Both the position numbers and the translations under genes were made by a program. A stretch of 54,206 nt of DNA from an uncultured Bacteroidota bacterium (GTDB lineage: Bacteria > Bacteroidota > Bacteroidia > Bacteroidales > UBA12077). Below are positions 1 to 54,206 of the stretch, piece after piece (the stretch's first letter is position 1; each line of letters opens with the position of its first letter). The stretch is from NCBI GenBank assembly GCA_913055635.1, contig CAJXLK010000032.1:1-54206 (forward strand), given 5' to 3'. Under the pieces are notes generated by a model. It worked only from the letters and a program-made list of their open reading frames with translations. It searched no databases and was not told where the DNA came from.

Positions 1-221
1 CATGCCTGTGGATCATCATATCCTCTACACAGCTCGTTGTCGTGGCAGCTCTGTATGGTTCCCTCGGCCATACTTTGATACAATGAATCCTCCTGGCCGT
101 AACCAAACTTTATGGTACGCATCGAATCGGGGTTTACCAGGGCAATATGTTGGCCATCTGCATAATTGCCCAGAAATAAACCACAGAGGATGAAAAATAA
201 TAAGGGCCATTTTTTTCTCAT
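1..221 (-). CDS. secreted protein, N-terminal part only (runs off left edge)
   Basis: An open frame starts with ATG at 221 and runs to the window edge without a stop, giving 73 residues. The start is MRKKWPLLFFILCGLFLG, a clear signal peptide (basic start, hydrophobic core) with likely cleavage near the ADGQ at residues 21-24. The mature part seen is polar and holds two cysteines (in SCHDNELC). It lies 27 bp downstream of the cohesin-like lipoprotein gene on the same strand, so the two are probably co-transcribed. I do not recognise a family; too little is visible to assign a role beyond export to the periplasm or outside. Confidence 0.6.
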   Translation of the reverse strand, partial: MRKKWPLLFFILCGLFLGNYADGQHIALVNPDSMRTIKFGYGQEDSLYQSMAEGTIQSCHDNELCRGYDDPQA

Positions 222-248
222 ATTGACGTGTTTCTGCAAGAATCACTT

Positions 249-869
249 TTATTGTCCATATACCGACTCATTTCTTACTTCCCGTGGTATGATGGTATCG
301 TTGCTAACAGTTCTCAGCTGGCAGGAGTCAGGGCTTTCGAATGCAAAGGTTACATCATCTTGTGATGTGATCTTTGCAATGAGGGTTACCACCACCCCGC
401 TTCCAGTATATCCCTGAGGGAGCCCTCCCAGTCGGGTGGCCGAGATATTAATGGAATGATGCGTATTTGACTCTTCCAGGGGAGGATAATAACAGGCCAA
501 TCCATCGGCATCTTCATTGAAATGGCTCGATTTTTTTGATATGGATATAATTTCCACCGACCGGGGAAATTCAATACAAGCAGAGATTCCAATTGTTTCT
601 TCCACATCTTTTGCCAACAGGTAGAGGGGAAAGACGTAACCGGCTTTTATCCTTGATTGGGGGGCATGAAGAATCAATGCAGGTCCCCTCACATCGAACG
701 AGCTGATCTGCTGAGGGGAAGGCGCAGACCCGATATATTGCGGGTCAAGCGGATTGACCGGATTCAACTTTTCGGGCATGTCCTTTTCCAGCTCATCGCA
801 AGCGGAAGCCGTAAATAGCATCAATACCGCCGACAAAAAATAAGCACAAGCTGTTATGGATGATTTCAT
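249..869 (-). CDS. lipoprotein with possible cohesin-like domain
   Basis: The protein has 206 residues. The N-terminus has a hydrophobic stretch ending in TASAC, a lipobox with the lipidated cysteine at residue 24, so it is probably a membrane-anchored lipoprotein. Residues about 60-200 form a single beta-rich domain. Its layout resembles cohesin-like domains: a GYVFPLYLLAKDV start, a middle strand with GSGVVVTLIAKI, then DDVTFAFES and a final TVSNDTIIP strand. Such domains bind partner proteins or carbohydrates in Bacteroidota envelopes, but the match is by eye only. The next gene downstream (1-221) encodes another exported protein, suggesting a two-gene envelope unit. Confidence 0.6.
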   Translation of the reverse strand: MKSSITACAYFLSAVLMLFTASACDELEKDMPEKLNPVNPLDPQYIGSAPSPQQISSFDVRGPALILHAPQSRIKAGYVFPLYLLAKDVEETIGISACIEFPRSVEIISISKKSSHFNEDADGLACYYPPLEESNTHHSINISATRLGGLPQGYTGSGVVVTLIAKITSQDDVTFAFESPDSCQLRTVSNDTIIPREVRNESVYGQ

Positions 870-945
870 AAGGATATAACTTAATTAACAGTTTGTAAAT
901 CAATATGGTCTGAATCTTAAAACCGACATTATGGGGTCAATCATT

Positions 946-1004
946 ATGGAACCCGCATGTATATCCATGTCCTTGTTGTGTAAGTTCTTGGATGCAGGTT
1001 TCAT
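946..1004. repeat. 59-bp dispersed palindromic repeat, copy 1
   Basis: This copy is nearly identical to 37300-37358. Its arms (ATGGAACCCGCATG and GATGCAGGTTTCAT) are an imperfect inverted repeat, so it can fold as a hairpin. A weaker copy covering the right half lies at 11241-11282. It ends directly where the degraded receiver reading frame begins. It looks like an intergenic REP-type element. Confidence 0.75.
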
Positions 1005-1286
1005 TCGAACAAGCAATCCATCAGACAAGATAAGAAAATTCTTCTTATTGATGACAATAAAGATGTGCTGGTTGCGCTAAAATTGCTGTTTCAGGAGCAT
1101 TTTAAACAGGTGGATACCTTTGACTCTCCTAATGGAATTGGCGAACAGCTAAAGAATACCAGCTACGATGCCATCATCCTGGACATGAATTTCGCCCGCC
1201 AGATCATGCACCTGCCTAACGGGCATCTGTCTCTTCTGACAAAAGAAGGCCAGGGCCTAACCTTTATCCTGGAATTTGTCCCATGA
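1005..1286 (+). pseudogene. chimeric remnant: response-regulator receiver start joined to histidine-kinase end
   Basis: The frame reads KQSIRQDKKILLIDDNKDV and continues to YDAIILDMNF, which is the first half of an NtrC-type receiver (acidic DD pair and phospho-acceptor D). Immediately after, it reads RQIMHLPNGHLSLL and then GQGLTFILEF before the stop. That is the typical last beta-alpha-beta segment of a histidine-kinase ATPase domain. The alpha-3 to alpha-5 part of the receiver, the output domains and nearly all of the kinase are missing. The original ATG is also gone; only a GTG at 1065 remains inside the receiver. This is best read as the scar of a deletion joining a regulator gene to its neighbouring kinase gene, and it is almost certainly non-functional. 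Confidence 0.75.
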
Positions 1287-1380
1287 TATGCCCATGCTTC
1301 CTCCCACCCAAACTTTCATTCACTCCTTTTCCCATTTACTCATTTTCTCATTCAATTATTTACTCATTTCCTCATTCAAT

Positions 1381-1450
1381 CCCCGCCTTCGCTTGGCTAC
1401 GTCGTGGCAGGCTTTCAATCCCCGCTTTCACTTCGTTTAGCGGGGCAGCC
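1381..1450. repeat. two CCCCGCC/GGGGC hairpin repeats in AT-rich filler
   Basis: Two related units lie at 1381-1412 and 1420-1450. The second has perfect 7-bp arms CCCCGCT and AGCGGGG around a 13-nt loop. A third unit is at 6041-6072. Around them is low-complexity sequence repeating CATT, TCATT and ACTCATT from about 1315 to 1490. The units look like dispersed intergenic palindromes. No gene is supported in 1287-1541. Confidence 0.7.
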
Positions 1451-1541
1451 ATTCACTCATTTCTTCATGTAATCATTCAATCATTTTGTAATAATCCAAG
1501 GTTCTTTGCTACCTATGTAAAAAACAAAAGCCCCCGAAGCA

Positions 1542-2057
1542 TTGGAGGAAAGTCGTCAAAAAGAAGAATTTCTTGCATTGATCAGCGAACATCAGGATTT
1601 GATCCGTAAGGTGGCGGCCATGTATTATAAGAACCAGGCCGACCAGGAGGATGCTTTTCAGGAGATCCTGGTGAACCTGTGGAAAGCTTATCCCACATTT
1701 CGCGGGGAGTCGAAGATCACCACCTGGATGTACCGGGTAGCCCTCAATACGGTTATTTCCGGTTTCAGGAAGGCCTCGAACCGGGTACATCGCAACCGTT
1801 CTGATGTAAATATTTCAGATGAACTGATCAAACCGGACCGGGAACAGGTCTCCAGTGATGACATTGACGTGCTGTATCAATCCATCGATCGGCTTACTGA
1901 TATTGAGAAGGCGGTGATTATGCTTTACATGGAAGAGAAGACCTACGACGACATTGCTGAGATCATGGGTATGACCCGCACCAATGTGGGGGTGAAGATC
2001 AACCGGATTAAGAAGAAATTGCAGAAACTATACAAGGAGCTAGCCAATGGATATTGA
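1542..2057 (+). CDS. ECF-type RNA polymerase sigma factor
   Basis: A sigma-70 factor of the small ECF class (171 residues) that would redirect RNA polymerase to a small set of promoters. Region 2 covers about residues 10-80 (DQEDAFQEILVNLWKAY, then FRGESKITTWMYRVALN). Region 4 covers about 110-165 (LTDIEKAVIMLYMEEKTY, then the helix-turn-helix DDIAEIMGMTRTNVGVKINR). The start is unclear. The frame opens with a TTG at 1542, while an in-frame ATG at 1515 is followed at once by TAA. Codons between that stop and the TTG (KTKAPEA) look protein-like, so the natural start may have been damaged or misread. The gene overlaps the next by 11 bp, indicating coupled translation. Confidence 0.85.
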   Translation: MEESRQKEEFLALISEHQDLIRKVAAMYYKNQADQEDAFQEILVNLWKAYPTFRGESKITTWMYRVALNTVISGFRKASNRVHRNRSDVNISDELIKPDREQVSSDDIDVLYQSIDRLTDIEKAVIMLYMEEKTYDDIAEIMGMTRTNVGVKINRIKKKLQKLYKELANGY

Positions 2058-2673
2058 TAAACTCAAAGGAGCCTGGAAAAGCTACACCGATCGGCTTGAG
2101 GAGCACGGTTCCAAGAATACCGGTGAGCTGCGGGAGATTCTTTCCCGCAAGAGCGAGCAATCCCTGAGAAAGTTGCGCAAAAACTTTCTCATCGAGGCTG
2201 GCATCAACCTGGCGGCCATCCCAATGGTGTTGGTTATTGTGATCAACCAGTTTGGGCAGGTGGGCGATCACCGTTATTATCTTTCAGGATTGCTGGTGCT
2301 GTTGCTGTTGGCTTTTCTGGGTTTCCTCTATAATTCTTACATAAAGATCTACCGTTATGAGCACCTGGATTATCCCCTTGAGCAAAAGCTTGAGGAACAG
2401 GTAGAGCGCCTGCGGCGTTTCATGAAGAATTATGCGGTGATTGGGTACATATTATACTTCATCGTTTATATAGTAAGTCTGCTGGTAAGCGCTTATGACA
2501 ATGTGACGGGCGAACTGCCCCGTCTGGGGGTGGGGCTTTTGATCGGCGTGGGGTTGTTTTTTGTCCTGATCCGTCCGTTGATCCGGTACTATTTGAAAAG
2601 GTTATACGGAAGACATCTGGATTCATTGATCCAATATTTGAAGGAGTTGAATGAGGAAACCCGCGTCTGGTAA
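2047..2673 (+). CDS. membrane protein coupled to the ECF sigma factor (possible anti-sigma)
   Basis: The protein has 208 residues. Residues 1-55 form a charged, helical cytoplasmic part (MDIDKLKGAWKSY and following). Four hydrophobic segments follow at about 57-75, 80-98, 133-155 and 163-182, with a charged helix between the second and third. The ATG lies inside the end of the sigma gene, so the pair is translationally coupled. Such a partner next to an ECF sigma is often an anti-sigma factor, and the soluble N-terminal helix would be the sigma-binding part. I do not see a zinc-binding anti-sigma motif (HxxxCxxC) or a FecR domain, so this role is inferred from position only. Confidence 0.7.
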   Translation: MDIDKLKGAWKSYTDRLEEHGSKNTGELREILSRKSEQSLRKLRKNFLIEAGINLAAIPMVLVIVINQFGQVGDHRYYLSGLLVLLLLAFLGFLYNSYIKIYRYEHLDYPLEQKLEEQVERLRRFMKNYAVIGYILYFIVYIVSLLVSAYDNVTGELPRLGVGLLIGVGLFFVLIRPLIRYYLKRLYGRHLDSLIQYLKELNEETRVW

Positions 2674-2874
2674 ATTTTTCAACAGGAATAGGTGTGGAGC
2701 ATGCTTTAGATGAGGTATTCCTTAATAATTCGTTGTGATACAAAGTTATACAGGTTTATGGCATTAAGTAAGTACTGCTCTTTTTCGAGAGCGGCCCTTC
2801 TTGAGGGATAAGTTACATATGGCTGATCAATCAACATAAATAATCATAAGCATCATTCATAAAACGAGACAACA

Positions 2875-3651
2875 ATGATAGAGATTGAAGATTTAAACAA
2901 AACATTCTCTCTGAGCAAACAACAGAAGAAAAAGCTGGGTACCCGGGCCGGCCAGATAAAGGCCGTGGACGGGATCAACCTGAGTTGTAAGCCGGGAAGG
3001 ATTTTTTCCCTGCTTGGCCCCAACGGAGCCGGCAAAACCACTACACTCCGGCTTATTGCCACCATCCTGCAACCTACTTGTGGTACCATCAGGGTAGCCG
3101 GTCATGATGTAACCCAAGATGGGCGCTTAGTTCGCAGCAAGATCGGCTTTCTTACCGGCACTACAGGCTTGTATGATCGCCTAACCCCCGATGAGCTGGT
3201 CACTTATTTTGGCAAACTTAACGGTATGGATCCCAGAACGCTGGAGCGGAGGAAGCAGGAGTTGTTTCATACCCTGGAGATTTTCAGCTTCTCGGGCAAA
3301 CGCATCGCTGAACTTTCTTCCGGGATGAAGCAAAAAGTTTCTATTGCCCGCACCATGATCCATGATCCGGAAGTGGTGGTCTTCGACGAACCGACTGCCG
3401 GGCTCGATGTGATCACCGCCGAGCACATCATCGACTTGATCCGGCGTTGTAAGGAAGATGGCAAAACGGTTATTTTTTCTTCCCATATCATGAGTGAAGT
3501 GGATCTGCTCTGCGATGACCTGGCTATTATTCATGAGGGGAAGATCCTGTTTGACGATACCATGGAAAACTTCCGCAGCCAGATGATCAATGGCAGCCTT
3601 ACCCAGGAGTTCATCCGCATCGTAAACAATGCCAAAACCCCAGTCCAGTGA
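2875..3651 (+). CDS. ABC transporter ATP-binding protein, NatA type
   Basis: This is the ATPase of an ABC-2 exporter (258 residues). Walker A is GPNGAGKT at 48-55, the ABC signature LSSGMKQ is at 147-153, Walker B VVVFDEP is at 167-173, and the switch histidine is in SSHIMSE (H204). The N-terminal stretch SKQQKKKLGTRAGQIKAV, carrying an insertion before the first strand, is typical of NatA-like ATPases. The gene is followed 210 bp later by its ABC-2 permease, with which it should form a Na+, peptide or drug exporter; the substrate cannot be read from sequence. The gap of 201 bp before it holds no gene. Confidence 0.9.
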   Translation: MIEIEDLNKTFSLSKQQKKKLGTRAGQIKAVDGINLSCKPGRIFSLLGPNGAGKTTTLRLIATILQPTCGTIRVAGHDVTQDGRLVRSKIGFLTGTTGLYDRLTPDELVTYFGKLNGMDPRTLERRKQELFHTLEIFSFSGKRIAELSSGMKQKVSIARTMIHDPEVVVFDEPTAGLDVITAEHIIDLIRRCKEDGKTVIFSSHIMSEVDLLCDDLAIIHEGKILFDDTMENFRSQMINGSLTQEFIRIVNNAKTPVQ

Positions 3652-3861
3652 AACAATTCATTTTTGGCGGGGAAAATGGATTATTACCAATAAATCCAAA
3701 TAAGAAAAAGACGCTATTTCAAAAGAGGGTTGATCATTATGTTCGTATCTGATTATCAATGAATGATTAAAATAACGAGCCCCTTTCGCCATCGCTAATT
3801 GGATCGGGCAGCTTCATCCAAATCAACCCATGACTAAAGTTTAACCAGGAAAAATGATCCT

Positions 3862-5049
3862 ATGAAAGACATTCTCCATATTGCCCGAAAAGAGTTTAAG
3901 GATACCGTTCGGGACAAACGCACCCTAATGGCAATGATTGTAGTCCCTTTGCTGTTGTTCCCTGTTATATTCACTGTTGTTAGCGGCTTACAGAGCGAAA
4001 GCATGGAAAAGGCGATGAGTCGTGAGTTGAAGGTGGCTGTGGCCGGCACTCAGGTGCCCTCGAATTTGCAGGCTCATTTAGAGCGGGGGCAAAACCTTCG
4101 GCTGATCCCCTTCGGCCAGGATACTTCCTATCGCCGGTATGTGCGGGGTGACAGCCTGGATGCGGCCATTTCAGTGCCCGGCGACTTCCAGGCACGCCTC
4201 GACAACATGCAGACCGGCCACATCCAATTGTTCTTCCAGTCCACTGAAGAAGGGGTGGAAAAAAGACTCTCCTCCCTGTTGGATCGGTATGAAGCCGAGC
4301 TTCGCAGCCAACGCCTGGCCAAACTCGATATTTCAGAGGAAGCCATCCAACCCGTTCAGGTTGATAAGGTGGATATGGCCACCATGCAGGAGAAGATCGG
4401 TAAATACATTGGAGGGTTTATTCCCTACATCTTCATCATCTTTTGTTTCATCGGGGCCATGTACCCGGCCATCGACCTGTTCACCGGTGAAAAGGAGCGG
4501 GGTACCATAGAGACCATTTTAACAACCCCGGTCAAACGCATCCACATCCTCACCGGTAAGATGAGCGTGGTGGTAGCTACCGGCATTATCTCTGCTCTTT
4601 TGGCCATTGTTGGGCTGTTTGGAGGTCTGAATTTTGCCGATACCCTGCCGGCCGAGATTACCCAAATCACAGGAGATATCCTTCAACCCCAATTTATTTT
4701 ATTGTTGTTGAGCATGCTCATCCCCCTGACCATTTTCTTTGCCGGCATCCTGATCCCCATATCCATCTATGCCAAATCGTTTAAGGAGGCCCAGTCGATC
4801 ATCACCCCCATCAACATCCTGGTAATCCTTCCCGGCATCGTGGGTTTGCTGCCAGGGGTCGAGCTAACTATACAGACGGCCGTGATTCCGGTGGTCAACA
4901 TTGCCCTTGCCACTAAAGATATTGTAGCCGGTACCATCGATTATGGCTTGCTCGCAACGGTTTACGCCTCTCTGATTTTGTTCGCCGTGCTTACCGTAGC
5001 CTTTTCTGTGCGCTACTTTGGCAAAGAAACCAACATCCTGAGGGCATAA
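3862..5049 (+). CDS. ABC-2 type permease, NatB-like
   Basis: Membrane subunit of 395 residues that pairs with the upstream NatA-type ATPase. One transmembrane helix lies at about 22-42, following HIARKEFKDTVRDKRTLM. A large extracytoplasmic domain covers about 45-180. Five or six helices lie at about 185-390, with the ABC-2 permease motif LFTGEKERGTIETILTTPV before the second helix group. This layout (one helix, outside domain, helix bundle) matches NatB/YhaP permeases. Length is normal for the family. A strong terminator follows at 5071, closing the unit. The substrate is unknown. Confidence 0.88.
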   Translation: MKDILHIARKEFKDTVRDKRTLMAMIVVPLLLFPVIFTVVSGLQSESMEKAMSRELKVAVAGTQVPSNLQAHLERGQNLRLIPFGQDTSYRRYVRGDSLDAAISVPGDFQARLDNMQTGHIQLFFQSTEEGVEKRLSSLLDRYEAELRSQRLAKLDISEEAIQPVQVDKVDMATMQEKIGKYIGGFIPYIFIIFCFIGAMYPAIDLFTGEKERGTIETILTTPVKRIHILTGKMSVVVATGIISALLAIVGLFGGLNFADTLPAEITQITGDILQPQFILLLLSMLIPLTIFFAGILIPISIYAKSFKEAQSIITPINILVILPGIVGLLPGVELTIQTAVIPVVNIALATKDIVAGTIDYGLLATVYASLILFAVLTVAFSVRYFGKETNILRA

Positions 5050-5070
5050 TTGTTGTTCATTTTTTTGTTA

Positions 5071-5115
5071 GCCGGTCGGCAGCTGATCCTTCCCCCAGCT
5101 GTCGGCCGGCTTTTT
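5071..5115 (+). terminator. rho-independent terminator after the ABC exporter genes
   Basis: A 15-bp stem pairs GCCGGTCGGCAGCTG with CAGCTGTCGGCCGGC, two positions being G-U pairs, with an 11-nt loop and a run of five T. It lies 22 bp after the permease stop. Confidence 0.9.
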
Positions 5116-5303
5116 GTATTTGCCCAATGGGGGGCTTTTTACTTACGGTGAATACAACAAAGCTGCCAATGTATTAAATTTTACATCAGGGTGGAGATAA
5201 AAGCTTTTAAATGGAGGGGGATATGAAAAAACTCCGTAAGATTATGGAATTTTGCAGATTTTTTTTATTTTGAGAGCATTATAAGCATTGGTCCACCTCA
5301 AAT

Positions 5304-5948
5304 ATGGTATTGGTTATGTTTTATAAAAGAAGCCTATTGTTTTTGGTTCTTTTTTCTGTTCTTTCCCTTTCCGGGTTCACCCAGGAAGAGGATTCCTTTC
5401 TGAACCAGGGATCCATTGGGATTACTTTTTCCTCCCTTGGCGATAATGAACTGGTACGCTTTGAGCAGTTGATTGGAGCACCTGGTACCCGTGGAAAACA
5501 TTTTTATACTATTGGGGTGAATTATCTGGTTCCGTTAAACCCAACTTTTGAATTGGAAACCGGCATTGAGTATTCTCACCACAAGATCATGGTTGACCCC
5601 AACCTACCTCCATCCATGGACCAACCTGAATATTCCATACACCTGGATGTTTTAACGCTTCCTTTTGGCGCCCGTGTCAACTTCCTGAAGTATTTTTTCA
5701 TCAGCGCCGGGGGAATGATCAACCTGGATATGAGCAATGCCGCAGAGGCCGATAAGCAGACCGGTCTGGGAGCTACCGCTTCGCTCGGGGCACAGTATGA
5801 TTTTAACCAAGGCATTTCCGTCTTCGTCAATCCTTATTTGAAGGCCAATGGATTGCTTCCCTTTGATTCTGAACGGCATCATCAGCGGCTGCTGGTCACC
5901 GGCTGGAGGTTCGGGATTCTATATCGCCTTGGCGGGAACAACGAATGA
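5304..5948 (+). CDS. small outer-membrane beta-barrel protein, porin-like
   Basis: The protein has 214 residues. A signal peptide (KRSLLFLVLFSVLSLSGFTQ) ends near residue 27. The mature part alternates aromatic and polar residues in strands such as GSIGITFSSLG, KHFYTIGVNYLVP, FELETGIEYSHHKI, FFISAGGMINLDM and LLVTGWRFGILYRLGG. This is typical of eight-stranded outer-membrane barrels of the OmpA/OmpW-like or PorT-like type in Bacteroidota. Two ATG starts are possible (5304 and 5316); the second puts basic residues directly before the hydrophobic core. No specific substrate or partner is evident. It stands alone behind a terminator. Confidence 0.75.
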   Translation: MVLVMFYKRSLLFLVLFSVLSLSGFTQEEDSFLNQGSIGITFSSLGDNELVRFEQLIGAPGTRGKHFYTIGVNYLVPLNPTFELETGIEYSHHKIMVDPNLPPSMDQPEYSIHLDVLTLPFGARVNFLKYFFISAGGMINLDMSNAAEADKQTGLGATASLGAQYDFNQGISVFVNPYLKANGLLPFDSERHHQRLLVTGWRFGILYRLGGNNE

Positions 5949-6040
5949 GCCAACTTGTTCAAGGAATCCCACCTGCTCAAGAATTGGCTCCTGTTGTTTT
6001 TTACATCTCAATTGACGATATTCCCATCCTTTCATTCAAT

Positions 6041-6072
6041 CCCCGCCTTCGCTTCGCTACGTCGGGGCAGGC
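6041..6072. repeat. CCCCGCC/GGGGC hairpin repeat, third copy
   Basis: This 32-bp unit differs at few positions from 1381-1412. CCCCG and CGGGG form the arms. The same CATTCA/ACTCATT filler flanks it. It ends 32 bp from the stop of the truncated permease gene. Confidence 0.7.
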
Positions 6073-6103
6073 ATTCACACATTTTATCATTCACTCATTT
6101 CTT

Positions 6104-6583
6104 TTACTCATCCCTAAGCGAGCGGGCCGGATTCTGGGCCGAGGCATGGTAGATTTTACCGGTCACGGTCAGGGCGGCCACCAGCAGGATAATCACAAGG
6201 GGTAGGGTAAAGGCCGCTAATGTTGCCCCGATGTGCTGGGTCCACAAGCTGTCCATCAGCAGCATAGCGTTGTAATAGCCGGTAGTAAGGCCTACCACCA
6301 GGGCAATGCCGATGATATAAAGATAGGGTTGGCTAACGACCTGCATAACTTTTAGAATGGTTGCCCCAACGACCTTCCGGATGCCAATCTCCTTGGTTAC
6401 ATAGATTTTGTAGAGGTACTGATAATTGGCGTGGATCTTGTCGAAATCCCGGTCCCATTTGTTGTTATAAAATGCTGTGATGCATACGGCCAGTGCCAGG
6501 GCAAGGCCCACGATGTTGATGATCACATAGGTCCATTGCTTGCCGATGTTGCGCAGGGCCGTCAAGAGGTAATTACGGATCAT
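6104..6583 (-). pseudogene. FtsX/MacB-type ABC permease with the middle deleted
   Basis: The open frame has 159 residues, whereas intact permeases of this Bacteroidota family have about 800. Residues 1-60 are a normal start: MIRNYLLTALRNIGKQW, a first membrane helix, and then the DFDKIHANYQYLYKIY pattern that opens the periplasmic domain. The text then jumps to KEIGIRKVVGATILKVMQVV, the motif found just before the last FtsX domain, and ends with two helices and QNPARSLRDE, the usual C-terminus. The two periplasmic domains and the first FtsX domain are missing. The frame is preserved across the join, which suggests recombination at a short shared sequence encoding TKE. Loss of function is very likely. 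Confidence 0.8.
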
Positions 6584-6787
6584 GATGAAGGTTTTGGCAG
6601 TGGGCTTCTGTTTTTCACCAGGAAAGGATAAAGATACTGCCGTTTGCCGTGAAAGTCAATTTTTTAATTGTTTATGACAAATATTATATCCGTTGATAAT
6701 TTGGCATTGATCCACTTTTTTGCGAGAATATGGCGGAAGTTGCCCATAGATCTTTTTATGGGCTTAGGTCAGCCTGGATTTTCGTGT

Positions 6788-6795
6788 TATATTTG
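6788..6795 (+). promoter_or_regulatory. candidate Bacteroidota -7 promoter element for hydE
   Basis: TATATTTG fits the TAnnTTTG consensus and lies 70 bp before the hydE ATG. I do not see a good -33 TTTG box, so support is moderate. Confidence 0.4.
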
Positions 6796-6864
6796 CAGGA
6801 AAAGAAAATGTTTGCCGCGCAGTTTGGGATAACCCGCTGAATCTTCATCCTTAAAAGATTGAAC

Positions 6865-7950
6865 ATGAGCCAGATCGACTCCATCCTCCATCAAGCCCCT
6901 CTTAGCCGCAACGACATTGTTTATCTTCTGAAAGTGGAAGGCCAGGAGAAAAAACGTCTTTTTGAGGCAGCCAGGCGGGTTAAGTCGCAGTATGTGGGCA
7001 AGCGGGTTTACTTCAGGGGGCTGATTGAGTTTTCCAACATCTGCAGTAAAAATTGTTATTATTGTGGCATTCGAAGGGCCAATCAGAACACCGAGCGGTA
7101 TAATCTGACTGATAGCGAGATTCTCGATGCAGTACGTTTTGCTTATGAAAATCAATATGGTTCAGTGGTGCTGCAGAGCGGTGAAGTTTCCTCTCCTGCG
7201 TTTACACGCCGCATCAGTGGGTTATTAAGGAAGATACAGGAAATTTCCGGTGGTACCCTGGGCGTTACCCTCTCGCTGGGTGAACAACCCGAGGAGGTTT
7301 ACCGGGAATGGCTGGAAAACGGGGCGCACCGATACCTGCTTAGGATTGAGGCTTCCAACCGGCAGCTCTATCAGAAACTTCATCCCCAGGATCAGATCCA
7401 TGATTATGACAACCGGCTTGAAAGCCTTCGAACCCTTCAGCGGGTGGGTTACCAGACCGGCACAGGCGTGATGATCGGCACGCCTTTTCAGCGTTGGGAA
7501 GACCTGGCCGATGACCTGCTATTCATGCGCGATTTTGACATCGATATGGTGGGAATGGGACCGTACATAGAGCATAAGGATACTCCCCTCTATAAATACC
7601 GGGATCAGCTGGTCAGTGAACAGGAACGTTTTCAGTTGACCCTTAAAATGACTGCCATCCTGCGAATCATGATGAAAGACATCAACATCGCCGCTGCAAC
7701 AGCCCTGCAAGCCATCGATCCCGTTGGGCGGGAAAAGGCCCTGAAAGCCGGTGCCAATGTGATTATGCCCAACGTTACCCCAGGCATGTACCGCAACAAC
7801 TACAAACTCTACGAGAATAAACCCTGTACCGACGAGCAGGCTGCCGATTGTACCAACTGCCTGGATGTGCGCATTGGCATGGTGGGCGACGAAATTGCCT
7901 ACGGCGAGCGGGGCGACCCCAAACACTTTTTTGTCCGTAAAAATCAATAA
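6865..7950 (+). CDS. hydE: [FeFe]-hydrogenase H-cluster maturase, radical SAM protein HydE
   Basis: HydE is a radical SAM enzyme that helps build the organometallic two-iron part of the [FeFe]-hydrogenase active site. The SAM cluster motif CSKNCYYC has cysteines at 60, 64 and 67. The following text (GIRRANQNTERYNLT, then the GSVVLQSGEV strand) is typical of HydE. A second cysteine set near the C-terminus (C321, C329, C332 in PCTDEQAADCTNC) matches the accessory cluster site seen in some HydE proteins. The protein has 361 residues, normal for the family. I chose the ATG at 6865 over an upstream TTG at 6859. Its partners hydF and hydG and the hydrogenase are not in the window. BioB or ThiH are unlikely because of the C-terminal cysteines and the GTPFQRWEDLADDL segment. 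Confidence 0.9.
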   Translation: MSQIDSILHQAPLSRNDIVYLLKVEGQEKKRLFEAARRVKSQYVGKRVYFRGLIEFSNICSKNCYYCGIRRANQNTERYNLTDSEILDAVRFAYENQYGSVVLQSGEVSSPAFTRRISGLLRKIQEISGGTLGVTLSLGEQPEEVYREWLENGAHRYLLRIEASNRQLYQKLHPQDQIHDYDNRLESLRTLQRVGYQTGTGVMIGTPFQRWEDLADDLLFMRDFDIDMVGMGPYIEHKDTPLYKYRDQLVSEQERFQLTLKMTAILRIMMKDINIAAATALQAIDPVGREKALKAGANVIMPNVTPGMYRNNYKLYENKPCTDEQAADCTNCLDVRIGMVGDEIAYGERGDPKHFFVRKNQ

Positions 7951-8125
7951 TCCCGAAAACAGGGACTTTATTCGGTGGTTGTCTTCATAATCACCTGATT
8001 ATAAGTAATTTTATTCATCCCGTAATGATGCGAAAGGCCTCGATCCGGTATGATCCCAAATTTTACGAGGGCTGTTCGTCTAAATTTCCCGGGAAAAATA
8101 TGGGAAGCCAATGCTCAGGGCTCCC

Positions 8126-8794
8126 TCATATGTCCCCCTCATCTTTATATTTTTCTGCTTCCTGGTGAGCCATGCGAATGGGTTCGGGAATTCTGTATTC
8201 TTTGGTGCATTTAAGGGTGATGTCACTGGCTTCTTTGATGCCGATTTTATGGCCGGGAGAGACAAAGATGGGGTTGGTATCATCCTGGGTGCGCAACACC
8301 GTGCCGATGGTTTCGCCCTGGTCGGTCCAGTCGCTGACCGATCCCCTTCCGCTGCCAGGGTCCTTGTATTGTCCAAGCAGCTGTGATTTGCCAATGCCGA
8401 TGGTGGGTTTGTCGATCAGCAGGCCGATGTGCGAGGCGATGCCAAGCCTCCTGGGATGGGCAATGCCATTGCCGTCGAAAAGGAACACGTCAACTTCTTC
8501 CTCTACCTTTTCAATAGCCGAAAGGATCAGGTCGCCCTCCCGGTAGCCCAATAGACCTGGTATATAGGGGTAGCCTATGATGTCCAGTTCAGTGTAGGTT
8601 TTGATGGGGGTCATATCCGGGTAACTGAGCAGCGAAACGGCGGCAAACCCGGTTGGAGGCTTTTTGTGGTAGGCTACATCTATACCCGCTACAACCCGTA
8701 TGCTCTGAGGCCTACCTGTAATATCAAGCTTTTGGGCAAGTTCTTTTTGTTGTTGCCGTGCCCGCTTAGGCGTTATATTTTCAAGGCGTTCCAT
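8126..8794 (-). CDS. nfi: endonuclease V (deoxyinosine 3'-endonuclease)
   Basis: Repair enzyme that nicks DNA near deoxyinosine arising from adenine deamination. The protein has 222 residues, the usual length. The metal-binding acidic residues are visible: D39 in AGIDVAY, E86 in YIPGLLGYREG and D107 in FLFDGNGIAHPRRLGIASH. The strand following it (PTIGIGKSQLLG) and the late PGHKIGIKEASD segment are also family features. It stands alone between hydE (convergent, 175 bp away) and the U32 gene. The 297 bp upstream hold a 14-bp tandem repeat rather than an obvious promoter. Confidence 0.93.
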   Translation of the reverse strand: MERLENITPKRARQQQKELAQKLDITGRPQSIRVVAGIDVAYHKKPPTGFAAVSLLSYPDMTPIKTYTELDIIGYPYIPGLLGYREGDLILSAIEKVEEEVDVFLFDGNGIAHPRRLGIASHIGLLIDKPTIGIGKSQLLGQYKDPGSGRGSVSDWTDQGETIGTVLRTQDDTNPIFVSPGHKIGIKEASDITLKCTKEYRIPEPIRMAHQEAEKYKDEGDI

Positions 8795-8892
8795 CGATGT
8801 TATTTTTTATCGGTTAAACGCAATCGGCCGGTTTATGTTCATCAGGGTTGCTTTTTCACCTCAAACCTGAAAGACTTGCATTCGTTTTTAAA

Positions 8893-9085
8893 CCATCCAT
8901 CTCAACCCATCGACCCGAAACCTTTGGCCTGAAATTCTCGAGACAAAATCATCGACCTATAACCATCGATTTTCAATCATTGACTTGAAACCCTCGGTTT
9001 AAAACCTTTGGCTTGAAACCGTTTACTCGCAAACATCGTCAACCCGGCGACCCGAAACCATCAAGGTCAAACCATCAACCTTGAG
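8893..9085. repeat. degenerate 14-bp tandem repeat, about 14 units
   Basis: Reading from 8907 the sequence falls into successive 14-bp blocks of the type CCATCGACCYGAAA. Examples are CCTTTGGCCTGAAA at 8921, TCATCGACCTATAA at 8949, TCATTGACTTGAAA at 8977, CCTTTGGCTTGAAA at 9005 and CCATCAAGGTCAAA at 9058. The phase holds without a slip from 8907 to 9032, then shifts by a few bases. Because 14 is not a multiple of three it is not a coding repeat. It fills the space between endonuclease V and the end of the U32 gene. Confidence 0.85.
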
Positions 9086-9091
9086 CCGTTT

Positions 9092-11077
9092 TCAGGTTAA
9101 TCCCTTCTTAAAATTAAACGTATTGGAAGGTTGAATTTGTTGGCTCTGGCGAAGATTTTTCACAATGGTATGGAAGCGCTTGTCGGAGGGTTTTTCATAG
9201 CTGAGGTCGATCAGAAAACGGCCAAATCCTTTGGATTGGAGTTGGTTGGTATATTGGGTAAGCGATACCGGTTGCTGGGGGATCACAATGGTGAGCCCGT
9301 TTCGGCGAAGTTGGGTAAACCGGTAATTCTTGTCGTCTTGAAAAGCCTGGCGGGGATCTTTGATTTTTACCGGCATGCGGGAATAGAAAAGCTCCGGGTA
9401 AAAATAGACCGGCACCAGACCTTTTTTGTCGCGCATGCTCAACAGATTATCCAGGTCGTTTTCCAGGGGATAGGTGAACAATCGGATGTTTTCTGCCCTG
9501 AGATGATGGACGGCCGCATCGTTGAAGGTATAGACATGCTCATTGGTGGCCATGGTCGAGGCCTTGGGGAGGATTACTTTCTGGGAGAGATGGCTGATCA
9601 TAAAGTTCGTGTAATCCTTGTCCCTGAAATCCTGGAAAAGGGACCGGTAGAATTCGATTTTGCCTTCGGGAATGAACCGCGGCAGTTCGAAGAAGATTTT
9701 GTGGGCATTTTTTTTCACCAGGAAACTCGAAACATCCAATTCTTTCCATTCCCGCTCGGTCAGATTGATGATCAGGTTGTCGATTTCTTGAAGGGGGATT
9801 TTCTTCAACCATTTGATCGAGTCGATGCGCACGAAAATTTGTGTCTTATCGATTTTCTTTGGCTTACCGAGTTCCTCCAGGTTCTTTTTCTTTAGGTTTT
9901 CAGGCATTTCGGGTTTGATGCCCCGAATTTCCTGGTTGAATTTATTGGCAAATTTTTTATCCCTGAGATTGGCCAGGTATACCAGGTCGCCCTGGTGAAT
10001 TTTTTCGCTTTGGTCATAAATGGTGACCTGGTGGCCGGAGGGTGATTTTTCCATTGATTTGACTTTAATGGCCTTTCGGTTGCCACCCCTGGGCGAGCGG
10101 ATCCACAGCCGGTTCCCTTCTTCCAGGGCTTCGTCAGCCTCAAAAGTAAAGGATTGGGGGGTGACCTGTTGAACGCGGCCCAGGTAAATGCCGGTGGAAG
10201 GGTTTTCCGTAATGGCCTTTGAGACGTTGCCTCCGAAAAAATAGGATGTTTTGTCCCGGCCCATGTCATATCTCAGGAGTTCACGGGCTTGAGGTATTTT
10301 ATGGGGCTCATCCAGGGCCATTCGGTAGGCCCGGGCCACGCGGTAGACGTATTCGGCCGGTTTTTGCCGGCCTTCCACCTTCAGCGAGGCAATGCCCATC
10401 TGGAGGATTTCACCGATGTGATCGATCAATTCATTGTCTTTGAGGCTGAACAAGTACCTTTTGTCTCCGGTGTCTTCATACAGGCGCCGGCAGGGTTGCA
10501 TGCAACGCCCCCGGTTGGCGCTCATTCCGCCAAGATAGCTACTGAACAGACACATCCCCGAAAAGGAGTAGCACAGGGCCCCGTGAACAAACATTTCAAC
10601 CGGTATGCGGCTCTTTTCCAGAATGGCCGAGATCTCTTTTTGGGTCAGTTCCCGGGCAAAAATTACCCGCTCAAAGCCCAGCATATCAGAATAAATGGCC
10701 CCCAGGCTGTTGTGGTTGCCCATCTGGGTGCTCGCATGAACCTGCAGACCGGGGAAGTGGTAGCGGATCATATCATAAACCCCCCAGTCCTGTATGATAA
10801 CAGCCGATACCCTGGTCTGGGAAACCATATAAAGAATATCCAACAGCTCCGGGAGCTCCTGGTTCCTGATGACAATATTGAGGGTCAGATAAACCTTCAC
10901 CTGCCACTTTTCGGCCTCCTTCAGCAGGGTCTGAAACTGGGATGGGGTGAAATTATCGGCCCGCTCCCGGGCATTGAAATCCTTTAATCCCAGGTAAACC
11001 GCATCGGCACCCCCTTCAACGGCCGCATGAAAAGCCTCGATGTTGCCGGTGGGTAATAAAAGTTCAGGTTTATCCAT
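9092..11077 (-). CDS. peptidase U32-family protein
   Basis: The protein has 661 residues from the ATG at 11077. That start is preferred over 11089 because GGAGG lies just upstream of it. The TIM-barrel start is KPELLLPTGNIEAFHAAVEGGADAVYLG. The U32 signature is VEMFVHGALCYSFSGMC, followed by S-N-R-G-R-C-M-Q-P-C-R, with conserved cysteines. A C-terminal region of about 250 residues follows, as in the long YhbU/RlhA-like branch. Some members of the family (RlhA, TrhP) act in hydroxylation of RNA bases, while older work reported collagenase activity. Which applies here cannot be told from sequence. The gene stands in the minus-strand block, 245 bp after the Lrp gene. Confidence 0.88.
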   Translation of the reverse strand: MDKPELLLPTGNIEAFHAAVEGGADAVYLGLKDFNARERADNFTPSQFQTLLKEAEKWQVKVYLTLNIVIRNQELPELLDILYMVSQTRVSAVIIQDWGVYDMIRYHFPGLQVHASTQMGNHNSLGAIYSDMLGFERVIFARELTQKEISAILEKSRIPVEMFVHGALCYSFSGMCLFSSYLGGMSANRGRCMQPCRRLYEDTGDKRYLFSLKDNELIDHIGEILQMGIASLKVEGRQKPAEYVYRVARAYRMALDEPHKIPQARELLRYDMGRDKTSYFFGGNVSKAITENPSTGIYLGRVQQVTPQSFTFEADEALEEGNRLWIRSPRGGNRKAIKVKSMEKSPSGHQVTIYDQSEKIHQGDLVYLANLRDKKFANKFNQEIRGIKPEMPENLKKKNLEELGKPKKIDKTQIFVRIDSIKWLKKIPLQEIDNLIINLTEREWKELDVSSFLVKKNAHKIFFELPRFIPEGKIEFYRSLFQDFRDKDYTNFMISHLSQKVILPKASTMATNEHVYTFNDAAVHHLRAENIRLFTYPLENDLDNLLSMRDKKGLVPVYFYPELFYSRMPVKIKDPRQAFQDDKNYRFTQLRRNGLTIVIPQQPVSLTQYTNQLQSKGFGRFLIDLSYEKPSDKRFHTIVKNLRQSQQIQPSNTFNFKKGLT

Positions 11078-11240
11078 TTTATCCTCCATTTATTGCAAAA
11101 GTAAGACAGTTTGCTGTTTTATTGAAATTCTGGCCCGAAAAACTGGCCCGCCTTAAACATGATCCCCTGAAATGATGGTTTGATCATGTAGGTTTTATAC
11201 ATCCCCGTGTTGGGCATGCATCGCCTGGGTGTGTAAATCT

Positions 11241-11282
11241 TTACATGGCCTTGTTGGGTCGATTCCTGCATACGGGTTTCAT
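11241..11282. repeat. partial, degenerate copy of the 59-bp palindromic repeat
   Basis: CATGGCCTTGTTGGGT and TGCATACGGGTTTCAT align with the right half of the copies at 946 and 37300, with several substitutions. The left arm is not recognisable. It lies between the U32 and Lrp genes. Confidence 0.5.
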
Positions 11283-11322
11283 CCCGGGCCAAGATTGATC
11301 AAGGGGCCGTTCACTGACCCGA

Positions 11323-11787
11323 TCAGACCATTTCAATGTCACGGTTGATGGTTTGTTCAAGAGAGATGAAGGTTTCGGTCCGGGCAACGCCCCGGATGTT
11401 TTGAATGGTATTGACCAGGATGTCCATCAGGTGTTCGTTGCTCTTGCAATAAAGCTTCAGAAGAATGGCATATTCGCCGGTGGTGTAATGGCATTCGACT
11501 ATTTCCGGAATTTCCTGGAAATCCTCTACAGCTTGTTTGTACATATGGGCCTGGTCAAGGTAGATCCCTACAAAGGCACATATCTCATAACCCACCCGTT
11601 TGGGCTTGACTTTGAATTTGGAACCCTCGATCACTCCATTGTTCTCCAGTTTGCGGATGCGCTGGTGGATGGCTGCGCCGGAAATGCCGCACTCACGGGC
11701 GATTTCCAGGTAAGGTTTACGGGCATCCTGGATCAGATAGGAGAGGATTTTTCGGTCGGTATGATCCATCTTAACGGGTTTGTCCAT
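11323..11787 (-). CDS. Lrp/AsnC-family transcriptional regulator
   Basis: The protein has 154 residues from the ATG at 11787; the 26 codons upstream of it look non-coding. The N-terminal winged helix-turn-helix reads KMDHTDRKILSYLIQDARKP, then EIARECGISGAAIHQRIRKL. The C-terminal RAM (effector-binding) domain reads GYEICAFVGIYLDQ, EIVECHYTTGEYAILLKLYC and ARTETFISLEQ. Such proteins sense amino acids or related metabolites and control amino-acid metabolism. Its place directly ahead of the oxoacid oxidoreductase and aminotransferase genes makes these plausible targets, but no operator is proven. Confidence 0.9.
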   Translation of the reverse strand: MDKPVKMDHTDRKILSYLIQDARKPYLEIARECGISGAAIHQRIRKLENNGVIEGSKFKVKPKRVGYEICAFVGIYLDQAHMYKQAVEDFQEIPEIVECHYTTGEYAILLKLYCKSNEHLMDILVNTIQNIRGVARTETFISLEQTINRDIEMV

Positions 11788-11987
11788 ATGGCTTACAGAT
11801 TGAAAGTGAATTGGCGACAAAAGTAACAAAAAACACGAGGGTTCCAGGTGGTAATTTCCCGGCATTCATTCTGTCACCACATGCCATATGGAATCATAAA
11901 TTTTCAAACGGTTAACAACATGAGGCCCAAAACCTGGAATCAGAAGCCAGCCAAGCAGCAACCAGAAGCCAGGGCAAAAGAAATCAA

Positions 11988-13733
11988 CTAGGATATTTTT
12001 TCTATCAATGCCTTTGCTGCTATTTCCGGGCCTTTGCGTTCCATTCCCTTGATGCCTAGCTGGGTGCGGATCTGCCCGACGAAAACCCCATTTTCATAAA
12101 AGTGGCTGAAATAGGCATGGGCAATTTCCTGGTGTTGATCCTTGAACTGAATGGGGCCAAAGATGTTGGCAAAGTAAGTGCTTACCAGGCCGGTGGTATT
12201 GGTGGTACCCTTGCTCATGACCTGACCTTTGCTGAAAATATCCAGGGCCTTCACGGGGTCTTCGATTTTTTCTATCACCGGATGATTTTCGTCAACCTCT
12301 TCATAGTTGTTGGCGTAGAAGATGTAATCGATAGAGGTGCCTTTTAAGATGGTGTTGTAGTAAGCCACAGGCAGAATGATTCGTGCATTGGTTTGATGGG
12401 CGTTAAGGATGATAGAGCGGTCAATTTGCCCAAAGGCATATCCCGGTTGGAGGTCGTCCAGCCTGAGGAAGGCGCCGATTTCGGTTCCTACTCCCCGGAT
12501 ATGTCCTTGATTATCAATCTCGATGCTGCCCATATCATCGGCAATGATGGTGGTATCTGAGATCAGATCTTCACCCAGGTCCTTATAGGCCTCGAGGGTT
12601 TCCGATTTACCGGCCCCTGAATCTCCGATCATCAGCACAGAGGCTTTTTTGCCATTTTGCAGGGATATTTCCACCAGCGAGCCATGGAAAGGCAGGATGC
12701 CATTGCGGATTTTGATGATGTTGTGCAGGGTCAGCACCATTTTCTTAAGGTACCCAAAATAACCAAATTCATCGTCATTGGGGCAGGCCCCTATCATAAT
12801 GTCTTTATCATTGTCCTGGTAAAATACAGTGGGTATCTCAGCAAGGGAATCTAATGCATTGCCCTCTACTCCGTAAAGATAAATGGCATCAGGCTTTCGT
12901 TTCAGGTCTTCGGCCGAGGCCAGTTCAAAAAGGTTGCAGCTGGCAAAACCCAATTCGAAGAATTTCTGATGGAAATAGATGTGGATCATCAAGTTGCCCA
13001 CTTTGGCCGGGTAGTTCAACCATTCATTGCTCTTGAACTCCACCAGATCAAGTGGGTTTTTTGGGGTTTCCTTAAATTGGCCCCTTCTCTTGTTCATGGT
13101 GGTATTTAAAATCAGGGGCGGATTCATCATGATCTGGTGGATGACAGGAATGTCTTTAAGTTTTTGATAGGATGAATCTTGGGTAAAGAATGGTGCCAGG
13201 GGAGAAGAGATGCAGGCAAATTCGGCTCCCGAATTGACCTGTCGGTAGGTTCTGGGGTGGCTCAGGAGGATGTTCTCCGATATATCCCGGTAGATCTTCC
13301 TTACCAGATGAGTCAGGCGCTCAACCGTATCATGAAAGGTTCGGTAGGGCCTGTTCTCCAGATCAAGATTCTGAGAGTCGCATATGATATATCGTTCATA
13401 TTCCCTCCAGTAGTTGTAGAAATATTCTACCAGGCTGTTCAACATATCGGGATGATCCAGCAGCGCAGCGGCACCCGGCTTGATCTGCCTGACGATATTG
13501 ATATTGTTGCGCGAGAGCAGCTCCAGGACTTCAATAAGCATATCAACCTGTTCCCGGGTATGGTCCAACTGCAGGGTCTTGAGCTTCGGAACCTTCTTTT
13601 CACGGAGTCGTTGAATTCCACTGGAAATGACCTCTCTGAAAAGATCGCTGTGTATCACCTCGGGGGCCGTATCACACAACCGCCCTCTTGTTCTGATGAT
13701 TACCTTCTCGCTGATGATTTTGTGATCCATCAT
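11988..13733 (-). CDS. HPr-kinase/PEP-carboxykinase superfamily P-loop protein
   Basis: The protein has 581 residues. The C-terminal half (about 340-581) carries a phosphate-binding loop GDSGAGKSET at 370-379, an acidic pair IIADD at 399-400, GTEIGAFLRLDDL near 417-429 and NARIILPVAYYN near 449-460. These parallel the kinase-1, kinase-2 and substrate loops of PEP carboxykinases. The loop wording (SGAGKSE) is closest to HPr kinase/phosphorylase. The N-terminal 340 residues are helical and unassigned. It could be a divergent PEP carboxykinase linking oxaloacetate and PEP, or a protein kinase. I cannot decide from sequence. Members of this length occur in anaerobic Bacteroidota as stand-alone genes. 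Confidence 0.6.
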   Translation of the reverse strand: MMDHKIISEKVIIRTRGRLCDTAPEVIHSDLFREVISSGIQRLREKKVPKLKTLQLDHTREQVDMLIEVLELLSRNNINIVRQIKPGAAALLDHPDMLNSLVEYFYNYWREYERYIICDSQNLDLENRPYRTFHDTVERLTHLVRKIYRDISENILLSHPRTYRQVNSGAEFACISSPLAPFFTQDSSYQKLKDIPVIHQIMMNPPLILNTTMNKRRGQFKETPKNPLDLVEFKSNEWLNYPAKVGNLMIHIYFHQKFFELGFASCNLFELASAEDLKRKPDAIYLYGVEGNALDSLAEIPTVFYQDNDKDIMIGACPNDDEFGYFGYLKKMVLTLHNIIKIRNGILPFHGSLVEISLQNGKKASVLMIGDSGAGKSETLEAYKDLGEDLISDTTIIADDMGSIEIDNQGHIRGVGTEIGAFLRLDDLQPGYAFGQIDRSIILNAHQTNARIILPVAYYNTILKGTSIDYIFYANNYEEVDENHPVIEKIEDPVKALDIFSKGQVMSKGTTNTTGLVSTYFANIFGPIQFKDQHQEIAHAYFSHFYENGVFVGQIRTQLGIKGMERKGPEIAAKALIEKIS

Positions 13734-14007
13734 TTTAGATTTTAAAATTAAAACAAAATCAGATCAATTTCAACGTTTTTACTGCCGCAAAAAGCAGCGT
13801 GAATGGATCAAGTCTTTCAACCCAAAACAGGTATAAACCCATAACCAGAGCAATTTTTAAGGCTGTTAAAAAAGAAGGTGTTTTTATTTGGTTATAATGG
13901 TGGAATAGATCTTTAGCCTTTCCAGGGGGTGTAACTATTAGCGGTCGGACAGGAGAGAAGGCTCTTATGAGAAGCCGGTTGAGAACTTTAGAGAAGGGAA
14001 AATAGCC
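13734..14007. other. intergenic region without a recognisable gene
   Basis: I see no open frame with protein-like content and no tRNA or riboswitch-like fold. It should hold the promoter of the minus-strand P-loop gene. Confidence 0.5.
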
Positions 14008-14051
14008 GGTAAAAAAAACTGAGCTCCAGTTCAGGAACTCAGTTTTTTACC
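14008..14051 (-). terminator. terminator of the 2-oxoacid oxidoreductase operon
   Basis: GGTAAAAAAAACTGAG pairs with ACTCAGTTTTTTACC around a short loop (partly self-complementary CCAGTTCAGG). A/T runs on both sides let it act on either strand. It lies 30 bp after the gamma-subunit stop on the minus strand. Confidence 0.8.
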
Positions 14052-14080
14052 TTATGATCAAATGAATAAATGGCCGTTGG

Positions 14081-14644
14081 TCAGGCTTCCACCTTGGCTT
14101 TTCTTACCTCCTGAATAATTTGGGTTCCCCGGTGAATGGCTTTTTCATTAACCGGTATCAGGTGGTGATAACGTTCAGGCAGGGATTTTTTCAGCCCTTC
14201 AATGGCCTTGTCCATTTCGACAATGGGTTTAACCTGGAGCAGGCCACCGAGGACGATCATGTTGAAGGTCTTGGTGGTTTCCATTTGAGCTGCTTCAGCG
14301 GCGGCATCGACACGGTAAACGTTGATGTCGGTGCGTTCCGGGTGCCGGGTGATGCCGTTGCCGTCGTAAATGAGGTAACCGCCAGGCTTGACGGAATTCT
14401 CAAATTTATCCATCGATTGCTGATTAAGGATGATGGCCGTATCAAACTCGCTGATGATGGGTGAGCTGATGCGTTCATCGCTGATGATCACCGAAACGTT
14501 GGCGGTGCCACCGCGCATTTCCGGGCCGTAGGAAGGCATCCAGGTCACTTCCTTGCCCTGGACGATACCGGCATAGCACAGGATCTTACCCATGGAAAGG
14601 ACACCCTGTCCGCCAAATCCGGCTATAATGATTTCTTCACTCAT
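14081..14644 (-). CDS. 2-oxoacid:ferredoxin oxidoreductase, gamma subunit
   Basis: Gamma domain of a CoA-dependent 2-oxoacid oxidoreductase (187 residues). The start EIIIAGFGGQGVLSMGKIL is the signature of this subunit. It continues with SYGPEMRGGTANVSVIIS and the conserved FNMIVLGGLL helix. It is the last gene of a four-gene unit (delta, alpha, beta, gamma) that oxidises a 2-oxoacid plus CoA to acyl-CoA and CO2, reducing ferredoxin. Gap to the beta gene is 28 bp. Separate gamma subunits of this length are found in VOR and KOR enzymes. Confidence 0.92.
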   Translation of the reverse strand: MSEEIIIAGFGGQGVLSMGKILCYAGIVQGKEVTWMPSYGPEMRGGTANVSVIISDERISSPIISEFDTAIILNQQSMDKFENSVKPGGYLIYDGNGITRHPERTDINVYRVDAAAEAAQMETTKTFNMIVLGGLLQVKPIVEMDKAIEGLKKSLPERYHHLIPVNEKAIHRGTQIIQEVRKAKVEA

Positions 14645-14672
14645 GGTGGTTGGTTTTTAATTTTTCAACAAA

Positions 14673-15464
14673 TTATTTTTTCTCAGGCACTTTGATGTCA
14701 CCCAGGGGATAGTAGGGCAGGAAGTTTTCATCCATCCATTTATTGGCATCTACCGGCTCCATCTTCCAGCCCGAGTTGCAGTTGATGACAATTTCCACAA
14801 AAGAAAGTCCTTTTTCAAGTTTTTGATATTCAAAGGCTTTTTTAATGGCTTTTTTGGCTTTGCGCACAGCCCCGGGTTTGTGCACTGCCTGGCGGGTAAC
14901 GTAATAGGTGCCGGGCAATTCGGCTACCAGCTCTGTGATCTTGAGGGGATTGCCCATTTGCTTAATGTTTCTGCCGTAGGGTGTAGTCGAGGACTTCATT
15001 TTTTCCAGGGTAGTCGGGGCCATTTGTCCGCCGGTCATGCCATAAATGCCATTGTTAATGAAGAAAATGGCGACATTTTCTCCGCGGTTGCAGGCGTGGA
15101 TGGTTTCGGCCGTACCAATGGCGGCCAAGTCCCCATCTCCCTGATAGGTAAAGACATATTTATCGGGCATGGTGCGCTTAATGCCGGTGGCCAATGCAGG
15201 AGCCCGGCCGTGGGCAGCTTCCTGCATGTCAATGTCCATGTAGTTGTAAGCCAGCACTGAGCAGCCAACCGGGGCAATGCCGATGGCTTTGTCCTGAACT
15301 TCAAGTTCCTCGACCACTTCCATAATCAGCCGGTGGGCCACCCCGTGGCCACATCCCGGACAATAGTGAAAGACATTGTCGGTGAGCAGTTGGGTTCGAT
15401 CAAAGACCAGATTTTCTTCCTGGATAATATCTTCGCTTGTGAGTTGTTGTTGCTGTTCAGCCAT
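14673..15464 (-). CDS. 2-oxoacid:ferredoxin oxidoreductase, beta (thiamine diphosphate) subunit
   Basis: The protein has 263 residues. CPGCGHG (C35, C38) is the cysteine pair near the N-terminus. The thiamine diphosphate motif runs from GDGDLAAIGTAETIHA (109) to FFINNGIYGMTGGQ (NN at 137-138). This subunit carries out the decarboxylation. Genes on both sides code for the alpha and gamma subunits and overlap or nearly touch it, so the enzyme is complete. The substrate (branched-chain oxoacid, 2-oxoglutarate or other) is not fixed by these motifs. Confidence 0.92.
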   Translation of the reverse strand: MAEQQQQLTSEDIIQEENLVFDRTQLLTDNVFHYCPGCGHGVAHRLIMEVVEELEVQDKAIGIAPVGCSVLAYNYMDIDMQEAAHGRAPALATGIKRTMPDKYVFTYQGDGDLAAIGTAETIHACNRGENVAIFFINNGIYGMTGGQMAPTTLEKMKSSTTPYGRNIKQMGNPLKITELVAELPGTYYVTRQAVHKPGAVRKAKKAIKKAFEYQKLEKGLSFVEIVINCNSGWKMEPVDANKWMDENFLPYYPLGDIKVPEKK

Positions 15465-15473
15465 GTTAACCTC

Positions 15474-16550
15474 CTATAAAAATTTTTGTTTCAGGGCTTG
15501 CAGTACTTCCTCGGCAGAAGGTACAATGCCGCCCATACGTCCGTAATGTTCTACCTGTACGCGGCTTTCAACGGCCAGCTTGACGTCTTCCACCATTTGC
15601 CCCGAGCTCATCTCTACTGACATGATGCCCTTGACTTTTTGGGCATATTCGGCCAGCCGTTGACTCGGGAAAGGGAAAAGGGTGATTGGCCGGAGCAGGC
15701 CCAGCTTGATGCCTTCCTGGCGGGCCATCTCAACGGTCTTTTCACAAATCCGGGAAGAAGTGCCGTAGGCTACCAGCAGATAGTCGGCATCTTCGCATTG
15801 GATTTCCTCGTAGCGTACCTCATTTTCCTTGATTGTCCGGTATTTTTCGACGAGCTTTTCATTGAATTTCTCCATTTTCGCCGAGTCAAGCTCCAGGGAA
15901 GTAATGATGTTGCGCTCGCGGTCAGGGGTTTTGCCGGTAGTGGCCCAGGGATATTTTTCTTTGATCTGTTGCTCGGTCATGCGGGGCTTTTGCTCGCCGA
16001 TTTCCACTTTTTCCATCATCTGGCCAATGGCACCATCCGAGAGGATCATCGCCGGGTTGCGGTACTTGAAGGCCAGGTCAAAGCCCAGTTCTACAAAATC
16101 ATACATTTCCTGAACCGAGGCGGGGGCCAGCACGATCAGGTGGTAGTCGCCGTGTCCGCCTCCTTTGGTGGACTGAAAATAATCACTTTGGGAAGGCTGG
16201 ATGGTTCCAAGGCCCGGGCCTCCGCGAACCACGTTCAAAACCAGACAGGGCAGTTCAGCCCCTGCAATATAGGAAATGCCTTCTTGTTTGAGGCTGACCC
16301 CGGGACTGGACGATGAGGTCATCACTTTTTTGCCCGATCCGGCCGCCCCATAGATCATGTTGATCGAAGCCAACTCGCTCTCTGCCTGTAACAATACCAT
16401 GCCGGTGCGTTCTTCCGGCTGCTGGGCGGCCAGGTATTCAATCACCTCCGACTGCGGGGTGATCGGGTATCCGAAATATCCGTCGGCACCGTCGCGGATA
16501 GCGGCTTCGGCTATCGCTTCGTTGCCTTTCATTAATTTTAGTTCTCCCAT
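15474..16550 (-). CDS. 2-oxoacid:ferredoxin oxidoreductase, alpha subunit (VorB/KorA type)
   Basis: The protein has 358 residues. The pyrimidine-binding part opens with MKGNEAIAEAAIRDGADGYF, then GYPITPQSEVIEYLAAQ, and VLLQAESELASINMIYGAA carries the conserved glutamate. The GKKVMTSSSSPGVSLKQEGI loop is typical of the VorB/KorA branch. The C-terminal transketolase-like domain includes YLLVAYGTSSRI and LLRPITLFPFP. In Bacteroidota this gene order is often annotated as 3-methyl-2-oxobutanoate dehydrogenase (VorB), but 2-oxoglutarate enzymes look alike. The start is 28 bp after the ferredoxin stop and the end is 9 bp before the beta start. Confidence 0.92.
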   Translation of the reverse strand: MGELKLMKGNEAIAEAAIRDGADGYFGYPITPQSEVIEYLAAQQPEERTGMVLLQAESELASINMIYGAAGSGKKVMTSSSSPGVSLKQEGISYIAGAELPCLVLNVVRGGPGLGTIQPSQSDYFQSTKGGGHGDYHLIVLAPASVQEMYDFVELGFDLAFKYRNPAMILSDGAIGQMMEKVEIGEQKPRMTEQQIKEKYPWATTGKTPDRERNIITSLELDSAKMEKFNEKLVEKYRTIKENEVRYEEIQCEDADYLLVAYGTSSRICEKTVEMARQEGIKLGLLRPITLFPFPSQRLAEYAQKVKGIMSVEMSSGQMVEDVKLAVESRVQVEHYGRMGGIVPSAEEVLQALKQKFL

Positions 16551-16578
16551 TATCTTGACTTTTTGTGAAAAGTTTTAG

Positions 16579-16809
16579 TTATGCAGTTGCTTTTTTTCGA
16601 TATACCTGTATAACGGCATCCGGACAAACCAATGCGCAATTGACACAGCCGGTGCACGCTTCAGGATTTTTCATATAGGCATAATGAAAACCTTTGCTGT
16701 TGACATTATCTGCCAATGCGATTACGTCGAACGGACAGGCCGGAATGCATACCCCGCATCCTTTGCACTTTTCCGTATCGACCACGATTCTTCCTTGTAA
16801 TTTAGCCAT
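16579..16809 (-). CDS. 2-oxoacid:ferredoxin oxidoreductase, delta (two [4Fe-4S] ferredoxin) subunit
   Basis: The protein has 76 residues with two complete iron-sulfur motifs: C15, C18, C21, C25 (CKGCGVCIPACP) and C52, C55, C58, C62 (CTGCVNCALVCP). It passes electrons from the thiamine centre to soluble ferredoxin. It is the first gene of the four-gene operon, so the promoter lies in the 136 bp up to the aminotransferase gene. Confidence 0.93.
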   Translation of the reverse strand: MAKLQGRIVVDTEKCKGCGVCIPACPFDVIALADNVNSKGFHYAYMKNPEACTGCVNCALVCPDAVIQVYRKKATA

Positions 16810-16945
16810 TATCTTGAATTTTTAGTGTGAATAATTTGATTTTCCCCAAAGATAATAATATTGTAGTGAAATGATTCGCACTGTTTGCATATTCACAATG
16901 TTCTATAACAGACCCTTATCGGGATGTGCCGCCCGAATTGTTTAT

Positions 16946-18277
16946 TTAGACTGAATCTAAATGGTCCTGTCGGAAGCGTTGCAGTCGCTGTTGTAATTGA
17001 TCCATCTGATCTTTCCCCACCTGGGAAACACAGGCCCTGAGGCCTTCCGTGCGTTCACTGCCGGTTATATCCAGGGTGATGGCACTGATGCCATAGTAAA
17101 TCAGCCGCTCCAGAAGCTCTCTGCCCTCCATGCCCGGGAAGGAAAACGTAAAATAGAAACCGTCAGCCAGCGGTTTGTCCTCATCCCGGTCATAAACCAG
17201 GTTAAAGCCGTTTTCCTGAAGCAGTTCCTTCATCATCCTTGCCCGTTCTGCATAGGGGCGTACATCTTCCACAAAATTGCGTTTGCCCTCATTAACAGAT
17301 TTCAATGCCTTCAGCAGACCATACTGGGCTGAATGATTGGTTCCGGCCGACAGGGTATAGAGGGCTCCATAGACCATGGAATAGCCGAAACCTTCATTGG
17401 GGTAGAATTCCCTGAGTTTCGGGAATTGGCGCTCGAAAAGCCCGTTGGAGATGGCCAGCATGCCGATGCGTTCTCCGGCCAAACTGAAGGATTTGGAACT
17501 GGAGATCATCAACATGTAGTTGTCGGTGTAATGAGCTACCGATGGCTGATAGGGGGGCTCTCCCGGCTGTGAAATGTCCCGGCGAAAATCCATGCCAAAG
17601 TAAGCCAGATCTTCCAGAACGATCACATCATATCGATCGGCCAATTCTCCGATGATCTGCAACTCTTTTTCGGTCAAGCAGATCCAGGAGGGATTGTTGG
17701 GATTGGAATACAACAGGGTGGAGATGTGGCCCTGACTTAAATGAGCTTCCAGCTTTTCCCGGAGCTGCTCGCCCCGATAGTTGTAAACATCAAAGCTCTC
17801 ATACTTCATGCCAAGGACTTTATGCTGTTGCTTTTGAACCGGAAATCCCGGGTCGATGAACAGGGTGGTGTCTTTGGCCGGGTCGCGCCGGCCTGCAACC
17901 AGAAAGGAGGCAAAGGCCGCCTGCATCGCCCCTACCGTCGGAAGACATCCCCTGGGATCAACATCAATATGGATGAAATTCTTGATGAAACGCGAGATTT
18001 CATTTTTTAAGGGTTTAATGCCTTCAATCATGGGGTATTTTGATGCCACCCCGTTTTGCAGGGCTTCTATCTCTCCCTCAATGGCTTCCTGTGGAGGCTC
18101 CAGCCCGGGAACACCCATCTCCATGCGGATGTAACGTGTGCCTGTGGCTTTTTCAATCTCATTGACCAGGGCAACAATCTCCCTGATCGAGGCCGTCCCG
18201 ATTTGTTCGATGCCACTCTGCTGCATCTTTTGGTCAACGATCTGAGGGTCTATAGGAGTGGAAGGGTTGGTGCTCAT
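16946..18277 (-). CDS. class I/II pyridoxal-phosphate aminotransferase
   Basis: The protein has 443 residues with the fold-type I layout. MGVPGLEPP is near residue 54 and YPMIEGIKPLKNEISRF is near 81. SNPNNPS has the cofactor-contacting asparagine at about 195, LEDLAYFGMDF the aspartate at 223, and SSSKSFSLAGERIG the Schiff-base lysine at 262. It would exchange an amino group between an amino acid and a 2-oxoacid. It sits directly upstream of the oxoacid oxidoreductase operon on the same strand, so it could supply that enzyme's substrate. The preferred amino acid is not readable from sequence. Confidence 0.88.
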   Translation of the reverse strand: MSTNPSTPIDPQIVDQKMQQSGIEQIGTASIREIVALVNEIEKATGTRYIRMEMGVPGLEPPQEAIEGEIEALQNGVASKYPMIEGIKPLKNEISRFIKNFIHIDVDPRGCLPTVGAMQAAFASFLVAGRRDPAKDTTLFIDPGFPVQKQQHKVLGMKYESFDVYNYRGEQLREKLEAHLSQGHISTLLYSNPNNPSWICLTEKELQIIGELADRYDVIVLEDLAYFGMDFRRDISQPGEPPYQPSVAHYTDNYMLMISSSKSFSLAGERIGMLAISNGLFERQFPKLREFYPNEGFGYSMVYGALYTLSAGTNHSAQYGLLKALKSVNEGKRNFVEDVRPYAERARMMKELLQENGFNLVYDRDEDKPLADGFYFTFSFPGMEGRELLERLIYYGISAITLDITGSERTEGLRACVSQVGKDQMDQLQQRLQRFRQDHLDSV

Positions 18278-18651
18278 AGCAATAGGATTTTGGTTTTTCG
18301 TGTTGTTGGTTTTCGGTGCTTTATCCGGTTAAGATCTTGCTCCATTTTTCTGGTGATAATGGACTCTGTTTTCCTGATAATCCTATGGCCCCCCTTAGTT
18401 GAGGGGCGGTAAATCTGGTTTTCCCTGATCCCTTGGGTTTGCCCCGGCACCAATAAACCACCCCATCATTGAGGTGATCCTCCCGGAGGCATGAAAAAAA
18501 GCCACAAAACGGGCAGCCATATATCCTGCGAAATGCTCCATCAATCGGCAACTCCTGCCAGCTGAAGCGGGAAAAACGCTGGATGGCTCGTTTTGTGGTT
18601 TCTGTTGCTCCCAAAGATGGGATCTCATGAGCGCTTAATTAGAATAGCGTT
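18278..18651. other. intergenic region with weak open frames only
   Basis: Two overlapping open frames of under 100 codons exist on the minus strand. Neither shows a signal peptide, domain or convincing codon pattern, and they overlap each other in different frames. The region should hold the promoter of the aminotransferase gene. A decayed gene cannot be excluded. Confidence 0.4.
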
Positions 18652-19182
18652 TTACTGGTTAAACTCCCCCAGGATTTGATCGACCCAGTTTTTTACCCTC
18701 TCATCGGTGCGTTCAGGTTCATAGTCTTCGTCAATGGGGAGTCCAACAAATTTACCGTTGTAAATGCCTTGTGATTCTTCGAATTCGTACTCTGATGGAT
18801 CAACATGTCCAATGATCCGACAATTCTTATTCTGAAGGATCTCATAGAGCATGCCCAGGGCATCCACAAAATGGCGTGGGTAAGTCACATGGTCGCCGAG
18901 GCTGAACATGGCCACGGTTTTACCCTCCAGTTCGGCCTTGTCCAGCTCAGGACGGAACCGGTCCCAGTCGCTGCGGGTGGTGTACCCGTCCCATGTTTCC
19001 TTGCCAATGGTGGAGACACCAAAAATTAAATGATGATATTTTTTTAGATCTTCCGCCGTGGCGTCTTTGACCGGGATCAGGTCTACACGGTCCGTTCCGA
19101 TCTGGCTGGCCACTTTTTGGGCCACTTTTTCGGTGGAGGAAGCTTTTGCCGGTCCGTAGAATAAGCCGATTGTATCGTTCAT
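18652..19182 (-). CDS. flavodoxin
   Basis: The protein has 176 residues, a long-chain flavodoxin with FMN as cofactor. The phosphate loop is in GLFYGPAKASSTEKVA, where the usual GSxTGNT is replaced by GPAKASST. The first flavin loop is FGVSTIGKETWDGYT and the second is MFSLGDHVTYPRHFVDALG. LPIDEDYEPERTDERVKNWV is the usual long-chain C-terminus. It can replace ferredoxin as electron carrier and so may take electrons from the neighbouring 2-oxoacid oxidoreductase, notably when iron is scarce. It is 57 bp downstream of the Mpv17-like gene on the same strand. Confidence 0.92.
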   Translation of the reverse strand: MNDTIGLFYGPAKASSTEKVAQKVASQIGTDRVDLIPVKDATAEDLKKYHHLIFGVSTIGKETWDGYTTRSDWDRFRPELDKAELEGKTVAMFSLGDHVTYPRHFVDALGMLYEILQNKNCRIIGHVDPSEYEFEESQGIYNGKFVGLPIDEDYEPERTDERVKNWVDQILGEFNQ

Positions 19183-19239
19183 AATTGCCCGTTTTTAAGT
19201 TTGCTATGCAATAAATACGTTCTTTCTACAAATATAACA

Positions 19240-19932
19240 TTATTTTTTGCTTTTCAGGCTGGCTACGGCCAGTAATACCCCCAGGACAATGCCCAGGACA
19301 GCGGCAAATAATACCCTGGCATGGGCCGGCAGCATGAAGGTAATGGTATGGGCCGGGATCCAGAAAAGCGGAATGGTCTTTTTAAAGACAAAGTTCCATT
19401 GGACTGACCAGTCGAGGCGGGGAAAAATTTGAGCAAAGGCGATGGGCCTTAAAAAGCCTTTCAGGGTACCGCCGTTCCAGATGATGTGGGTATCGGTGAT
19501 CTTATGGAAGGTCATAAAAACAGGGGCAAAGATCAGGTTCATGGCCACACTGGTAGCGAAGGCCGTGGCCAGTTTGGTCAGGGTGAAATCCCCTGATAAA
19601 GCACCTACAGCACCTTCCATGCCCAGGTATTCAAGGACAGCTGGTGTCCCGGTGGCAAAGATGATAAAGGCCATTTTAATGGTTATCCCGATCAAACCCC
19701 ATACAATGGCCCGGGGAAGCAAGCCGAACCCCCGCCGGTGATAAAGGCCCTCCCGGATGCGCAGGGCAATGACCTCACCTAAGGTGGCCAGAATGGCAAA
19801 TTTAACGAAACTGGCCAGGATGCCGTGGCTCTTATTGATGGCATCATAGGTTTGATAAACAGGCTCAAAAACAAAGAAAGGAATGAAAAAGAGGACCAGA
19901 GCGATTAGAAAAATGAGGTCTTTTTGTTTCAT
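19240..19932 (-). CDS. membrane protein resembling the Mpv17/PMP22 family
   Basis: The protein has 230 residues with about six hydrophobic segments. The C-terminal part FVFKKTIPLFWIPAHTITFM followed by LPAHARVLFAAVLGI follows the Mpv17/PMP22 pattern (W or K..P..W.P...F.LP...R). Those proteins are small channels or envelope proteins of eukaryotic organelles with some bacterial relatives. The assignment is by pattern only. It lies between the 50-residue membrane peptide gene and the flavodoxin gene on the same strand. No role in the fermentation module can be shown. Confidence 0.65.
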   Translation of the reverse strand: MKQKDLIFLIALVLFFIPFFVFEPVYQTYDAINKSHGILASFVKFAILATLGEVIALRIREGLYHRRGFGLLPRAIVWGLIGITIKMAFIIFATGTPAVLEYLGMEGAVGALSGDFTLTKLATAFATSVAMNLIFAPVFMTFHKITDTHIIWNGGTLKGFLRPIAFAQIFPRLDWSVQWNFVFKKTIPLFWIPAHTITFMLPAHARVLFAAVLGIVLGVLLAVASLKSKK

Positions 19933-20087
19933 GTAGGAAGCGTTTGGTATGGGGTGTCATTATTAAGCAGGCAACTTAACATCTGCCAGCCATATGTGAA
20001 TGTTTGTGGTTCTCGGATAGACCAGAAAAAACAATGGGATAGCCCCCATTTAGGTCTTTTTTGGCATGAATGGGACCACCCGGGGCA

Positions 20088-20240
20088 TCATTCACGGGTG
20101 AACCATTGTTCAATGCTGAAGGCTCTCCAGCCATGGACAAAGCCTTGTTTAACAGTTTGCCATTTGATCATGACAGCTACCAGGGCAATGGCCAGGAGCA
20201 CGATCATGAGTTTTTCCGAACGGCTGAATTTTTTCTTCAC
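20088..20240 (-). CDS. 50-residue single-pass membrane peptide
   Basis: A GTG at 20240 starts a short frame that ends at 20088. The product has a basic head (MKKKFSRSEK), one hydrophobic helix (LMIVLLAIALVAVMI), and a tail with three tryptophans and several basic residues (KWQTVKQGFVHGWRAF and on). It starts 32 bp after the stop of the acyl-CoA synthetase gene, on the same strand. The charge and helix layout is that of a real inner-membrane peptide with the N-terminus inside. The GTG start is the only good one. I know no named family for it. Confidence 0.6.
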   Translation of the reverse strand: MKKKFSRSEKLMIVLLAIALVAVMIKWQTVKQGFVHGWRAFSIEQWFTRE

Positions 20241-20272
20241 AGACCTTTTTTTATGATGGTTTACCGATGGAC

Positions 20273-22333
20273 TTATTGATGTTCGATTCGTATGCGGGCA
20301 TCCACGGCAACGACCTGTTGTGGATTGCCGAGCAGCGGGTTGAGGTCCATTTCGGCTATTTCCGGTGCTGCTGCGACCAGTGCTGAGATCCGGGTAATGG
20401 TCTCGGCGAAGGCTTGTTGGTCGACCCCTTCCTGTCCGCGGGTGCCTTTGATGATGCCATAGCTTTGCAGGCTTTGGATCATCTTGAGGGCTTCTTTTTG
20501 GCCGATGGGGGCCAGCCCGGATGCGACGTCGCGCAAGACTTCGATAAAGATGCCGCCCAATCCGCACATGACCATGTGGCCGAAAGGATCTTCGCGTTTG
20601 GCACCAATGAACAATTCGGTGCCCTTGAGCATGGGTTGAATCAGAATGCCGGTGGTGTCTTTGATCTGCATCATGCGGTTAAATTCGCGGCGCACGGTTT
20701 GTTCATCCTTTACCTCCAGGGCCACCCCGCCCACATCTGATTTGTGGACCGGCCCCACTACTTTCATCACCACCGGCAGGCCAAGGCGCTTGGCTTCCTG
20801 AACGGCCTGATCTTCCTGGTTCACCACCGCTTCGCCGGCGCGTTGCACCCCGGCGGCATCGAGCAACTGCTGAACCTGCCGCGGGTCCAGGTAATCCTGG
20901 GGGGCCTGCTCTACAATGGAGCGAATCTGCTGATGGTCAACTTCCGGCACATCAGACGTCTCATCCCCAGGAGCCGGGGTGTTGTAAACACGGGTCAGGG
21001 CCTTGCCAAAAAGCACCTCATCGGGAAAACTGATCCGTCCCTTGCTGATGAAATGTGCAATCTCGTCTTTGACATTGACGACGCTGGGTAAGATCGGAAA
21101 AATAGGCTTTTTGGCCTGCTTCATCTTTTCATCCAGCAAATCGTATACCTGATAGACGGGGAAAAGACCGGGACTTCCGAATATAACAGCCATTCCGTCT
21201 ATATGGTCAAATTTTTGGTCGCAATAATCAATGATTTTTCCCAGTTGTTCGGCGGTTCCTGTGGCCAGGAAATCGATGGGGTTGGATACCGACGATCCGG
21301 GGAACAGTTCCTCCAGCAATTCCTTGCTGGCCGGGCCCTCAATAGGGGGGATGTCCATCCCGTTATTGGACAGCACATCGGTCAGCATCACGGCCGGGCC
21401 ACCGGCATGGGTGATGATGGCCATGTTTTTGCCCTGAAGGGGGGGGTGCATGAAAACCGAGGCCACTGTGGTGAGCTCTTCCCTGCCATGGCAACGGACA
21501 ATGCCGGCTTTTCTGAACAGGGCATCGACCGTAGCATCTGAGCTGGAAAGCGCCCCGGTATGCGATGAGGCTGCCCGGCTGCCTGCCTCTGAGCCGCCTG
21601 CCTTGACCGCCGCAATGCGGCAACCCTTTCGAATGAGCGAGGCCGCATGCTTGAGCAGCATCTGCGGCTTCTCAATGCTTTCAATGTACAACAGCTTAAT
21701 CCGGGAACTGTGCTGAGGGTCAAACTGCTCATCCATGTTCTTGAGTACCTCTTCAACGCCCATCTGGGCACTGTTGCCGACCGAATACACACTGGAAAAA
21801 GTCAGCCCCTTAGGCATGCCCGATTCCATGATGAATACCGCCGTGGCCCCTGATCCTGAAACCAAATCCACCCCGGCCGGGTCCAGCTTTGGAATGGGCG
21901 TGGTAAATACCCCCTGGTAATGCTGGTTGAGCACCCCAATGCAGTTCGGCCCGATCAGGGCACCATCTACTTTATTGACCTGTTCAACCACCTGCTGCTC
22001 CAATTTGGCCCCTTCTTTACTCTCTTCACTGAAACCGGCCGAAAGAATGATGAACGCCCGCGTATCCTTCTCTTCTGTCAATACCCTGACCGCCTCGGGA
22101 CAAAGCGGTGCTGCTATGGCCATGACCGCCAGATCTACCTGAGGCAAATCCTCAGGATCCCGGTAGCTCTTTATGCCTTGTACCTCCTCATCTTTGGGGT
22201 TGACCACATAAAGATCTCCCTCGAAGCCTCCGTCCAAAAGATTCTTTAAGACTTTGCCTCCGGGTTTCTGCAGGTTGTTGGAACCTCCTACTACGACGAT
22301 GCTCTTCGGATTAAGCAGTTGACGGTTGATCAT
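20273..22333 (-). CDS. ADP-forming acyl-CoA synthetase (acetate-CoA ligase type), fused alpha and beta parts
   Basis: The protein has 686 residues. Part 1 is a CoA-binding Rossmann domain (NPKSIVVVGGSNNLQKPGGK). Next come the succinyl-CoA-ligase-like domains, with the phospho-histidine H258 in RAASSHTGALSSSD. Then, from about 475, an ATP-grasp domain (KRLGLPVVMKVVGPVHKSD, GVALEVKD and LFIGAKRED). It converts acyl-CoA, ADP and phosphate to the free acid, CoA and ATP, giving fermentative ATP. The N-to-C order alpha then beta is that of bacterial and archaeal one-chain enzymes. It is the natural last step after the 2-oxoacid oxidoreductase found 4 kb downstream. Two palindromes lie just before the start. 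Confidence 0.9.
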   Translation of the reverse strand: MINRQLLNPKSIVVVGGSNNLQKPGGKVLKNLLDGGFEGDLYVVNPKDEEVQGIKSYRDPEDLPQVDLAVMAIAAPLCPEAVRVLTEEKDTRAFIILSAGFSEESKEGAKLEQQVVEQVNKVDGALIGPNCIGVLNQHYQGVFTTPIPKLDPAGVDLVSGSGATAVFIMESGMPKGLTFSSVYSVGNSAQMGVEEVLKNMDEQFDPQHSSRIKLLYIESIEKPQMLLKHAASLIRKGCRIAAVKAGGSEAGSRAASSHTGALSSSDATVDALFRKAGIVRCHGREELTTVASVFMHPPLQGKNMAIITHAGGPAVMLTDVLSNNGMDIPPIEGPASKELLEELFPGSSVSNPIDFLATGTAEQLGKIIDYCDQKFDHIDGMAVIFGSPGLFPVYQVYDLLDEKMKQAKKPIFPILPSVVNVKDEIAHFISKGRISFPDEVLFGKALTRVYNTPAPGDETSDVPEVDHQQIRSIVEQAPQDYLDPRQVQQLLDAAGVQRAGEAVVNQEDQAVQEAKRLGLPVVMKVVGPVHKSDVGGVALEVKDEQTVRREFNRMMQIKDTTGILIQPMLKGTELFIGAKREDPFGHMVMCGLGGIFIEVLRDVASGLAPIGQKEALKMIQSLQSYGIIKGTRGQEGVDQQAFAETITRISALVAAAPEIAEMDLNPLLGNPQQVVAVDARIRIEHQ

Positions 22334-22363
22334 GCCTTATGTTTTTTTGGTTTTCCTGTAATT

Positions 22364-22411
22364 TTACAAATGTAATGAATCGAATTTGTTAAAATTCTTA
22401 CAAATTGTAAG
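22364..22411. promoter_or_regulatory. pair of TTACAA...TTGTAA palindromes before the acyl-CoA synthetase gene
   Basis: Site 1 is TTACAAATGTAA (22364-22375, perfect 5-bp arms). Site 2 is CTTACAAATTGTAAG (22397-22411, perfect 7-bp arms about one base). Centres are about 35 bp apart and lie 35-70 bp upstream of the ATG at 22333. They share the TTACAAAT core, so they look like two operators for one dimeric regulator. The regulator is not identified. Confidence 0.6.
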
Positions 22412-22620
22412 GCTTTTTGCCGGATGTGTATAGTGAATGGGGTTGCTTCAATTGTTAAAAAAGTTGTTGGCCAACTTATAATTTATCAGGGAATCAAATG
22501 CAAAATTTTTCATGATTTAAGTCATCCTGACTTCATGCCCCTTTCTAAAAGAAATCCATCCCTTGTGTTGCAAATTTTATTAGAAAGGCCGTTCATTCAC
22601 CCTTCAGCATGATCCTGAAC

Positions 22621-23658
22621 TTAAGGGTTTCCGGGTGAAGATCGGGTTGAATCGCGAATGATCAACTCACTGTCGAGTAGTTTGGTGATGGGTTGATCGT
22701 CCTGGGCATTGCCTTCATTGTTGATCCGGTTGAGCAACAGTTGGGCCGCTTCGGTACCCATCAGATAGCCCTTTTGGTCGATGGTGGTCAGGGCCGGATC
22801 AGCAAACCTCGAGATCAGCCAATTGGTGAACCCCACCACCGATATATCCTGGGGAATCTGGTAGCCCATGTCCTTGATCATCTTCATCGCCCCCATCGCC
22901 GTCAGGTCGTTGACCGCAAAAATGCCATCCGGCGGCTGGGGCAATTCTAAAAGCTTTTTAATTTCTGAAAGGGCTTTTTCATAAGAATCACAAAAAACGG
23001 TGAGCTCAGGATCAAACGGTTTATTGTAGTCTTCCAGCGCCTTTTTGTAACCATTGAAGCGGTTCCTGCCAATGAGCAAATTCAGGGGGCCATATAAATG
23101 GGCAATTCTTTTGCATCCAATCCTGATCAGGTGCTCGGTGGCTTTGTAACCCCCTCCGAAATCATCCACGATGACTTTATCGGTGGAAATCTCTTCAGCG
23201 ATGCGGTCAAAAAAAACAAGCGGCAAACCCACTTCCTGGATGTTTTTGATGTGGTCCAGTTTTTGGGTCTCTTTGGAGATCGACATCAAAATGCCGTCGA
23301 TGTGACTCGACAGTAAGGTTTGAACATTCTTGATTTCCCTTTTGTAAGATTCCTGCGACTGACAAATGATGATGTTGTAGTTCTGTTCATAAAAGATGTC
23401 TTCAATGCCACTAATAACCGAAGAAAAAAAGTGATGAATGATTTCAGGAATGATCACCCCAATGGTTTTGCTTTGATTTTGAAGCAGACTTAAGGCAATC
23501 TTGTTGGGCCGGTAATTGTATTTTCGGGCCATTTCCTTTACCGCCTCGCGCGTTTCGAGATTGATGTCGGGATGATCCTTTAAAGCACGGGACACGGTAG
23601 AAGGAGAGATGTTTAATTTTTTGGCAATATCTTTGATCGTAATCTGGTGCTTTTTCAT
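22621..23658 (-). CDS. LacI-family transcriptional regulator of the alpha-glucan locus
   Basis: The protein has 345 residues. The helix-turn-helix is at about 7-26 (TIKDIAKKLNISPSTVSRAL) and the hinge helix ends near RPNKIALSLLQNQSKTIGVI. A periplasmic-binding-like sugar domain follows (DGILMSISKE, PLVFFDRI, CKRIAHLYGP, GIFAVNDLTAMGAM). It is divergent from susC across 195 bp that contain a LacI-type palindrome only 46 bp before its own start, so it probably controls itself and the susCD genes. In flavobacteria a LacI regulator takes the place of SusR for maltodextrin loci; by analogy a malto-oligosaccharide or a phosphorylated product may be the signal. Confidence 0.92.
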   Translation of the reverse strand: MKKHQITIKDIAKKLNISPSTVSRALKDHPDINLETREAVKEMARKYNYRPNKIALSLLQNQSKTIGVIIPEIIHHFFSSVISGIEDIFYEQNYNIIICQSQESYKREIKNVQTLLSSHIDGILMSISKETQKLDHIKNIQEVGLPLVFFDRIAEEISTDKVIVDDFGGGYKATEHLIRIGCKRIAHLYGPLNLLIGRNRFNGYKKALEDYNKPFDPELTVFCDSYEKALSEIKKLLELPQPPDGIFAVNDLTAMGAMKMIKDMGYQIPQDISVVGFTNWLISRFADPALTTIDQKGYLMGTEAAQLLLNRINNEGNAQDDQPITKLLDSELIIRDSTRSSPGNP

Positions 23659-23704
23659 AACAATGGCTGAATCGTTTGATGGGCGTAAATTAGTAAAAAT
23701 TTTG

Positions 23705-23714
23705 CAAACGTTTG
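23705..23714. promoter_or_regulatory. LacI-type operator between lacI and susC
   Basis: CAAACGTTTG is a perfect 10-bp palindrome with the central CG usual for LacI operators. It lies 46 bp before the regulator start and 140 bp before susC. The core AAACGTTT is shared with 43865-43876. Confidence 0.75.
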
Positions 23715-23853
23715 AAATGTTGTGCAGGTTAAAAAAACATTGTATAATCGTTTATTTTTCAGTAAATTTAATGGGTCATAGGAGGGTATATATTTCCCAT
23801 GATTTAACAAATCTTTAATTTTACTCTTAAAACCACTAAATATTTAATGGATT

Positions 23854-26800
23854 ATGAAGATGGAAAAAAATATTATGAGACAAATCTTAATGATGGCCTT
23901 CCTTCTGGTTACTTTACCTGCTTTTTCTCAGCAGACGACCATAAGCGGTAAAGTAACAGATGCTGAGACGGGCGAGCCCTTGCCCGGGGTCAGCATTGTG
24001 GTGGAAGGCACACAAACAGGGACCTCTACGGATGTAGAGGGCAATTATTCATTTCAAGTACCGGAAGATGCCATGTTGGTGTTTTCCTTTGTAGGTTATC
24101 AGACCCAACGCCTTCCGGTAGAAGGACGAACCACCCTCAACGTGGAGTTGCAGCAGCAAGTACAGGAAATGGAGGAAGTGGTGGTGATCGGCTATGGTGA
24201 AGTTAAGAAAGAAGACGCCACCGGGTCGGTCTCGAAGATTTCCACCGAGGACTTCCAGCAAGGGGCCATCACTTCTCCGCAAAAGCTTTTGCAAGGCAAA
24301 GCTGCGGGTGTTCAGATCACCACCAGCGGCGGAGCTCCCGGCAGCGGAACCCAGATCCGCATTCGCGGGGCCTCTTCCCTGACGGCCAGCAGCGATCCAC
24401 TGATTGTTATTGATGGGGTGCCCATGTCGGGCGAAGGCGTCTCGGGCATGCGCAATCCTTTGAATTCGATCAACCCGGCCGATATTGAAAGCATCTCGAT
24501 TCTGAAGGATGCCTCAGCCACGGCCATTTATGGTTCAAGGGCCACCAACGGTGTGATCCAGATTACCACCAAGAGTGGAAAGGCTGATCAGCCTATGCAA
24601 ATCAATTACCAGGGCAAATTATCCCTGAATACCCCCACCGATCAGGTAGATGTGTTGGGGGCTGATCAGTTTTCTTCCATGATCAGCGAGCGCTTTCCCA
24701 AGAGCGATACCCTTTTGGGCCCTACCCGCACCGACTGGCAAGATCAGATATTCCGCAATGCCATTGCCCAGCACCATAACCTGAGCGTTTCCGGAGCCAC
24801 CAACAATTTGCCCTATCGCGTATCTTTGGGCTATTCCGATGAACAGGGCATTCTGAAGACTTCCAACCTGAACCGAACCACCCTGGCTGCCAAACTTACC
24901 CCCACCTTCTTGGATGGCGACCTCGACGTGAATTTTAGTTTGAAAGGGGTACACATCAACAACCGTTTCGCCGATAACGGGGCCATTGGTTCGGCCGTTT
25001 CTTTTGACCCGACACAACCGGTTCATGACCAGGACAGTCCTTATGGCGGTTTCTTTACGTGGACCCAACCCAACGGCGATCCCATCACCATTGCCCCCAG
25101 CAACCCGCTGGCTTTGCTTAAACAACGGGAAGATGAGTCAACTGTGAACCGGGCCATCGGTAACCTGGAACTGCGGTATAATACGCCCTTGCCGGGTTTG
25201 TCGGCTACTTTTAAAGTCGGATACGATTATACCGAAAGCGACGGAACCAACCGCGTAGATCGCAGGGCTTCCTGGGAATACAACCCCAATCCGGATATAA
25301 CCAGCGGTTCGGTCTCCAATTATACCCAGGAGAAAAAACACGAGTTGATGGATTTTTACCTGAATTATCAAAAGGAATTTCCTTCCATCGCCAGTGACAT
25401 CAACGTGATGGCTGGCTATTCCTATGAGCATTTCTGGAATGAAAGCTTTAATGAGTCCATGTCCCTGCCTCCCCTCGCACAGGATTCTGTTCAATGGGGA
25501 GATAAGCGGATTGCTACCCCTAATCAGGTAGATACTACTTCTGCTCCGGACTATTTCACCACTGAGCATTATCTGGTATCTTTCTTCACCCGGATGAATT
25601 ATACCTTCAAGGATCGTTATCTGTTAACCTTTACCCTGCGTCGTGATGGTACCTCCAGGTTCTCAGAAGACAACCGCTGGGGGCTCTTCCCCTCGCTGGC
25701 ACTGGCCTGGCAAATCCATAAGGAGCCTTTCCTTGAAAATGTTGATGCGCTGAACAACCTGAAACTCAGGTTCGGTTATGGCGTGACCGGCCAGCAAAAT
25801 ATCGTTGACAATAACTATCCCTATTACGCCCAGTATACATATTCCACACCCACGGCCATGTACCAGCTGGGCGATGAATTCGTCCGAACCATCCGGCCGG
25901 AAGATTACAATATGTCTTTGAAATGGGAGGAAACCACAACCTACAATGCAGGTATTGAATACGGCCTCTATGACAACCGGTTAACCGGTTCTCTGGACTT
26001 CTATTATAAGAAAACCGAAGATCTGATCAATACCGTACCGGTGGCCGCCGGGACTAATTTCACCAACCGGATCATTTCCAATGTGGGTTCATTGGAAAAC
26101 CGCGGGGTTGAATTCTCCATCACCGGCCGACCCATCTCTCAGGAAGATCTGTTCTGGGAAATTTCTGCCAATGCCTCTTACAATGAAAATGAGATTACCA
26201 AACTGACAACCGTAAACGATCCCGACTATCAGGGCGTTATAACAGGTGGCATTTCAGGCGGGGTAGGCAATCAGATTCAAATTCACAGTGTCGGTCATCC
26301 CCTGAGTTCTTTCTATGTCTACGAACAGGTGTATGATCAGGACGGAGATCCCATCAATGGGGTTTATGTTGACCGCAACGGCGACAACCAAATCACCATC
26401 GACGACCGCTATCGCCTGAAAGACCCTGCCCCGGACGTTTCGGTAGGCTTATCTTCAAGGCTCAATTATAAGAACTGGGATTTCTCGTTCTCGGCAAGGG
26501 CTGAGTTTGGTAAGTATGTTTACAACAACATCAGTTCCGGCCACACCTTTTATGAAGAACGGGTAGGTCCCAACGGATTCCTGCGCAATGCCACCAGCGA
26601 TATCACCGAGATTGGTTTCCAGAATGCGCAGTATCAATCCGATATATATATCGAAAACGGTTCCTTCCTGCGGGTCGATAATATGGAAGTGGGTTATTCT
26701 TTCCAGGAACCTTTTGGAAGCCGTTCCAACCTGAGGGTTTATACCATGGTGGAAAATCCTCTGCTGGTAACCGACTACAGCGGTCTGGATCCGGAGATCC

Positions 26801-26871
26801 CAAACGGCATTGATAACAATGTGTATCCAAGACCTACCGTTTTCTTGTTAGGGGTAAATCTTGATTTTTAA
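23854..26871 (+). CDS. susC: SusC-type TonB-dependent outer-membrane transporter
   Basis: The protein has 1005 residues. A signal peptide (RQILMMAFLLVTLPAFSQ) is followed by a carboxypeptidase-regulatory-like domain at about 28-110 (ISGKVTDAETGEPLPGVSIV). The TonB box region is EEVVVIGYGEVKKEDATGSV. The plug has LQGKAAGVQITTSGGAPGSG and LIVIDGVPM, and the 22-strand barrel ends in VYPRPTVFLLGVNLDF. It would import oligosaccharides across the outer membrane using TonB energy. susD follows after 32 bp, and the glucan-specific enzymes nearby point to malto-oligosaccharides. An ATG at 23854 is used; 23860 is also possible. Confidence 0.95.
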   Translation: MKMEKNIMRQILMMAFLLVTLPAFSQQTTISGKVTDAETGEPLPGVSIVVEGTQTGTSTDVEGNYSFQVPEDAMLVFSFVGYQTQRLPVEGRTTLNVELQQQVQEMEEVVVIGYGEVKKEDATGSVSKISTEDFQQGAITSPQKLLQGKAAGVQITTSGGAPGSGTQIRIRGASSLTASSDPLIVIDGVPMSGEGVSGMRNPLNSINPADIESISILKDASATAIYGSRATNGVIQITTKSGKADQPMQINYQGKLSLNTPTDQVDVLGADQFSSMISERFPKSDTLLGPTRTDWQDQIFRNAIAQHHNLSVSGATNNLPYRVSLGYSDEQGILKTSNLNRTTLAAKLTPTFLDGDLDVNFSLKGVHINNRFADNGAIGSAVSFDPTQPVHDQDSPYGGFFTWTQPNGDPITIAPSNPLALLKQREDESTVNRAIGNLELRYNTPLPGLSATFKVGYDYTESDGTNRVDRRASWEYNPNPDITSGSVSNYTQEKKHELMDFYLNYQKEFPSIASDINVMAGYSYEHFWNESFNESMSLPPLAQDSVQWGDKRIATPNQVDTTSAPDYFTTEHYLVSFFTRMNYTFKDRYLLTFTLRRDGTSRFSEDNRWGLFPSLALAWQIHKEPFLENVDALNNLKLRFGYGVTGQQNIVDNNYPYYAQYTYSTPTAMYQLGDEFVRTIRPEDYNMSLKWEETTTYNAGIEYGLYDNRLTGSLDFYYKKTEDLINTVPVAAGTNFTNRIISNVGSLENRGVEFSITGRPISQEDLFWEISANASYNENEITKLTTVNDPDYQGVITGGISGGVGNQIQIHSVGHPLSSFYVYEQVYDQDGDPINGVYVDRNGDNQITIDDRYRLKDPAPDVSVGLSSRLNYKNWDFSFSARAEFGKYVYNNISSGHTFYEERVGPNGFLRNATSDITEIGFQNAQYQSDIYIENGSFLRVDNMEVGYSFQEPFGSRSNLRVYTMVENPLLVTDYSGLDPEIPNGIDNNVYPRPTVFLLGVNLDF

Positions 26872-26903
26872 AAACTTAAACAATACACGATATTATGTAT
26901 ACG

Positions 26904-28493
26904 ATGAAAAATAAAATATGGATCGCAGTGGTCATGATCTTCATTATGGCGTTCAGTTCCTGTACGGAAGATTTGGACGTACAGCCCCTGGACGATGATG
27001 CCACCACTGCTGAAACAGTTTACGACAGTGTAGCCTCCTATCGCCAGGTGTTGGCTAAACTTTATGCCGGATATGCCCTGACGGGTCAGCAGGGGCCAGC
27101 AGGTGACGCTGATATCCAGGGTATTGATGAAGGGTTTTCCAATTACCTTCGCCAGTATTGGGTAGCTCAGGTGTTACCCACTGATGTAGGCGTTGTGGCC
27201 TGGGCTGATCCCGGCTTGCCGGCTTACAATTACCAGAGCTGGGGATCTTCCAATGACTTTGTCATGGCCATGTACAGCCGTATATTCTATGAGATTACCC
27301 TGACCAACGAGTTTATCCGGGAATCTTCAGAAGGGAAATTGAGTTCGCGGGGATTCAGTGAATCCCAAAAGGAGCGGATTCGCACTTTCAGGGCGGAAGC
27401 CCGTTTCCTGAGGGCATTGAGTTACTGGCATGCCCTGGACCTCTATGGCAATGTGCCCTTTGTTACCGAAAAGGATGACGTAGGTGCTTTTCAGCCTGAG
27501 CAGATATCGCGGGAGGATTTATTCACCTACATAGAAGAAGAACTCAAAGCCATTGAGGATGAGATGGCAGAGCCCCGCCAGAATGAATATGCACGGGCCG
27601 ATCAGGCTGCTGTCTGGACCCTTTTGGCCAAACTTTACCTCAATGCCGAGGTCTATACCGGCGAACCCCGTTATGAAGATTGCATTACATACTGCAATAA
27701 GGTGATGGATGCCGGTTATACCCTGGAAGATGAGTACCAAGATCTGTTTTTGGCTGATAACCATACGGCCAATGGCATCATCTTTCCCATTGCATTCGAT
27801 GGCAACCATTCCCAAACCTGGGGTGGAACCACCTTCATCATCAGTGCGGCCATCGGCGGCAACATGAATCCAACGAATTTTGGCGTTGCAGGTGGCTGGG
27901 CCGGTCACCGGGTTACCAAACAGTTTGTTCAGAAGTTTGGCCAGGATACAACATGGGACAGCCGGGCCATGTTCTTCACCGACGGGCAGTCCCTTGAAAT
28001 CAATGATGTGGCCATCTTCCAACAGGGCTATGCCGTGTCCAAGTTCAAAAACATCACCTCCACCGGTCAGAGTGGGAGCAATTCGACTTTCCCCGATACC
28101 GATTTCCCAATGTTCCGGTTGGCTGATGTATACCTGATGTATGCCGAAGCCACCGTTCGAAGTGGTGCCGGTGATGAAGCCCGGGCGGTACAACTGATCA
28201 ATGATCTCAGGGAAAGGGCCTTTGGCGATGATTATTCCGCCCATGGCGAGATAACAACCGGAGACCTGGACAAACAGTTCATCCTCGATGAACGGGCCCG
28301 CGAACTTTATTGGGAAGGCCACCGGCGTACGGACCTGATCCGTTATGGCCATTTCACCACTTCCGACTACACCTGGGCATGGAAGGGTGGAATACAGGAA
28401 GGCCGCGCTACCGATGACCATTACCGGCTTTATCCCATCCCGGCATCGGATTTGAACGCCAATCCGAAACTTACGCAAAACGAAGGTTATTAA
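26904..28493 (+). CDS. susD: SusD-type surface glycan-binding lipoprotein
   Basis: The protein has 529 residues from the ATG at 26904; an ATG nine bases earlier only adds three residues before the signal. The lipobox is AFSSC with the lipid cysteine at residue 20. The helical TPR-like body is seen in RTFRAEARFLRALSYWHAL, then DLYGNVPFVTE. The family's C-terminal signature is FILDERARELYWEGHRRTDL, then IRYGHF and a final YPIPASDLNANPKLTQNEGY. It caps the SusC channel and captures oligosaccharides. It sits 32 bp after susC and 19 bp before the SusE-like gene, so the three form one operon. Confidence 0.95.
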   Translation: MKNKIWIAVVMIFIMAFSSCTEDLDVQPLDDDATTAETVYDSVASYRQVLAKLYAGYALTGQQGPAGDADIQGIDEGFSNYLRQYWVAQVLPTDVGVVAWADPGLPAYNYQSWGSSNDFVMAMYSRIFYEITLTNEFIRESSEGKLSSRGFSESQKERIRTFRAEARFLRALSYWHALDLYGNVPFVTEKDDVGAFQPEQISREDLFTYIEEELKAIEDEMAEPRQNEYARADQAAVWTLLAKLYLNAEVYTGEPRYEDCITYCNKVMDAGYTLEDEYQDLFLADNHTANGIIFPIAFDGNHSQTWGGTTFIISAAIGGNMNPTNFGVAGGWAGHRVTKQFVQKFGQDTTWDSRAMFFTDGQSLEINDVAIFQQGYAVSKFKNITSTGQSGSNSTFPDTDFPMFRLADVYLMYAEATVRSGAGDEARAVQLINDLRERAFGDDYSAHGEITTGDLDKQFILDERARELYWEGHRRTDLIRYGHFTTSDYTWAWKGGIQEGRATDDHYRLYPIPASDLNANPKLTQNEGY

Positions 28494-28512
28494 TATAAAT
28501 AAAAGTAAGGAT

Positions 28513-29598
28513 ATGAAAAGGTTAGCATCAATTTTAACAATTATAGTTGGCTTAAGCCTGTTGATGGTCTCTTGCCAAGAGATGGAGACGGGGCCTAAAC
28601 TGGATTATGACAAAACCACCCCGCCAAGCATTCAGGAACTTGACCAACAGAGCTTTGAGCTGGAGGAAGCCAATGCTGAACAAAACCTGGTGACCTTCAG
28701 ATGGAGCGATGCCGATTTCGGCATCAACCTGGAGAAGTCTTATTCGCTCCAGATGGACTTTGCCGGCAACAATTTTTCCGATCCAATGGAGCTGGCCAAT
28801 ACCAAAGCGGACTCGGCAAGCTTTACCGTCTCTGACATGAACAACCGATTGCTGATTATGGGGGTCGCCCCGGGTACCGAGCAAACCCTGCAGTTCCGGG
28901 TCAGTGCCATTGTGAACCAGTTCACCGATACCCTGCATTCGGAAGTGATTGAAGTCACGATGAAGCCTTATGAGGTGATCATCGATTACCCGGAGATTTA
29001 TGTACCCGGCGGTTACCAGGGATGGAGCCCCGGCACTGCCCCCCCGATCTTTGACGTCAACAACAGCAATGTCTATGAGGGTTATCTGCTGATGTCAACC
29101 GGCCCGGGCGAAGGTACGGCCTTTAAATTCACCCAGGGCCGTAGCTGGGATACCAACTGGGGCGATAATGAAGCCGGTGGCAGCGAACTGGGTGACGGCA
29201 CCCTCGAACCCCAGGGCGTGGGCAACGACATCTATGTGCCCGATTCGGCTTACTATAAACTCTCAGCTGATCTGAACAACCTGACCTACACAGTCACCAA
29301 GACCCACTGGAGCATCCAGGGATCAGCCACCGGCGGCGACCTGATGGAGATGAGCTATGATCAGGACAATGAAGTATGGACCATTTCCGCCGACCTGTCG
29401 GGAGGTGACTTCCAGTTCATTTCCAAAGACAGCGAAGAGATGATATCAGGGGAAACCTCCGATTTGATCTATGGCAAGGAAAATCCCATCTACGTGCAGG
29501 AAGATGGCGCACCCATTGCCATCGAATCGGCAGGCAATTACACCATTACCCTCGATCTGAGCCGGCCACCCTACGGCTACAAGGTCACTCAAAATTAA
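28513..29598 (+). CDS. SusE/SusF-like outer-membrane glycan-binding lipoprotein
   Basis: The protein has 361 residues. The signal peptide ends in LMVSC with the lipid cysteine at residue 21. An N-terminal SusE-type domain of fibronectin-like fold (about 40-155) is followed by two carbohydrate-binding modules. The first carries YVPGGYQGWSPGTAPPIF at about 164 and the second WSIQGSATGGDLMEM at about 272. These modules match the starch-binding repeats of SusE and SusF, where tryptophans stack on glucose rings. It probably holds starch at the surface beside SusCD. It is the last gene of the operon, ahead of the terminator at 29614. Confidence 0.88.
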   Translation: MKRLASILTIIVGLSLLMVSCQEMETGPKLDYDKTTPPSIQELDQQSFELEEANAEQNLVTFRWSDADFGINLEKSYSLQMDFAGNNFSDPMELANTKADSASFTVSDMNNRLLIMGVAPGTEQTLQFRVSAIVNQFTDTLHSEVIEVTMKPYEVIIDYPEIYVPGGYQGWSPGTAPPIFDVNNSNVYEGYLLMSTGPGEGTAFKFTQGRSWDTNWGDNEAGGSELGDGTLEPQGVGNDIYVPDSAYYKLSADLNNLTYTVTKTHWSIQGSATGGDLMEMSYDQDNEVWTISADLSGGDFQFISKDSEEMISGETSDLIYGKENPIYVQEDGAPIAIESAGNYTITLDLSRPPYGYKVTQN

Positions 29599-29613
29599 AA
29601 AATACCCCTTTAA

Positions 29614-29655
29614 CTCACTTATCCGGGATGATGGCCCGGGTAAGTGGGTTTTGTT
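29614..29655 (+). terminator. rho-independent terminator after susCD-susE
   Basis: CTCACTTATCCGGG pairs with CCCGGGTAAGTGGG (two G-U pairs), with a 6-7-nt loop and a T-rich tail (TTTTGTTT). It lies about 15 bp after the SusE-like stop. Confidence 0.85.
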
Positions 29656-29781
29656 TGATGAAGACTTCTAAATAATAAGGTTTTGTTACTTGCGGAGTGG
29701 CGGAGTTTTCATTCAGAATAATTTGCACAAGCACTTTTAAATTTATATCTTGTATTGTTGAATCAAAAAACGAAAAAGCCC

Positions 29782-32040
29782 ATGAAAAGATTTACCCTAC
29801 TCTTATTGTTTATAGCTTTTGCGGCATTTTCCTATGCCCAACAAGCTGATTCGGTGAATGTAACCCTTAATGCTGATTTCAGGCCCTACATTGAAAGCCA
29901 GTACAACGATCCGGCTTTTGATGCTGAAAACGATTCGGTCTACATCTCCGGCACCATTCTTCAACCAGGTACCGATAACAACTGGTCAGAGCCTGGTACC
30001 TATATGGGGGCCATGATGACCGATGAAGACAACGATTCGATTTACACCTGGACCGAAAAAGTACCGGCCGACAGTTCATACGCCTATAAGCATTTTTATG
30101 TTCCGGCCGGTCAAGGCAGCAGCTGGGATAATGGTGACTGGGATGGCGATCCCAACCGGATGCTGGAAGTGGGAAGTGAAGATGTAACTGTAAACCAGCT
30201 GTTTGGTGGTGTAACGGCTGCCATCAAGGTGATGGACATGAAAGAGGACACCGCCATCGAGAATGCTTCTGTAACCCTGGCTGGTGAATCGATGACTACG
30301 AATGCCGAGGGGCTGGTTATGAAGAACCTGCTCCACGACAGCACCTATGCATATAGCGTTTCCGCTTCCGGCGGCTTTCAGAGCGTATCCGACTCAATGG
30401 ATGTGCATCGCGAGAAGGATACCCTGGTGGTTGAATTGATGAAGAACATGGTTACCTTTAAGGTGGACCTGAGCGATACCATTGCCAACGGCAGTGACTT
30501 TGTCTATGGTGAAGACAGCGTTTATGTGGCCGGCAGTATGCTGGGCTGGAGTGAACCCGGAACAGATATGAGGGGACTGATGACCGACGCCGATGGAGAC
30601 AGCATTTTTACCACCACCGTTCCTGTTTCGGCGGGTGATATTCAGTACAAATATTTCTACGTACCTGCCGGTGAAGGCAGCAGCTGGAATTACGGCGAAT
30701 GGCAGGGAGGTAGCAACCGTGAAGCCACCATCCCCAATGAGCACATCACTTTGGCTGATACATGGGGCTATATGGGCCAGATGGTTACCTTCAATGTTAT
30801 GAATGCCAACGAAGAAGCCATCGAAGGGGCCAAGGTTTTTGCCGGTATGAGCTCCAATACCACCAGTTCCGATGGCCTGGCCACTTTCAATCTGACTGAT
30901 GGCGATTACAGTTATACAGCCAGAAAAGGTGGTTTTGTTGATTCCACCGGTAGCTTTACCGTCGAGGGTAATGATACCACCATCAATGTGATGATGACCG
31001 AAGGCCCATGGGTTACCTTCAACGTTGATATGACCCGTTACGCCGATACCTCCAGTGAATTTGAATATGGTATGGACGTCTACATGTCCGGTGATATGGT
31101 AGGCTTTGCACAGCCCGGTACCAACCCGGCCATGAAGATGACCGACTATGATCAGGACCATGTTTATACCCTGAGCATGGGGCTGGGTGCCGGCGATTAC
31201 CAAATGAAATATTACTTTGTACCGGATACTTCTGCCGCCAGCTGGAGTTATGGCGAATGGGACGGCTTTGACAACCGCATGATCAGCGTACCTGACAAGG
31301 ATACCACTTTCAACCACATGTGGCATACCTGGAAGCTGACCTTCAGCGTAATGGACAATACCGACGCCGCGGTAGAAGATGCGACCGTGGAAGTTGACGG
31401 TTCCATGCTCCATACCAATTCTGATGGCGTGGCCGATACCCTGATTTCCAGCCTGCCTGATCCACATGAATATTCCGTAATGAAGGATGGCTATAAGGAC
31501 GTCAGCGGCTCCGTTTCCATTCCATACAAGGATACCACGGTTCATGTAACCCTGATGAAGTATTATACGGTAACCTTTAACGTGACCGACGGAAGTGATC
31601 CGATTGAAGGCGCCAGCATCACCGTTGGCGATAGCAGCCGCACCACCGGTGCCGAAGGTACCGCCACCATCATGCTGGTCAATGGCGATTACAACTACAC
31701 CGTTACCGCCGACAACTTTGAAGAGGCTTCCGGCTCCTTCTCCGTTGCCGATGAGGATCAAACAGTGGACGTGACCATGACGGCTACCGCCATCGATAAT
31801 CCGCTGGCTAAGAAACTGGAGGTTTATCCCAATCCAACTTCTGGCAACCTCACATTGACCGGTAAAGATCTGCAGAACGCCCAGGTTACCATCCTCAATT
31901 CCATTGGTAAACCCGTTGAGCGCATGCAGCTGAGTGGCAATACCAATTACCTGGATCTGAATGATCTGAATTCCGGCATCTATTTCATTAAGATCGAAAA
32001 AGACAACAACAGTGTGGTTCGTAAGATCCTGATTAAATAG
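29782..32040 (+). CDS. T9SS-exported protein with three starch-binding-like modules
   Basis: The protein has 752 residues from the ATG at 29782. After a signal peptide (FTLLLLFIAFAAFSYAQ) come alternating domains. Starch-binding-like modules lie at about 27-143, 223-331 and 410-530. Each has an aromatic pattern such as VYVAGSMLGWSEPGT, M-x-D-x-D-x-D and SSWNYGEWQGGSNR. Between and after them are carboxypeptidase-regulatory/PEGA-like beta domains (about 147-222, 334-408, 531-600, 603-672) with the GxxxTxxxG pattern. The last 75 residues (KLEVYPNPTSGNLTLTGKDL, ending in VRKILIK) are a T9SS type A sorting tail. It should be a surface or secreted starch-binding protein, without any catalytic domain. 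It stands behind its own promoter region, 183 bp after the SusE-like gene. Confidence 0.85.
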   Translation: MKRFTLLLLFIAFAAFSYAQQADSVNVTLNADFRPYIESQYNDPAFDAENDSVYISGTILQPGTDNNWSEPGTYMGAMMTDEDNDSIYTWTEKVPADSSYAYKHFYVPAGQGSSWDNGDWDGDPNRMLEVGSEDVTVNQLFGGVTAAIKVMDMKEDTAIENASVTLAGESMTTNAEGLVMKNLLHDSTYAYSVSASGGFQSVSDSMDVHREKDTLVVELMKNMVTFKVDLSDTIANGSDFVYGEDSVYVAGSMLGWSEPGTDMRGLMTDADGDSIFTTTVPVSAGDIQYKYFYVPAGEGSSWNYGEWQGGSNREATIPNEHITLADTWGYMGQMVTFNVMNANEEAIEGAKVFAGMSSNTTSSDGLATFNLTDGDYSYTARKGGFVDSTGSFTVEGNDTTINVMMTEGPWVTFNVDMTRYADTSSEFEYGMDVYMSGDMVGFAQPGTNPAMKMTDYDQDHVYTLSMGLGAGDYQMKYYFVPDTSAASWSYGEWDGFDNRMISVPDKDTTFNHMWHTWKLTFSVMDNTDAAVEDATVEVDGSMLHTNSDGVADTLISSLPDPHEYSVMKDGYKDVSGSVSIPYKDTTVHVTLMKYYTVTFNVTDGSDPIEGASITVGDSSRTTGAEGTATIMLVNGDYNYTVTADNFEEASGSFSVADEDQTVDVTMTATAIDNPLAKKLEVYPNPTSGNLTLTGKDLQNAQVTILNSIGKPVERMQLSGNTNYLDLNDLNSGIYFIKIEKDNNSVVRKILIK

Positions 32041-32068
32041 TTGTTGTCTCTTACCGAATATCTGAGAG

Positions 32069-32103
32069 GGTTGGCCTTGGTTCTGGCCAACCTTCTTTTT
32101 TTG
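32069..32103 (+). terminator. rho-independent terminator after the starch-binding T9SS protein
   Basis: GGTTGGCC and GGCCAACC form a perfect 8-bp stem with an 8-nt loop, followed by TTCTTTTTTTG. It lies 29 bp after the stop. Confidence 0.92.
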
Positions 32104-32200
32104 ATAGCCCCCTTTCTTTTTGATAGCCCCCCCTTTTTTGATAGTCCTCTTTTTTTTGATAGCCTCCCCTTTTGATAGCGGCCTTCTTTTTTGGATAGCC
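32097..32200. repeat. degenerate tandem repeat TTTTTTGATAGCCNCCC, six units
   Basis: GATAG occurs at 32103, 32122, 32140, 32158, 32174 and 32194 (spacing 16-20 bp). Each is preceded by a T-run and followed by a C-rich stretch. The first unit begins in the T-tail of the terminator. No coding frame is visible. Confidence 0.8.
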
Positions 32201-32384
32201 GCCCCCTTCTTTAAACACCCTTTTTAGAAAGTTTTGTAAAAAACAATTGGACGCCCTCTCAAAAGCCGGCCATTGGAAAATGAATGACCACTTTGAAAAA
32301 TTTAGTTAAACGCTAAATGTTGGTTTCAGCACTGGTAAAGGGGGATCATTGTTAAAATGGTTCATCGCTCATTGCTCATTGTTC

Positions 32385-32425
32385 ATTGATAATTAGCATA
32401 CATGGTCAACCATCTTTTAGAATAT
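32385..32425. repeat. dispersed intergenic element, copy A
   Basis: ATTGATAATTAGC followed after a 4-bp gap by ATGGTCAACCATCTTTTAGAATAT is shared with 45847-45894, where the spacer is 11 bp. The central ATGGTCAACCAT is a near-perfect palindrome. The preceding TCATTGCTCATTGTTCATT is low-complexity filler. Confidence 0.65.
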
Positions 32426-32718
32426 CCTCAAAATATTACCGCATGCCTCACTGACAATATAGCGTTCCCATTGAAAACCTTTGCAACTCCGTTTCCCTGT
32501 CTCCTTTTAGGATTGAAATACAGTTTTTTGTTCGGTTTTGCAGGGATTCCCTGCGCACGCTTGAAATATAACAGACTTTACTGATGTGGGGTATCGCTAA
32601 AAAATGTTATTTTTGAATGAAAAGAATTTCTTGAGGTTGAATCTCAGTATGTCTTAAAGGATGCTGAATCATCCTGCAGGAAATGTTTTAACATTTAGAA
32701 TCTTAATATCTGACCAAT
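32426..32718. other. upstream region of the T9SS amylase gene
   Basis: No gene is supported here. The stretch is AT-rich and should contain the amylase promoter. I do not see an AAACGTTT operator in it. Confidence 0.4.
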
Positions 32719-35571
32719 ATGAAATTGCTCAAATTCAGTGTTTTATTATTTATAGTTTCCCTGATGGCTTTGGGTCAGGGATATTCACAACTCATTGAGA
32801 CCGAACCGGGCTTTCCGGTTGCCAATGATTCAGTGACCGTTTATTTTGATGCCACCCAGGGCACCGGCGGGCTTGCAGATTATGATGGAGATGTGTATGC
32901 CCATACCGGGGTCATCACAGAAAAAAGTTCCAATAATTCGGATTGGAAATATGTGGTTGCTGATTGGGGAGAAAACATCGATAAGATCAAAATGGAACGG
33001 GTAGAGCCCAACCTCTATAAGCTTGATATCACCCCAACGGTAAGGGAATATTATGGGGTACCGGAAGATGAAACGATAGAACAGATGGCCTTTGTCTTCA
33101 GAAATGCAGATGGCTCCAAAGAAGGCAAGGCCGAAGGCGGGGCGGATATCTTTGTCGACGTTTATCAAAGTACTTTTAATGTGAAGTTGGTCCAACCTGA
33201 GGAGGACCCCCTGATTCGCCAGGATCTTTCTGTGCTCAATATCACCGGAATTGGAAACAGCGACAGCGCGGATATGGAGCTTTCCCTGTCGATTGACGGA
33301 AGTACGGTAAAGACCGTTACCGACGACACCCTCCGTTATGCTTTTGAGCCCGCCCAAAGGAAACATTATGAAATGGAGCTTACCGGCACCGACGGGCTTG
33401 GAAAAGATACGGCCCGGCGAACCCTGATTGTGAATCCGGCCATTCAGAACCAAGAAAGGCCTGCCGGTCTGAAAGACGGCATCACCTATGTGGATGATCA
33501 AACAGTTCGTTTGTCGTTATTTGCACCCCACAAGGATTTTGTATATGTTCAGGGAGATTTCAACAACTGGCAGATTCAGGATGAATATTTCATGAAGCGC
33601 GATTCTGTTGCTCAGGACAGTGTCTATTACTGGATTGAGCTTTCCGGTTTAACCCCCGGTAAGGAGTATGGCTTCCAGTACCTGGTCGATGGCAACATCA
33701 AAGTTACCGATCCCTATGTACATAAGATCCTGGACGGGGCCAATGACCCATATATCACCGACAAGACGTATCCGAACCTGAAACCTTACCCCAGCGAAAA
33801 GACCGAACATATCGTGGGGGTTTTACAGCCCGGAAAGGATGAATACACCTGGCAGACCCAGGATTATCAGCAGCCCGAAAAAGAGGATCTGGTGATTTAT
33901 GAACTGTTGATCCGTGATTTTTTGGATCAGCACGATTTTGAAACCCTGACCGATACCCTCGACTACCTTGATCGCTTGGGGGTGAATGCCATTGAATTGA
34001 TGCCGGTCAATGAATTTGATGCCAATAGTTCCTGGGGGTATAATCCCACTTTCCACGTGGCGGTGGACAAATACTACGGGCCGGCCCGTGACCTGAAGGC
34101 ATTCATTGATTCCTGCCATTCCAGGGACATGGCCGTTATACTGGATATGGTCCTTAATCATGCCTGGGGGCCCTCGCCATTGGTTCGTCTTTGGAATGAA
34201 GGGGACTACGGGAACCCGACCCCTGAAAATCCCTATCTCAATGTAGAAGCCCGCCATGATTTTAATGTGGGCTATGATTTCAACCATGAGAGTGCGGCGA
34301 CCCAGTATTTCGTTGACCGGGTCAATCGCTACTGGCTGGAGGAATTTCATTTCGATGGCTTCCGTTTTGATTTGTCCAAAGGCTTCACCCAAAACAACAC
34401 TTTGGGTAATGTTTCTGCATGGGGAGCCTACGATGCCTCCAGGGTTCGCCTGCTCAAGCGCATGGCCGACAGCATTTGGGCCACCGATAGCAGCGCTTAT
34501 GTGATTCTTGAACATTTTGCTGAAAACAAGGAGGAAAAGGAACTGGCCCATTACGGGATGATGCCCTGGGGCAACATGAACCACAACTACAACGAGGCCA
34601 CCATGGGATATCATGACCAGGGCAAATCAGATTTTTCAGGCATTTCCTATCAGCAGAGAGGATGGAACAAACCCCACTTGGTGGGTTATATGGAAAGCCA
34701 TGATGAACAGCGGTTGATGTACAAGAACCTGGAATATGGCAATTCCAGCGGCGGATATGATGTCACTGATCAGGGCACTGCCCTGGACCGGGTAGAACTG
34801 GCAGCTGCTTTCTTCCTGCCGGTGCCCGGACCAAAGATGATCTGGCAATTTGGCGAGCTGGGCTATGATGTTTCCATTGATTATGATTGCCGGACCTGCC
34901 CCAAACCCATCAAATGGGATTACTACCAGCAGGAGGACCGCCGGGATCTTTACCGGGTTTTTCAAACCCTCAATACCCTTCGCCAGGAATACGAGGTTTT
35001 CCATACCTCCAATTTTAGCCTCTCAACGGCCAATGCCATGAAGCGCATCCGGTTGCAACATGAAACCGCTGATGTGGTGATCCTGGGTAATTTCGGCCTT
35101 TCATCAGGCACCATCGATCCCAAATTTACCCAGGAGGGCAAGTGGTTTGAAATCTTTACCCAGGACAGCCTCCAGGTGGATGATGTCAATGGTAATATCA
35201 CCCTTTCCGCCGGTGAATACCGGATGTATGCTACCCAAAAGATGCTTTGGGAAACCACCGACACCACCGGCAACGATACCACCACCAGCATTGCCCCGGT
35301 CAACCGGAAAGGCAAGGTAACGGTCTACCCCAATCCCGCCCGGGGGCCTGTGCATTTTGAATTTGAAGGGGGTGTGAAAGACCAGGCCTGGCTCCATATT
35401 TACAATGCTTCAGGAAGGAAGGTGGCCACTGTCCGGAGAAAAAACCTTCATTCCGGGCTGAATACCATCCGGTGGAAACCCCATGGAAACAATGCCTCTC
35501 AACCGGTTATGTATTTCTATGAATTGATCATAGGAGAGGAGAGGCATACCGGAAAGCTGATGACTTACTGA
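32719..35571 (+). CDS. secreted GH13 alpha-amylase-family enzyme with T9SS sorting tail
   Basis: The protein has 950 residues. A signal peptide ends near residue 24. The N-terminal domain (about 30-155) is of the starch-binding type seen in Bacteroidota amylases, and a second beta domain covers about 160-245. A CBM48-like module covers about 258-345 (RLSLFAPHKDFVYVQGDFNN). The GH13 barrel starts near 390 (DLVIYELLIRDF). Region I is DMVLNH at 476-481. The nucleophile is D551 (FDGFRFDLSKG), the acid/base is E598 (YVILEHFAENK), and D662 lies in ESHDEQR. The last 80 residues (VTVYPNPARGPVHFEF to the end) form a T9SS tail. It should cut starch or maltodextrins outside the cell before SusCD uptake. 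Confidence 0.93.
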   Translation: MKLLKFSVLLFIVSLMALGQGYSQLIETEPGFPVANDSVTVYFDATQGTGGLADYDGDVYAHTGVITEKSSNNSDWKYVVADWGENIDKIKMERVEPNLYKLDITPTVREYYGVPEDETIEQMAFVFRNADGSKEGKAEGGADIFVDVYQSTFNVKLVQPEEDPLIRQDLSVLNITGIGNSDSADMELSLSIDGSTVKTVTDDTLRYAFEPAQRKHYEMELTGTDGLGKDTARRTLIVNPAIQNQERPAGLKDGITYVDDQTVRLSLFAPHKDFVYVQGDFNNWQIQDEYFMKRDSVAQDSVYYWIELSGLTPGKEYGFQYLVDGNIKVTDPYVHKILDGANDPYITDKTYPNLKPYPSEKTEHIVGVLQPGKDEYTWQTQDYQQPEKEDLVIYELLIRDFLDQHDFETLTDTLDYLDRLGVNAIELMPVNEFDANSSWGYNPTFHVAVDKYYGPARDLKAFIDSCHSRDMAVILDMVLNHAWGPSPLVRLWNEGDYGNPTPENPYLNVEARHDFNVGYDFNHESAATQYFVDRVNRYWLEEFHFDGFRFDLSKGFTQNNTLGNVSAWGAYDASRVRLLKRMADSIWATDSSAYVILEHFAENKEEKELAHYGMMPWGNMNHNYNEATMGYHDQGKSDFSGISYQQRGWNKPHLVGYMESHDEQRLMYKNLEYGNSSGGYDVTDQGTALDRVELAAAFFLPVPGPKMIWQFGELGYDVSIDYDCRTCPKPIKWDYYQQEDRRDLYRVFQTLNTLRQEYEVFHTSNFSLSTANAMKRIRLQHETADVVILGNFGLSSGTIDPKFTQEGKWFEIFTQDSLQVDDVNGNITLSAGEYRMYATQKMLWETTDTTGNDTTTSIAPVNRKGKVTVYPNPARGPVHFEFEGGVKDQAWLHIYNASGRKVATVRRKNLHSGLNTIRWKPHGNNASQPVMYFYELIIGEERHTGKLMTY

Positions 35572-35677
35572 TGTAGCGGATAAGTTATTATGCTGAATTT
35601 TAAACGCTTTTCTTTCGAATGAAGGCCCTGGTGGAAGTCTCGAAAAGGAATTGTCAAAAATTTACCGGCACAAAAAA

Positions 35678-35709
35678 AGCAAGCAGAGATTCGTCTGCTT
35701 GCTTTTTTT
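35678..35709. terminator. bidirectional terminator between the two amylase genes
   Basis: AGCAAGCAGA and TCTGCTTGCT form a perfect 10-bp stem with a 6-nt loop, with seven A before and seven T after. It can end both convergent transcripts. Confidence 0.92.
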
Positions 35710-35803
35710 GTTTGGATGATTGAAAGTTATTGTTTTCTTGCAAAAGGTTTTTCTGTTTAACAGGCGAGACCTGAATGGACCCATTAACTGGTAGTTTGTG
35801 GTT

Positions 35804-37222
35804 TTAATTCAGCACATAGATTTTATAGCCCCAGGGTTTTAACTGTACCTGTGTATTGGGCCCAAAAGTCTTTTGTTCTCCATTCAGGGCATTTTTATAT
35901 TCGCCGGTATAGGCGTCTCCCTTGAACTGAACGGCATGTTGGTTATCGGAAAAATTCAGGATGGTAAAGATCTGATTTTCCCCTTTTTTACGGATGAAGG
36001 CGAAAATATCTTTTTTCTGGTTGGATTGAATTCTGGTGAGCTGCCCGCCGAATTTTCCGTTCCATAGGCTTGAATTGTCTTGCTTGAGTTGGTTCATTTG
36101 TTTATAGAACGCATCCATGTCACAATCTTTTTCCCAGTTGATGGGATCCCTTTTGAAAAATTCCAGCCTTTTGTCCAGGCAGGCTTCCTGGCCGCTGTAT
36201 ATGAGTGGCATTCCGAAAAAAGTATAGGTAAAGGCGGCAAATGTTTCGGCTCCTTCGCCCATCCTTTCGTAAACCGTTCCGTTCCAGCTGTTTTCATCGT
36301 GGTTGGAGGTGAAGTTCATCCGGTAGGCGTTGTCCGGGTAATTTTTTCGTTCCTTTTTCAGGTATTCATCCAGGGCCTTTACCTGTTGCTTATCCTGGGC
36401 AACCTGATTCATGATATGGTGGAGTTCCCAGGCGTAAGTCATATCAAAAGCCCGGTGATATTTGGGACCTTCGGCTTCAGCCAGCATAAAGACATCTTTG
36501 ATCTGGTCCAACTCCCGGTGTACACGGCTCCAGAAATCAACCGGTATCATGTGCGCCACATCACATCGATAGCCATCAATGTGGGCCTGCTTGACCCAAT
36601 ATTTCATGGCATCCACCATATAATCGCGAACTTCCTGCTTATCATAATCCAAACCGGCTACGTCCGACCAGTCTTCAACAGGGGGGCGGATGTTGCCGGT
36701 GGAATCTTTCAGATACCATTCGGGATGTTTATTGATCAGGGGATTATCCCATGCGGTATGATTGGCTACCCAGTCGATGATCACTTTCATATCATGTTGG
36801 TGGGCCTTTTCAACCAGCGATTTAAAATCTTCCATGTCCCCGAAATTGGGGTTGATTCCGTAATAGTCCTTCACCGAGTAATAGCTGCCCAGTTTGCCTT
36901 TGCGGTTTTTCTTGCCAATCGGATGGATGGGCATGATCCAGAGGATATCAACGCCCAACTCTTTCAACCGGGGAATGTGCCGGGTGAAAGCATTGAAGGT
37001 GCCTTCCGGTGTAAACTGACGGATGTTTACTTCATAAATGCTGGCATCCTTGCTCCATTGCGGGTGAGCTACCTGGGCAACAGAGTCTTTTGATGCGGCA
37101 GGTTCTTGTTGGTCTTGTTTTTTGCCTGCCTGTTGACAAGCTGTAGAACCGATCAGCAGGGCCAAACCAGCCAGAAGGGACATAAAAACCAGCCCCCGGG
37201 TTATTCGAAGTTTCTTTTTCAT
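35804..37222 (-). CDS. lipoprotein GH13 alpha-amylase
   Basis: The protein has 472 residues. The lipobox is LIGSTAC (C29), followed by a flexible charged linker to about residue 52. The single GH13 barrel has no additional module. WVANHTAWDN (about 151-160) is region I, the nucleophile is D221 (IDGYRCDVAHMIP), the acid/base is E249 (FMLAEAEGPK), and D309 lies in NFTSNHDENSW. A short beta domain at the end is close to GYKIYVLN. It resembles Bacteroidota membrane-bound amylases such as SusG in role, facing either the surface or the periplasm. It is convergent with the T9SS amylase gene and divergent from the PFK gene. Confidence 0.92.
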   Translation of the reverse strand: MKKKLRITRGLVFMSLLAGLALLIGSTACQQAGKKQDQQEPAASKDSVAQVAHPQWSKDASIYEVNIRQFTPEGTFNAFTRHIPRLKELGVDILWIMPIHPIGKKNRKGKLGSYYSVKDYYGINPNFGDMEDFKSLVEKAHQHDMKVIIDWVANHTAWDNPLINKHPEWYLKDSTGNIRPPVEDWSDVAGLDYDKQEVRDYMVDAMKYWVKQAHIDGYRCDVAHMIPVDFWSRVHRELDQIKDVFMLAEAEGPKYHRAFDMTYAWELHHIMNQVAQDKQQVKALDEYLKKERKNYPDNAYRMNFTSNHDENSWNGTVYERMGEGAETFAAFTYTFFGMPLIYSGQEACLDKRLEFFKRDPINWEKDCDMDAFYKQMNQLKQDNSSLWNGKFGGQLTRIQSNQKKDIFAFIRKKGENQIFTILNFSDNQHAVQFKGDAYTGEYKNALNGEQKTFGPNTQVQLKPWGYKIYVLN

Positions 37223-37299
37223 TCGTATAAAGTTTAATTAACAGTTCCTATTTCAGTGTAATAATAGTATGTAATTCGTTGGTCTCGGTAACCTCTGCC

Positions 37300-37358
37300 A
37301 TGGAACCCGCATGTATATCCATGTCCTTGTTGTGTAAGTCCTTGCATGCGGGTTTCAT
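37300..37358. repeat. 59-bp dispersed palindromic repeat, copy 2
   Basis: ATGGAACCCGCATG and CATGCGGGTTTCAT form the arms with one mismatched pair, and the loop holds CATGTCCTTGTTGTGTAAG. It is nearly identical to 946-1004. It sits in the 349-bp space between the lipoprotein amylase and PFK genes. Confidence 0.8.
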
Positions 37359-37507
37359 AGGGATAAACTTTGTATTGATTTTAAATGAGATGTGATACAT
37401 TACGGCAATCATAGCCACTAGGGGACCTTAAGATAAGGCATTTTGTTGCCAAGCCAAAAGTTTTAAGGTTTTTTTTGGTATGTTTTAGGAACAAATCATA
37501 TATTTTT

Positions 37508-37515
37508 TACTTTTG
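37508..37515 (+). promoter_or_regulatory. candidate Bacteroidota -7 promoter element for pfkA
   Basis: TACTTTTG fits TAnnTTTG and lies 57 bp before the ATG at 37572. A TTTTAGG about 20 bp upstream could be a weak -33 box. Confidence 0.45.
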
Positions 37516-37571
37516 TTTCTGCTTTAAATGTCGAATAATATGAATAGAAGATCAATTAAAAGGAAGGATTT

Positions 37572-38666
37572 ATGAATAGAGTATTATTAGCCACTGCAGG
37601 AGGTGATTGTCCCGGGCTTAATGCCGTGATTCGTGCGGTTGTTAAGCGCGCCTCGAAGGAAAGAGACTGGGAAGTGTTAGGAAGTGTGCAGGCTTTTAAT
37701 GGCATCCTCTGGGAGCCCAGTGAGATTAAGGTATTGGATGAGAATACCGTCTCGGGCATTCATTTTCAAGGAGGAACCATTCTGGAGACCACCAATAAAG
37801 GCGGACCATTTGCCTGGCCCGTCAAAAACAAGGACGGTTCCTGGGGTTCGGTTGATCGTTCGGACGAAATGGTACGCAAACTACAATATATGGGCGTGGA
37901 TGCGGTCATCAACATAGGTGGCGACGGATCGCAGAAAATCTCTCAGTCTTTGTATGAAAAGGGATTAAATGTTATAGGCGTGCCCAAGACCATTGACAAT
38001 GACCTGTCGGCCACCGATTCGACCTTTGGTTATCAGACGGCCGTCCAGATTGCCACCGAATCGGTCGACAAACTGGTCACAACGGCAGCCAGCCACAACC
38101 GGGTTTTTGTGTTGGAAGTCATGGGCCGGGATTCAGGCTGGATTGCCCTGAATGCATCGGTAGCCGGCGGGGCTGAGATCTGCTTGCTCCCGGAAATCCC
38201 TTATAACATTGATAAGGTGATGGAGCGCATCAATTCCCGGTTCCGTAAAGACCGTGGATTTGTCATCATTGTCATTGCCGAAGGGGCCCGCCACGAAAAA
38301 GGCTCTACCTCCACTGAGGATACCGGCGAAGTGGGCCGGGGCAATGTCAAGTACAGCGGGGCTGCTGCCCGCCTGGTCGACGAGCTCAGACAGGCCGGTT
38401 GCCCGTATGACATCCGAAGCACCGTTTTGGGCCACCTTCAACGCGGTGGCGTACCCCTGGCCTATGACCGCGTGCTGGCTACCCAGTTCGGGGTCAAAGC
38501 TTTTGAAATGGTCCTGGAAGGTAAGTTCGGCGAAATGGTCTCCTATCAGCATCCCCATATTACGTCGGTACCCTTAAAGGATGCCGTTAGCCAGCATAAT
38601 TATGTAAGTCAGGATGCGGATCTGATTAAAAATGCCCGCGGCGTAGGCATCAGTTTCGGCAACTGA
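37572..38666 (+). CDS. pfkA: 6-phosphofructokinase, group III type
   Basis: The protein has 364 residues. GGDCPGLNAVIR is at 10-21, INIGGDGSQKIS around 114-124 and PKTIDNDL at 138-145, with catalytic D142 and D144. Phosphorylates fructose 6-phosphate. The position equivalent to E. coli Gly104 is glycine (G119), as in ATP enzymes, and the position equivalent to Gly124 is lysine (K139), as in pyrophosphate enzymes and in group III ATP enzymes. ATP is therefore the likelier donor, but this is not certain. It lies inside the alpha-glucan locus, next to the amylase and opposite the maltose phosphorylase gene. Confidence 0.93.
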   Translation: MNRVLLATAGGDCPGLNAVIRAVVKRASKERDWEVLGSVQAFNGILWEPSEIKVLDENTVSGIHFQGGTILETTNKGGPFAWPVKNKDGSWGSVDRSDEMVRKLQYMGVDAVINIGGDGSQKISQSLYEKGLNVIGVPKTIDNDLSATDSTFGYQTAVQIATESVDKLVTTAASHNRVFVLEVMGRDSGWIALNASVAGGAEICLLPEIPYNIDKVMERINSRFRKDRGFVIIVIAEGARHEKGSTSTEDTGEVGRGNVKYSGAAARLVDELRQAGCPYDIRSTVLGHLQRGGVPLAYDRVLATQFGVKAFEMVLEGKFGEMVSYQHPHITSVPLKDAVSQHNYVSQDADLIKNARGVGISFGN

Positions 38667-38695
38667 TCATCAATCAACATATCACCCTGATAAAT

Positions 38696-38729
38696 AAAAG
38701 AGGCTCATCGACCTCTTTTATTTTTTTTA
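38696..38729 (+). terminator. terminator after pfkA
   Basis: AAAAGAGG and CCTCTTTT form the stem around an 8-nt loop, followed by ATTTTTTTT. It lies 30 bp after the stop. Confidence 0.85.
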
Positions 38730-38774
38730 GGGGGCCTGTTAAATATTATCCCGTGAAAAAACCGCGGGATGCTA

Positions 38775-38803
38775 TAAAAAGCCCATCCTGGTCAAGGATG
38801 GGC
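38775..38803 (-). terminator. terminator after the maltose phosphorylase operon
   Basis: GCCCATCC and GGATGGGC form a perfect 8-bp stem with a 7-nt loop. On the minus strand it is followed by TTTTTATAG. It lies 51 bp after the GH65 stop. Confidence 0.85.
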
Positions 38804-38853
38804 GTAATCATGGGTTTGGCCCTCAGGGATGAACACTATAACAGCCATCGCTT

Positions 38854-41172
38854 TTAAGCCGGGTGATTGGCAGAGATCTGGTCCTGCTCTCCCAGCTCAA
38901 ATTGCTGGCCAAATAGGAACAGGGTAATGGGTTTGCCGGCTTGATTGTAAATGCGGGCTCCCTGCTTGTCCACTTCCAGTTTGATTTGCCGGCCCCTAAA
39001 TTTGATGATGAACGAATACAGATTCCATTGTTCCGGGATGAAGGGATTGAAGTGCAATTGTCCGTTCTGGATGCGCATCCCGCCAAAACCTTCCACAATG
39101 GTCATATAAGTCCCGGCCATGCTGGTTACGTGACACCCTTCGGCCACTTCATTGTTGTAGTCGTCCAGGTCCAGTCGGGCCGTTCTCAGGTAAAGGTTGT
39201 AAGCCTTTTCCGTGTAGCCCAGTTTGGATGCCAAAATTGCGTGGACACAAGGGGAGAGGGAGGATTCGTGAACCGTTCGGGGTTCATAGAAATCAAAATT
39301 CCGGCGGATGGTCTCCAGGTTATAGTTGTCTTCGAGGAAATAGAGTCCCTGCAAGACATCGGCCTGTTTGATGAAGCAGGAACGCAGGATGCGGTCCCAC
39401 GACCAGGTTTGATTCAATGGCCGTTCGCCGGGCTGTAGGTCATGAATGGTCATTTGTTCTTTATCCAGGTACCCTTCCTGCTGGAGGTAAACCCCTCTGT
39501 TGGCATCATAGGGGAAGTAAAGGTTTTCAATTATCTCCCTCCATTGATTGGTTTCAGTAATGTCATTGAAGCCCAGTTTGTCAACCAGGCGCTGGTATTT
39601 TTCGGGGGCCTCCCGGCTGACTTTATCGATGGCATACATGGTGTATTCCATGGTCCAGCTGGCGATCAGGTTGGTATACCAGTTGTTGTGCACGTTGTTT
39701 TCGTATTCATTGGGCCCGGTTACTCCAAGCATGACGTATTTTTGTTTGGGCTCGGAGAAGTTAACCCGCTGTCGCCAGAACCGGGAAATGGAGATCAGCA
39801 CTTCCAGGCCGTAGTCAAAAAGATATTGTTCATCGCCGGTATAGCGGATATAGTTGAAGATGGCGTAAGCGATGGCTCCATTGCGGTGTATTTCCTCAAA
39901 AGTAATTTCCCATTCATTGTGGGATTCCTCTCCGTTCATGGTCACCATGGGGTAGAGGGCTGCTCCGTTGGTAAAGCCCAGGTTTTGGGCATTCTCGATG
40001 GCTTTTTGCAGGTGCTTGTAGCGGTAGAGCAAGAGGTTCCGGGGTACAGACGGATCGGAGGTTCTCAGGTAAAAGGGCAGGCAATAGGCTTCGGTATCCC
40101 AGTAGGTGCTTCCCCCATACTTTTCGCCGGTAAAGCCTTTCGGGCCGATGTTGAGGCGTTCGTCTTCGCCGGTGTAGGTTTGGTTCAGCTGGAAAATGTT
40201 GAAGCGGATGCCCTGCTGGGCGGCCAGGTCTCCTTCAATGACAATGTCGCTGTCTTCCCACTTCTTCTCCCAGGCTTCGGCCTGTTCATGCAACATGCGC
40301 TCAAAGCCTTTTTTGACCGATGCATCCAACTGCTCTTCCGCGGCCTCGGTGAGCTTGTCTTTTGGGTGATTGAGGGAGCTTAAAATGGCCGCATACTTGT
40401 AAACGGTCAGCTGATCTCCCTGGGCTACATGGACAGTGGATTTTTTGCCAATGTATTTATTTCTCTCAATGGCCTCGATTTTAGGCTCGAGCTTTTCATC
40501 ATTGTTGTATAGGGTGAAATCCATGCCCAGGGTAACGCGGAAATCCAGTTTTTTTGTTTTGGCCGTGAGGGTGGCCCGGTTATCCGCCGATGCCGTTTTT
40601 TCGACTTCATCCCAGAACTTTTCGTTGTAATTGGCATCTTCATTCATGATGTCGGCGTCCAGATCCAGGGTGACCTCGAAATCGCCGGAAAAATTTTCAG
40701 GGGTGATTTCGTAGCGGATATTGCCGGTTTGATCATCTACAATGCTCAGGAAACGAATAGTGCGTACCCAAACGATTTTATTGCCCGGCAATACAGCGCG
40801 GAAAGTTCTCTCCAGGTGACCTTGCTTCATGTTGAGGGTGCGTACGAAATCTTTTACACCACATTGGGCCAGGTCAAGGGTGTGGCCATCTATTTGGAAG
40901 CGAATGCCAATCCAGTTGGGGGCATTCAGCACCTTGGCATAATACTCGGGATAACCATTTTTCCACCACCCTACTTTGGTCTTGTCGGGATAATAAATGC
41001 CTCCTATGTAATTGCCCAACAGGGAATCGCCCGAGTAATCTTCCTCGAAGTTGCCTCTTTGACCCATCCGGCCATTGCCTAAGCTGAAAATGCTCTCTGA
41101 AGCCCTGTGGTTGGCAGGCTTAAATCCTTCTTCTATAATTGACCATCCGTCATGTTTCAAGTATTCATTCAT
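38854..41172 (-). CDS. GH65 maltose phosphorylase
   Basis: The protein has 772 residues, typical of GH65 phosphorylases. The N-terminal beta-sandwich (RASESIFSLGNGRMGQRGNF) is followed by a linker helix and the (alpha/alpha)6 barrel (GFTGEKYGGSTYWDTEAY near 346). The likely general acid is E489 in VTGPNEYENNVHNNWYTN, a stretch characteristic of maltose phosphorylases. WEITFEEIHRNGA near 421 is also conserved. It splits maltose with phosphate into glucose and beta-glucose 1-phosphate. The beta-phosphoglucomutase gene directly upstream (28 bp) and the transporter before it support this. Trehalose or kojibiose phosphorylases share the fold but are less likely beside amylases. Confidence 0.92.
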   Translation of the reverse strand: MNEYLKHDGWSIIEEGFKPANHRASESIFSLGNGRMGQRGNFEEDYSGDSLLGNYIGGIYYPDKTKVGWWKNGYPEYYAKVLNAPNWIGIRFQIDGHTLDLAQCGVKDFVRTLNMKQGHLERTFRAVLPGNKIVWVRTIRFLSIVDDQTGNIRYEITPENFSGDFEVTLDLDADIMNEDANYNEKFWDEVEKTASADNRATLTAKTKKLDFRVTLGMDFTLYNNDEKLEPKIEAIERNKYIGKKSTVHVAQGDQLTVYKYAAILSSLNHPKDKLTEAAEEQLDASVKKGFERMLHEQAEAWEKKWEDSDIVIEGDLAAQQGIRFNIFQLNQTYTGEDERLNIGPKGFTGEKYGGSTYWDTEAYCLPFYLRTSDPSVPRNLLLYRYKHLQKAIENAQNLGFTNGAALYPMVTMNGEESHNEWEITFEEIHRNGAIAYAIFNYIRYTGDEQYLFDYGLEVLISISRFWRQRVNFSEPKQKYVMLGVTGPNEYENNVHNNWYTNLIASWTMEYTMYAIDKVSREAPEKYQRLVDKLGFNDITETNQWREIIENLYFPYDANRGVYLQQEGYLDKEQMTIHDLQPGERPLNQTWSWDRILRSCFIKQADVLQGLYFLEDNYNLETIRRNFDFYEPRTVHESSLSPCVHAILASKLGYTEKAYNLYLRTARLDLDDYNNEVAEGCHVTSMAGTYMTIVEGFGGMRIQNGQLHFNPFIPEQWNLYSFIIKFRGRQIKLEVDKQGARIYNQAGKPITLFLFGQQFELGEQDQISANHPA

Positions 41173-41200
41173 AAGAATGGATTTTTATCGTTTTCAATTT

Positions 41201-41863
41201 TTATTCCAGGGTTTTCAATTTTTCCAGGTTCATTTGATGCAGCCCGCTGATGACCATATCGGCCTGGCTTAACACATCGGGCGAGCCGACGCCTATGGTT
41301 CTCATCCCGCCATTTTTGGCAGCCTCAATGCCTGCCTGGGCATCTTCAAAGACGACACAGTGCTCGGGGGCAATCCCCATCTCTTCGGCCGCCTTTAAAA
41401 ATACTTCCGGGTCGGGTTTGCCTTTGGTGACTTTACTTCCGTCGATCAACGCATCCAGGTAACGCCCGATCTGCACCTGGCGTATAATGGTGGGAGCATT
41501 TTTACTGGCCGAGCCCACTGCAATCAGAATATGGGCCTCAGTGAGTTCTTCCAAAAATGGAATAACCCCTGGTAACAAATTCTCGGGTTGCATCTCGCGG
41601 ATATATTCTTGGTACCACTCATTCTTCTTGTTGGCCAGTTGCTTTTTTTCCTTCTTCTCTTTTTGAATATTGCCCAGCTCCAGGAGAATATCCAACGATT
41701 GCATCCGACCGATGCCCTTCATCTTTTCATTTTGCTCAGGGGTCAGATCAAAACCCAGTTCATTGGCCAGGCGTTTCCAGGCTTGATAATGATAGTGTGC
41801 CGTATCTACAATAACCCCGTCGAGGTCAAATATACAGGCTTGTATTTCATTTGAATTGCTCAT
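41201..41863 (-). CDS. pgmB: beta-phosphoglucomutase (HAD superfamily)
   Basis: The protein has 220 residues from the ATG at 41863. The 35 codons upstream overlap the transporter gene and do not look like part of the enzyme. The nucleophile motif is FDLDGVIVDT with D13 and D15. The cap carries YHYQAWKRLANELGF and KGIGRMQSLDILLEL, typical of beta-PGM. The later motifs are AVGSASKNAP (motif 2), KVTKGKPDPEVF (motif 3 lysine) and VVFEDAQAGIEAA (motif 4). It turns beta-glucose 1-phosphate from the neighbouring maltose phosphorylase into glucose 6-phosphate. Confidence 0.94.
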   Translation of the reverse strand: MSNSNEIQACIFDLDGVIVDTAHYHYQAWKRLANELGFDLTPEQNEKMKGIGRMQSLDILLELGNIQKEKKEKKQLANKKNEWYQEYIREMQPENLLPGVIPFLEELTEAHILIAVGSASKNAPTIIRQVQIGRYLDALIDGSKVTKGKPDPEVFLKAAEEMGIAPEHCVVFEDAQAGIEAAKNGGMRTIGVGSPDVLSQADMVISGLHQMNLEKLKTLE

Positions 41864-41927
41864 ATCATGGATGTGTTTTAATTTGCTGCTTTTATGCTTT
41901 GATCGATTGCCATTCAACGATTGGCCA

Positions 41928-43691
41928 TTAAGCGGTGGTAACTTCTTCTTCCGGCTGATCTTTGTCATAGACGAAGATCATCAGAAGACCCGCCAGGACC
42001 CATGTAAAGCCGCCCAGTATCAGGGCATAAATGGCCTGCCCGTCAAAAATGTTTTTGGTGATAAAGCCCAAAACAGTGGCTGCCAAAATTTGGGGAATCA
42101 CGATGAAGAAGTTGAAGATGCCCATGTAAACCCCCAGTTTATTGACCGGTAAAGCTCCGGTAAGAATGGCATAGGGCATAGCCAGTATGCTTGCCCATGC
42201 CAGGCCTACTCCTATAAATGGAATGATCAACACCGTTGGATTGGAGATGAAATAGATGGCAATGAAACTTATTCCACCAATGATCAGGGAGAACATGTGG
42301 GTGATTTTTCGTGAGGTTTTGCGTGCCATAAATACCAGCAGGAAGGCAAAACCTATAGCCGCCCCGTTGTAAATGGAAAAGCAAACGCCAACCCAATCGG
42401 CCCCTTCGTTGTACTCGCCCTGGATGTGCTGAATTTTGTCCTGAGTCGCCTGGCTTAGATCAAAGCGCTGGGCCTTGTCTTTACCGGAAAAATACTTGAC
42501 CACTTTCATGCTGGCTGTTATCTGGCTCACCTGGCTCGACTCGAGCTCCTGTTGATATTGATTCAACTCTTTCTTGACACCCCGGGCGGCCTGATAATCG
42601 TCGGCGCCCGGATCCACCTGTTCAATGCGCTGGTGAAGCTCTGAGACTACATCCTGATCCATCTTCATGTCGTAGATGTGACTGGTGACCCCCGCTGTGG
42701 TATAGATCCACATGGCGAATAAGGCAAACCATGAAAAGAATTGAACAAAGGCCAATTGCACCATGGTTTTGGGCATGACATTGAAATCGTTGAAGATCTC
42801 CACCATGCCCAGCTTTTTGCGGCCACTCTTTTGAAGGAAGCCCGAGGCGATTTCCATCAAGCCAAACAGGGTCAACCCAATGGTCAGGATATAGAGTTCA
42901 GCGGTGAAATCTTTAAAATAGACCAATACAGTGGTAACGGCCCCCAGAACAAACGAAACCAGTCCCAGGTTGAAGGCTTTATTTACCAGCGACCGGGTTT
43001 TGTATTCGGTAGAAGCCCTGGTTTTGGATGATTCTTCCTTTAGCTCTTCCAGCTCCTTGAGTTCTTCCGGGGCGTATTCTTTGGTGGAAAAAACCGTCCA
43101 GGCCACGGCACCAATGAATATAATGGCTCCAATGTAAAAGGAAAAGGTCACTGAGTCAGGTATTTGGCCTTCCGGGGCCGTATTGGATATGCCGATCCAG
43201 TTGGTCAGAATGTAGGGCAGGGCCGAAGCCACAACGGCTCCGATGCCGATGAAGAAAGTCTGCATGGAAAACCCCAGGGTTCGCTGTTCGGAAGGCAACA
43301 AGTCGCCCACAAAAGCCCGGAAAGGCTCCTGGGATATGTTGATCGATGCATCCATGATCCATAACATACCAGCAGCTACCCATAAAGTGGGTGAGTTGGG
43401 CATGATGATTAACGCAATCGAAGCCAAAATGGCACCCACCAGGAAATAGGGCCTGCGCCGGCCCAGTTTGCCCCACGTTTTGTCACTATAATGCCCCACG
43501 ATGGGTTGTACGATCAGGCCCGTAACCGGTGCGGCGATCCATAATATCGGAATGGTTTCGATACTGGCACCAAGGGTTTCAAATATTCGGCTTACATTGG
43601 CATTTTGAAGGGCATATCCAAATTGAATGCCCAAAAATCCAAAGTTCATATTCCATATCTGCCAAAAAGAAAGACGGGGTAGTTTTTTCAT
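41928..43691 (-). CDS. MFS maltose/sucrose-type transporter (SUC/GPH-like)
   Basis: The protein has 587 residues with 12 predicted membrane helices. The family signature is HYSDKTWGKLGRRRPYFLVG (about 67-86). GMLWIMDASINISQEPFRAF is the conserved fourth-helix region, and DLLPSEQRTLGFSMQTF follows. A highly charged stretch at about 205-235 forms the central loop. An additional hydrophilic helical stretch of about 80-90 residues (341-430) sits between two helices of the C-terminal half, where relatives have a short loop. It would bring maltose into the cytoplasm by symport. It is the first gene of a three-gene unit; 64 bp separate it from the beta-PGM start. Confidence 0.88.
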   Translation of the reverse strand: MKKLPRLSFWQIWNMNFGFLGIQFGYALQNANVSRIFETLGASIETIPILWIAAPVTGLIVQPIVGHYSDKTWGKLGRRRPYFLVGAILASIALIIMPNSPTLWVAAGMLWIMDASINISQEPFRAFVGDLLPSEQRTLGFSMQTFFIGIGAVVASALPYILTNWIGISNTAPEGQIPDSVTFSFYIGAIIFIGAVAWTVFSTKEYAPEELKELEELKEESSKTRASTEYKTRSLVNKAFNLGLVSFVLGAVTTVLVYFKDFTAELYILTIGLTLFGLMEIASGFLQKSGRKKLGMVEIFNDFNVMPKTMVQLAFVQFFSWFALFAMWIYTTAGVTSHIYDMKMDQDVVSELHQRIEQVDPGADDYQAARGVKKELNQYQQELESSQVSQITASMKVVKYFSGKDKAQRFDLSQATQDKIQHIQGEYNEGADWVGVCFSIYNGAAIGFAFLLVFMARKTSRKITHMFSLIIGGISFIAIYFISNPTVLIIPFIGVGLAWASILAMPYAILTGALPVNKLGVYMGIFNFFIVIPQILAATVLGFITKNIFDGQAIYALILGGFTWVLAGLLMIFVYDKDQPEEEVTTA

Positions 43692-43864
43692 TGAACGAAC
43701 ATTTTTAATCCAGGTTTATCCAATCAAAATTAAGGATAAATTTGGAATAATACTTATTCCTCCTTTATTGACCCAATGTTTCCAAAAAACGCTTATGCTG
43801 TAATGCCAGGAAAACGCTGTTTTTGCGTGGATCCCCTGGCCGGAAAGCTCAACTTATCCGCTTC

Positions 43865-43876
43865 GAAAACGTTTTC
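43865..43876. promoter_or_regulatory. LacI-type operator upstream of the maltose transporter operon
   Basis: GAAAACGTTTTC is a perfect 12-bp palindrome sharing AAACGTTT with the lacI/susC site at 23705. It lies 174 bp before the transporter start. No gene is supported in 43692-44142; an open frame across the site looks like chance. Confidence 0.7.
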
Positions 43877-44072
43877 AATGCTTTATTGGCTTATCTGTTC
43901 TGAGGATCGGGTGATATTACTAACCTGCCGTTTGAGGGAAAGTGTTGCGGATGGGAACTGGCGGCTGGCTTAGGATGAGTTCCTTGCTTTAGATACCACT
44001 CCCTGCTTCGGGCATTAATCTATGCTGGTTTTTATGAGGATTGCGTGGATGGCTTGTCACAATATACTCCCT

Positions 44073-44123
44073 CCCGGGTGATCCCGGACTTTTAAGATGT
44101 TCATGAGCATGAAATCACCCGGG
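44073..44123. repeat. structured inverted repeat with nested hairpin
   Basis: CCCGGGTGAT (44073-44082) and ATCACCCGGG (44114-44123) are perfect 10-bp arms. Inside lies a second hairpin TTCAT-GAGC-ATGAA directly against the right arm. It is 20 bp after the stop of the minus-strand gene at 44143. It has no T-run on either side, so it is not a normal terminator. Confidence 0.65.
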
Positions 44124-44142
44124 CCTTATTAAACAAGAGGAA

Positions 44143-44523
44143 TTACCGGTAGCGGTCCACAAAATATTTGGCCAGAAAGACGGTGGCCGATATACCACCA
44201 CCTATTAAAATGCCTGCATTTCCGGTGGCAAAAACCCCGCCGTTGTTGCGCAGACTGTTCAGATAGGCTAATCCCCCGGTAATGGCCACAATGCCGCCGG
44301 AAACATACAACATCGTATAGTCATCCTGCCCCCTGAATTGGCCAACCGATAGGGGCTTTTGCATGTCCTCAGTGGACTGGTGCAGGAAATGATGTTTAAA
44401 TTGCTGGTAGTTCTCGGGTAAATGATGCGGCACCTGCTTGGAATCGTTATTTCCCAAAGTAGAACCTGCCCATACCGGGGCCGTTGAACATATCAGGAAG
44501 AGTAAGATCAGGCAGTGTTTCAT
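44143..44523 (-). CDS. small exported or membrane protein of unknown function
   Basis: The protein has 126 residues from the ATG at 44523. It has a signal peptide (KHCLILLFLICSTAPVWAG), a polar middle rich in H and Q (NYQQFKHHFLHQSTEDMQK), and two glycine-rich hydrophobic segments near the C-terminus (MLYVSGGIVAITGGLAYL and GNAGILIGGGISATVFLAKYF). The two helices could form a hairpin in the inner membrane. I recognise no family. It stands alone. Confidence 0.65.
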   Translation of the reverse strand: MKHCLILLFLICSTAPVWAGSTLGNNDSKQVPHHLPENYQQFKHHFLHQSTEDMQKPLSVGQFRGQDDYTMLYVSGGIVAITGGLAYLNSLRNNGGVFATGNAGILIGGGISATVFLAKYFVDRYR

Positions 44524-45132
44524 TTCCCCGTTATTAAACTGATTTCCTTCTGACAAATCTAATACAATTCATATAAATCTGCGATAAATTTCCATATGGG
44601 ATTTGATTTTGTTGACGATATGAGGCTGACTTTCTGTGAATGATAAAATATTTTGAATCAACCTTCCTTATTATTTACCATCTGTCAGGATTCGGGAAGT
44701 TTTATCTTTTTACCCTACGAATTTTTTTCCGCTTGCGCATGGCTATGGCTGAATCTATCATGGAAAGAACGGATTGCCTTTAGGGAATGCATACGTTTTT
44801 AGCGGAATTTCATCAGCCTGGAAAAGCCACACCTTTTAAATGATATATCTTACCTTGAAAAATGCTGGTTTGGATGGTTTAATTGAATCTGTTTTTGATT
44901 AAATTCGTATATTAAATGGTGAATCTCTTTTTGCTTTGGATGAAAATATTCAGGCTTCTTTTCTCCATTTTGCGGGTGAAGCCAGAGCGCAGGGCAGAGA
45001 CTTTGATGTTAAGGGCAGGAAAATGCATGCGGTTTTATCGTGCCAGGGAAACCGCAACATCTTGCCGACATTTTATGCTCAATGTCTTTACACCAAAAGT
45101 ACAGGGGATGGTTGCAGAAAACTGATTTGAAT
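44524..45132. other. long spacer, possible gene remnant at its right end
   Basis: Most of it is AT-rich with no gene. From about 44905 to 45130 one plus-strand frame reads SLFALDENIQASFLHFAGEA and on, ending LIPTFY-like text and a stop at 45128. It has protein-like composition but no start with clear features, and it may be a decayed fragment. No RNA gene is recognised. Confidence 0.4.
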
Positions 45133-45501
45133 ATGAACTGGCAAGATAAAAGTATACTAATTGTGGAAGATGATTACCTGAGCACAAGGTTTTTAACAAC
45201 GGTGCTGCGGGAATCGAAAGCAAATCTTATATATGCCAGGAGCGGGAGAGAAGCGGTAAATATCGTTCAGCACCAAAGTGACCTGGATTTGATCCTGATG
45301 GATGTGCAGTTGCCTGGAATGAACGGTAATGAAGCGGCTTCAAAAATCCGCCAGTTTAATGCGCACATTCCTATTATTGCTCAAACTGCTCATGCTATGT
45401 CAGAAGACAAGGATAAAAGCCTTCATGCCGGTTGCGATGATTACATCACCAAGCCCATTAATATCGCATTGCTGATGAGTAAGATCAGTCAATATATCTG
45501 A
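45133..45501 (+). CDS. single-domain response regulator (receiver only)
   Basis: The protein has 122 residues from the ATG at 45133. The receiver fold is complete. SILIVEDDYLS has the acidic pair, LDLILMDVQLPGMNGNEAA the phospho-acceptor aspartate, PIIAQTAHAM the conserved threonine, and DDYITKPIN the lysine. It has no output domain, so it must act by binding another protein, as CheY or Spo0F do, or by serving as a phosphate relay. No kinase gene is adjacent. The text resembles receivers found at the end of hybrid kinases. Confidence 0.9.
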   Translation: MNWQDKSILIVEDDYLSTRFLTTVLRESKANLIYARSGREAVNIVQHQSDLDLILMDVQLPGMNGNEAASKIRQFNAHIPIIAQTAHAMSEDKDKSLHAGCDDYITKPINIALLMSKISQYI

Positions 45502-45846
45502 TAGACAAAACTCAACCCCCCCCGTATCATTTCATCTGACTGCCTTTAATTATTCAATCGGCCAATAGATCTGAGATTTCGTTGCTGGTTCCTAAAAACA
45601 GTGCCTGTTATTTGCATTTCATTTCCCATTGTTGGAATATGTCCTGTTTTTTTCATATTTTGTTTATCTGATTGGATTGGCATCATGGTTGCCCGGTATC
45701 GTGCAATTGGACTTAATGAAAGGGTGCTTAGTTAAAGTCTGTAACCCGGGTGGTCCATTAATATTAAGACTTATTAAAGGTTTTGGCTAAACTCAAAATG
45801 TGGGATGATTTATTGGTCAAGGGGGGGGCATTATTTAAATTGTTGC
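45502..45846. other. spacer without recognisable gene
   Basis: No protein-like frame is seen. It holds homopolymer runs (CCCCCCCC near 45515, GGGGGGGG near 45822). Confidence 0.4.
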
Positions 45847-45894
45847 ATTGATAATTAGCCTATAAATTTAATGGTCAACCATCTTTTAGAATAT
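45847..45894. repeat. dispersed intergenic element, copy B
   Basis: ATTGATAATTAGC at 45847-45859 and ATGGTCAACCATCTTTTAGAATAT at 45871-45894 match the copy at 32385-32425, with an 11-bp rather than a 4-bp spacer. It lies upstream of the lipoprotein-like gene at 45940. Confidence 0.65.
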
Positions 45895-45939
45895 AACAAA
45901 GTTTTTTAATCCATATTCGTATACTTATCGGCTTTGGCC

Positions 45940-46422
45940 ATGGTACCTATATGCATTATTCATCGTTTGAAGCATTTGCCTAGAAGCAGGAGGGTTGCTT
46001 TCATTCTTTGGTCTTTTATGGTTTTTATGGCTGTGTTGCGGTGTGAGCAGGCCCGGCAGTCGCCTGCCAGTGCTGAGGCATTGGAGGGCAGATGGAGGGT
46101 TGATGAGAACAGTGAATTTTTTAAATCCACGAAGGGGATCTATTATGTTGATATATCCCTTTCTCCTGAAGACAGTTCAACGGTGTACATTGAAAATTTT
46201 TACAACGTGGGATATGACAATGCCATTGCAGCCCATGTTTCAGCTCGAAGGATTGAACTTGAGCCTGGTCAGGAGGCCTCCATTTCAGGATCGGTTTATA
46301 CCATTCAAAAGGGGGCAGGCGATATAACTTCTGATTATCAATATATTGACTGGAGTTATGAGGTGGATGATGGCAGTGGAATGATTGATCATGTCACGGC
46401 CACCTATTCCCGGGCCGATTAA
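45940..46422 (+). CDS. small exported protein, possibly lipocalin-like lipoprotein
   Basis: The protein has 160 residues from the ATG at 45940. The N-terminal hydrophobic helix (VAFILWSFMVFMAVLRC) ends in a cysteine, but the residue before it is arginine, which is unusual for a lipobox. The rest begins LEGRWRVDENSEFFKS and has successive beta strands (STVYIENFYNVG, EASISGSVYTIQ, YIDWSYEVDDGSG, HVTATYSR). This resembles small beta-barrel lipoproteins of Bacteroidota. The function is unknown. It is convergent with ispE, 14 bp away. Confidence 0.65.
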   Translation: MVPICIIHRLKHLPRSRRVAFILWSFMVFMAVLRCEQARQSPASAEALEGRWRVDENSEFFKSTKGIYYVDISLSPEDSSTVYIENFYNVGYDNAIAAHVSARRIELEPGQEASISGSVYTIQKGAGDITSDYQYIDWSYEVDDGSGMIDHVTATYSRAD

Positions 46423-46436
46423 ACCCGCAGAAGGTA

Positions 46437-47261
46437 TTACGGTGGCCCCATCTTACCCGACCACACCTGACATTTGGGAAACAGCCCCTCAATGGAGGGA
46501 GGCTGTTGAAAGATGCCGAATAGGGCGCTTCCGCTGCCCGAAAGGCTTGCATAACGGGCGCCTTTGTTGTATAAGGCTGATTTGATGTCGCCGAGCCATG
46601 GGTGCTTCCTAAAAAGGGTCGTCTCAAAATCATTGCTTACCTGTTGGGGCCACTCCTCAACCGGGGTGTTTACAAGTGTTTGTTTTAGAGACGGAGACCG
46701 TTTTGCCGGTTGTATGCCCTGATAGGCGCGGGCTGTAGAAATGTGCAAGGGGGGAACCACCACAACCAGATGGTTCGTGTCAAGAGGTAAATCAATCGCT
46801 TCCACTTGTTCGCCTTTCCCCCATACATACGCAGGTTGGTTGTCGATGAAGAAGGGACAGTCACTGCCCAGCTTAGCAGCCATTTCCCGCAGTTCCCTTG
46901 TGCTAAGATTCAAATTGAATAAGTCATTCATGGCTTTCAGGGTGAAGGCTGCATCGGAGGAGCCACCACCAAGACCTGATCCATAGGGTACCTGTTTGTG
47001 CAGATGGAAGGCCACCTGGGGTATAGGCCCTCTTTCCCGGATCTTTTCGAAAGCCCGATAGACCAAATTTTCCTGATAATCAACATCCACAGGCAATCCG
47101 GTGACCGCAAAAAACGGATCTGTGGCCCTCTTTTCTTTAATCTCCAGTATGTCGCTCCATCCAATCGGATAGAATACCGATTCGAGGTTGTGAAAACCAT
47201 CCGGCCGCTTCGAAATGACCGATAATCCAAGGTTGATTTTGGCGTTGGGGAAAAAGATCAT
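46437..47261 (-). CDS. ispE: 4-(cytidine 5'-diphospho)-2-C-methyl-D-erythritol kinase
   Basis: GHMP-family kinase of the MEP pathway for isoprenoids (274 residues from the ATG at 47261). It opens FFPNAKINLGLSV with the conserved K8. The ATP-binding motif is PYGSGLGGGSSDAAF at 93-107, and LGSDCPFF carries D134. ASLSGSGSALFGIF is the C-terminal GHMP motif. It shows that the organism makes isoprenoids by the MEP route. Length is normal. Confidence 0.95.
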   Translation of the reverse strand: MIFFPNAKINLGLSVISKRPDGFHNLESVFYPIGWSDILEIKEKRATDPFFAVTGLPVDVDYQENLVYRAFEKIRERGPIPQVAFHLHKQVPYGSGLGGGSSDAAFTLKAMNDLFNLNLSTRELREMAAKLGSDCPFFIDNQPAYVWGKGEQVEAIDLPLDTNHLVVVVPPLHISTARAYQGIQPAKRSPSLKQTLVNTPVEEWPQQVSNDFETTLFRKHPWLGDIKSALYNKGARYASLSGSGSALFGIFQQPPSIEGLFPKCQVWSGKMGPP

Positions 47262-47371
47262 ACCAATTCGTTTAAAATTGCCTCTAATATAGAATATTTT
47301 TATCAACAGGGGTGTTGATATCCATTTGATAAGATCGTAGTTGATATTGCTTGAAAAGATGGCTCAATTAT

Positions 47372-47379
47372 TAATTTTG
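47372..47379 (+). promoter_or_regulatory. candidate Bacteroidota promoter for dnaB
   Basis: TAATTTTG fits TAnnTTTG, with a TTG about 19 bp upstream, and lies 22 bp before the dnaB ATG. Confidence 0.5.
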
Positions 47380-47401
47380 ATATCTCTGAAAAACACGAAT
47401 A

Positions 47402-48952
47402 ATGGCAGAAAATAAGAATCAAAAACCCCGGTCGAACTTCATTGAGGAAGCCCTGGATTATGGCAAAAAGCCGCCCCAGGCGGTTGATCTGGAAGAAGCG
47501 GTTTTAGGGGCCATTATGTTGGAGAAAGATGCCATCATATCGGTTATGGATATTCTGGGGCCGGAGAGTTTCTATAAGGAAGCCCATCAGAAAATATATA
47601 AGGCGATCCTCCAGCTTTCACAAAATCTTCAACCCATCGACATATTAACGGTCACTGAAGAACTAAAAAAGCGGGAGGAACTGGAAGCGGTCGGTGGCCC
47701 GGCCTACATCACTCAACTGACCAGTAAAGTGGCTACGGCCGCTCATATTGAGTATCATGCAAGGATCATTGCCCAGAAGCATATTCAGCGCGAATTGATC
47801 CGGGTGGCCAGCCAAATTCAGAGCAAGGCCTATGATGATACGGTAGATGTCAATGATTTAATCGATTTTTCTGAATCGGAGCTTTTTAAGGTGACCGAAT
47901 CCAATATTAAAAAGGAAACCTCCAAGATCAGTACCTTGATTCAGGAAGCCATTGATCAGATTGAGGAGGCCTCCAAAAAGGAGGAAGGTTTAAGTGGGGT
48001 GCCATCGGGTTTTACGAAACTGGACCGGGTCACCTCGGGCTGGCAACCCTCTGATCTGGCCATTATCGCTGCCCGCCCCTCGATGGGTAAAACCGCTTTT
48101 ACCCTGACGATGGCCCGCAATATGGCGGTCGAACACGAACGGCCCGTAGGGGTTTTTTCACTGGAAATGAGTGCCCTGCAATTGGTTAATCGTTTGATCG
48201 TCAGTGAAACCGAACTCTCCAGCGATAAGATCCGAAACGGACGCCTTACCCACAAGGAGTGGGAGCAACTTGAATATAAGATCAAGAAACTGGTAGATGC
48301 CCCTATTTATATAGATGATACCCCTGCCATTACCGTATTTGAGTTGCGTTCGAAATGCCGTCGGCTGAAAGATCAATATAATGTCGAAGCCGTTTTTGTC
48401 GATTACCTTCAGTTAATGAGCGGGCCCGGTGATCACCGGGGCAACCGGGAACAGGAAGTCAGCATCATCTCCCGCTCGCTCAAGGGCATTGCCAAAGAAC
48501 TGGATATTCCTATTATTGCACTTTCACAGCTAAACCGAAGTGTAGAAATGCGTTCCGGGGAAAAACGTCCTCAGTTGTCGGACCTGCGCGAATCAGGTGC
48601 CATCGAGCAGGATGCTGATATGGTGCTTTTCATTCACCGACCTGAGCGATACGGCATCACCGAAGATGGATACGGCAATTCGCTGATCGGCATTTCCGAG
48701 ATTATCCTTGCCAAACACCGCAATGGGGCCCTGGCTGATATCCATCTTAAATTCCGTGAGGAACTGGCTAAGTTTGAAGAGCTGGATGAAGATCCCATTG
48801 GTGATATCTCCCAGCAGCAACAGGAGCAAGACGATGACGGCAGCTCCATGATCCTGAGCTCCAGGATGAATGAGGAACAAGACAACCCGGGTGGAGACGC
48901 TTCTTCAGATATGAACAGCAATACCGATTTTGATGAGGAGGCCCCCTTTTAG
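47402..48952 (+). CDS. dnaB: replicative DNA helicase DnaB
   Basis: The protein has 516 residues. The N-terminal helical domain (PQAVDLEEAVLGAIMLEKDA) lies at about 25-125 and the linker helix at about 155-195. The RecA-like motor starts near 200. Walker A is IIAARPSMGKTAF at 221-233. EAVFVDYLQLMSG holds Walker B, and LSQLNRSVEMRSGEKRPQLSDLRES is the next conserved segment, shown here split as LSQLNRSVEMRSG and KRPQLSDLRES. The C-terminal tail is acidic and low-complexity. There is no intein. It unwinds DNA ahead of the replisome. Confidence 0.96.
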   Translation: MAENKNQKPRSNFIEEALDYGKKPPQAVDLEEAVLGAIMLEKDAIISVMDILGPESFYKEAHQKIYKAILQLSQNLQPIDILTVTEELKKREELEAVGGPAYITQLTSKVATAAHIEYHARIIAQKHIQRELIRVASQIQSKAYDDTVDVNDLIDFSESELFKVTESNIKKETSKISTLIQEAIDQIEEASKKEEGLSGVPSGFTKLDRVTSGWQPSDLAIIAARPSMGKTAFTLTMARNMAVEHERPVGVFSLEMSALQLVNRLIVSETELSSDKIRNGRLTHKEWEQLEYKIKKLVDAPIYIDDTPAITVFELRSKCRRLKDQYNVEAVFVDYLQLMSGPGDHRGNREQEVSIISRSLKGIAKELDIPIIALSQLNRSVEMRSGEKRPQLSDLRESGAIEQDADMVLFIHRPERYGITEDGYGNSLIGISEIILAKHRNGALADIHLKFREELAKFEELDEDPIGDISQQQQEQDDDGSSMILSSRMNEEQDNPGGDASSDMNSNTDFDEEAPF

Positions 48953-48976
48953 CGCCCATCCTCCCGCGATGGGGCT

Positions 48977-49669
48977 CTAAAGTATCTGCTTGATTTCCAA
49001 TAGTGAATGTATCTCAAATGTGGGCTTTGCCTGGTGGACTTTACTTTCCGGATTGAAGAGCATTTGATCCATACCCAGGGCCTGGGCCCCCAAAATATCA
49101 CCCTCAATATCGTCGCCAATCATCAAAGAGGCTGATGCTTCAGCCCCGGCTTGCCTGAGGGCATACTGGAAAATTTCTGCATGGGGTTTTTGCACCCCTG
49201 CCCGTTCCGAAGTGATGATTCCATCAAAATAACCTCCCAGTTTGCTGTTGGATATTTTTTTGAGTTGTATTTCCTGAAATCCATTGGTTATGATGTACAG
49301 CCGGTATTTGCCCTTTAAATAGGAAAGCACTTCATGGGAATGGGGGAAAAGTTGGGTCTTGGTGGCGCTGATCGCTACATAATCTTCCCCGAGTTGTCGG
49401 GCCAGCTCAGCATCATCTTTGCCGAAAGCCTGAAGGGTCAGCAGAAACCTTACATACTTGAGCCTTTCTTTATCGATCTTGCCATTCCTGTAATCTTCCC
49501 ATAATTGCCGGTTGAAGCGGCGGTAGGTTTGATGAAACGTTTCAAAATCAGTGAATATTTTTTGAAGGTTATATTGGTCGAACATTTCCAGAAACGCTTC
49601 CCGCGCATTGGCTTCAAAATCCCAGAGGGTCCGGTCAAGGTCCAGAAAAATACAGGTGTAGTTGCGCAT
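48977..49669 (-). CDS. HAD-family hydrolase, YjjG type
   Basis: The protein has 230 residues from the ATG at 49669. Motif 1 is CIFLDLDRTLWDFEANA with nucleophile D10 and D12. The cap is helical (LQKIFTDFETFHQTYRRFN). Motif 2 is LYIITNGFQE, motif 3 contains the lysine of GVQKPHAEIF, and motif 4 is SLMIGDDIEGDI. Layout matches YjjG-type noncanonical pyrimidine nucleotide phosphatases, but the substrate is not certain. It is convergent with dnaB (24 bp gap) and lies downstream of murF. Confidence 0.9.
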   Translation of the reverse strand: MRNYTCIFLDLDRTLWDFEANAREAFLEMFDQYNLQKIFTDFETFHQTYRRFNRQLWEDYRNGKIDKERLKYVRFLLTLQAFGKDDAELARQLGEDYVAISATKTQLFPHSHEVLSYLKGKYRLYIITNGFQEIQLKKISNSKLGGYFDGIITSERAGVQKPHAEIFQYALRQAGAEASASLMIGDDIEGDILGAQALGMDQMLFNPESKVHQAKPTFEIHSLLEIKQIL

Positions 49670-49769
49670 ATGAGTTCTTTTTGTATGCTTATGCGGCCCA
49701 AAGATATGATTAATTTGTGAAATCCCCTTGATGGATGAATCCATGTAATAACATCTCTCCGGGATGGCC

Positions 49770-51050
49770 TCACAGGTAATCGATTAGCCTCTCCAGGGCC
49801 ATGCCCCGGGAGCCTTTGATAAGGATCGTACATCCGGTAAGGGGATGGTCTTTAAGCCAGTGGATGAGCTCCTGGGTTTGTCGAAAGGCTTTGATGCCGG
49901 AGGAAGCATGTTGATAAAAAGCTTCCCCGATCAAAAACGTTTGGTCCAGGGCGAGTTGTTCAACCGTCCTTACAATGTGATGGTGCTCCTGTTGGCTGTA
50001 CTGGCCTAGTTCAAACATATCGCCAAGTATTGCCACTTTACAGGGTCGCTCCAGCCTGGAGAAGTTCTCCAGGGCGGCTTGCATGCTGGTGGGATTGGCA
50101 TTGTAGGCGTCCAGAATGATTTCATTGGTGGCCTTATGGAGTAGCTGCGAGCGGTTGTTGTCGGGAACATAGTTTTCTATGGCTTCCCGGAGTGCATCTC
50201 GGGGAATGTTCAAATATTTGGCCACACATATACCGGCCATCAGGTTTTCAAAGTTATAATCACCCATCAAACACGTTTCCAGGTCCATACCATTGGCCTT
50301 GATGGTTAAAAAGGGGGATTGGTCAACGATCGATCCCTGACACCAGGCATCGGGCGCGGTTCCATAATCATACTTCAAGCAGTTTTTATCGGCCAGTAAG
50401 TCGCAGAGCAACTGCTGGTCGGAATTGTAAAAGATCACCCCATTGGCAGCGCAAACATGGTCGTAGAGTTCTTTTTTGGTGTGGACCACCCCTTGAAAAG
50501 ATCCGAAGCCTTCCAGGTGCGCCTTTCCAATGTTGGTGATGATGCCGAAATCGGGCTCAGCCACCCGGCAAAGGGCGCCTATTTCACCGGGGTGATTGGC
50601 CCCCATTTCTACAACGGCATATTGATGGTTTCGGGTTAACTGCAGCAGGGTTAAGGGCACACCAATATGGTTGTTGTAGTTTTTTTCGGTGGCCAGGGTG
50701 GTATAACGCTGGCCGAGGATTTGATGGATCAATTCCTTGGTGGTGGTTTTGCCGTTGGATCCGGTAATGGCCAGCACTTTGGCATTGCATTGTCTGCGAT
50801 GCCATTGGGCCAGTTGCTGTAAGGTCTGCAGGCTGTTTTCCACCCACAGGCAACGGGGATGATCAGCATAGCTTGGATCATCCACCACCGCGTAGCGAGC
50901 CCCTTTCTCCAGGGCATGGTGAGCAAAACGGCTGCCGTTGAAATGTGCCCCCTGAAGCCCGAAAAACATCGCACCCGGGGCAATGTGGCGGCTGTCAATC
51001 ACCACATGGTTGCATGCCAGAAACTTTTGGTATATCTCTGCTAGATCCAT
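49770..51050 (-). CDS. murF: UDP-N-acetylmuramoyl-tripeptide--D-alanyl-D-alanine ligase
   Basis: The protein has 426 residues from the ATG at 51050. The N-terminal domain begins VVIDSRHIAPGAMFFGLQG (substrate-binding loop of MurF). The ATP-binding loop is AITGSNGKTTTKELI at 95-108. EKNYNNHIGVPLTLL and VEMGANHPGEI are typical of MurF. The C-terminal domain holds DAYNANPTSM and ILIKGSRGMALERLI. It adds D-Ala-D-Ala to the peptidoglycan precursor. It lies downstream of gldK on the same strand but beyond a terminator. Confidence 0.94.
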   Translation of the reverse strand: MDLAEIYQKFLACNHVVIDSRHIAPGAMFFGLQGAHFNGSRFAHHALEKGARYAVVDDPSYADHPRCLWVENSLQTLQQLAQWHRRQCNAKVLAITGSNGKTTTKELIHQILGQRYTTLATEKNYNNHIGVPLTLLQLTRNHQYAVVEMGANHPGEIGALCRVAEPDFGIITNIGKAHLEGFGSFQGVVHTKKELYDHVCAANGVIFYNSDQQLLCDLLADKNCLKYDYGTAPDAWCQGSIVDQSPFLTIKANGMDLETCLMGDYNFENLMAGICVAKYLNIPRDALREAIENYVPDNNRSQLLHKATNEIILDAYNANPTSMQAALENFSRLERPCKVAILGDMFELGQYSQQEHHHIVRTVEQLALDQTFLIGEAFYQHASSGIKAFRQTQELIHWLKDHPLTGCTILIKGSRGMALERLIDYL

Positions 51051-51077
51051 AACCCAATTACATAGATCCATAACCAT

Positions 51078-51108
51078 TAAAAAAACCCCATTTGAACCAT
51101 GGGGTTTT
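51078..51108 (-). terminator. terminator after gldK
   Basis: ACCCCAT and ATGGGGT form the stem around TTGAACC; on the minus strand it is followed by TTTTTTT. It lies about 25 bp after the gldK stop and just before murF, so it separates the two units. Confidence 0.8.
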
Positions 51109-51132
51109 CATATTTTGTCAACGCGGGTCTGC

Positions 51133-52608
51133 TTACTTTTGTCCTTTGGGGCTGCCGACGTTGGTCATCGCGCAGCGGAAGCCAATGTCATTGGCGGCCT
51201 CATTCTGATCAAGGAATCTTCGCGTAGCCGGGTTCAACCAGTAAGCCCTGTCATTCCAGGATCCACCTTTGTATACCCGGGCCTGGTCCGAAACCAGCGA
51301 AGCTTCATCGGTGTACATTTGTTGGGTGCTGTTGCCCTCACTGGCTTGCTGACTGTCATAATCGATCCTTGAGCGGATATCTCCATCCTGGTAATTGCGG
51401 TAATCGGCCTTGGAATAGTTGCGCCGGCCGGCAGCCTCTTCCTCTGAAATGGGCACTTCCCTGAGCCTGCCCAGGCTGTCTCTTGCGGCAATGCTCCCGT
51501 CTTCGTTGCGGACATACTTCTTAAATACATTGCCCCGGTAAGGCCGGAAACCATTGACATCTTCATGCGAACTGGGCCTGTATACATCCTTGACCCACTC
51601 ATTGACGTTACCAGCCATGCAATAAAGCCCGTAGTCGTTGGGCCAGTATGAATTAACCGGTGCCGTGATGCTTGCCTTGTCGTTTAGCTTCCCGGCTGTC
51701 CCCATCATATCGCCTTCTGAACGCTTGAAATTGGCCATCATCTTACCCCGGTGTTTCTTCTTCGAATTCCTTACATTGTGGCCATCCCAGGGATACATCC
51801 TTCGCTGGTAAACGTTGTTTTCATATGAATTGCCAATATAACCCAATGCGGCATATTCCCATTCGGCTTCAGTCGGCAGGCGGTATTGCGGTAAGAGAAT
51901 GCCATCAGACATACGAACCCGCCTGGTCTCTTTGTCCGGATCGAGCGAGGGGAGGTTCTGGTTGACAACCCCCTCATACTTACCGGCCAGATAAGCCTGG
52001 GTGTTGAAATTTTCCCTCCCGACCTGCTGGGGATCCATCTTGAGGATGCCCCGCTCAATCAGGCGCCTTTCATTCACCCGGTCGGTCCTCCATACACAAT
52101 AGTCCTTGGCCTGAACCCAACTGACCCCTACTACCGGATAATTGTTGTAGGAGGGATGGCGGAAATAATAATCCACATAGGGTTCATTGTATGACATTTT
52201 TTGCCGCCATACCAGGGTATCTGGCAGGGCATGTTGGTGTACTTCCGGCTGATCAACAAAAACCCGCTGCAACCAGTGCAGGTATTCGCGGTAGTCCACA
52301 TTGCGGATCTCTGTCTGATCCATATAAAAGGATGAGACCGTTACCTTTCTTGGCTCTTTGTTCCATCGGTACAGCAGATCTTCCTGCGTCCGCCCCATGG
52401 TAAAAGTTCCGCCTTTGATATAAACCAATCCGGGACCGGGCTCCTGTTCATGATCCGTAACAACTTCAAATCCTCCATTCTCCGGGTTGTTATATTGCCA
52501 CCCGGTCGTTGGCGATACACTTCCCAAACCATCACCATTCGAGCCGCAACCGGCCAGCAATAACATGCCTGATAGGATAGCCAACTGGATTTTAAGGGTT
52601 AATTTCAT
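51133..52608 (-). CDS. gldK: T9SS outer-membrane lipoprotein GldK/PorK
   Basis: The protein has 491 residues. The lipobox is LLLAGC with C21. From about 60 comes a formylglycine-enzyme-like (SUMF1) domain: GLVYIKGGTFTMGRTQEDL, EIRNVDYREYLHWL, YRLPTEAEWEYAALG, CMAGNVNEWVKD and GGSWND through IGFRCAM. In the T9SS, GldK/PorK forms with GldN/PorN a ring attached to the outer membrane. The gene follows porP by 105 bp, the usual order, but gldL, gldM and gldN do not follow. Confidence 0.93.
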   Translation of the reverse strand: MKLTLKIQLAILSGMLLLAGCGSNGDGLGSVSPTTGWQYNNPENGGFEVVTDHEQEPGPGLVYIKGGTFTMGRTQEDLLYRWNKEPRKVTVSSFYMDQTEIRNVDYREYLHWLQRVFVDQPEVHQHALPDTLVWRQKMSYNEPYVDYYFRHPSYNNYPVVGVSWVQAKDYCVWRTDRVNERRLIERGILKMDPQQVGRENFNTQAYLAGKYEGVVNQNLPSLDPDKETRRVRMSDGILLPQYRLPTEAEWEYAALGYIGNSYENNVYQRRMYPWDGHNVRNSKKKHRGKMMANFKRSEGDMMGTAGKLNDKASITAPVNSYWPNDYGLYCMAGNVNEWVKDVYRPSSHEDVNGFRPYRGNVFKKYVRNEDGSIAARDSLGRLREVPISEEEAAGRRNYSKADYRNYQDGDIRSRIDYDSQQASEGNSTQQMYTDEASLVSDQARVYKGGSWNDRAYWLNPATRRFLDQNEAANDIGFRCAMTNVGSPKGQK

Positions 52609-52713
52609 AACTGAGTGCTTTTTATTGACTTTTCAAATATAAAAATTTTTTCTACTCGCATAAAATGCCGCCTGCAAAAAATAATTATTATAAAAACTTA
52701 CCACCACGGGTAA

Positions 52714-53688
52714 TTATTGCTTCCTCCTCCCCCTTATACTTAAATTTATCGATAAGGTTACTTCATGGGCCCCCGAAAAAACCGATGTTTTCTTATAGTT
52801 AACAAAGCCAGCGTCATAGCTGTAGTCCAGGTTGAATCCTGAAAATGCTGCGCCAATCTGAAAGGCCGGGGTGATGAAGGTGAGTTGGGTGTCATGGCGA
52901 ATGAAAGCGCCCATGCGCAGGTTCTTGTATTTGAGGTATGCCCCGTAATGCAACCGGTCGGTTTGATCTTGACGGGCGTATAAAAAGGTTGGGATCAGAA
53001 CGGTCGAAGCATTGTAAGTGTCCAGGCTTTTAAGGAACAGTTCGATGTCAAAATAAATCAGATATTGCCGGGGAAGCCTTCTTTGGGGATTCAGCAGCGA
53101 GGCGGGTTTGTTCAGATGGCGAACGGCCAAACCCAAGGTCCAGTCGCGGTAGGTACGCAGGTATTCATTGCGGTGATTAAGCACCAAACCCGCGTTGAAC
53201 CCCAATTGTTGGTCGGTCTTCCTGCTGATCCTGGATTCGGCACTTATTGCCCGCAAGCCGTCCCATTCATTGAACATTTCAGGTAATATTAAATCTTTGG
53301 TGTTCAGATGATATATCCCATATTTTGCCTCCAGCCCGCCATACAGGGTTAGGTCCTTCTGAAGCCGGATGTGGTAGGAATACATGCCGCTGATGTAGGT
53401 CCGGCTAACCGCTCCCTGACCCTGATCGTCACGGATGAACTGAAGCCCCAACCCCCCGTGCAGCCAGTCAAAATACTGATGCAGGCTGGCCCGGTGGGTC
53501 ATGTAGTTGCCCACATCCGCCGGACTGAAATTGCGATGGCTCAGGGTTAAATCAGCTACTTTGCTGTTGCCCGCAAAGGCCGGATTAAGGTATAACCGGG
53601 CATGATTCATATGCGTGAAGGAGATGTCTTGAGGCAGGCTATCCAGAGCAATCAACAAAAAAACAATGATTCCTAGACTCTTCTTCAT
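52714..53688 (-). CDS. porP: T9SS membrane protein PorP/SprF
   Basis: The protein has 324 residues. The signal peptide ends near LDSLPQ, followed by the family's opening pattern HMNHARLYLNPAFAGNSKVA and HRNFSPADVGNYMTH. The rest is a beta-barrel of the PorP/SprF type (GGLGLQFIRDDQGQG, LTLYGGLEAKYGIYHL, QQLGFNAGLVLNH). These outer-membrane proteins help secretion or surface attachment of T9SS cargo. It stands upstream of gldK, as in other Bacteroidota. Its start faces porU across 121 bp. Confidence 0.9.
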   Translation of the reverse strand: MKKSLGIIVFLLIALDSLPQDISFTHMNHARLYLNPAFAGNSKVADLTLSHRNFSPADVGNYMTHRASLHQYFDWLHGGLGLQFIRDDQGQGAVSRTYISGMYSYHIRLQKDLTLYGGLEAKYGIYHLNTKDLILPEMFNEWDGLRAISAESRISRKTDQQLGFNAGLVLNHRNEYLRTYRDWTLGLAVRHLNKPASLLNPQRRLPRQYLIYFDIELFLKSLDTYNASTVLIPTFLYARQDQTDRLHYGAYLKYKNLRMGAFIRHDTQLTFITPAFQIGAAFSGFNLDYSYDAGFVNYKKTSVFSGAHEVTLSINLSIRGRRKQ

Positions 53689-53809
53689 GAAAAATATGGT
53701 ATATTCGAACCCAAAAATAATGAATGCTGAAAATATATTCAGCCCGGTTCCGTTTGAATAATTTAATCAACGTATTTTTTGAATCATTATTTTCTGAAAG
53801 GTCGGTTTC

Positions 53810-54206
53810 ATGAAAGGAGTTTCAGGGGTCTTTTTGTTTTTTTGTCTCTTGGTTTCTGCTGCTTCCGCACAAAAAAAATTAACTGAACAAACCATCAACT
53901 GGCAGCCTCCCCGTCATTATCGGGTTCAACCCGATGCCCATCATCACCGATCGGGCCAATACTACCATTTTGAACATGCCCGCTATTTTAACCATCAAAC
54001 CCTTTTGCCCTATTATTATACTTTAATTCCCCTGAATCAACCCCACGATTACCGGGTTAAACTGGCCAATCAACAATTCCGGGAACTGAACCGGCAGGTC
54101 CAACTCAATGATGCCGCCCGTAAAAGCCTGGAAGATCAGGTGATCGTGGATAGCCGTTTGAGCTATGAACGAAACCGCCCATACTTGCAAGTGAAGTTTG
54201 TTCCCA
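53810..54206 (+). CDS. porU: T9SS sortase PorU, N-terminal part (runs off right edge)
   Basis: The frame from ATG 53810 stays open to the end and gives 132 residues. The signal peptide is KGVSGVFLFFCLLVSAASAQ. The mature part (LTEQTINWQPPRHYRV, the YHFEHARYFNHQTLLPYYYT strand, and VDSRLSYERNRPYLQV) matches the region ahead of the gingipain-like peptidase domain in PorU. PorU removes the sorting tail of T9SS substrates and attaches them to the surface. The catalytic part lies outside the window, so the call rests on the N-terminus and on its place opposite porP-gldK. Confidence 0.8.
   Translation, partial: MKGVSGVFLFFCLLVSAASAQKKLTEQTINWQPPRHYRVQPDAHHHRSGQYYHFEHARYFNHQTLLPYYYTLIPLNQPHDYRVKLANQQFRELNRQVQLNDAARKSLEDQVIVDSRLSYERNRPYLQVKFVP

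Follow-up and report, generated by a model that had tools for sequence, protein, structure and literature searches.

A predicted T9SS-exported, non-catalytic protein with three CBM20-type modules in a Bacteroidales starch locus

We analysed a contig of 54,206 nucleotides from an uncultured bacterium of the Bacteroidales, referred to here as the window. It carries a starch locus in which a LacI-type regulator on the minus strand is followed, on the plus strand, by susC, susD, susE, the gene under study (the window gene) and a GH13 gene. A second GH13, a GH65, a HAD hydrolase and an MFS transporter follow on the minus strand:

22621..23658, minus strand: LacI-type regulator (Pfam, NCBIfam)
23854..26871, plus strand: SusC (TIGR04056, 1.5e-247)
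26895..28493, plus strand: SusD of the starch type (best match NF033071, 1.4e-132; 442.8 bits, below its 725-bit cut-off)
28513..29598, plus strand: SusE (PF14292, 3.3e-24) with a lipobox cysteine read by eye
29612..29650, plus strand: terminator-like hairpin of 16 pairs between susE and the window gene (consensus scan only)
29782..32040, plus strand: window gene
32719..35571, plus strand: conserved partner GH13, which carries DUF4961, CBM48 and a weak T9SS tail (Pfam)
35804..37222, minus strand: alpha-amylase-like GH13 (Pfam), lipobox by eye
38854..41172, minus strand: GH65 (Pfam, NCBIfam)
41201..41968, minus strand: HAD hydrolase
41928..43691, minus strand: MFS transporter

We infer that the HAD hydrolase is perhaps a beta-phosphoglucomutase. 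The tail of the partner GH13 scored 20.7 bits against a cut-off of 27 and was not picked up by our own local model of such tails. The window gene is separated from susE by 183 bp and from the partner GH13 by 678 bp. Since hairpins lie in both gaps, it may be transcribed separately; the hairpins come from a consensus scan, and the region held 10 terminator-like sites against 8.1 in shuffles. A promoter pattern (TTTG-N20-TATCTTG) was found at 29722-29752, 30 bases before the ATG, and occurs twice in the window where 3.0 are expected. There was no Rfam match in the window and no PHROG match. Among the family genomes compared (G001-G024), the partner GH13 was found at 1e-80 in none of four genomes of the same genus, one of them 57% complete, and in 11 of the 20 from the other genus of the family. 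Because of this patchy occurrence the locus looks sporadic, gained or lost within the family.

The window gene starts with an ATG at 29782, ends with the stop codon at 32038-32040 and encodes 752 amino acids. A signal peptide is followed by three CBM20-type modules (C) and four transthyretin-like spacers (T) in the order C1-T1-C2-T2-C3-T3-T4, and by a C-terminal tail. The unit boundaries were set by us:

29782..29838, plus strand: signal peptide, type I by reading; cleavage site by eye, no cysteine
29839..30207, plus strand: CBM20-type module 1 with W68, K103, W115 and W120 (Pfam, alignments)
30208..30444, plus strand: CarboxypepD_reg / transthyretin-like spacer 1 (Pfam, unit comparison)
30445..30774, plus strand: CBM20-type module 2 with W256, K290, W302 and W307 (Pfam, alignments)
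30775..31002, plus strand: transthyretin-like spacer 2 (Pfam; model pLDDT about 83-96)
31003..31329, plus strand: CBM20-type module 3 with F442 in place of Trp, K476, W488 and W493 (Pfam, alignments)
31330..31560, plus strand: spacer 3 (Pfam, unit comparison)
31561..31785, plus strand: spacer 4, directly behind spacer 3 (Pfam, unit comparison)
31822..32040, plus strand: type A T9SS C-terminal sorting domain (Por_Secre_tail / TIGR04183) and stop codon (Pfam, NCBIfam)

On the whole protein, Pfam reported CBM_20 (2.4e-9, 37.3 bits against a cut-off of 23.3), X25_BaPul_like (3.5e-8, three stretches, over the cut-off), CarboxypepD_reg (1e-21, four stretches, over the cut-off) and Por_Secre_tail (1.1e-15, 58.1 bits against 27). 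Neither Pfam nor NCBIfam found any catalytic domain, in agreement with an earlier note on this DNA, which had called the protein non-catalytic and had described three copies of one aromatic-rich module alternating with beta domains before a sorting tail. BLAST of the whole protein against itself returned the full-length self match alone, so we compared the modules singly. Modules 1 and 2 are 43% identical (E 4e-26), modules 2 and 3 42% (6e-30) and modules 1 and 3 34% (3e-17). Smith-Waterman scores of the pairs were 165-241, far above the shuffle maximum of 59 (500 shuffles per pair), which bears out the triplication. Tryptophan, tyrosine and phenylalanine make up 13-17% of the modules and 4-9% of the spacers, so the description as aromatic-rich also stands.

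The identity of the module was approached by profile and by fold. A profile of 20 modules searched against the PDB matched best the starch-binding domain of Aspergillus niger glucoamylase (1ac0, 8.7e-6), and the CBM48 of AMPK-beta more weakly, from 0.008. Searched singly in Pfam at E up to 0.1, the same 20 modules matched CBM_20 (11/20), X25 (10/20), AMPK1_CBM (7/20) and CBM_48 (5/20), which are related starch-binding families; module 2 alone reached 19.2 bits for CBM_20, below the cut-off of 23.3. In a model of module 2 with spacer 2, the spacer was confident and the CBM part was poor, with pLDDT mostly under 50. The fold was therefore modelled on module 2 of a homologue from locus L072, 50% identical to window module 2, with pLDDT 77.4 and pTM 0.71. 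Foldseek returned 45 matches to this model at 1e-3, the best being the CBM20 of STBD1 with maltotetraose (4e-6). We take the 50 Foldseek rows listed to be starch-binding domains, either alone or as part of an enzyme. The model superposed on glucoamylase 2vn4 with Z 10.4 and rmsd 2.2 over 91 residues, and on domain 1 of Ruminococcus bromii Sas20 (7rft) with Z 8.2 and rmsd 3.6 over 98. The structure prediction thus resembles a carbohydrate module, as the earlier note had expected.

Alignment placed a W/K/W triplet at W68/K103/W115 in module 1, W256/K290/W302 in module 2 and F442/K476/W488 in module 3, where phenylalanine stands in place of the first tryptophan and the lysine and second tryptophan are kept. 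These are presumably the sugar-contact residues of CBM20 and CBM48 proteins. Among 36 modules found beside SusCDE or the GH13, the first position is W, F or Y in 36, the lysine is present in 35 and the second tryptophan in 34. The window protein is thus a predicted member of the CBM20-type module group. It shares the fold and the W/K/W positions with the CBM20 domains of glucoamylase, CGTase and STBD1 and with the related CBM48 and AMPK-beta domains, but differs in having three copies, in being a predicted stand-alone bacterial surface protein and in a longer 'VPxxxxSSW' loop.

The spacers proved to be beta domains, as proposed, but not the three PEGA-like ones of the earlier description: there are four, of CarboxypepD_reg/transthyretin-like type, the last two in tandem. 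They match one another at 2e-7 to 4e-18. PEGA (PF08308) was rejected as their name, since it scored 1.9e-5 (24.9 against 20.8 bits) with no single stretch passing, and CarboxypepD_reg was better at 1e-21. By Foldseek, with the model of module 2 and spacer 2 including its low-confidence CBM part as the query, the spacer lies near carboxypeptidase transthyretin-like domains, the SusC N-terminal extension, SlaB and pieces of cellulosome scaffoldin. SlaB was the top match by fold, and the SlaB model NF040788 matched with 56.7 bits, against a cut-off of 700; we rejected an S-layer protein, as the shared spacer fold explains the match.

The sorting tail was confirmed by Por_Secre_tail and by NCBIfam TIGR04183 for type A T9SS tails (53.3 bits against a cut-off of 23). 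The genome encodes SprA (2788 bits) and a PorU N-terminus (42.3 bits against a cut-off of 40). At the end of the contig lie T9SS genes, PorP/SprF at 52714-53688 on the minus strand and the start of PorU at 53828-54205 on the plus strand. PorU-linked surface anchoring is known from Porphyromonas. From these sequence features the window protein is a predicted type A cargo of T9SS. No cysteine occurs among its 752 residues, and it is therefore not a lipoprotein.

The nearest functional comparison is with SusE and SusF of the Bacteroides thetaiotaomicron Sus (PF14292, PF16411). In the Sus model, surface glycan-binding proteins are lipoproteins. Like SusE and SusF, the window protein is non-catalytic, has several starch-type modules, is expected at the outer surface and is encoded downstream of susC-susD in a starch locus. 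Unlike them, it has no cysteine, carries a T9SS tail and CBM20-type modules, and its locus has a separate SusE. PF14292 and PF16411 were not listed on the window protein at E up to 1, and PF16411 matched two of the 20 single modules weakly (best 0.015). With both the lipid cysteine and the family domain absent, its sequence places it outside the SusE/SusF family. SusE itself, according to excerpts of PMC8211771, combines a lipidated cysteine with an Ig/FN3 linker and a pair of beta-sandwich domains for binding.

We then asked what lies beside the partner GH13 in relatives. At 1e-80 this enzyme is found in 156 of 295 genomes of the order. We examined the 65 best-scoring GH13 loci, namely 60 plus five earlier ones (the window, L072, L076, L087 and L088), and counted over the 62 that have an upstream neighbour of at least 200 amino acids, a T9SS-tailed neighbour being counted on the same strand. 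Such a gene lies directly upstream of the GH13 in 22/62 loci, compared with 9/326 other ORFs (Fisher 6e-13), and in 17/57 when the five earlier loci are left out (Fisher 1e-9); both p values are nominal because the loci are related and nearest to the window GH13 and because the tail model was trained on 11 such tails. The other 326 ORFs were scored by this local model, and the Pfam confirmation covers the slot proteins only. In the remaining 40 of the 62 loci the upstream neighbour is something else. Downstream neighbours were T9SS-tailed in 2/55 cases.

The 22 upstream genes and one downstream gene (L118) all pass Pfam Por_Secre_tail, and none of the 23 products has a glycoside-hydrolase domain. 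By a local model, 13 of the 23 have window-type modules. Four have DUF4961 only (L097, L128, L130, L145), five have CBM9 with or without CBM48-type modules (L104, L114, L115, L129, L134), and that of L131 is cut by the contig end, its module being read by eye. A SusF_SusE-family protein occupies the same slot in L105 and in L117, of which L117 comes from the same family as the window. A phmmer search gave a SusE label to six more upstream neighbours (L098, L107, L137, L144, L148, L149); of the two searched in Pfam, SusE was confirmed in L107 and not in L149. SusE was seen in 6/22 loci with a T9SS protein and 10/43 without, so the two are not mutually exclusive.

Individual loci vary in their layout. 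L072, a Bacteroidales MAG and the sole match of one genome-contig scan, has LacI, a 530-residue three-module T9SS protein and the same GH13, with no SusCDE within its 12 kb. L087 and L088 have SusC-SusD-SusE, a two-module T9SS protein of 322 and 323 residues, respectively, and then the GH13, with a 163-residue ORF in between in L087. Outside the order, a GH13 orthologue was found in four of 20 loci fetched around module matches, directly beside the module protein in L164 and with a LacI gene between them in L166, L170 and L171. Two candidates were rejected as slot proteins: the 873-residue downstream neighbour in L098, a CotH kinase protein whose one module is still among the 36 counted above, and the 645-residue two-module T9SS protein of L085/L137, which is divergent to susC and not beside the GH13.

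A much larger protein occurs in L075 (4238-10051, plus strand), with 1937 residues and six CBM20-type modules, convergent to a GH13 of the same family; its spacers number up to twelve by phmmer, with nine CarboxypepD_reg stretches by Pfam. In L097, L128, L130 and L145, T9SS proteins of two or three DUF4961 units lie beside a GH13 with a DUF4961-like N-terminus. This arrangement suggests that DUF4961 may be an alpha-glucan-binding or pairing domain. We found no mention of DUF4961 in the CC-licensed PMC literature.

The module itself is not confined to this slot. It occurs in 38/295 genomes of the order (1e-6) and 26/395 across the phylum (1e-8). A search for a close orthologue in 24 other family members gave, among the matches listed, none outside the window's own genome that spans a whole CBM module. 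The 58-module set leaves out L117_247, the L137 copies of L085 and GH13-survey matches of at most 86 residues; 22 of its members lie outside the slot, and among these the lysine is kept in 22, the first tryptophan in 21 and the second in 22. Since the same W/K/W triplet is found away from the locus, the module alone is no proof of starch binding, and it is the locus that carries the inference. A place outside the slot can still be linked to starch: four of these modules, from L074, are part of a protein closely related to that of L075, and the two from L089 flank a long GH13 homologue. The remaining outside-slot loci contain no SusC, SusD, SusE or window-type GH13 relative in the fetched stretch, which is short in L081 and L092.

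The window's own genome encodes two further module proteins, of 2419 residues (LRR/cadherin-like) and 1654 residues, with whose modules window module 1 groups in the tree, with weak support. The larger (L039:4769-12028, minus strand) combines the N-terminal unit of the window protein, LRR/cadherin-like repeats read by eye and a T9SS tail, and its start is 38% identical to residues 1-232 of the window protein. A tailed GH13 lies about 3.4 kb from this gene, with an ABC-permease-like gene (by eye) in between. In family f135, of the same phylum and outside the window's class, seven loci (L154, L155, L156, L158, L159, L161, L162) share a conserved row of a SusC-like TonB barrel, a protein of about 1220 residues, one of about 295 and a T9SS protein of about 620 with four CBM20/48-type modules. 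In L154, the only one scanned, the roughly 1220-residue protein has no Pfam match and the roughly 295-residue protein belongs to the PorV family PF19572; it would be unusual for a cargo protein to have its own copy of PorV next to it. Similar rows occur in L160, L163, L167 and L168; where contigs in this set of loci are short, not all four genes are visible.

Taken together, the modules, the fold, the tail, the T9SS genes and the slot make it probable that the window protein is a non-catalytic, T9SS-exported surface protein that binds alpha-glucan for the starch locus, works alongside SusE, adds reach to it and takes on the role of SusF through a different export pathway. It would belong to a recurrent class of proteins in which modules are swapped. 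After Sec export, T9SS passage and removal of the tail, it would reach the cell surface through PorU-type anchoring or partly enter the medium. Its three modules, set apart by stiff stalk units, would attach to a single alpha-glucan (starch, glycogen or pullulan) at multiple sites and keep the polymer close to the adjacent GH13, to SusE and to the SusCD importer. Oligosaccharides would then pass through SusCD to the GH13 and GH65 enzymes. As the locus already has a SusE, the protein would work beside it and not replace the whole SusE/SusF pair. The CBM20 fold, the tail, the T9SS genes, the recurrence in the slot and the SusF_SusE proteins of L105 and L117 all favour the predicted function that the earlier note had likened to SusE/SusF with a different export route.

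Where the protein ends up is less certain. It could instead be a released factor which, once its tail is cleaved, passes into the medium or into vesicles, coats glycogen or starch and acts at a distance to recruit enzymes or cells. The type A tail and the missing lipobox would suit this, as would the weak tail of the partner GH13, but the PorU N-terminus and PorP/SprF encoded at the window's end speak against it. Amylase activity secreted by the T9SS of F. johnsoniae was found in supernatants, according to excerpts of PMC11885536. Overall we regard release as possible though rather doubtful.

Two further readings concern what the modules bind. The 2419- and 1654-residue proteins of the same genome and other large secreted proteins carry the same module, as would be expected if this were a stalk protein or a general adhesin of the cell surface, its CBM20-fold modules binding a protein or some other glycan, with the starch locus as one of several places. 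We consider this unlikely, as it is opposed by the repeated position beside the GH13 in many families, by the conserved predicted binding positions and by a tree sub-group of 17 modules confined to loci of the partner GH13 (one of them in the L098 CotH protein), although its fork is weak (78/81). Least probable of all is an amylosome-like scaffold to which several secreted amylases dock. The multi-module design, the spacer fold shared with cellulosomal scaffoldin pieces, a weak profile match to the 'cohesin-containing protein' 7rpy (0.0025, no stretch passing) and the fold match to Sas20 domain 1 (Z 8.2) point in its direction, but Pfam and NCBIfam showed no cohesin, dockerin or other docking domain in this protein. 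We therefore rejected the scaffold that the earlier note had raised, in its enzyme-docking sense.

A surface alpha-glucan-binding protein of this kind has partial counterparts elsewhere. Sas20, by its PDB title a starch adherence protein of Ruminococcus bromii, is also a starch-binding surface protein with a similar beta-sandwich, but matches less well than CBM20; its host is Gram-positive, with other export and attachment. The chitinase FjChiA presumably carries a T9SS tail. In excerpts of the respective sources, FjChiA, CpChiA, for whose locus such a tail is stated (PMC10449523), and the T9SS-exported F. johnsoniae amylases (PMC11885536) are, like the window protein, secreted multimodular CBM-bearing proteins, but they are catalytic. 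CHU_1279 of Cytophaga hutchinsonii, which is SGBP-B-like, likewise binds without catalysis and belongs to a glycan locus of a Bacteroidota species; it binds cellulose and is described as an outer membrane protein with two CBM-like domains, and the abstract names no CBM20 modules (PMC12016534). A non-catalytic T9SS-exported starch-binding protein is not described in the excerpts of PMC11093988, PMC8211771, PMC11885536, PMC11206854, PMC10449523 and PMC12016534, nor in any title or abstract start listed in searches of the CC-licensed PMC literature, which leaves most subscription literature outside.

On a wider reading, for which we find the case evenly balanced, T9SS-exported non-catalytic starch-binding proteins would form a distinct, widespread and fast-shuffling class in the SusF place of environmental Bacteroidota starch loci. 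Each lineage would fill the slot by one conserved GH13 with the binding protein available to it, either SusE/SusF-type or a T9SS cargo with CBM20-type, DUF4961 or CBM48 and CBM9 modules. The window protein would then be the stalked three-module form and the L075 protein the six-module form. If environmental Bacteroidota do use T9SS in this way too, PUL annotation that considers only lipoproteins beside susCD would miss a component that captures starch or glycogen. The slot would also be a natural experiment, in which one and the same enzyme is paired with a variety of binding modules and routes of export, and could be used to test what a SusE/SusF-type protein contributes.
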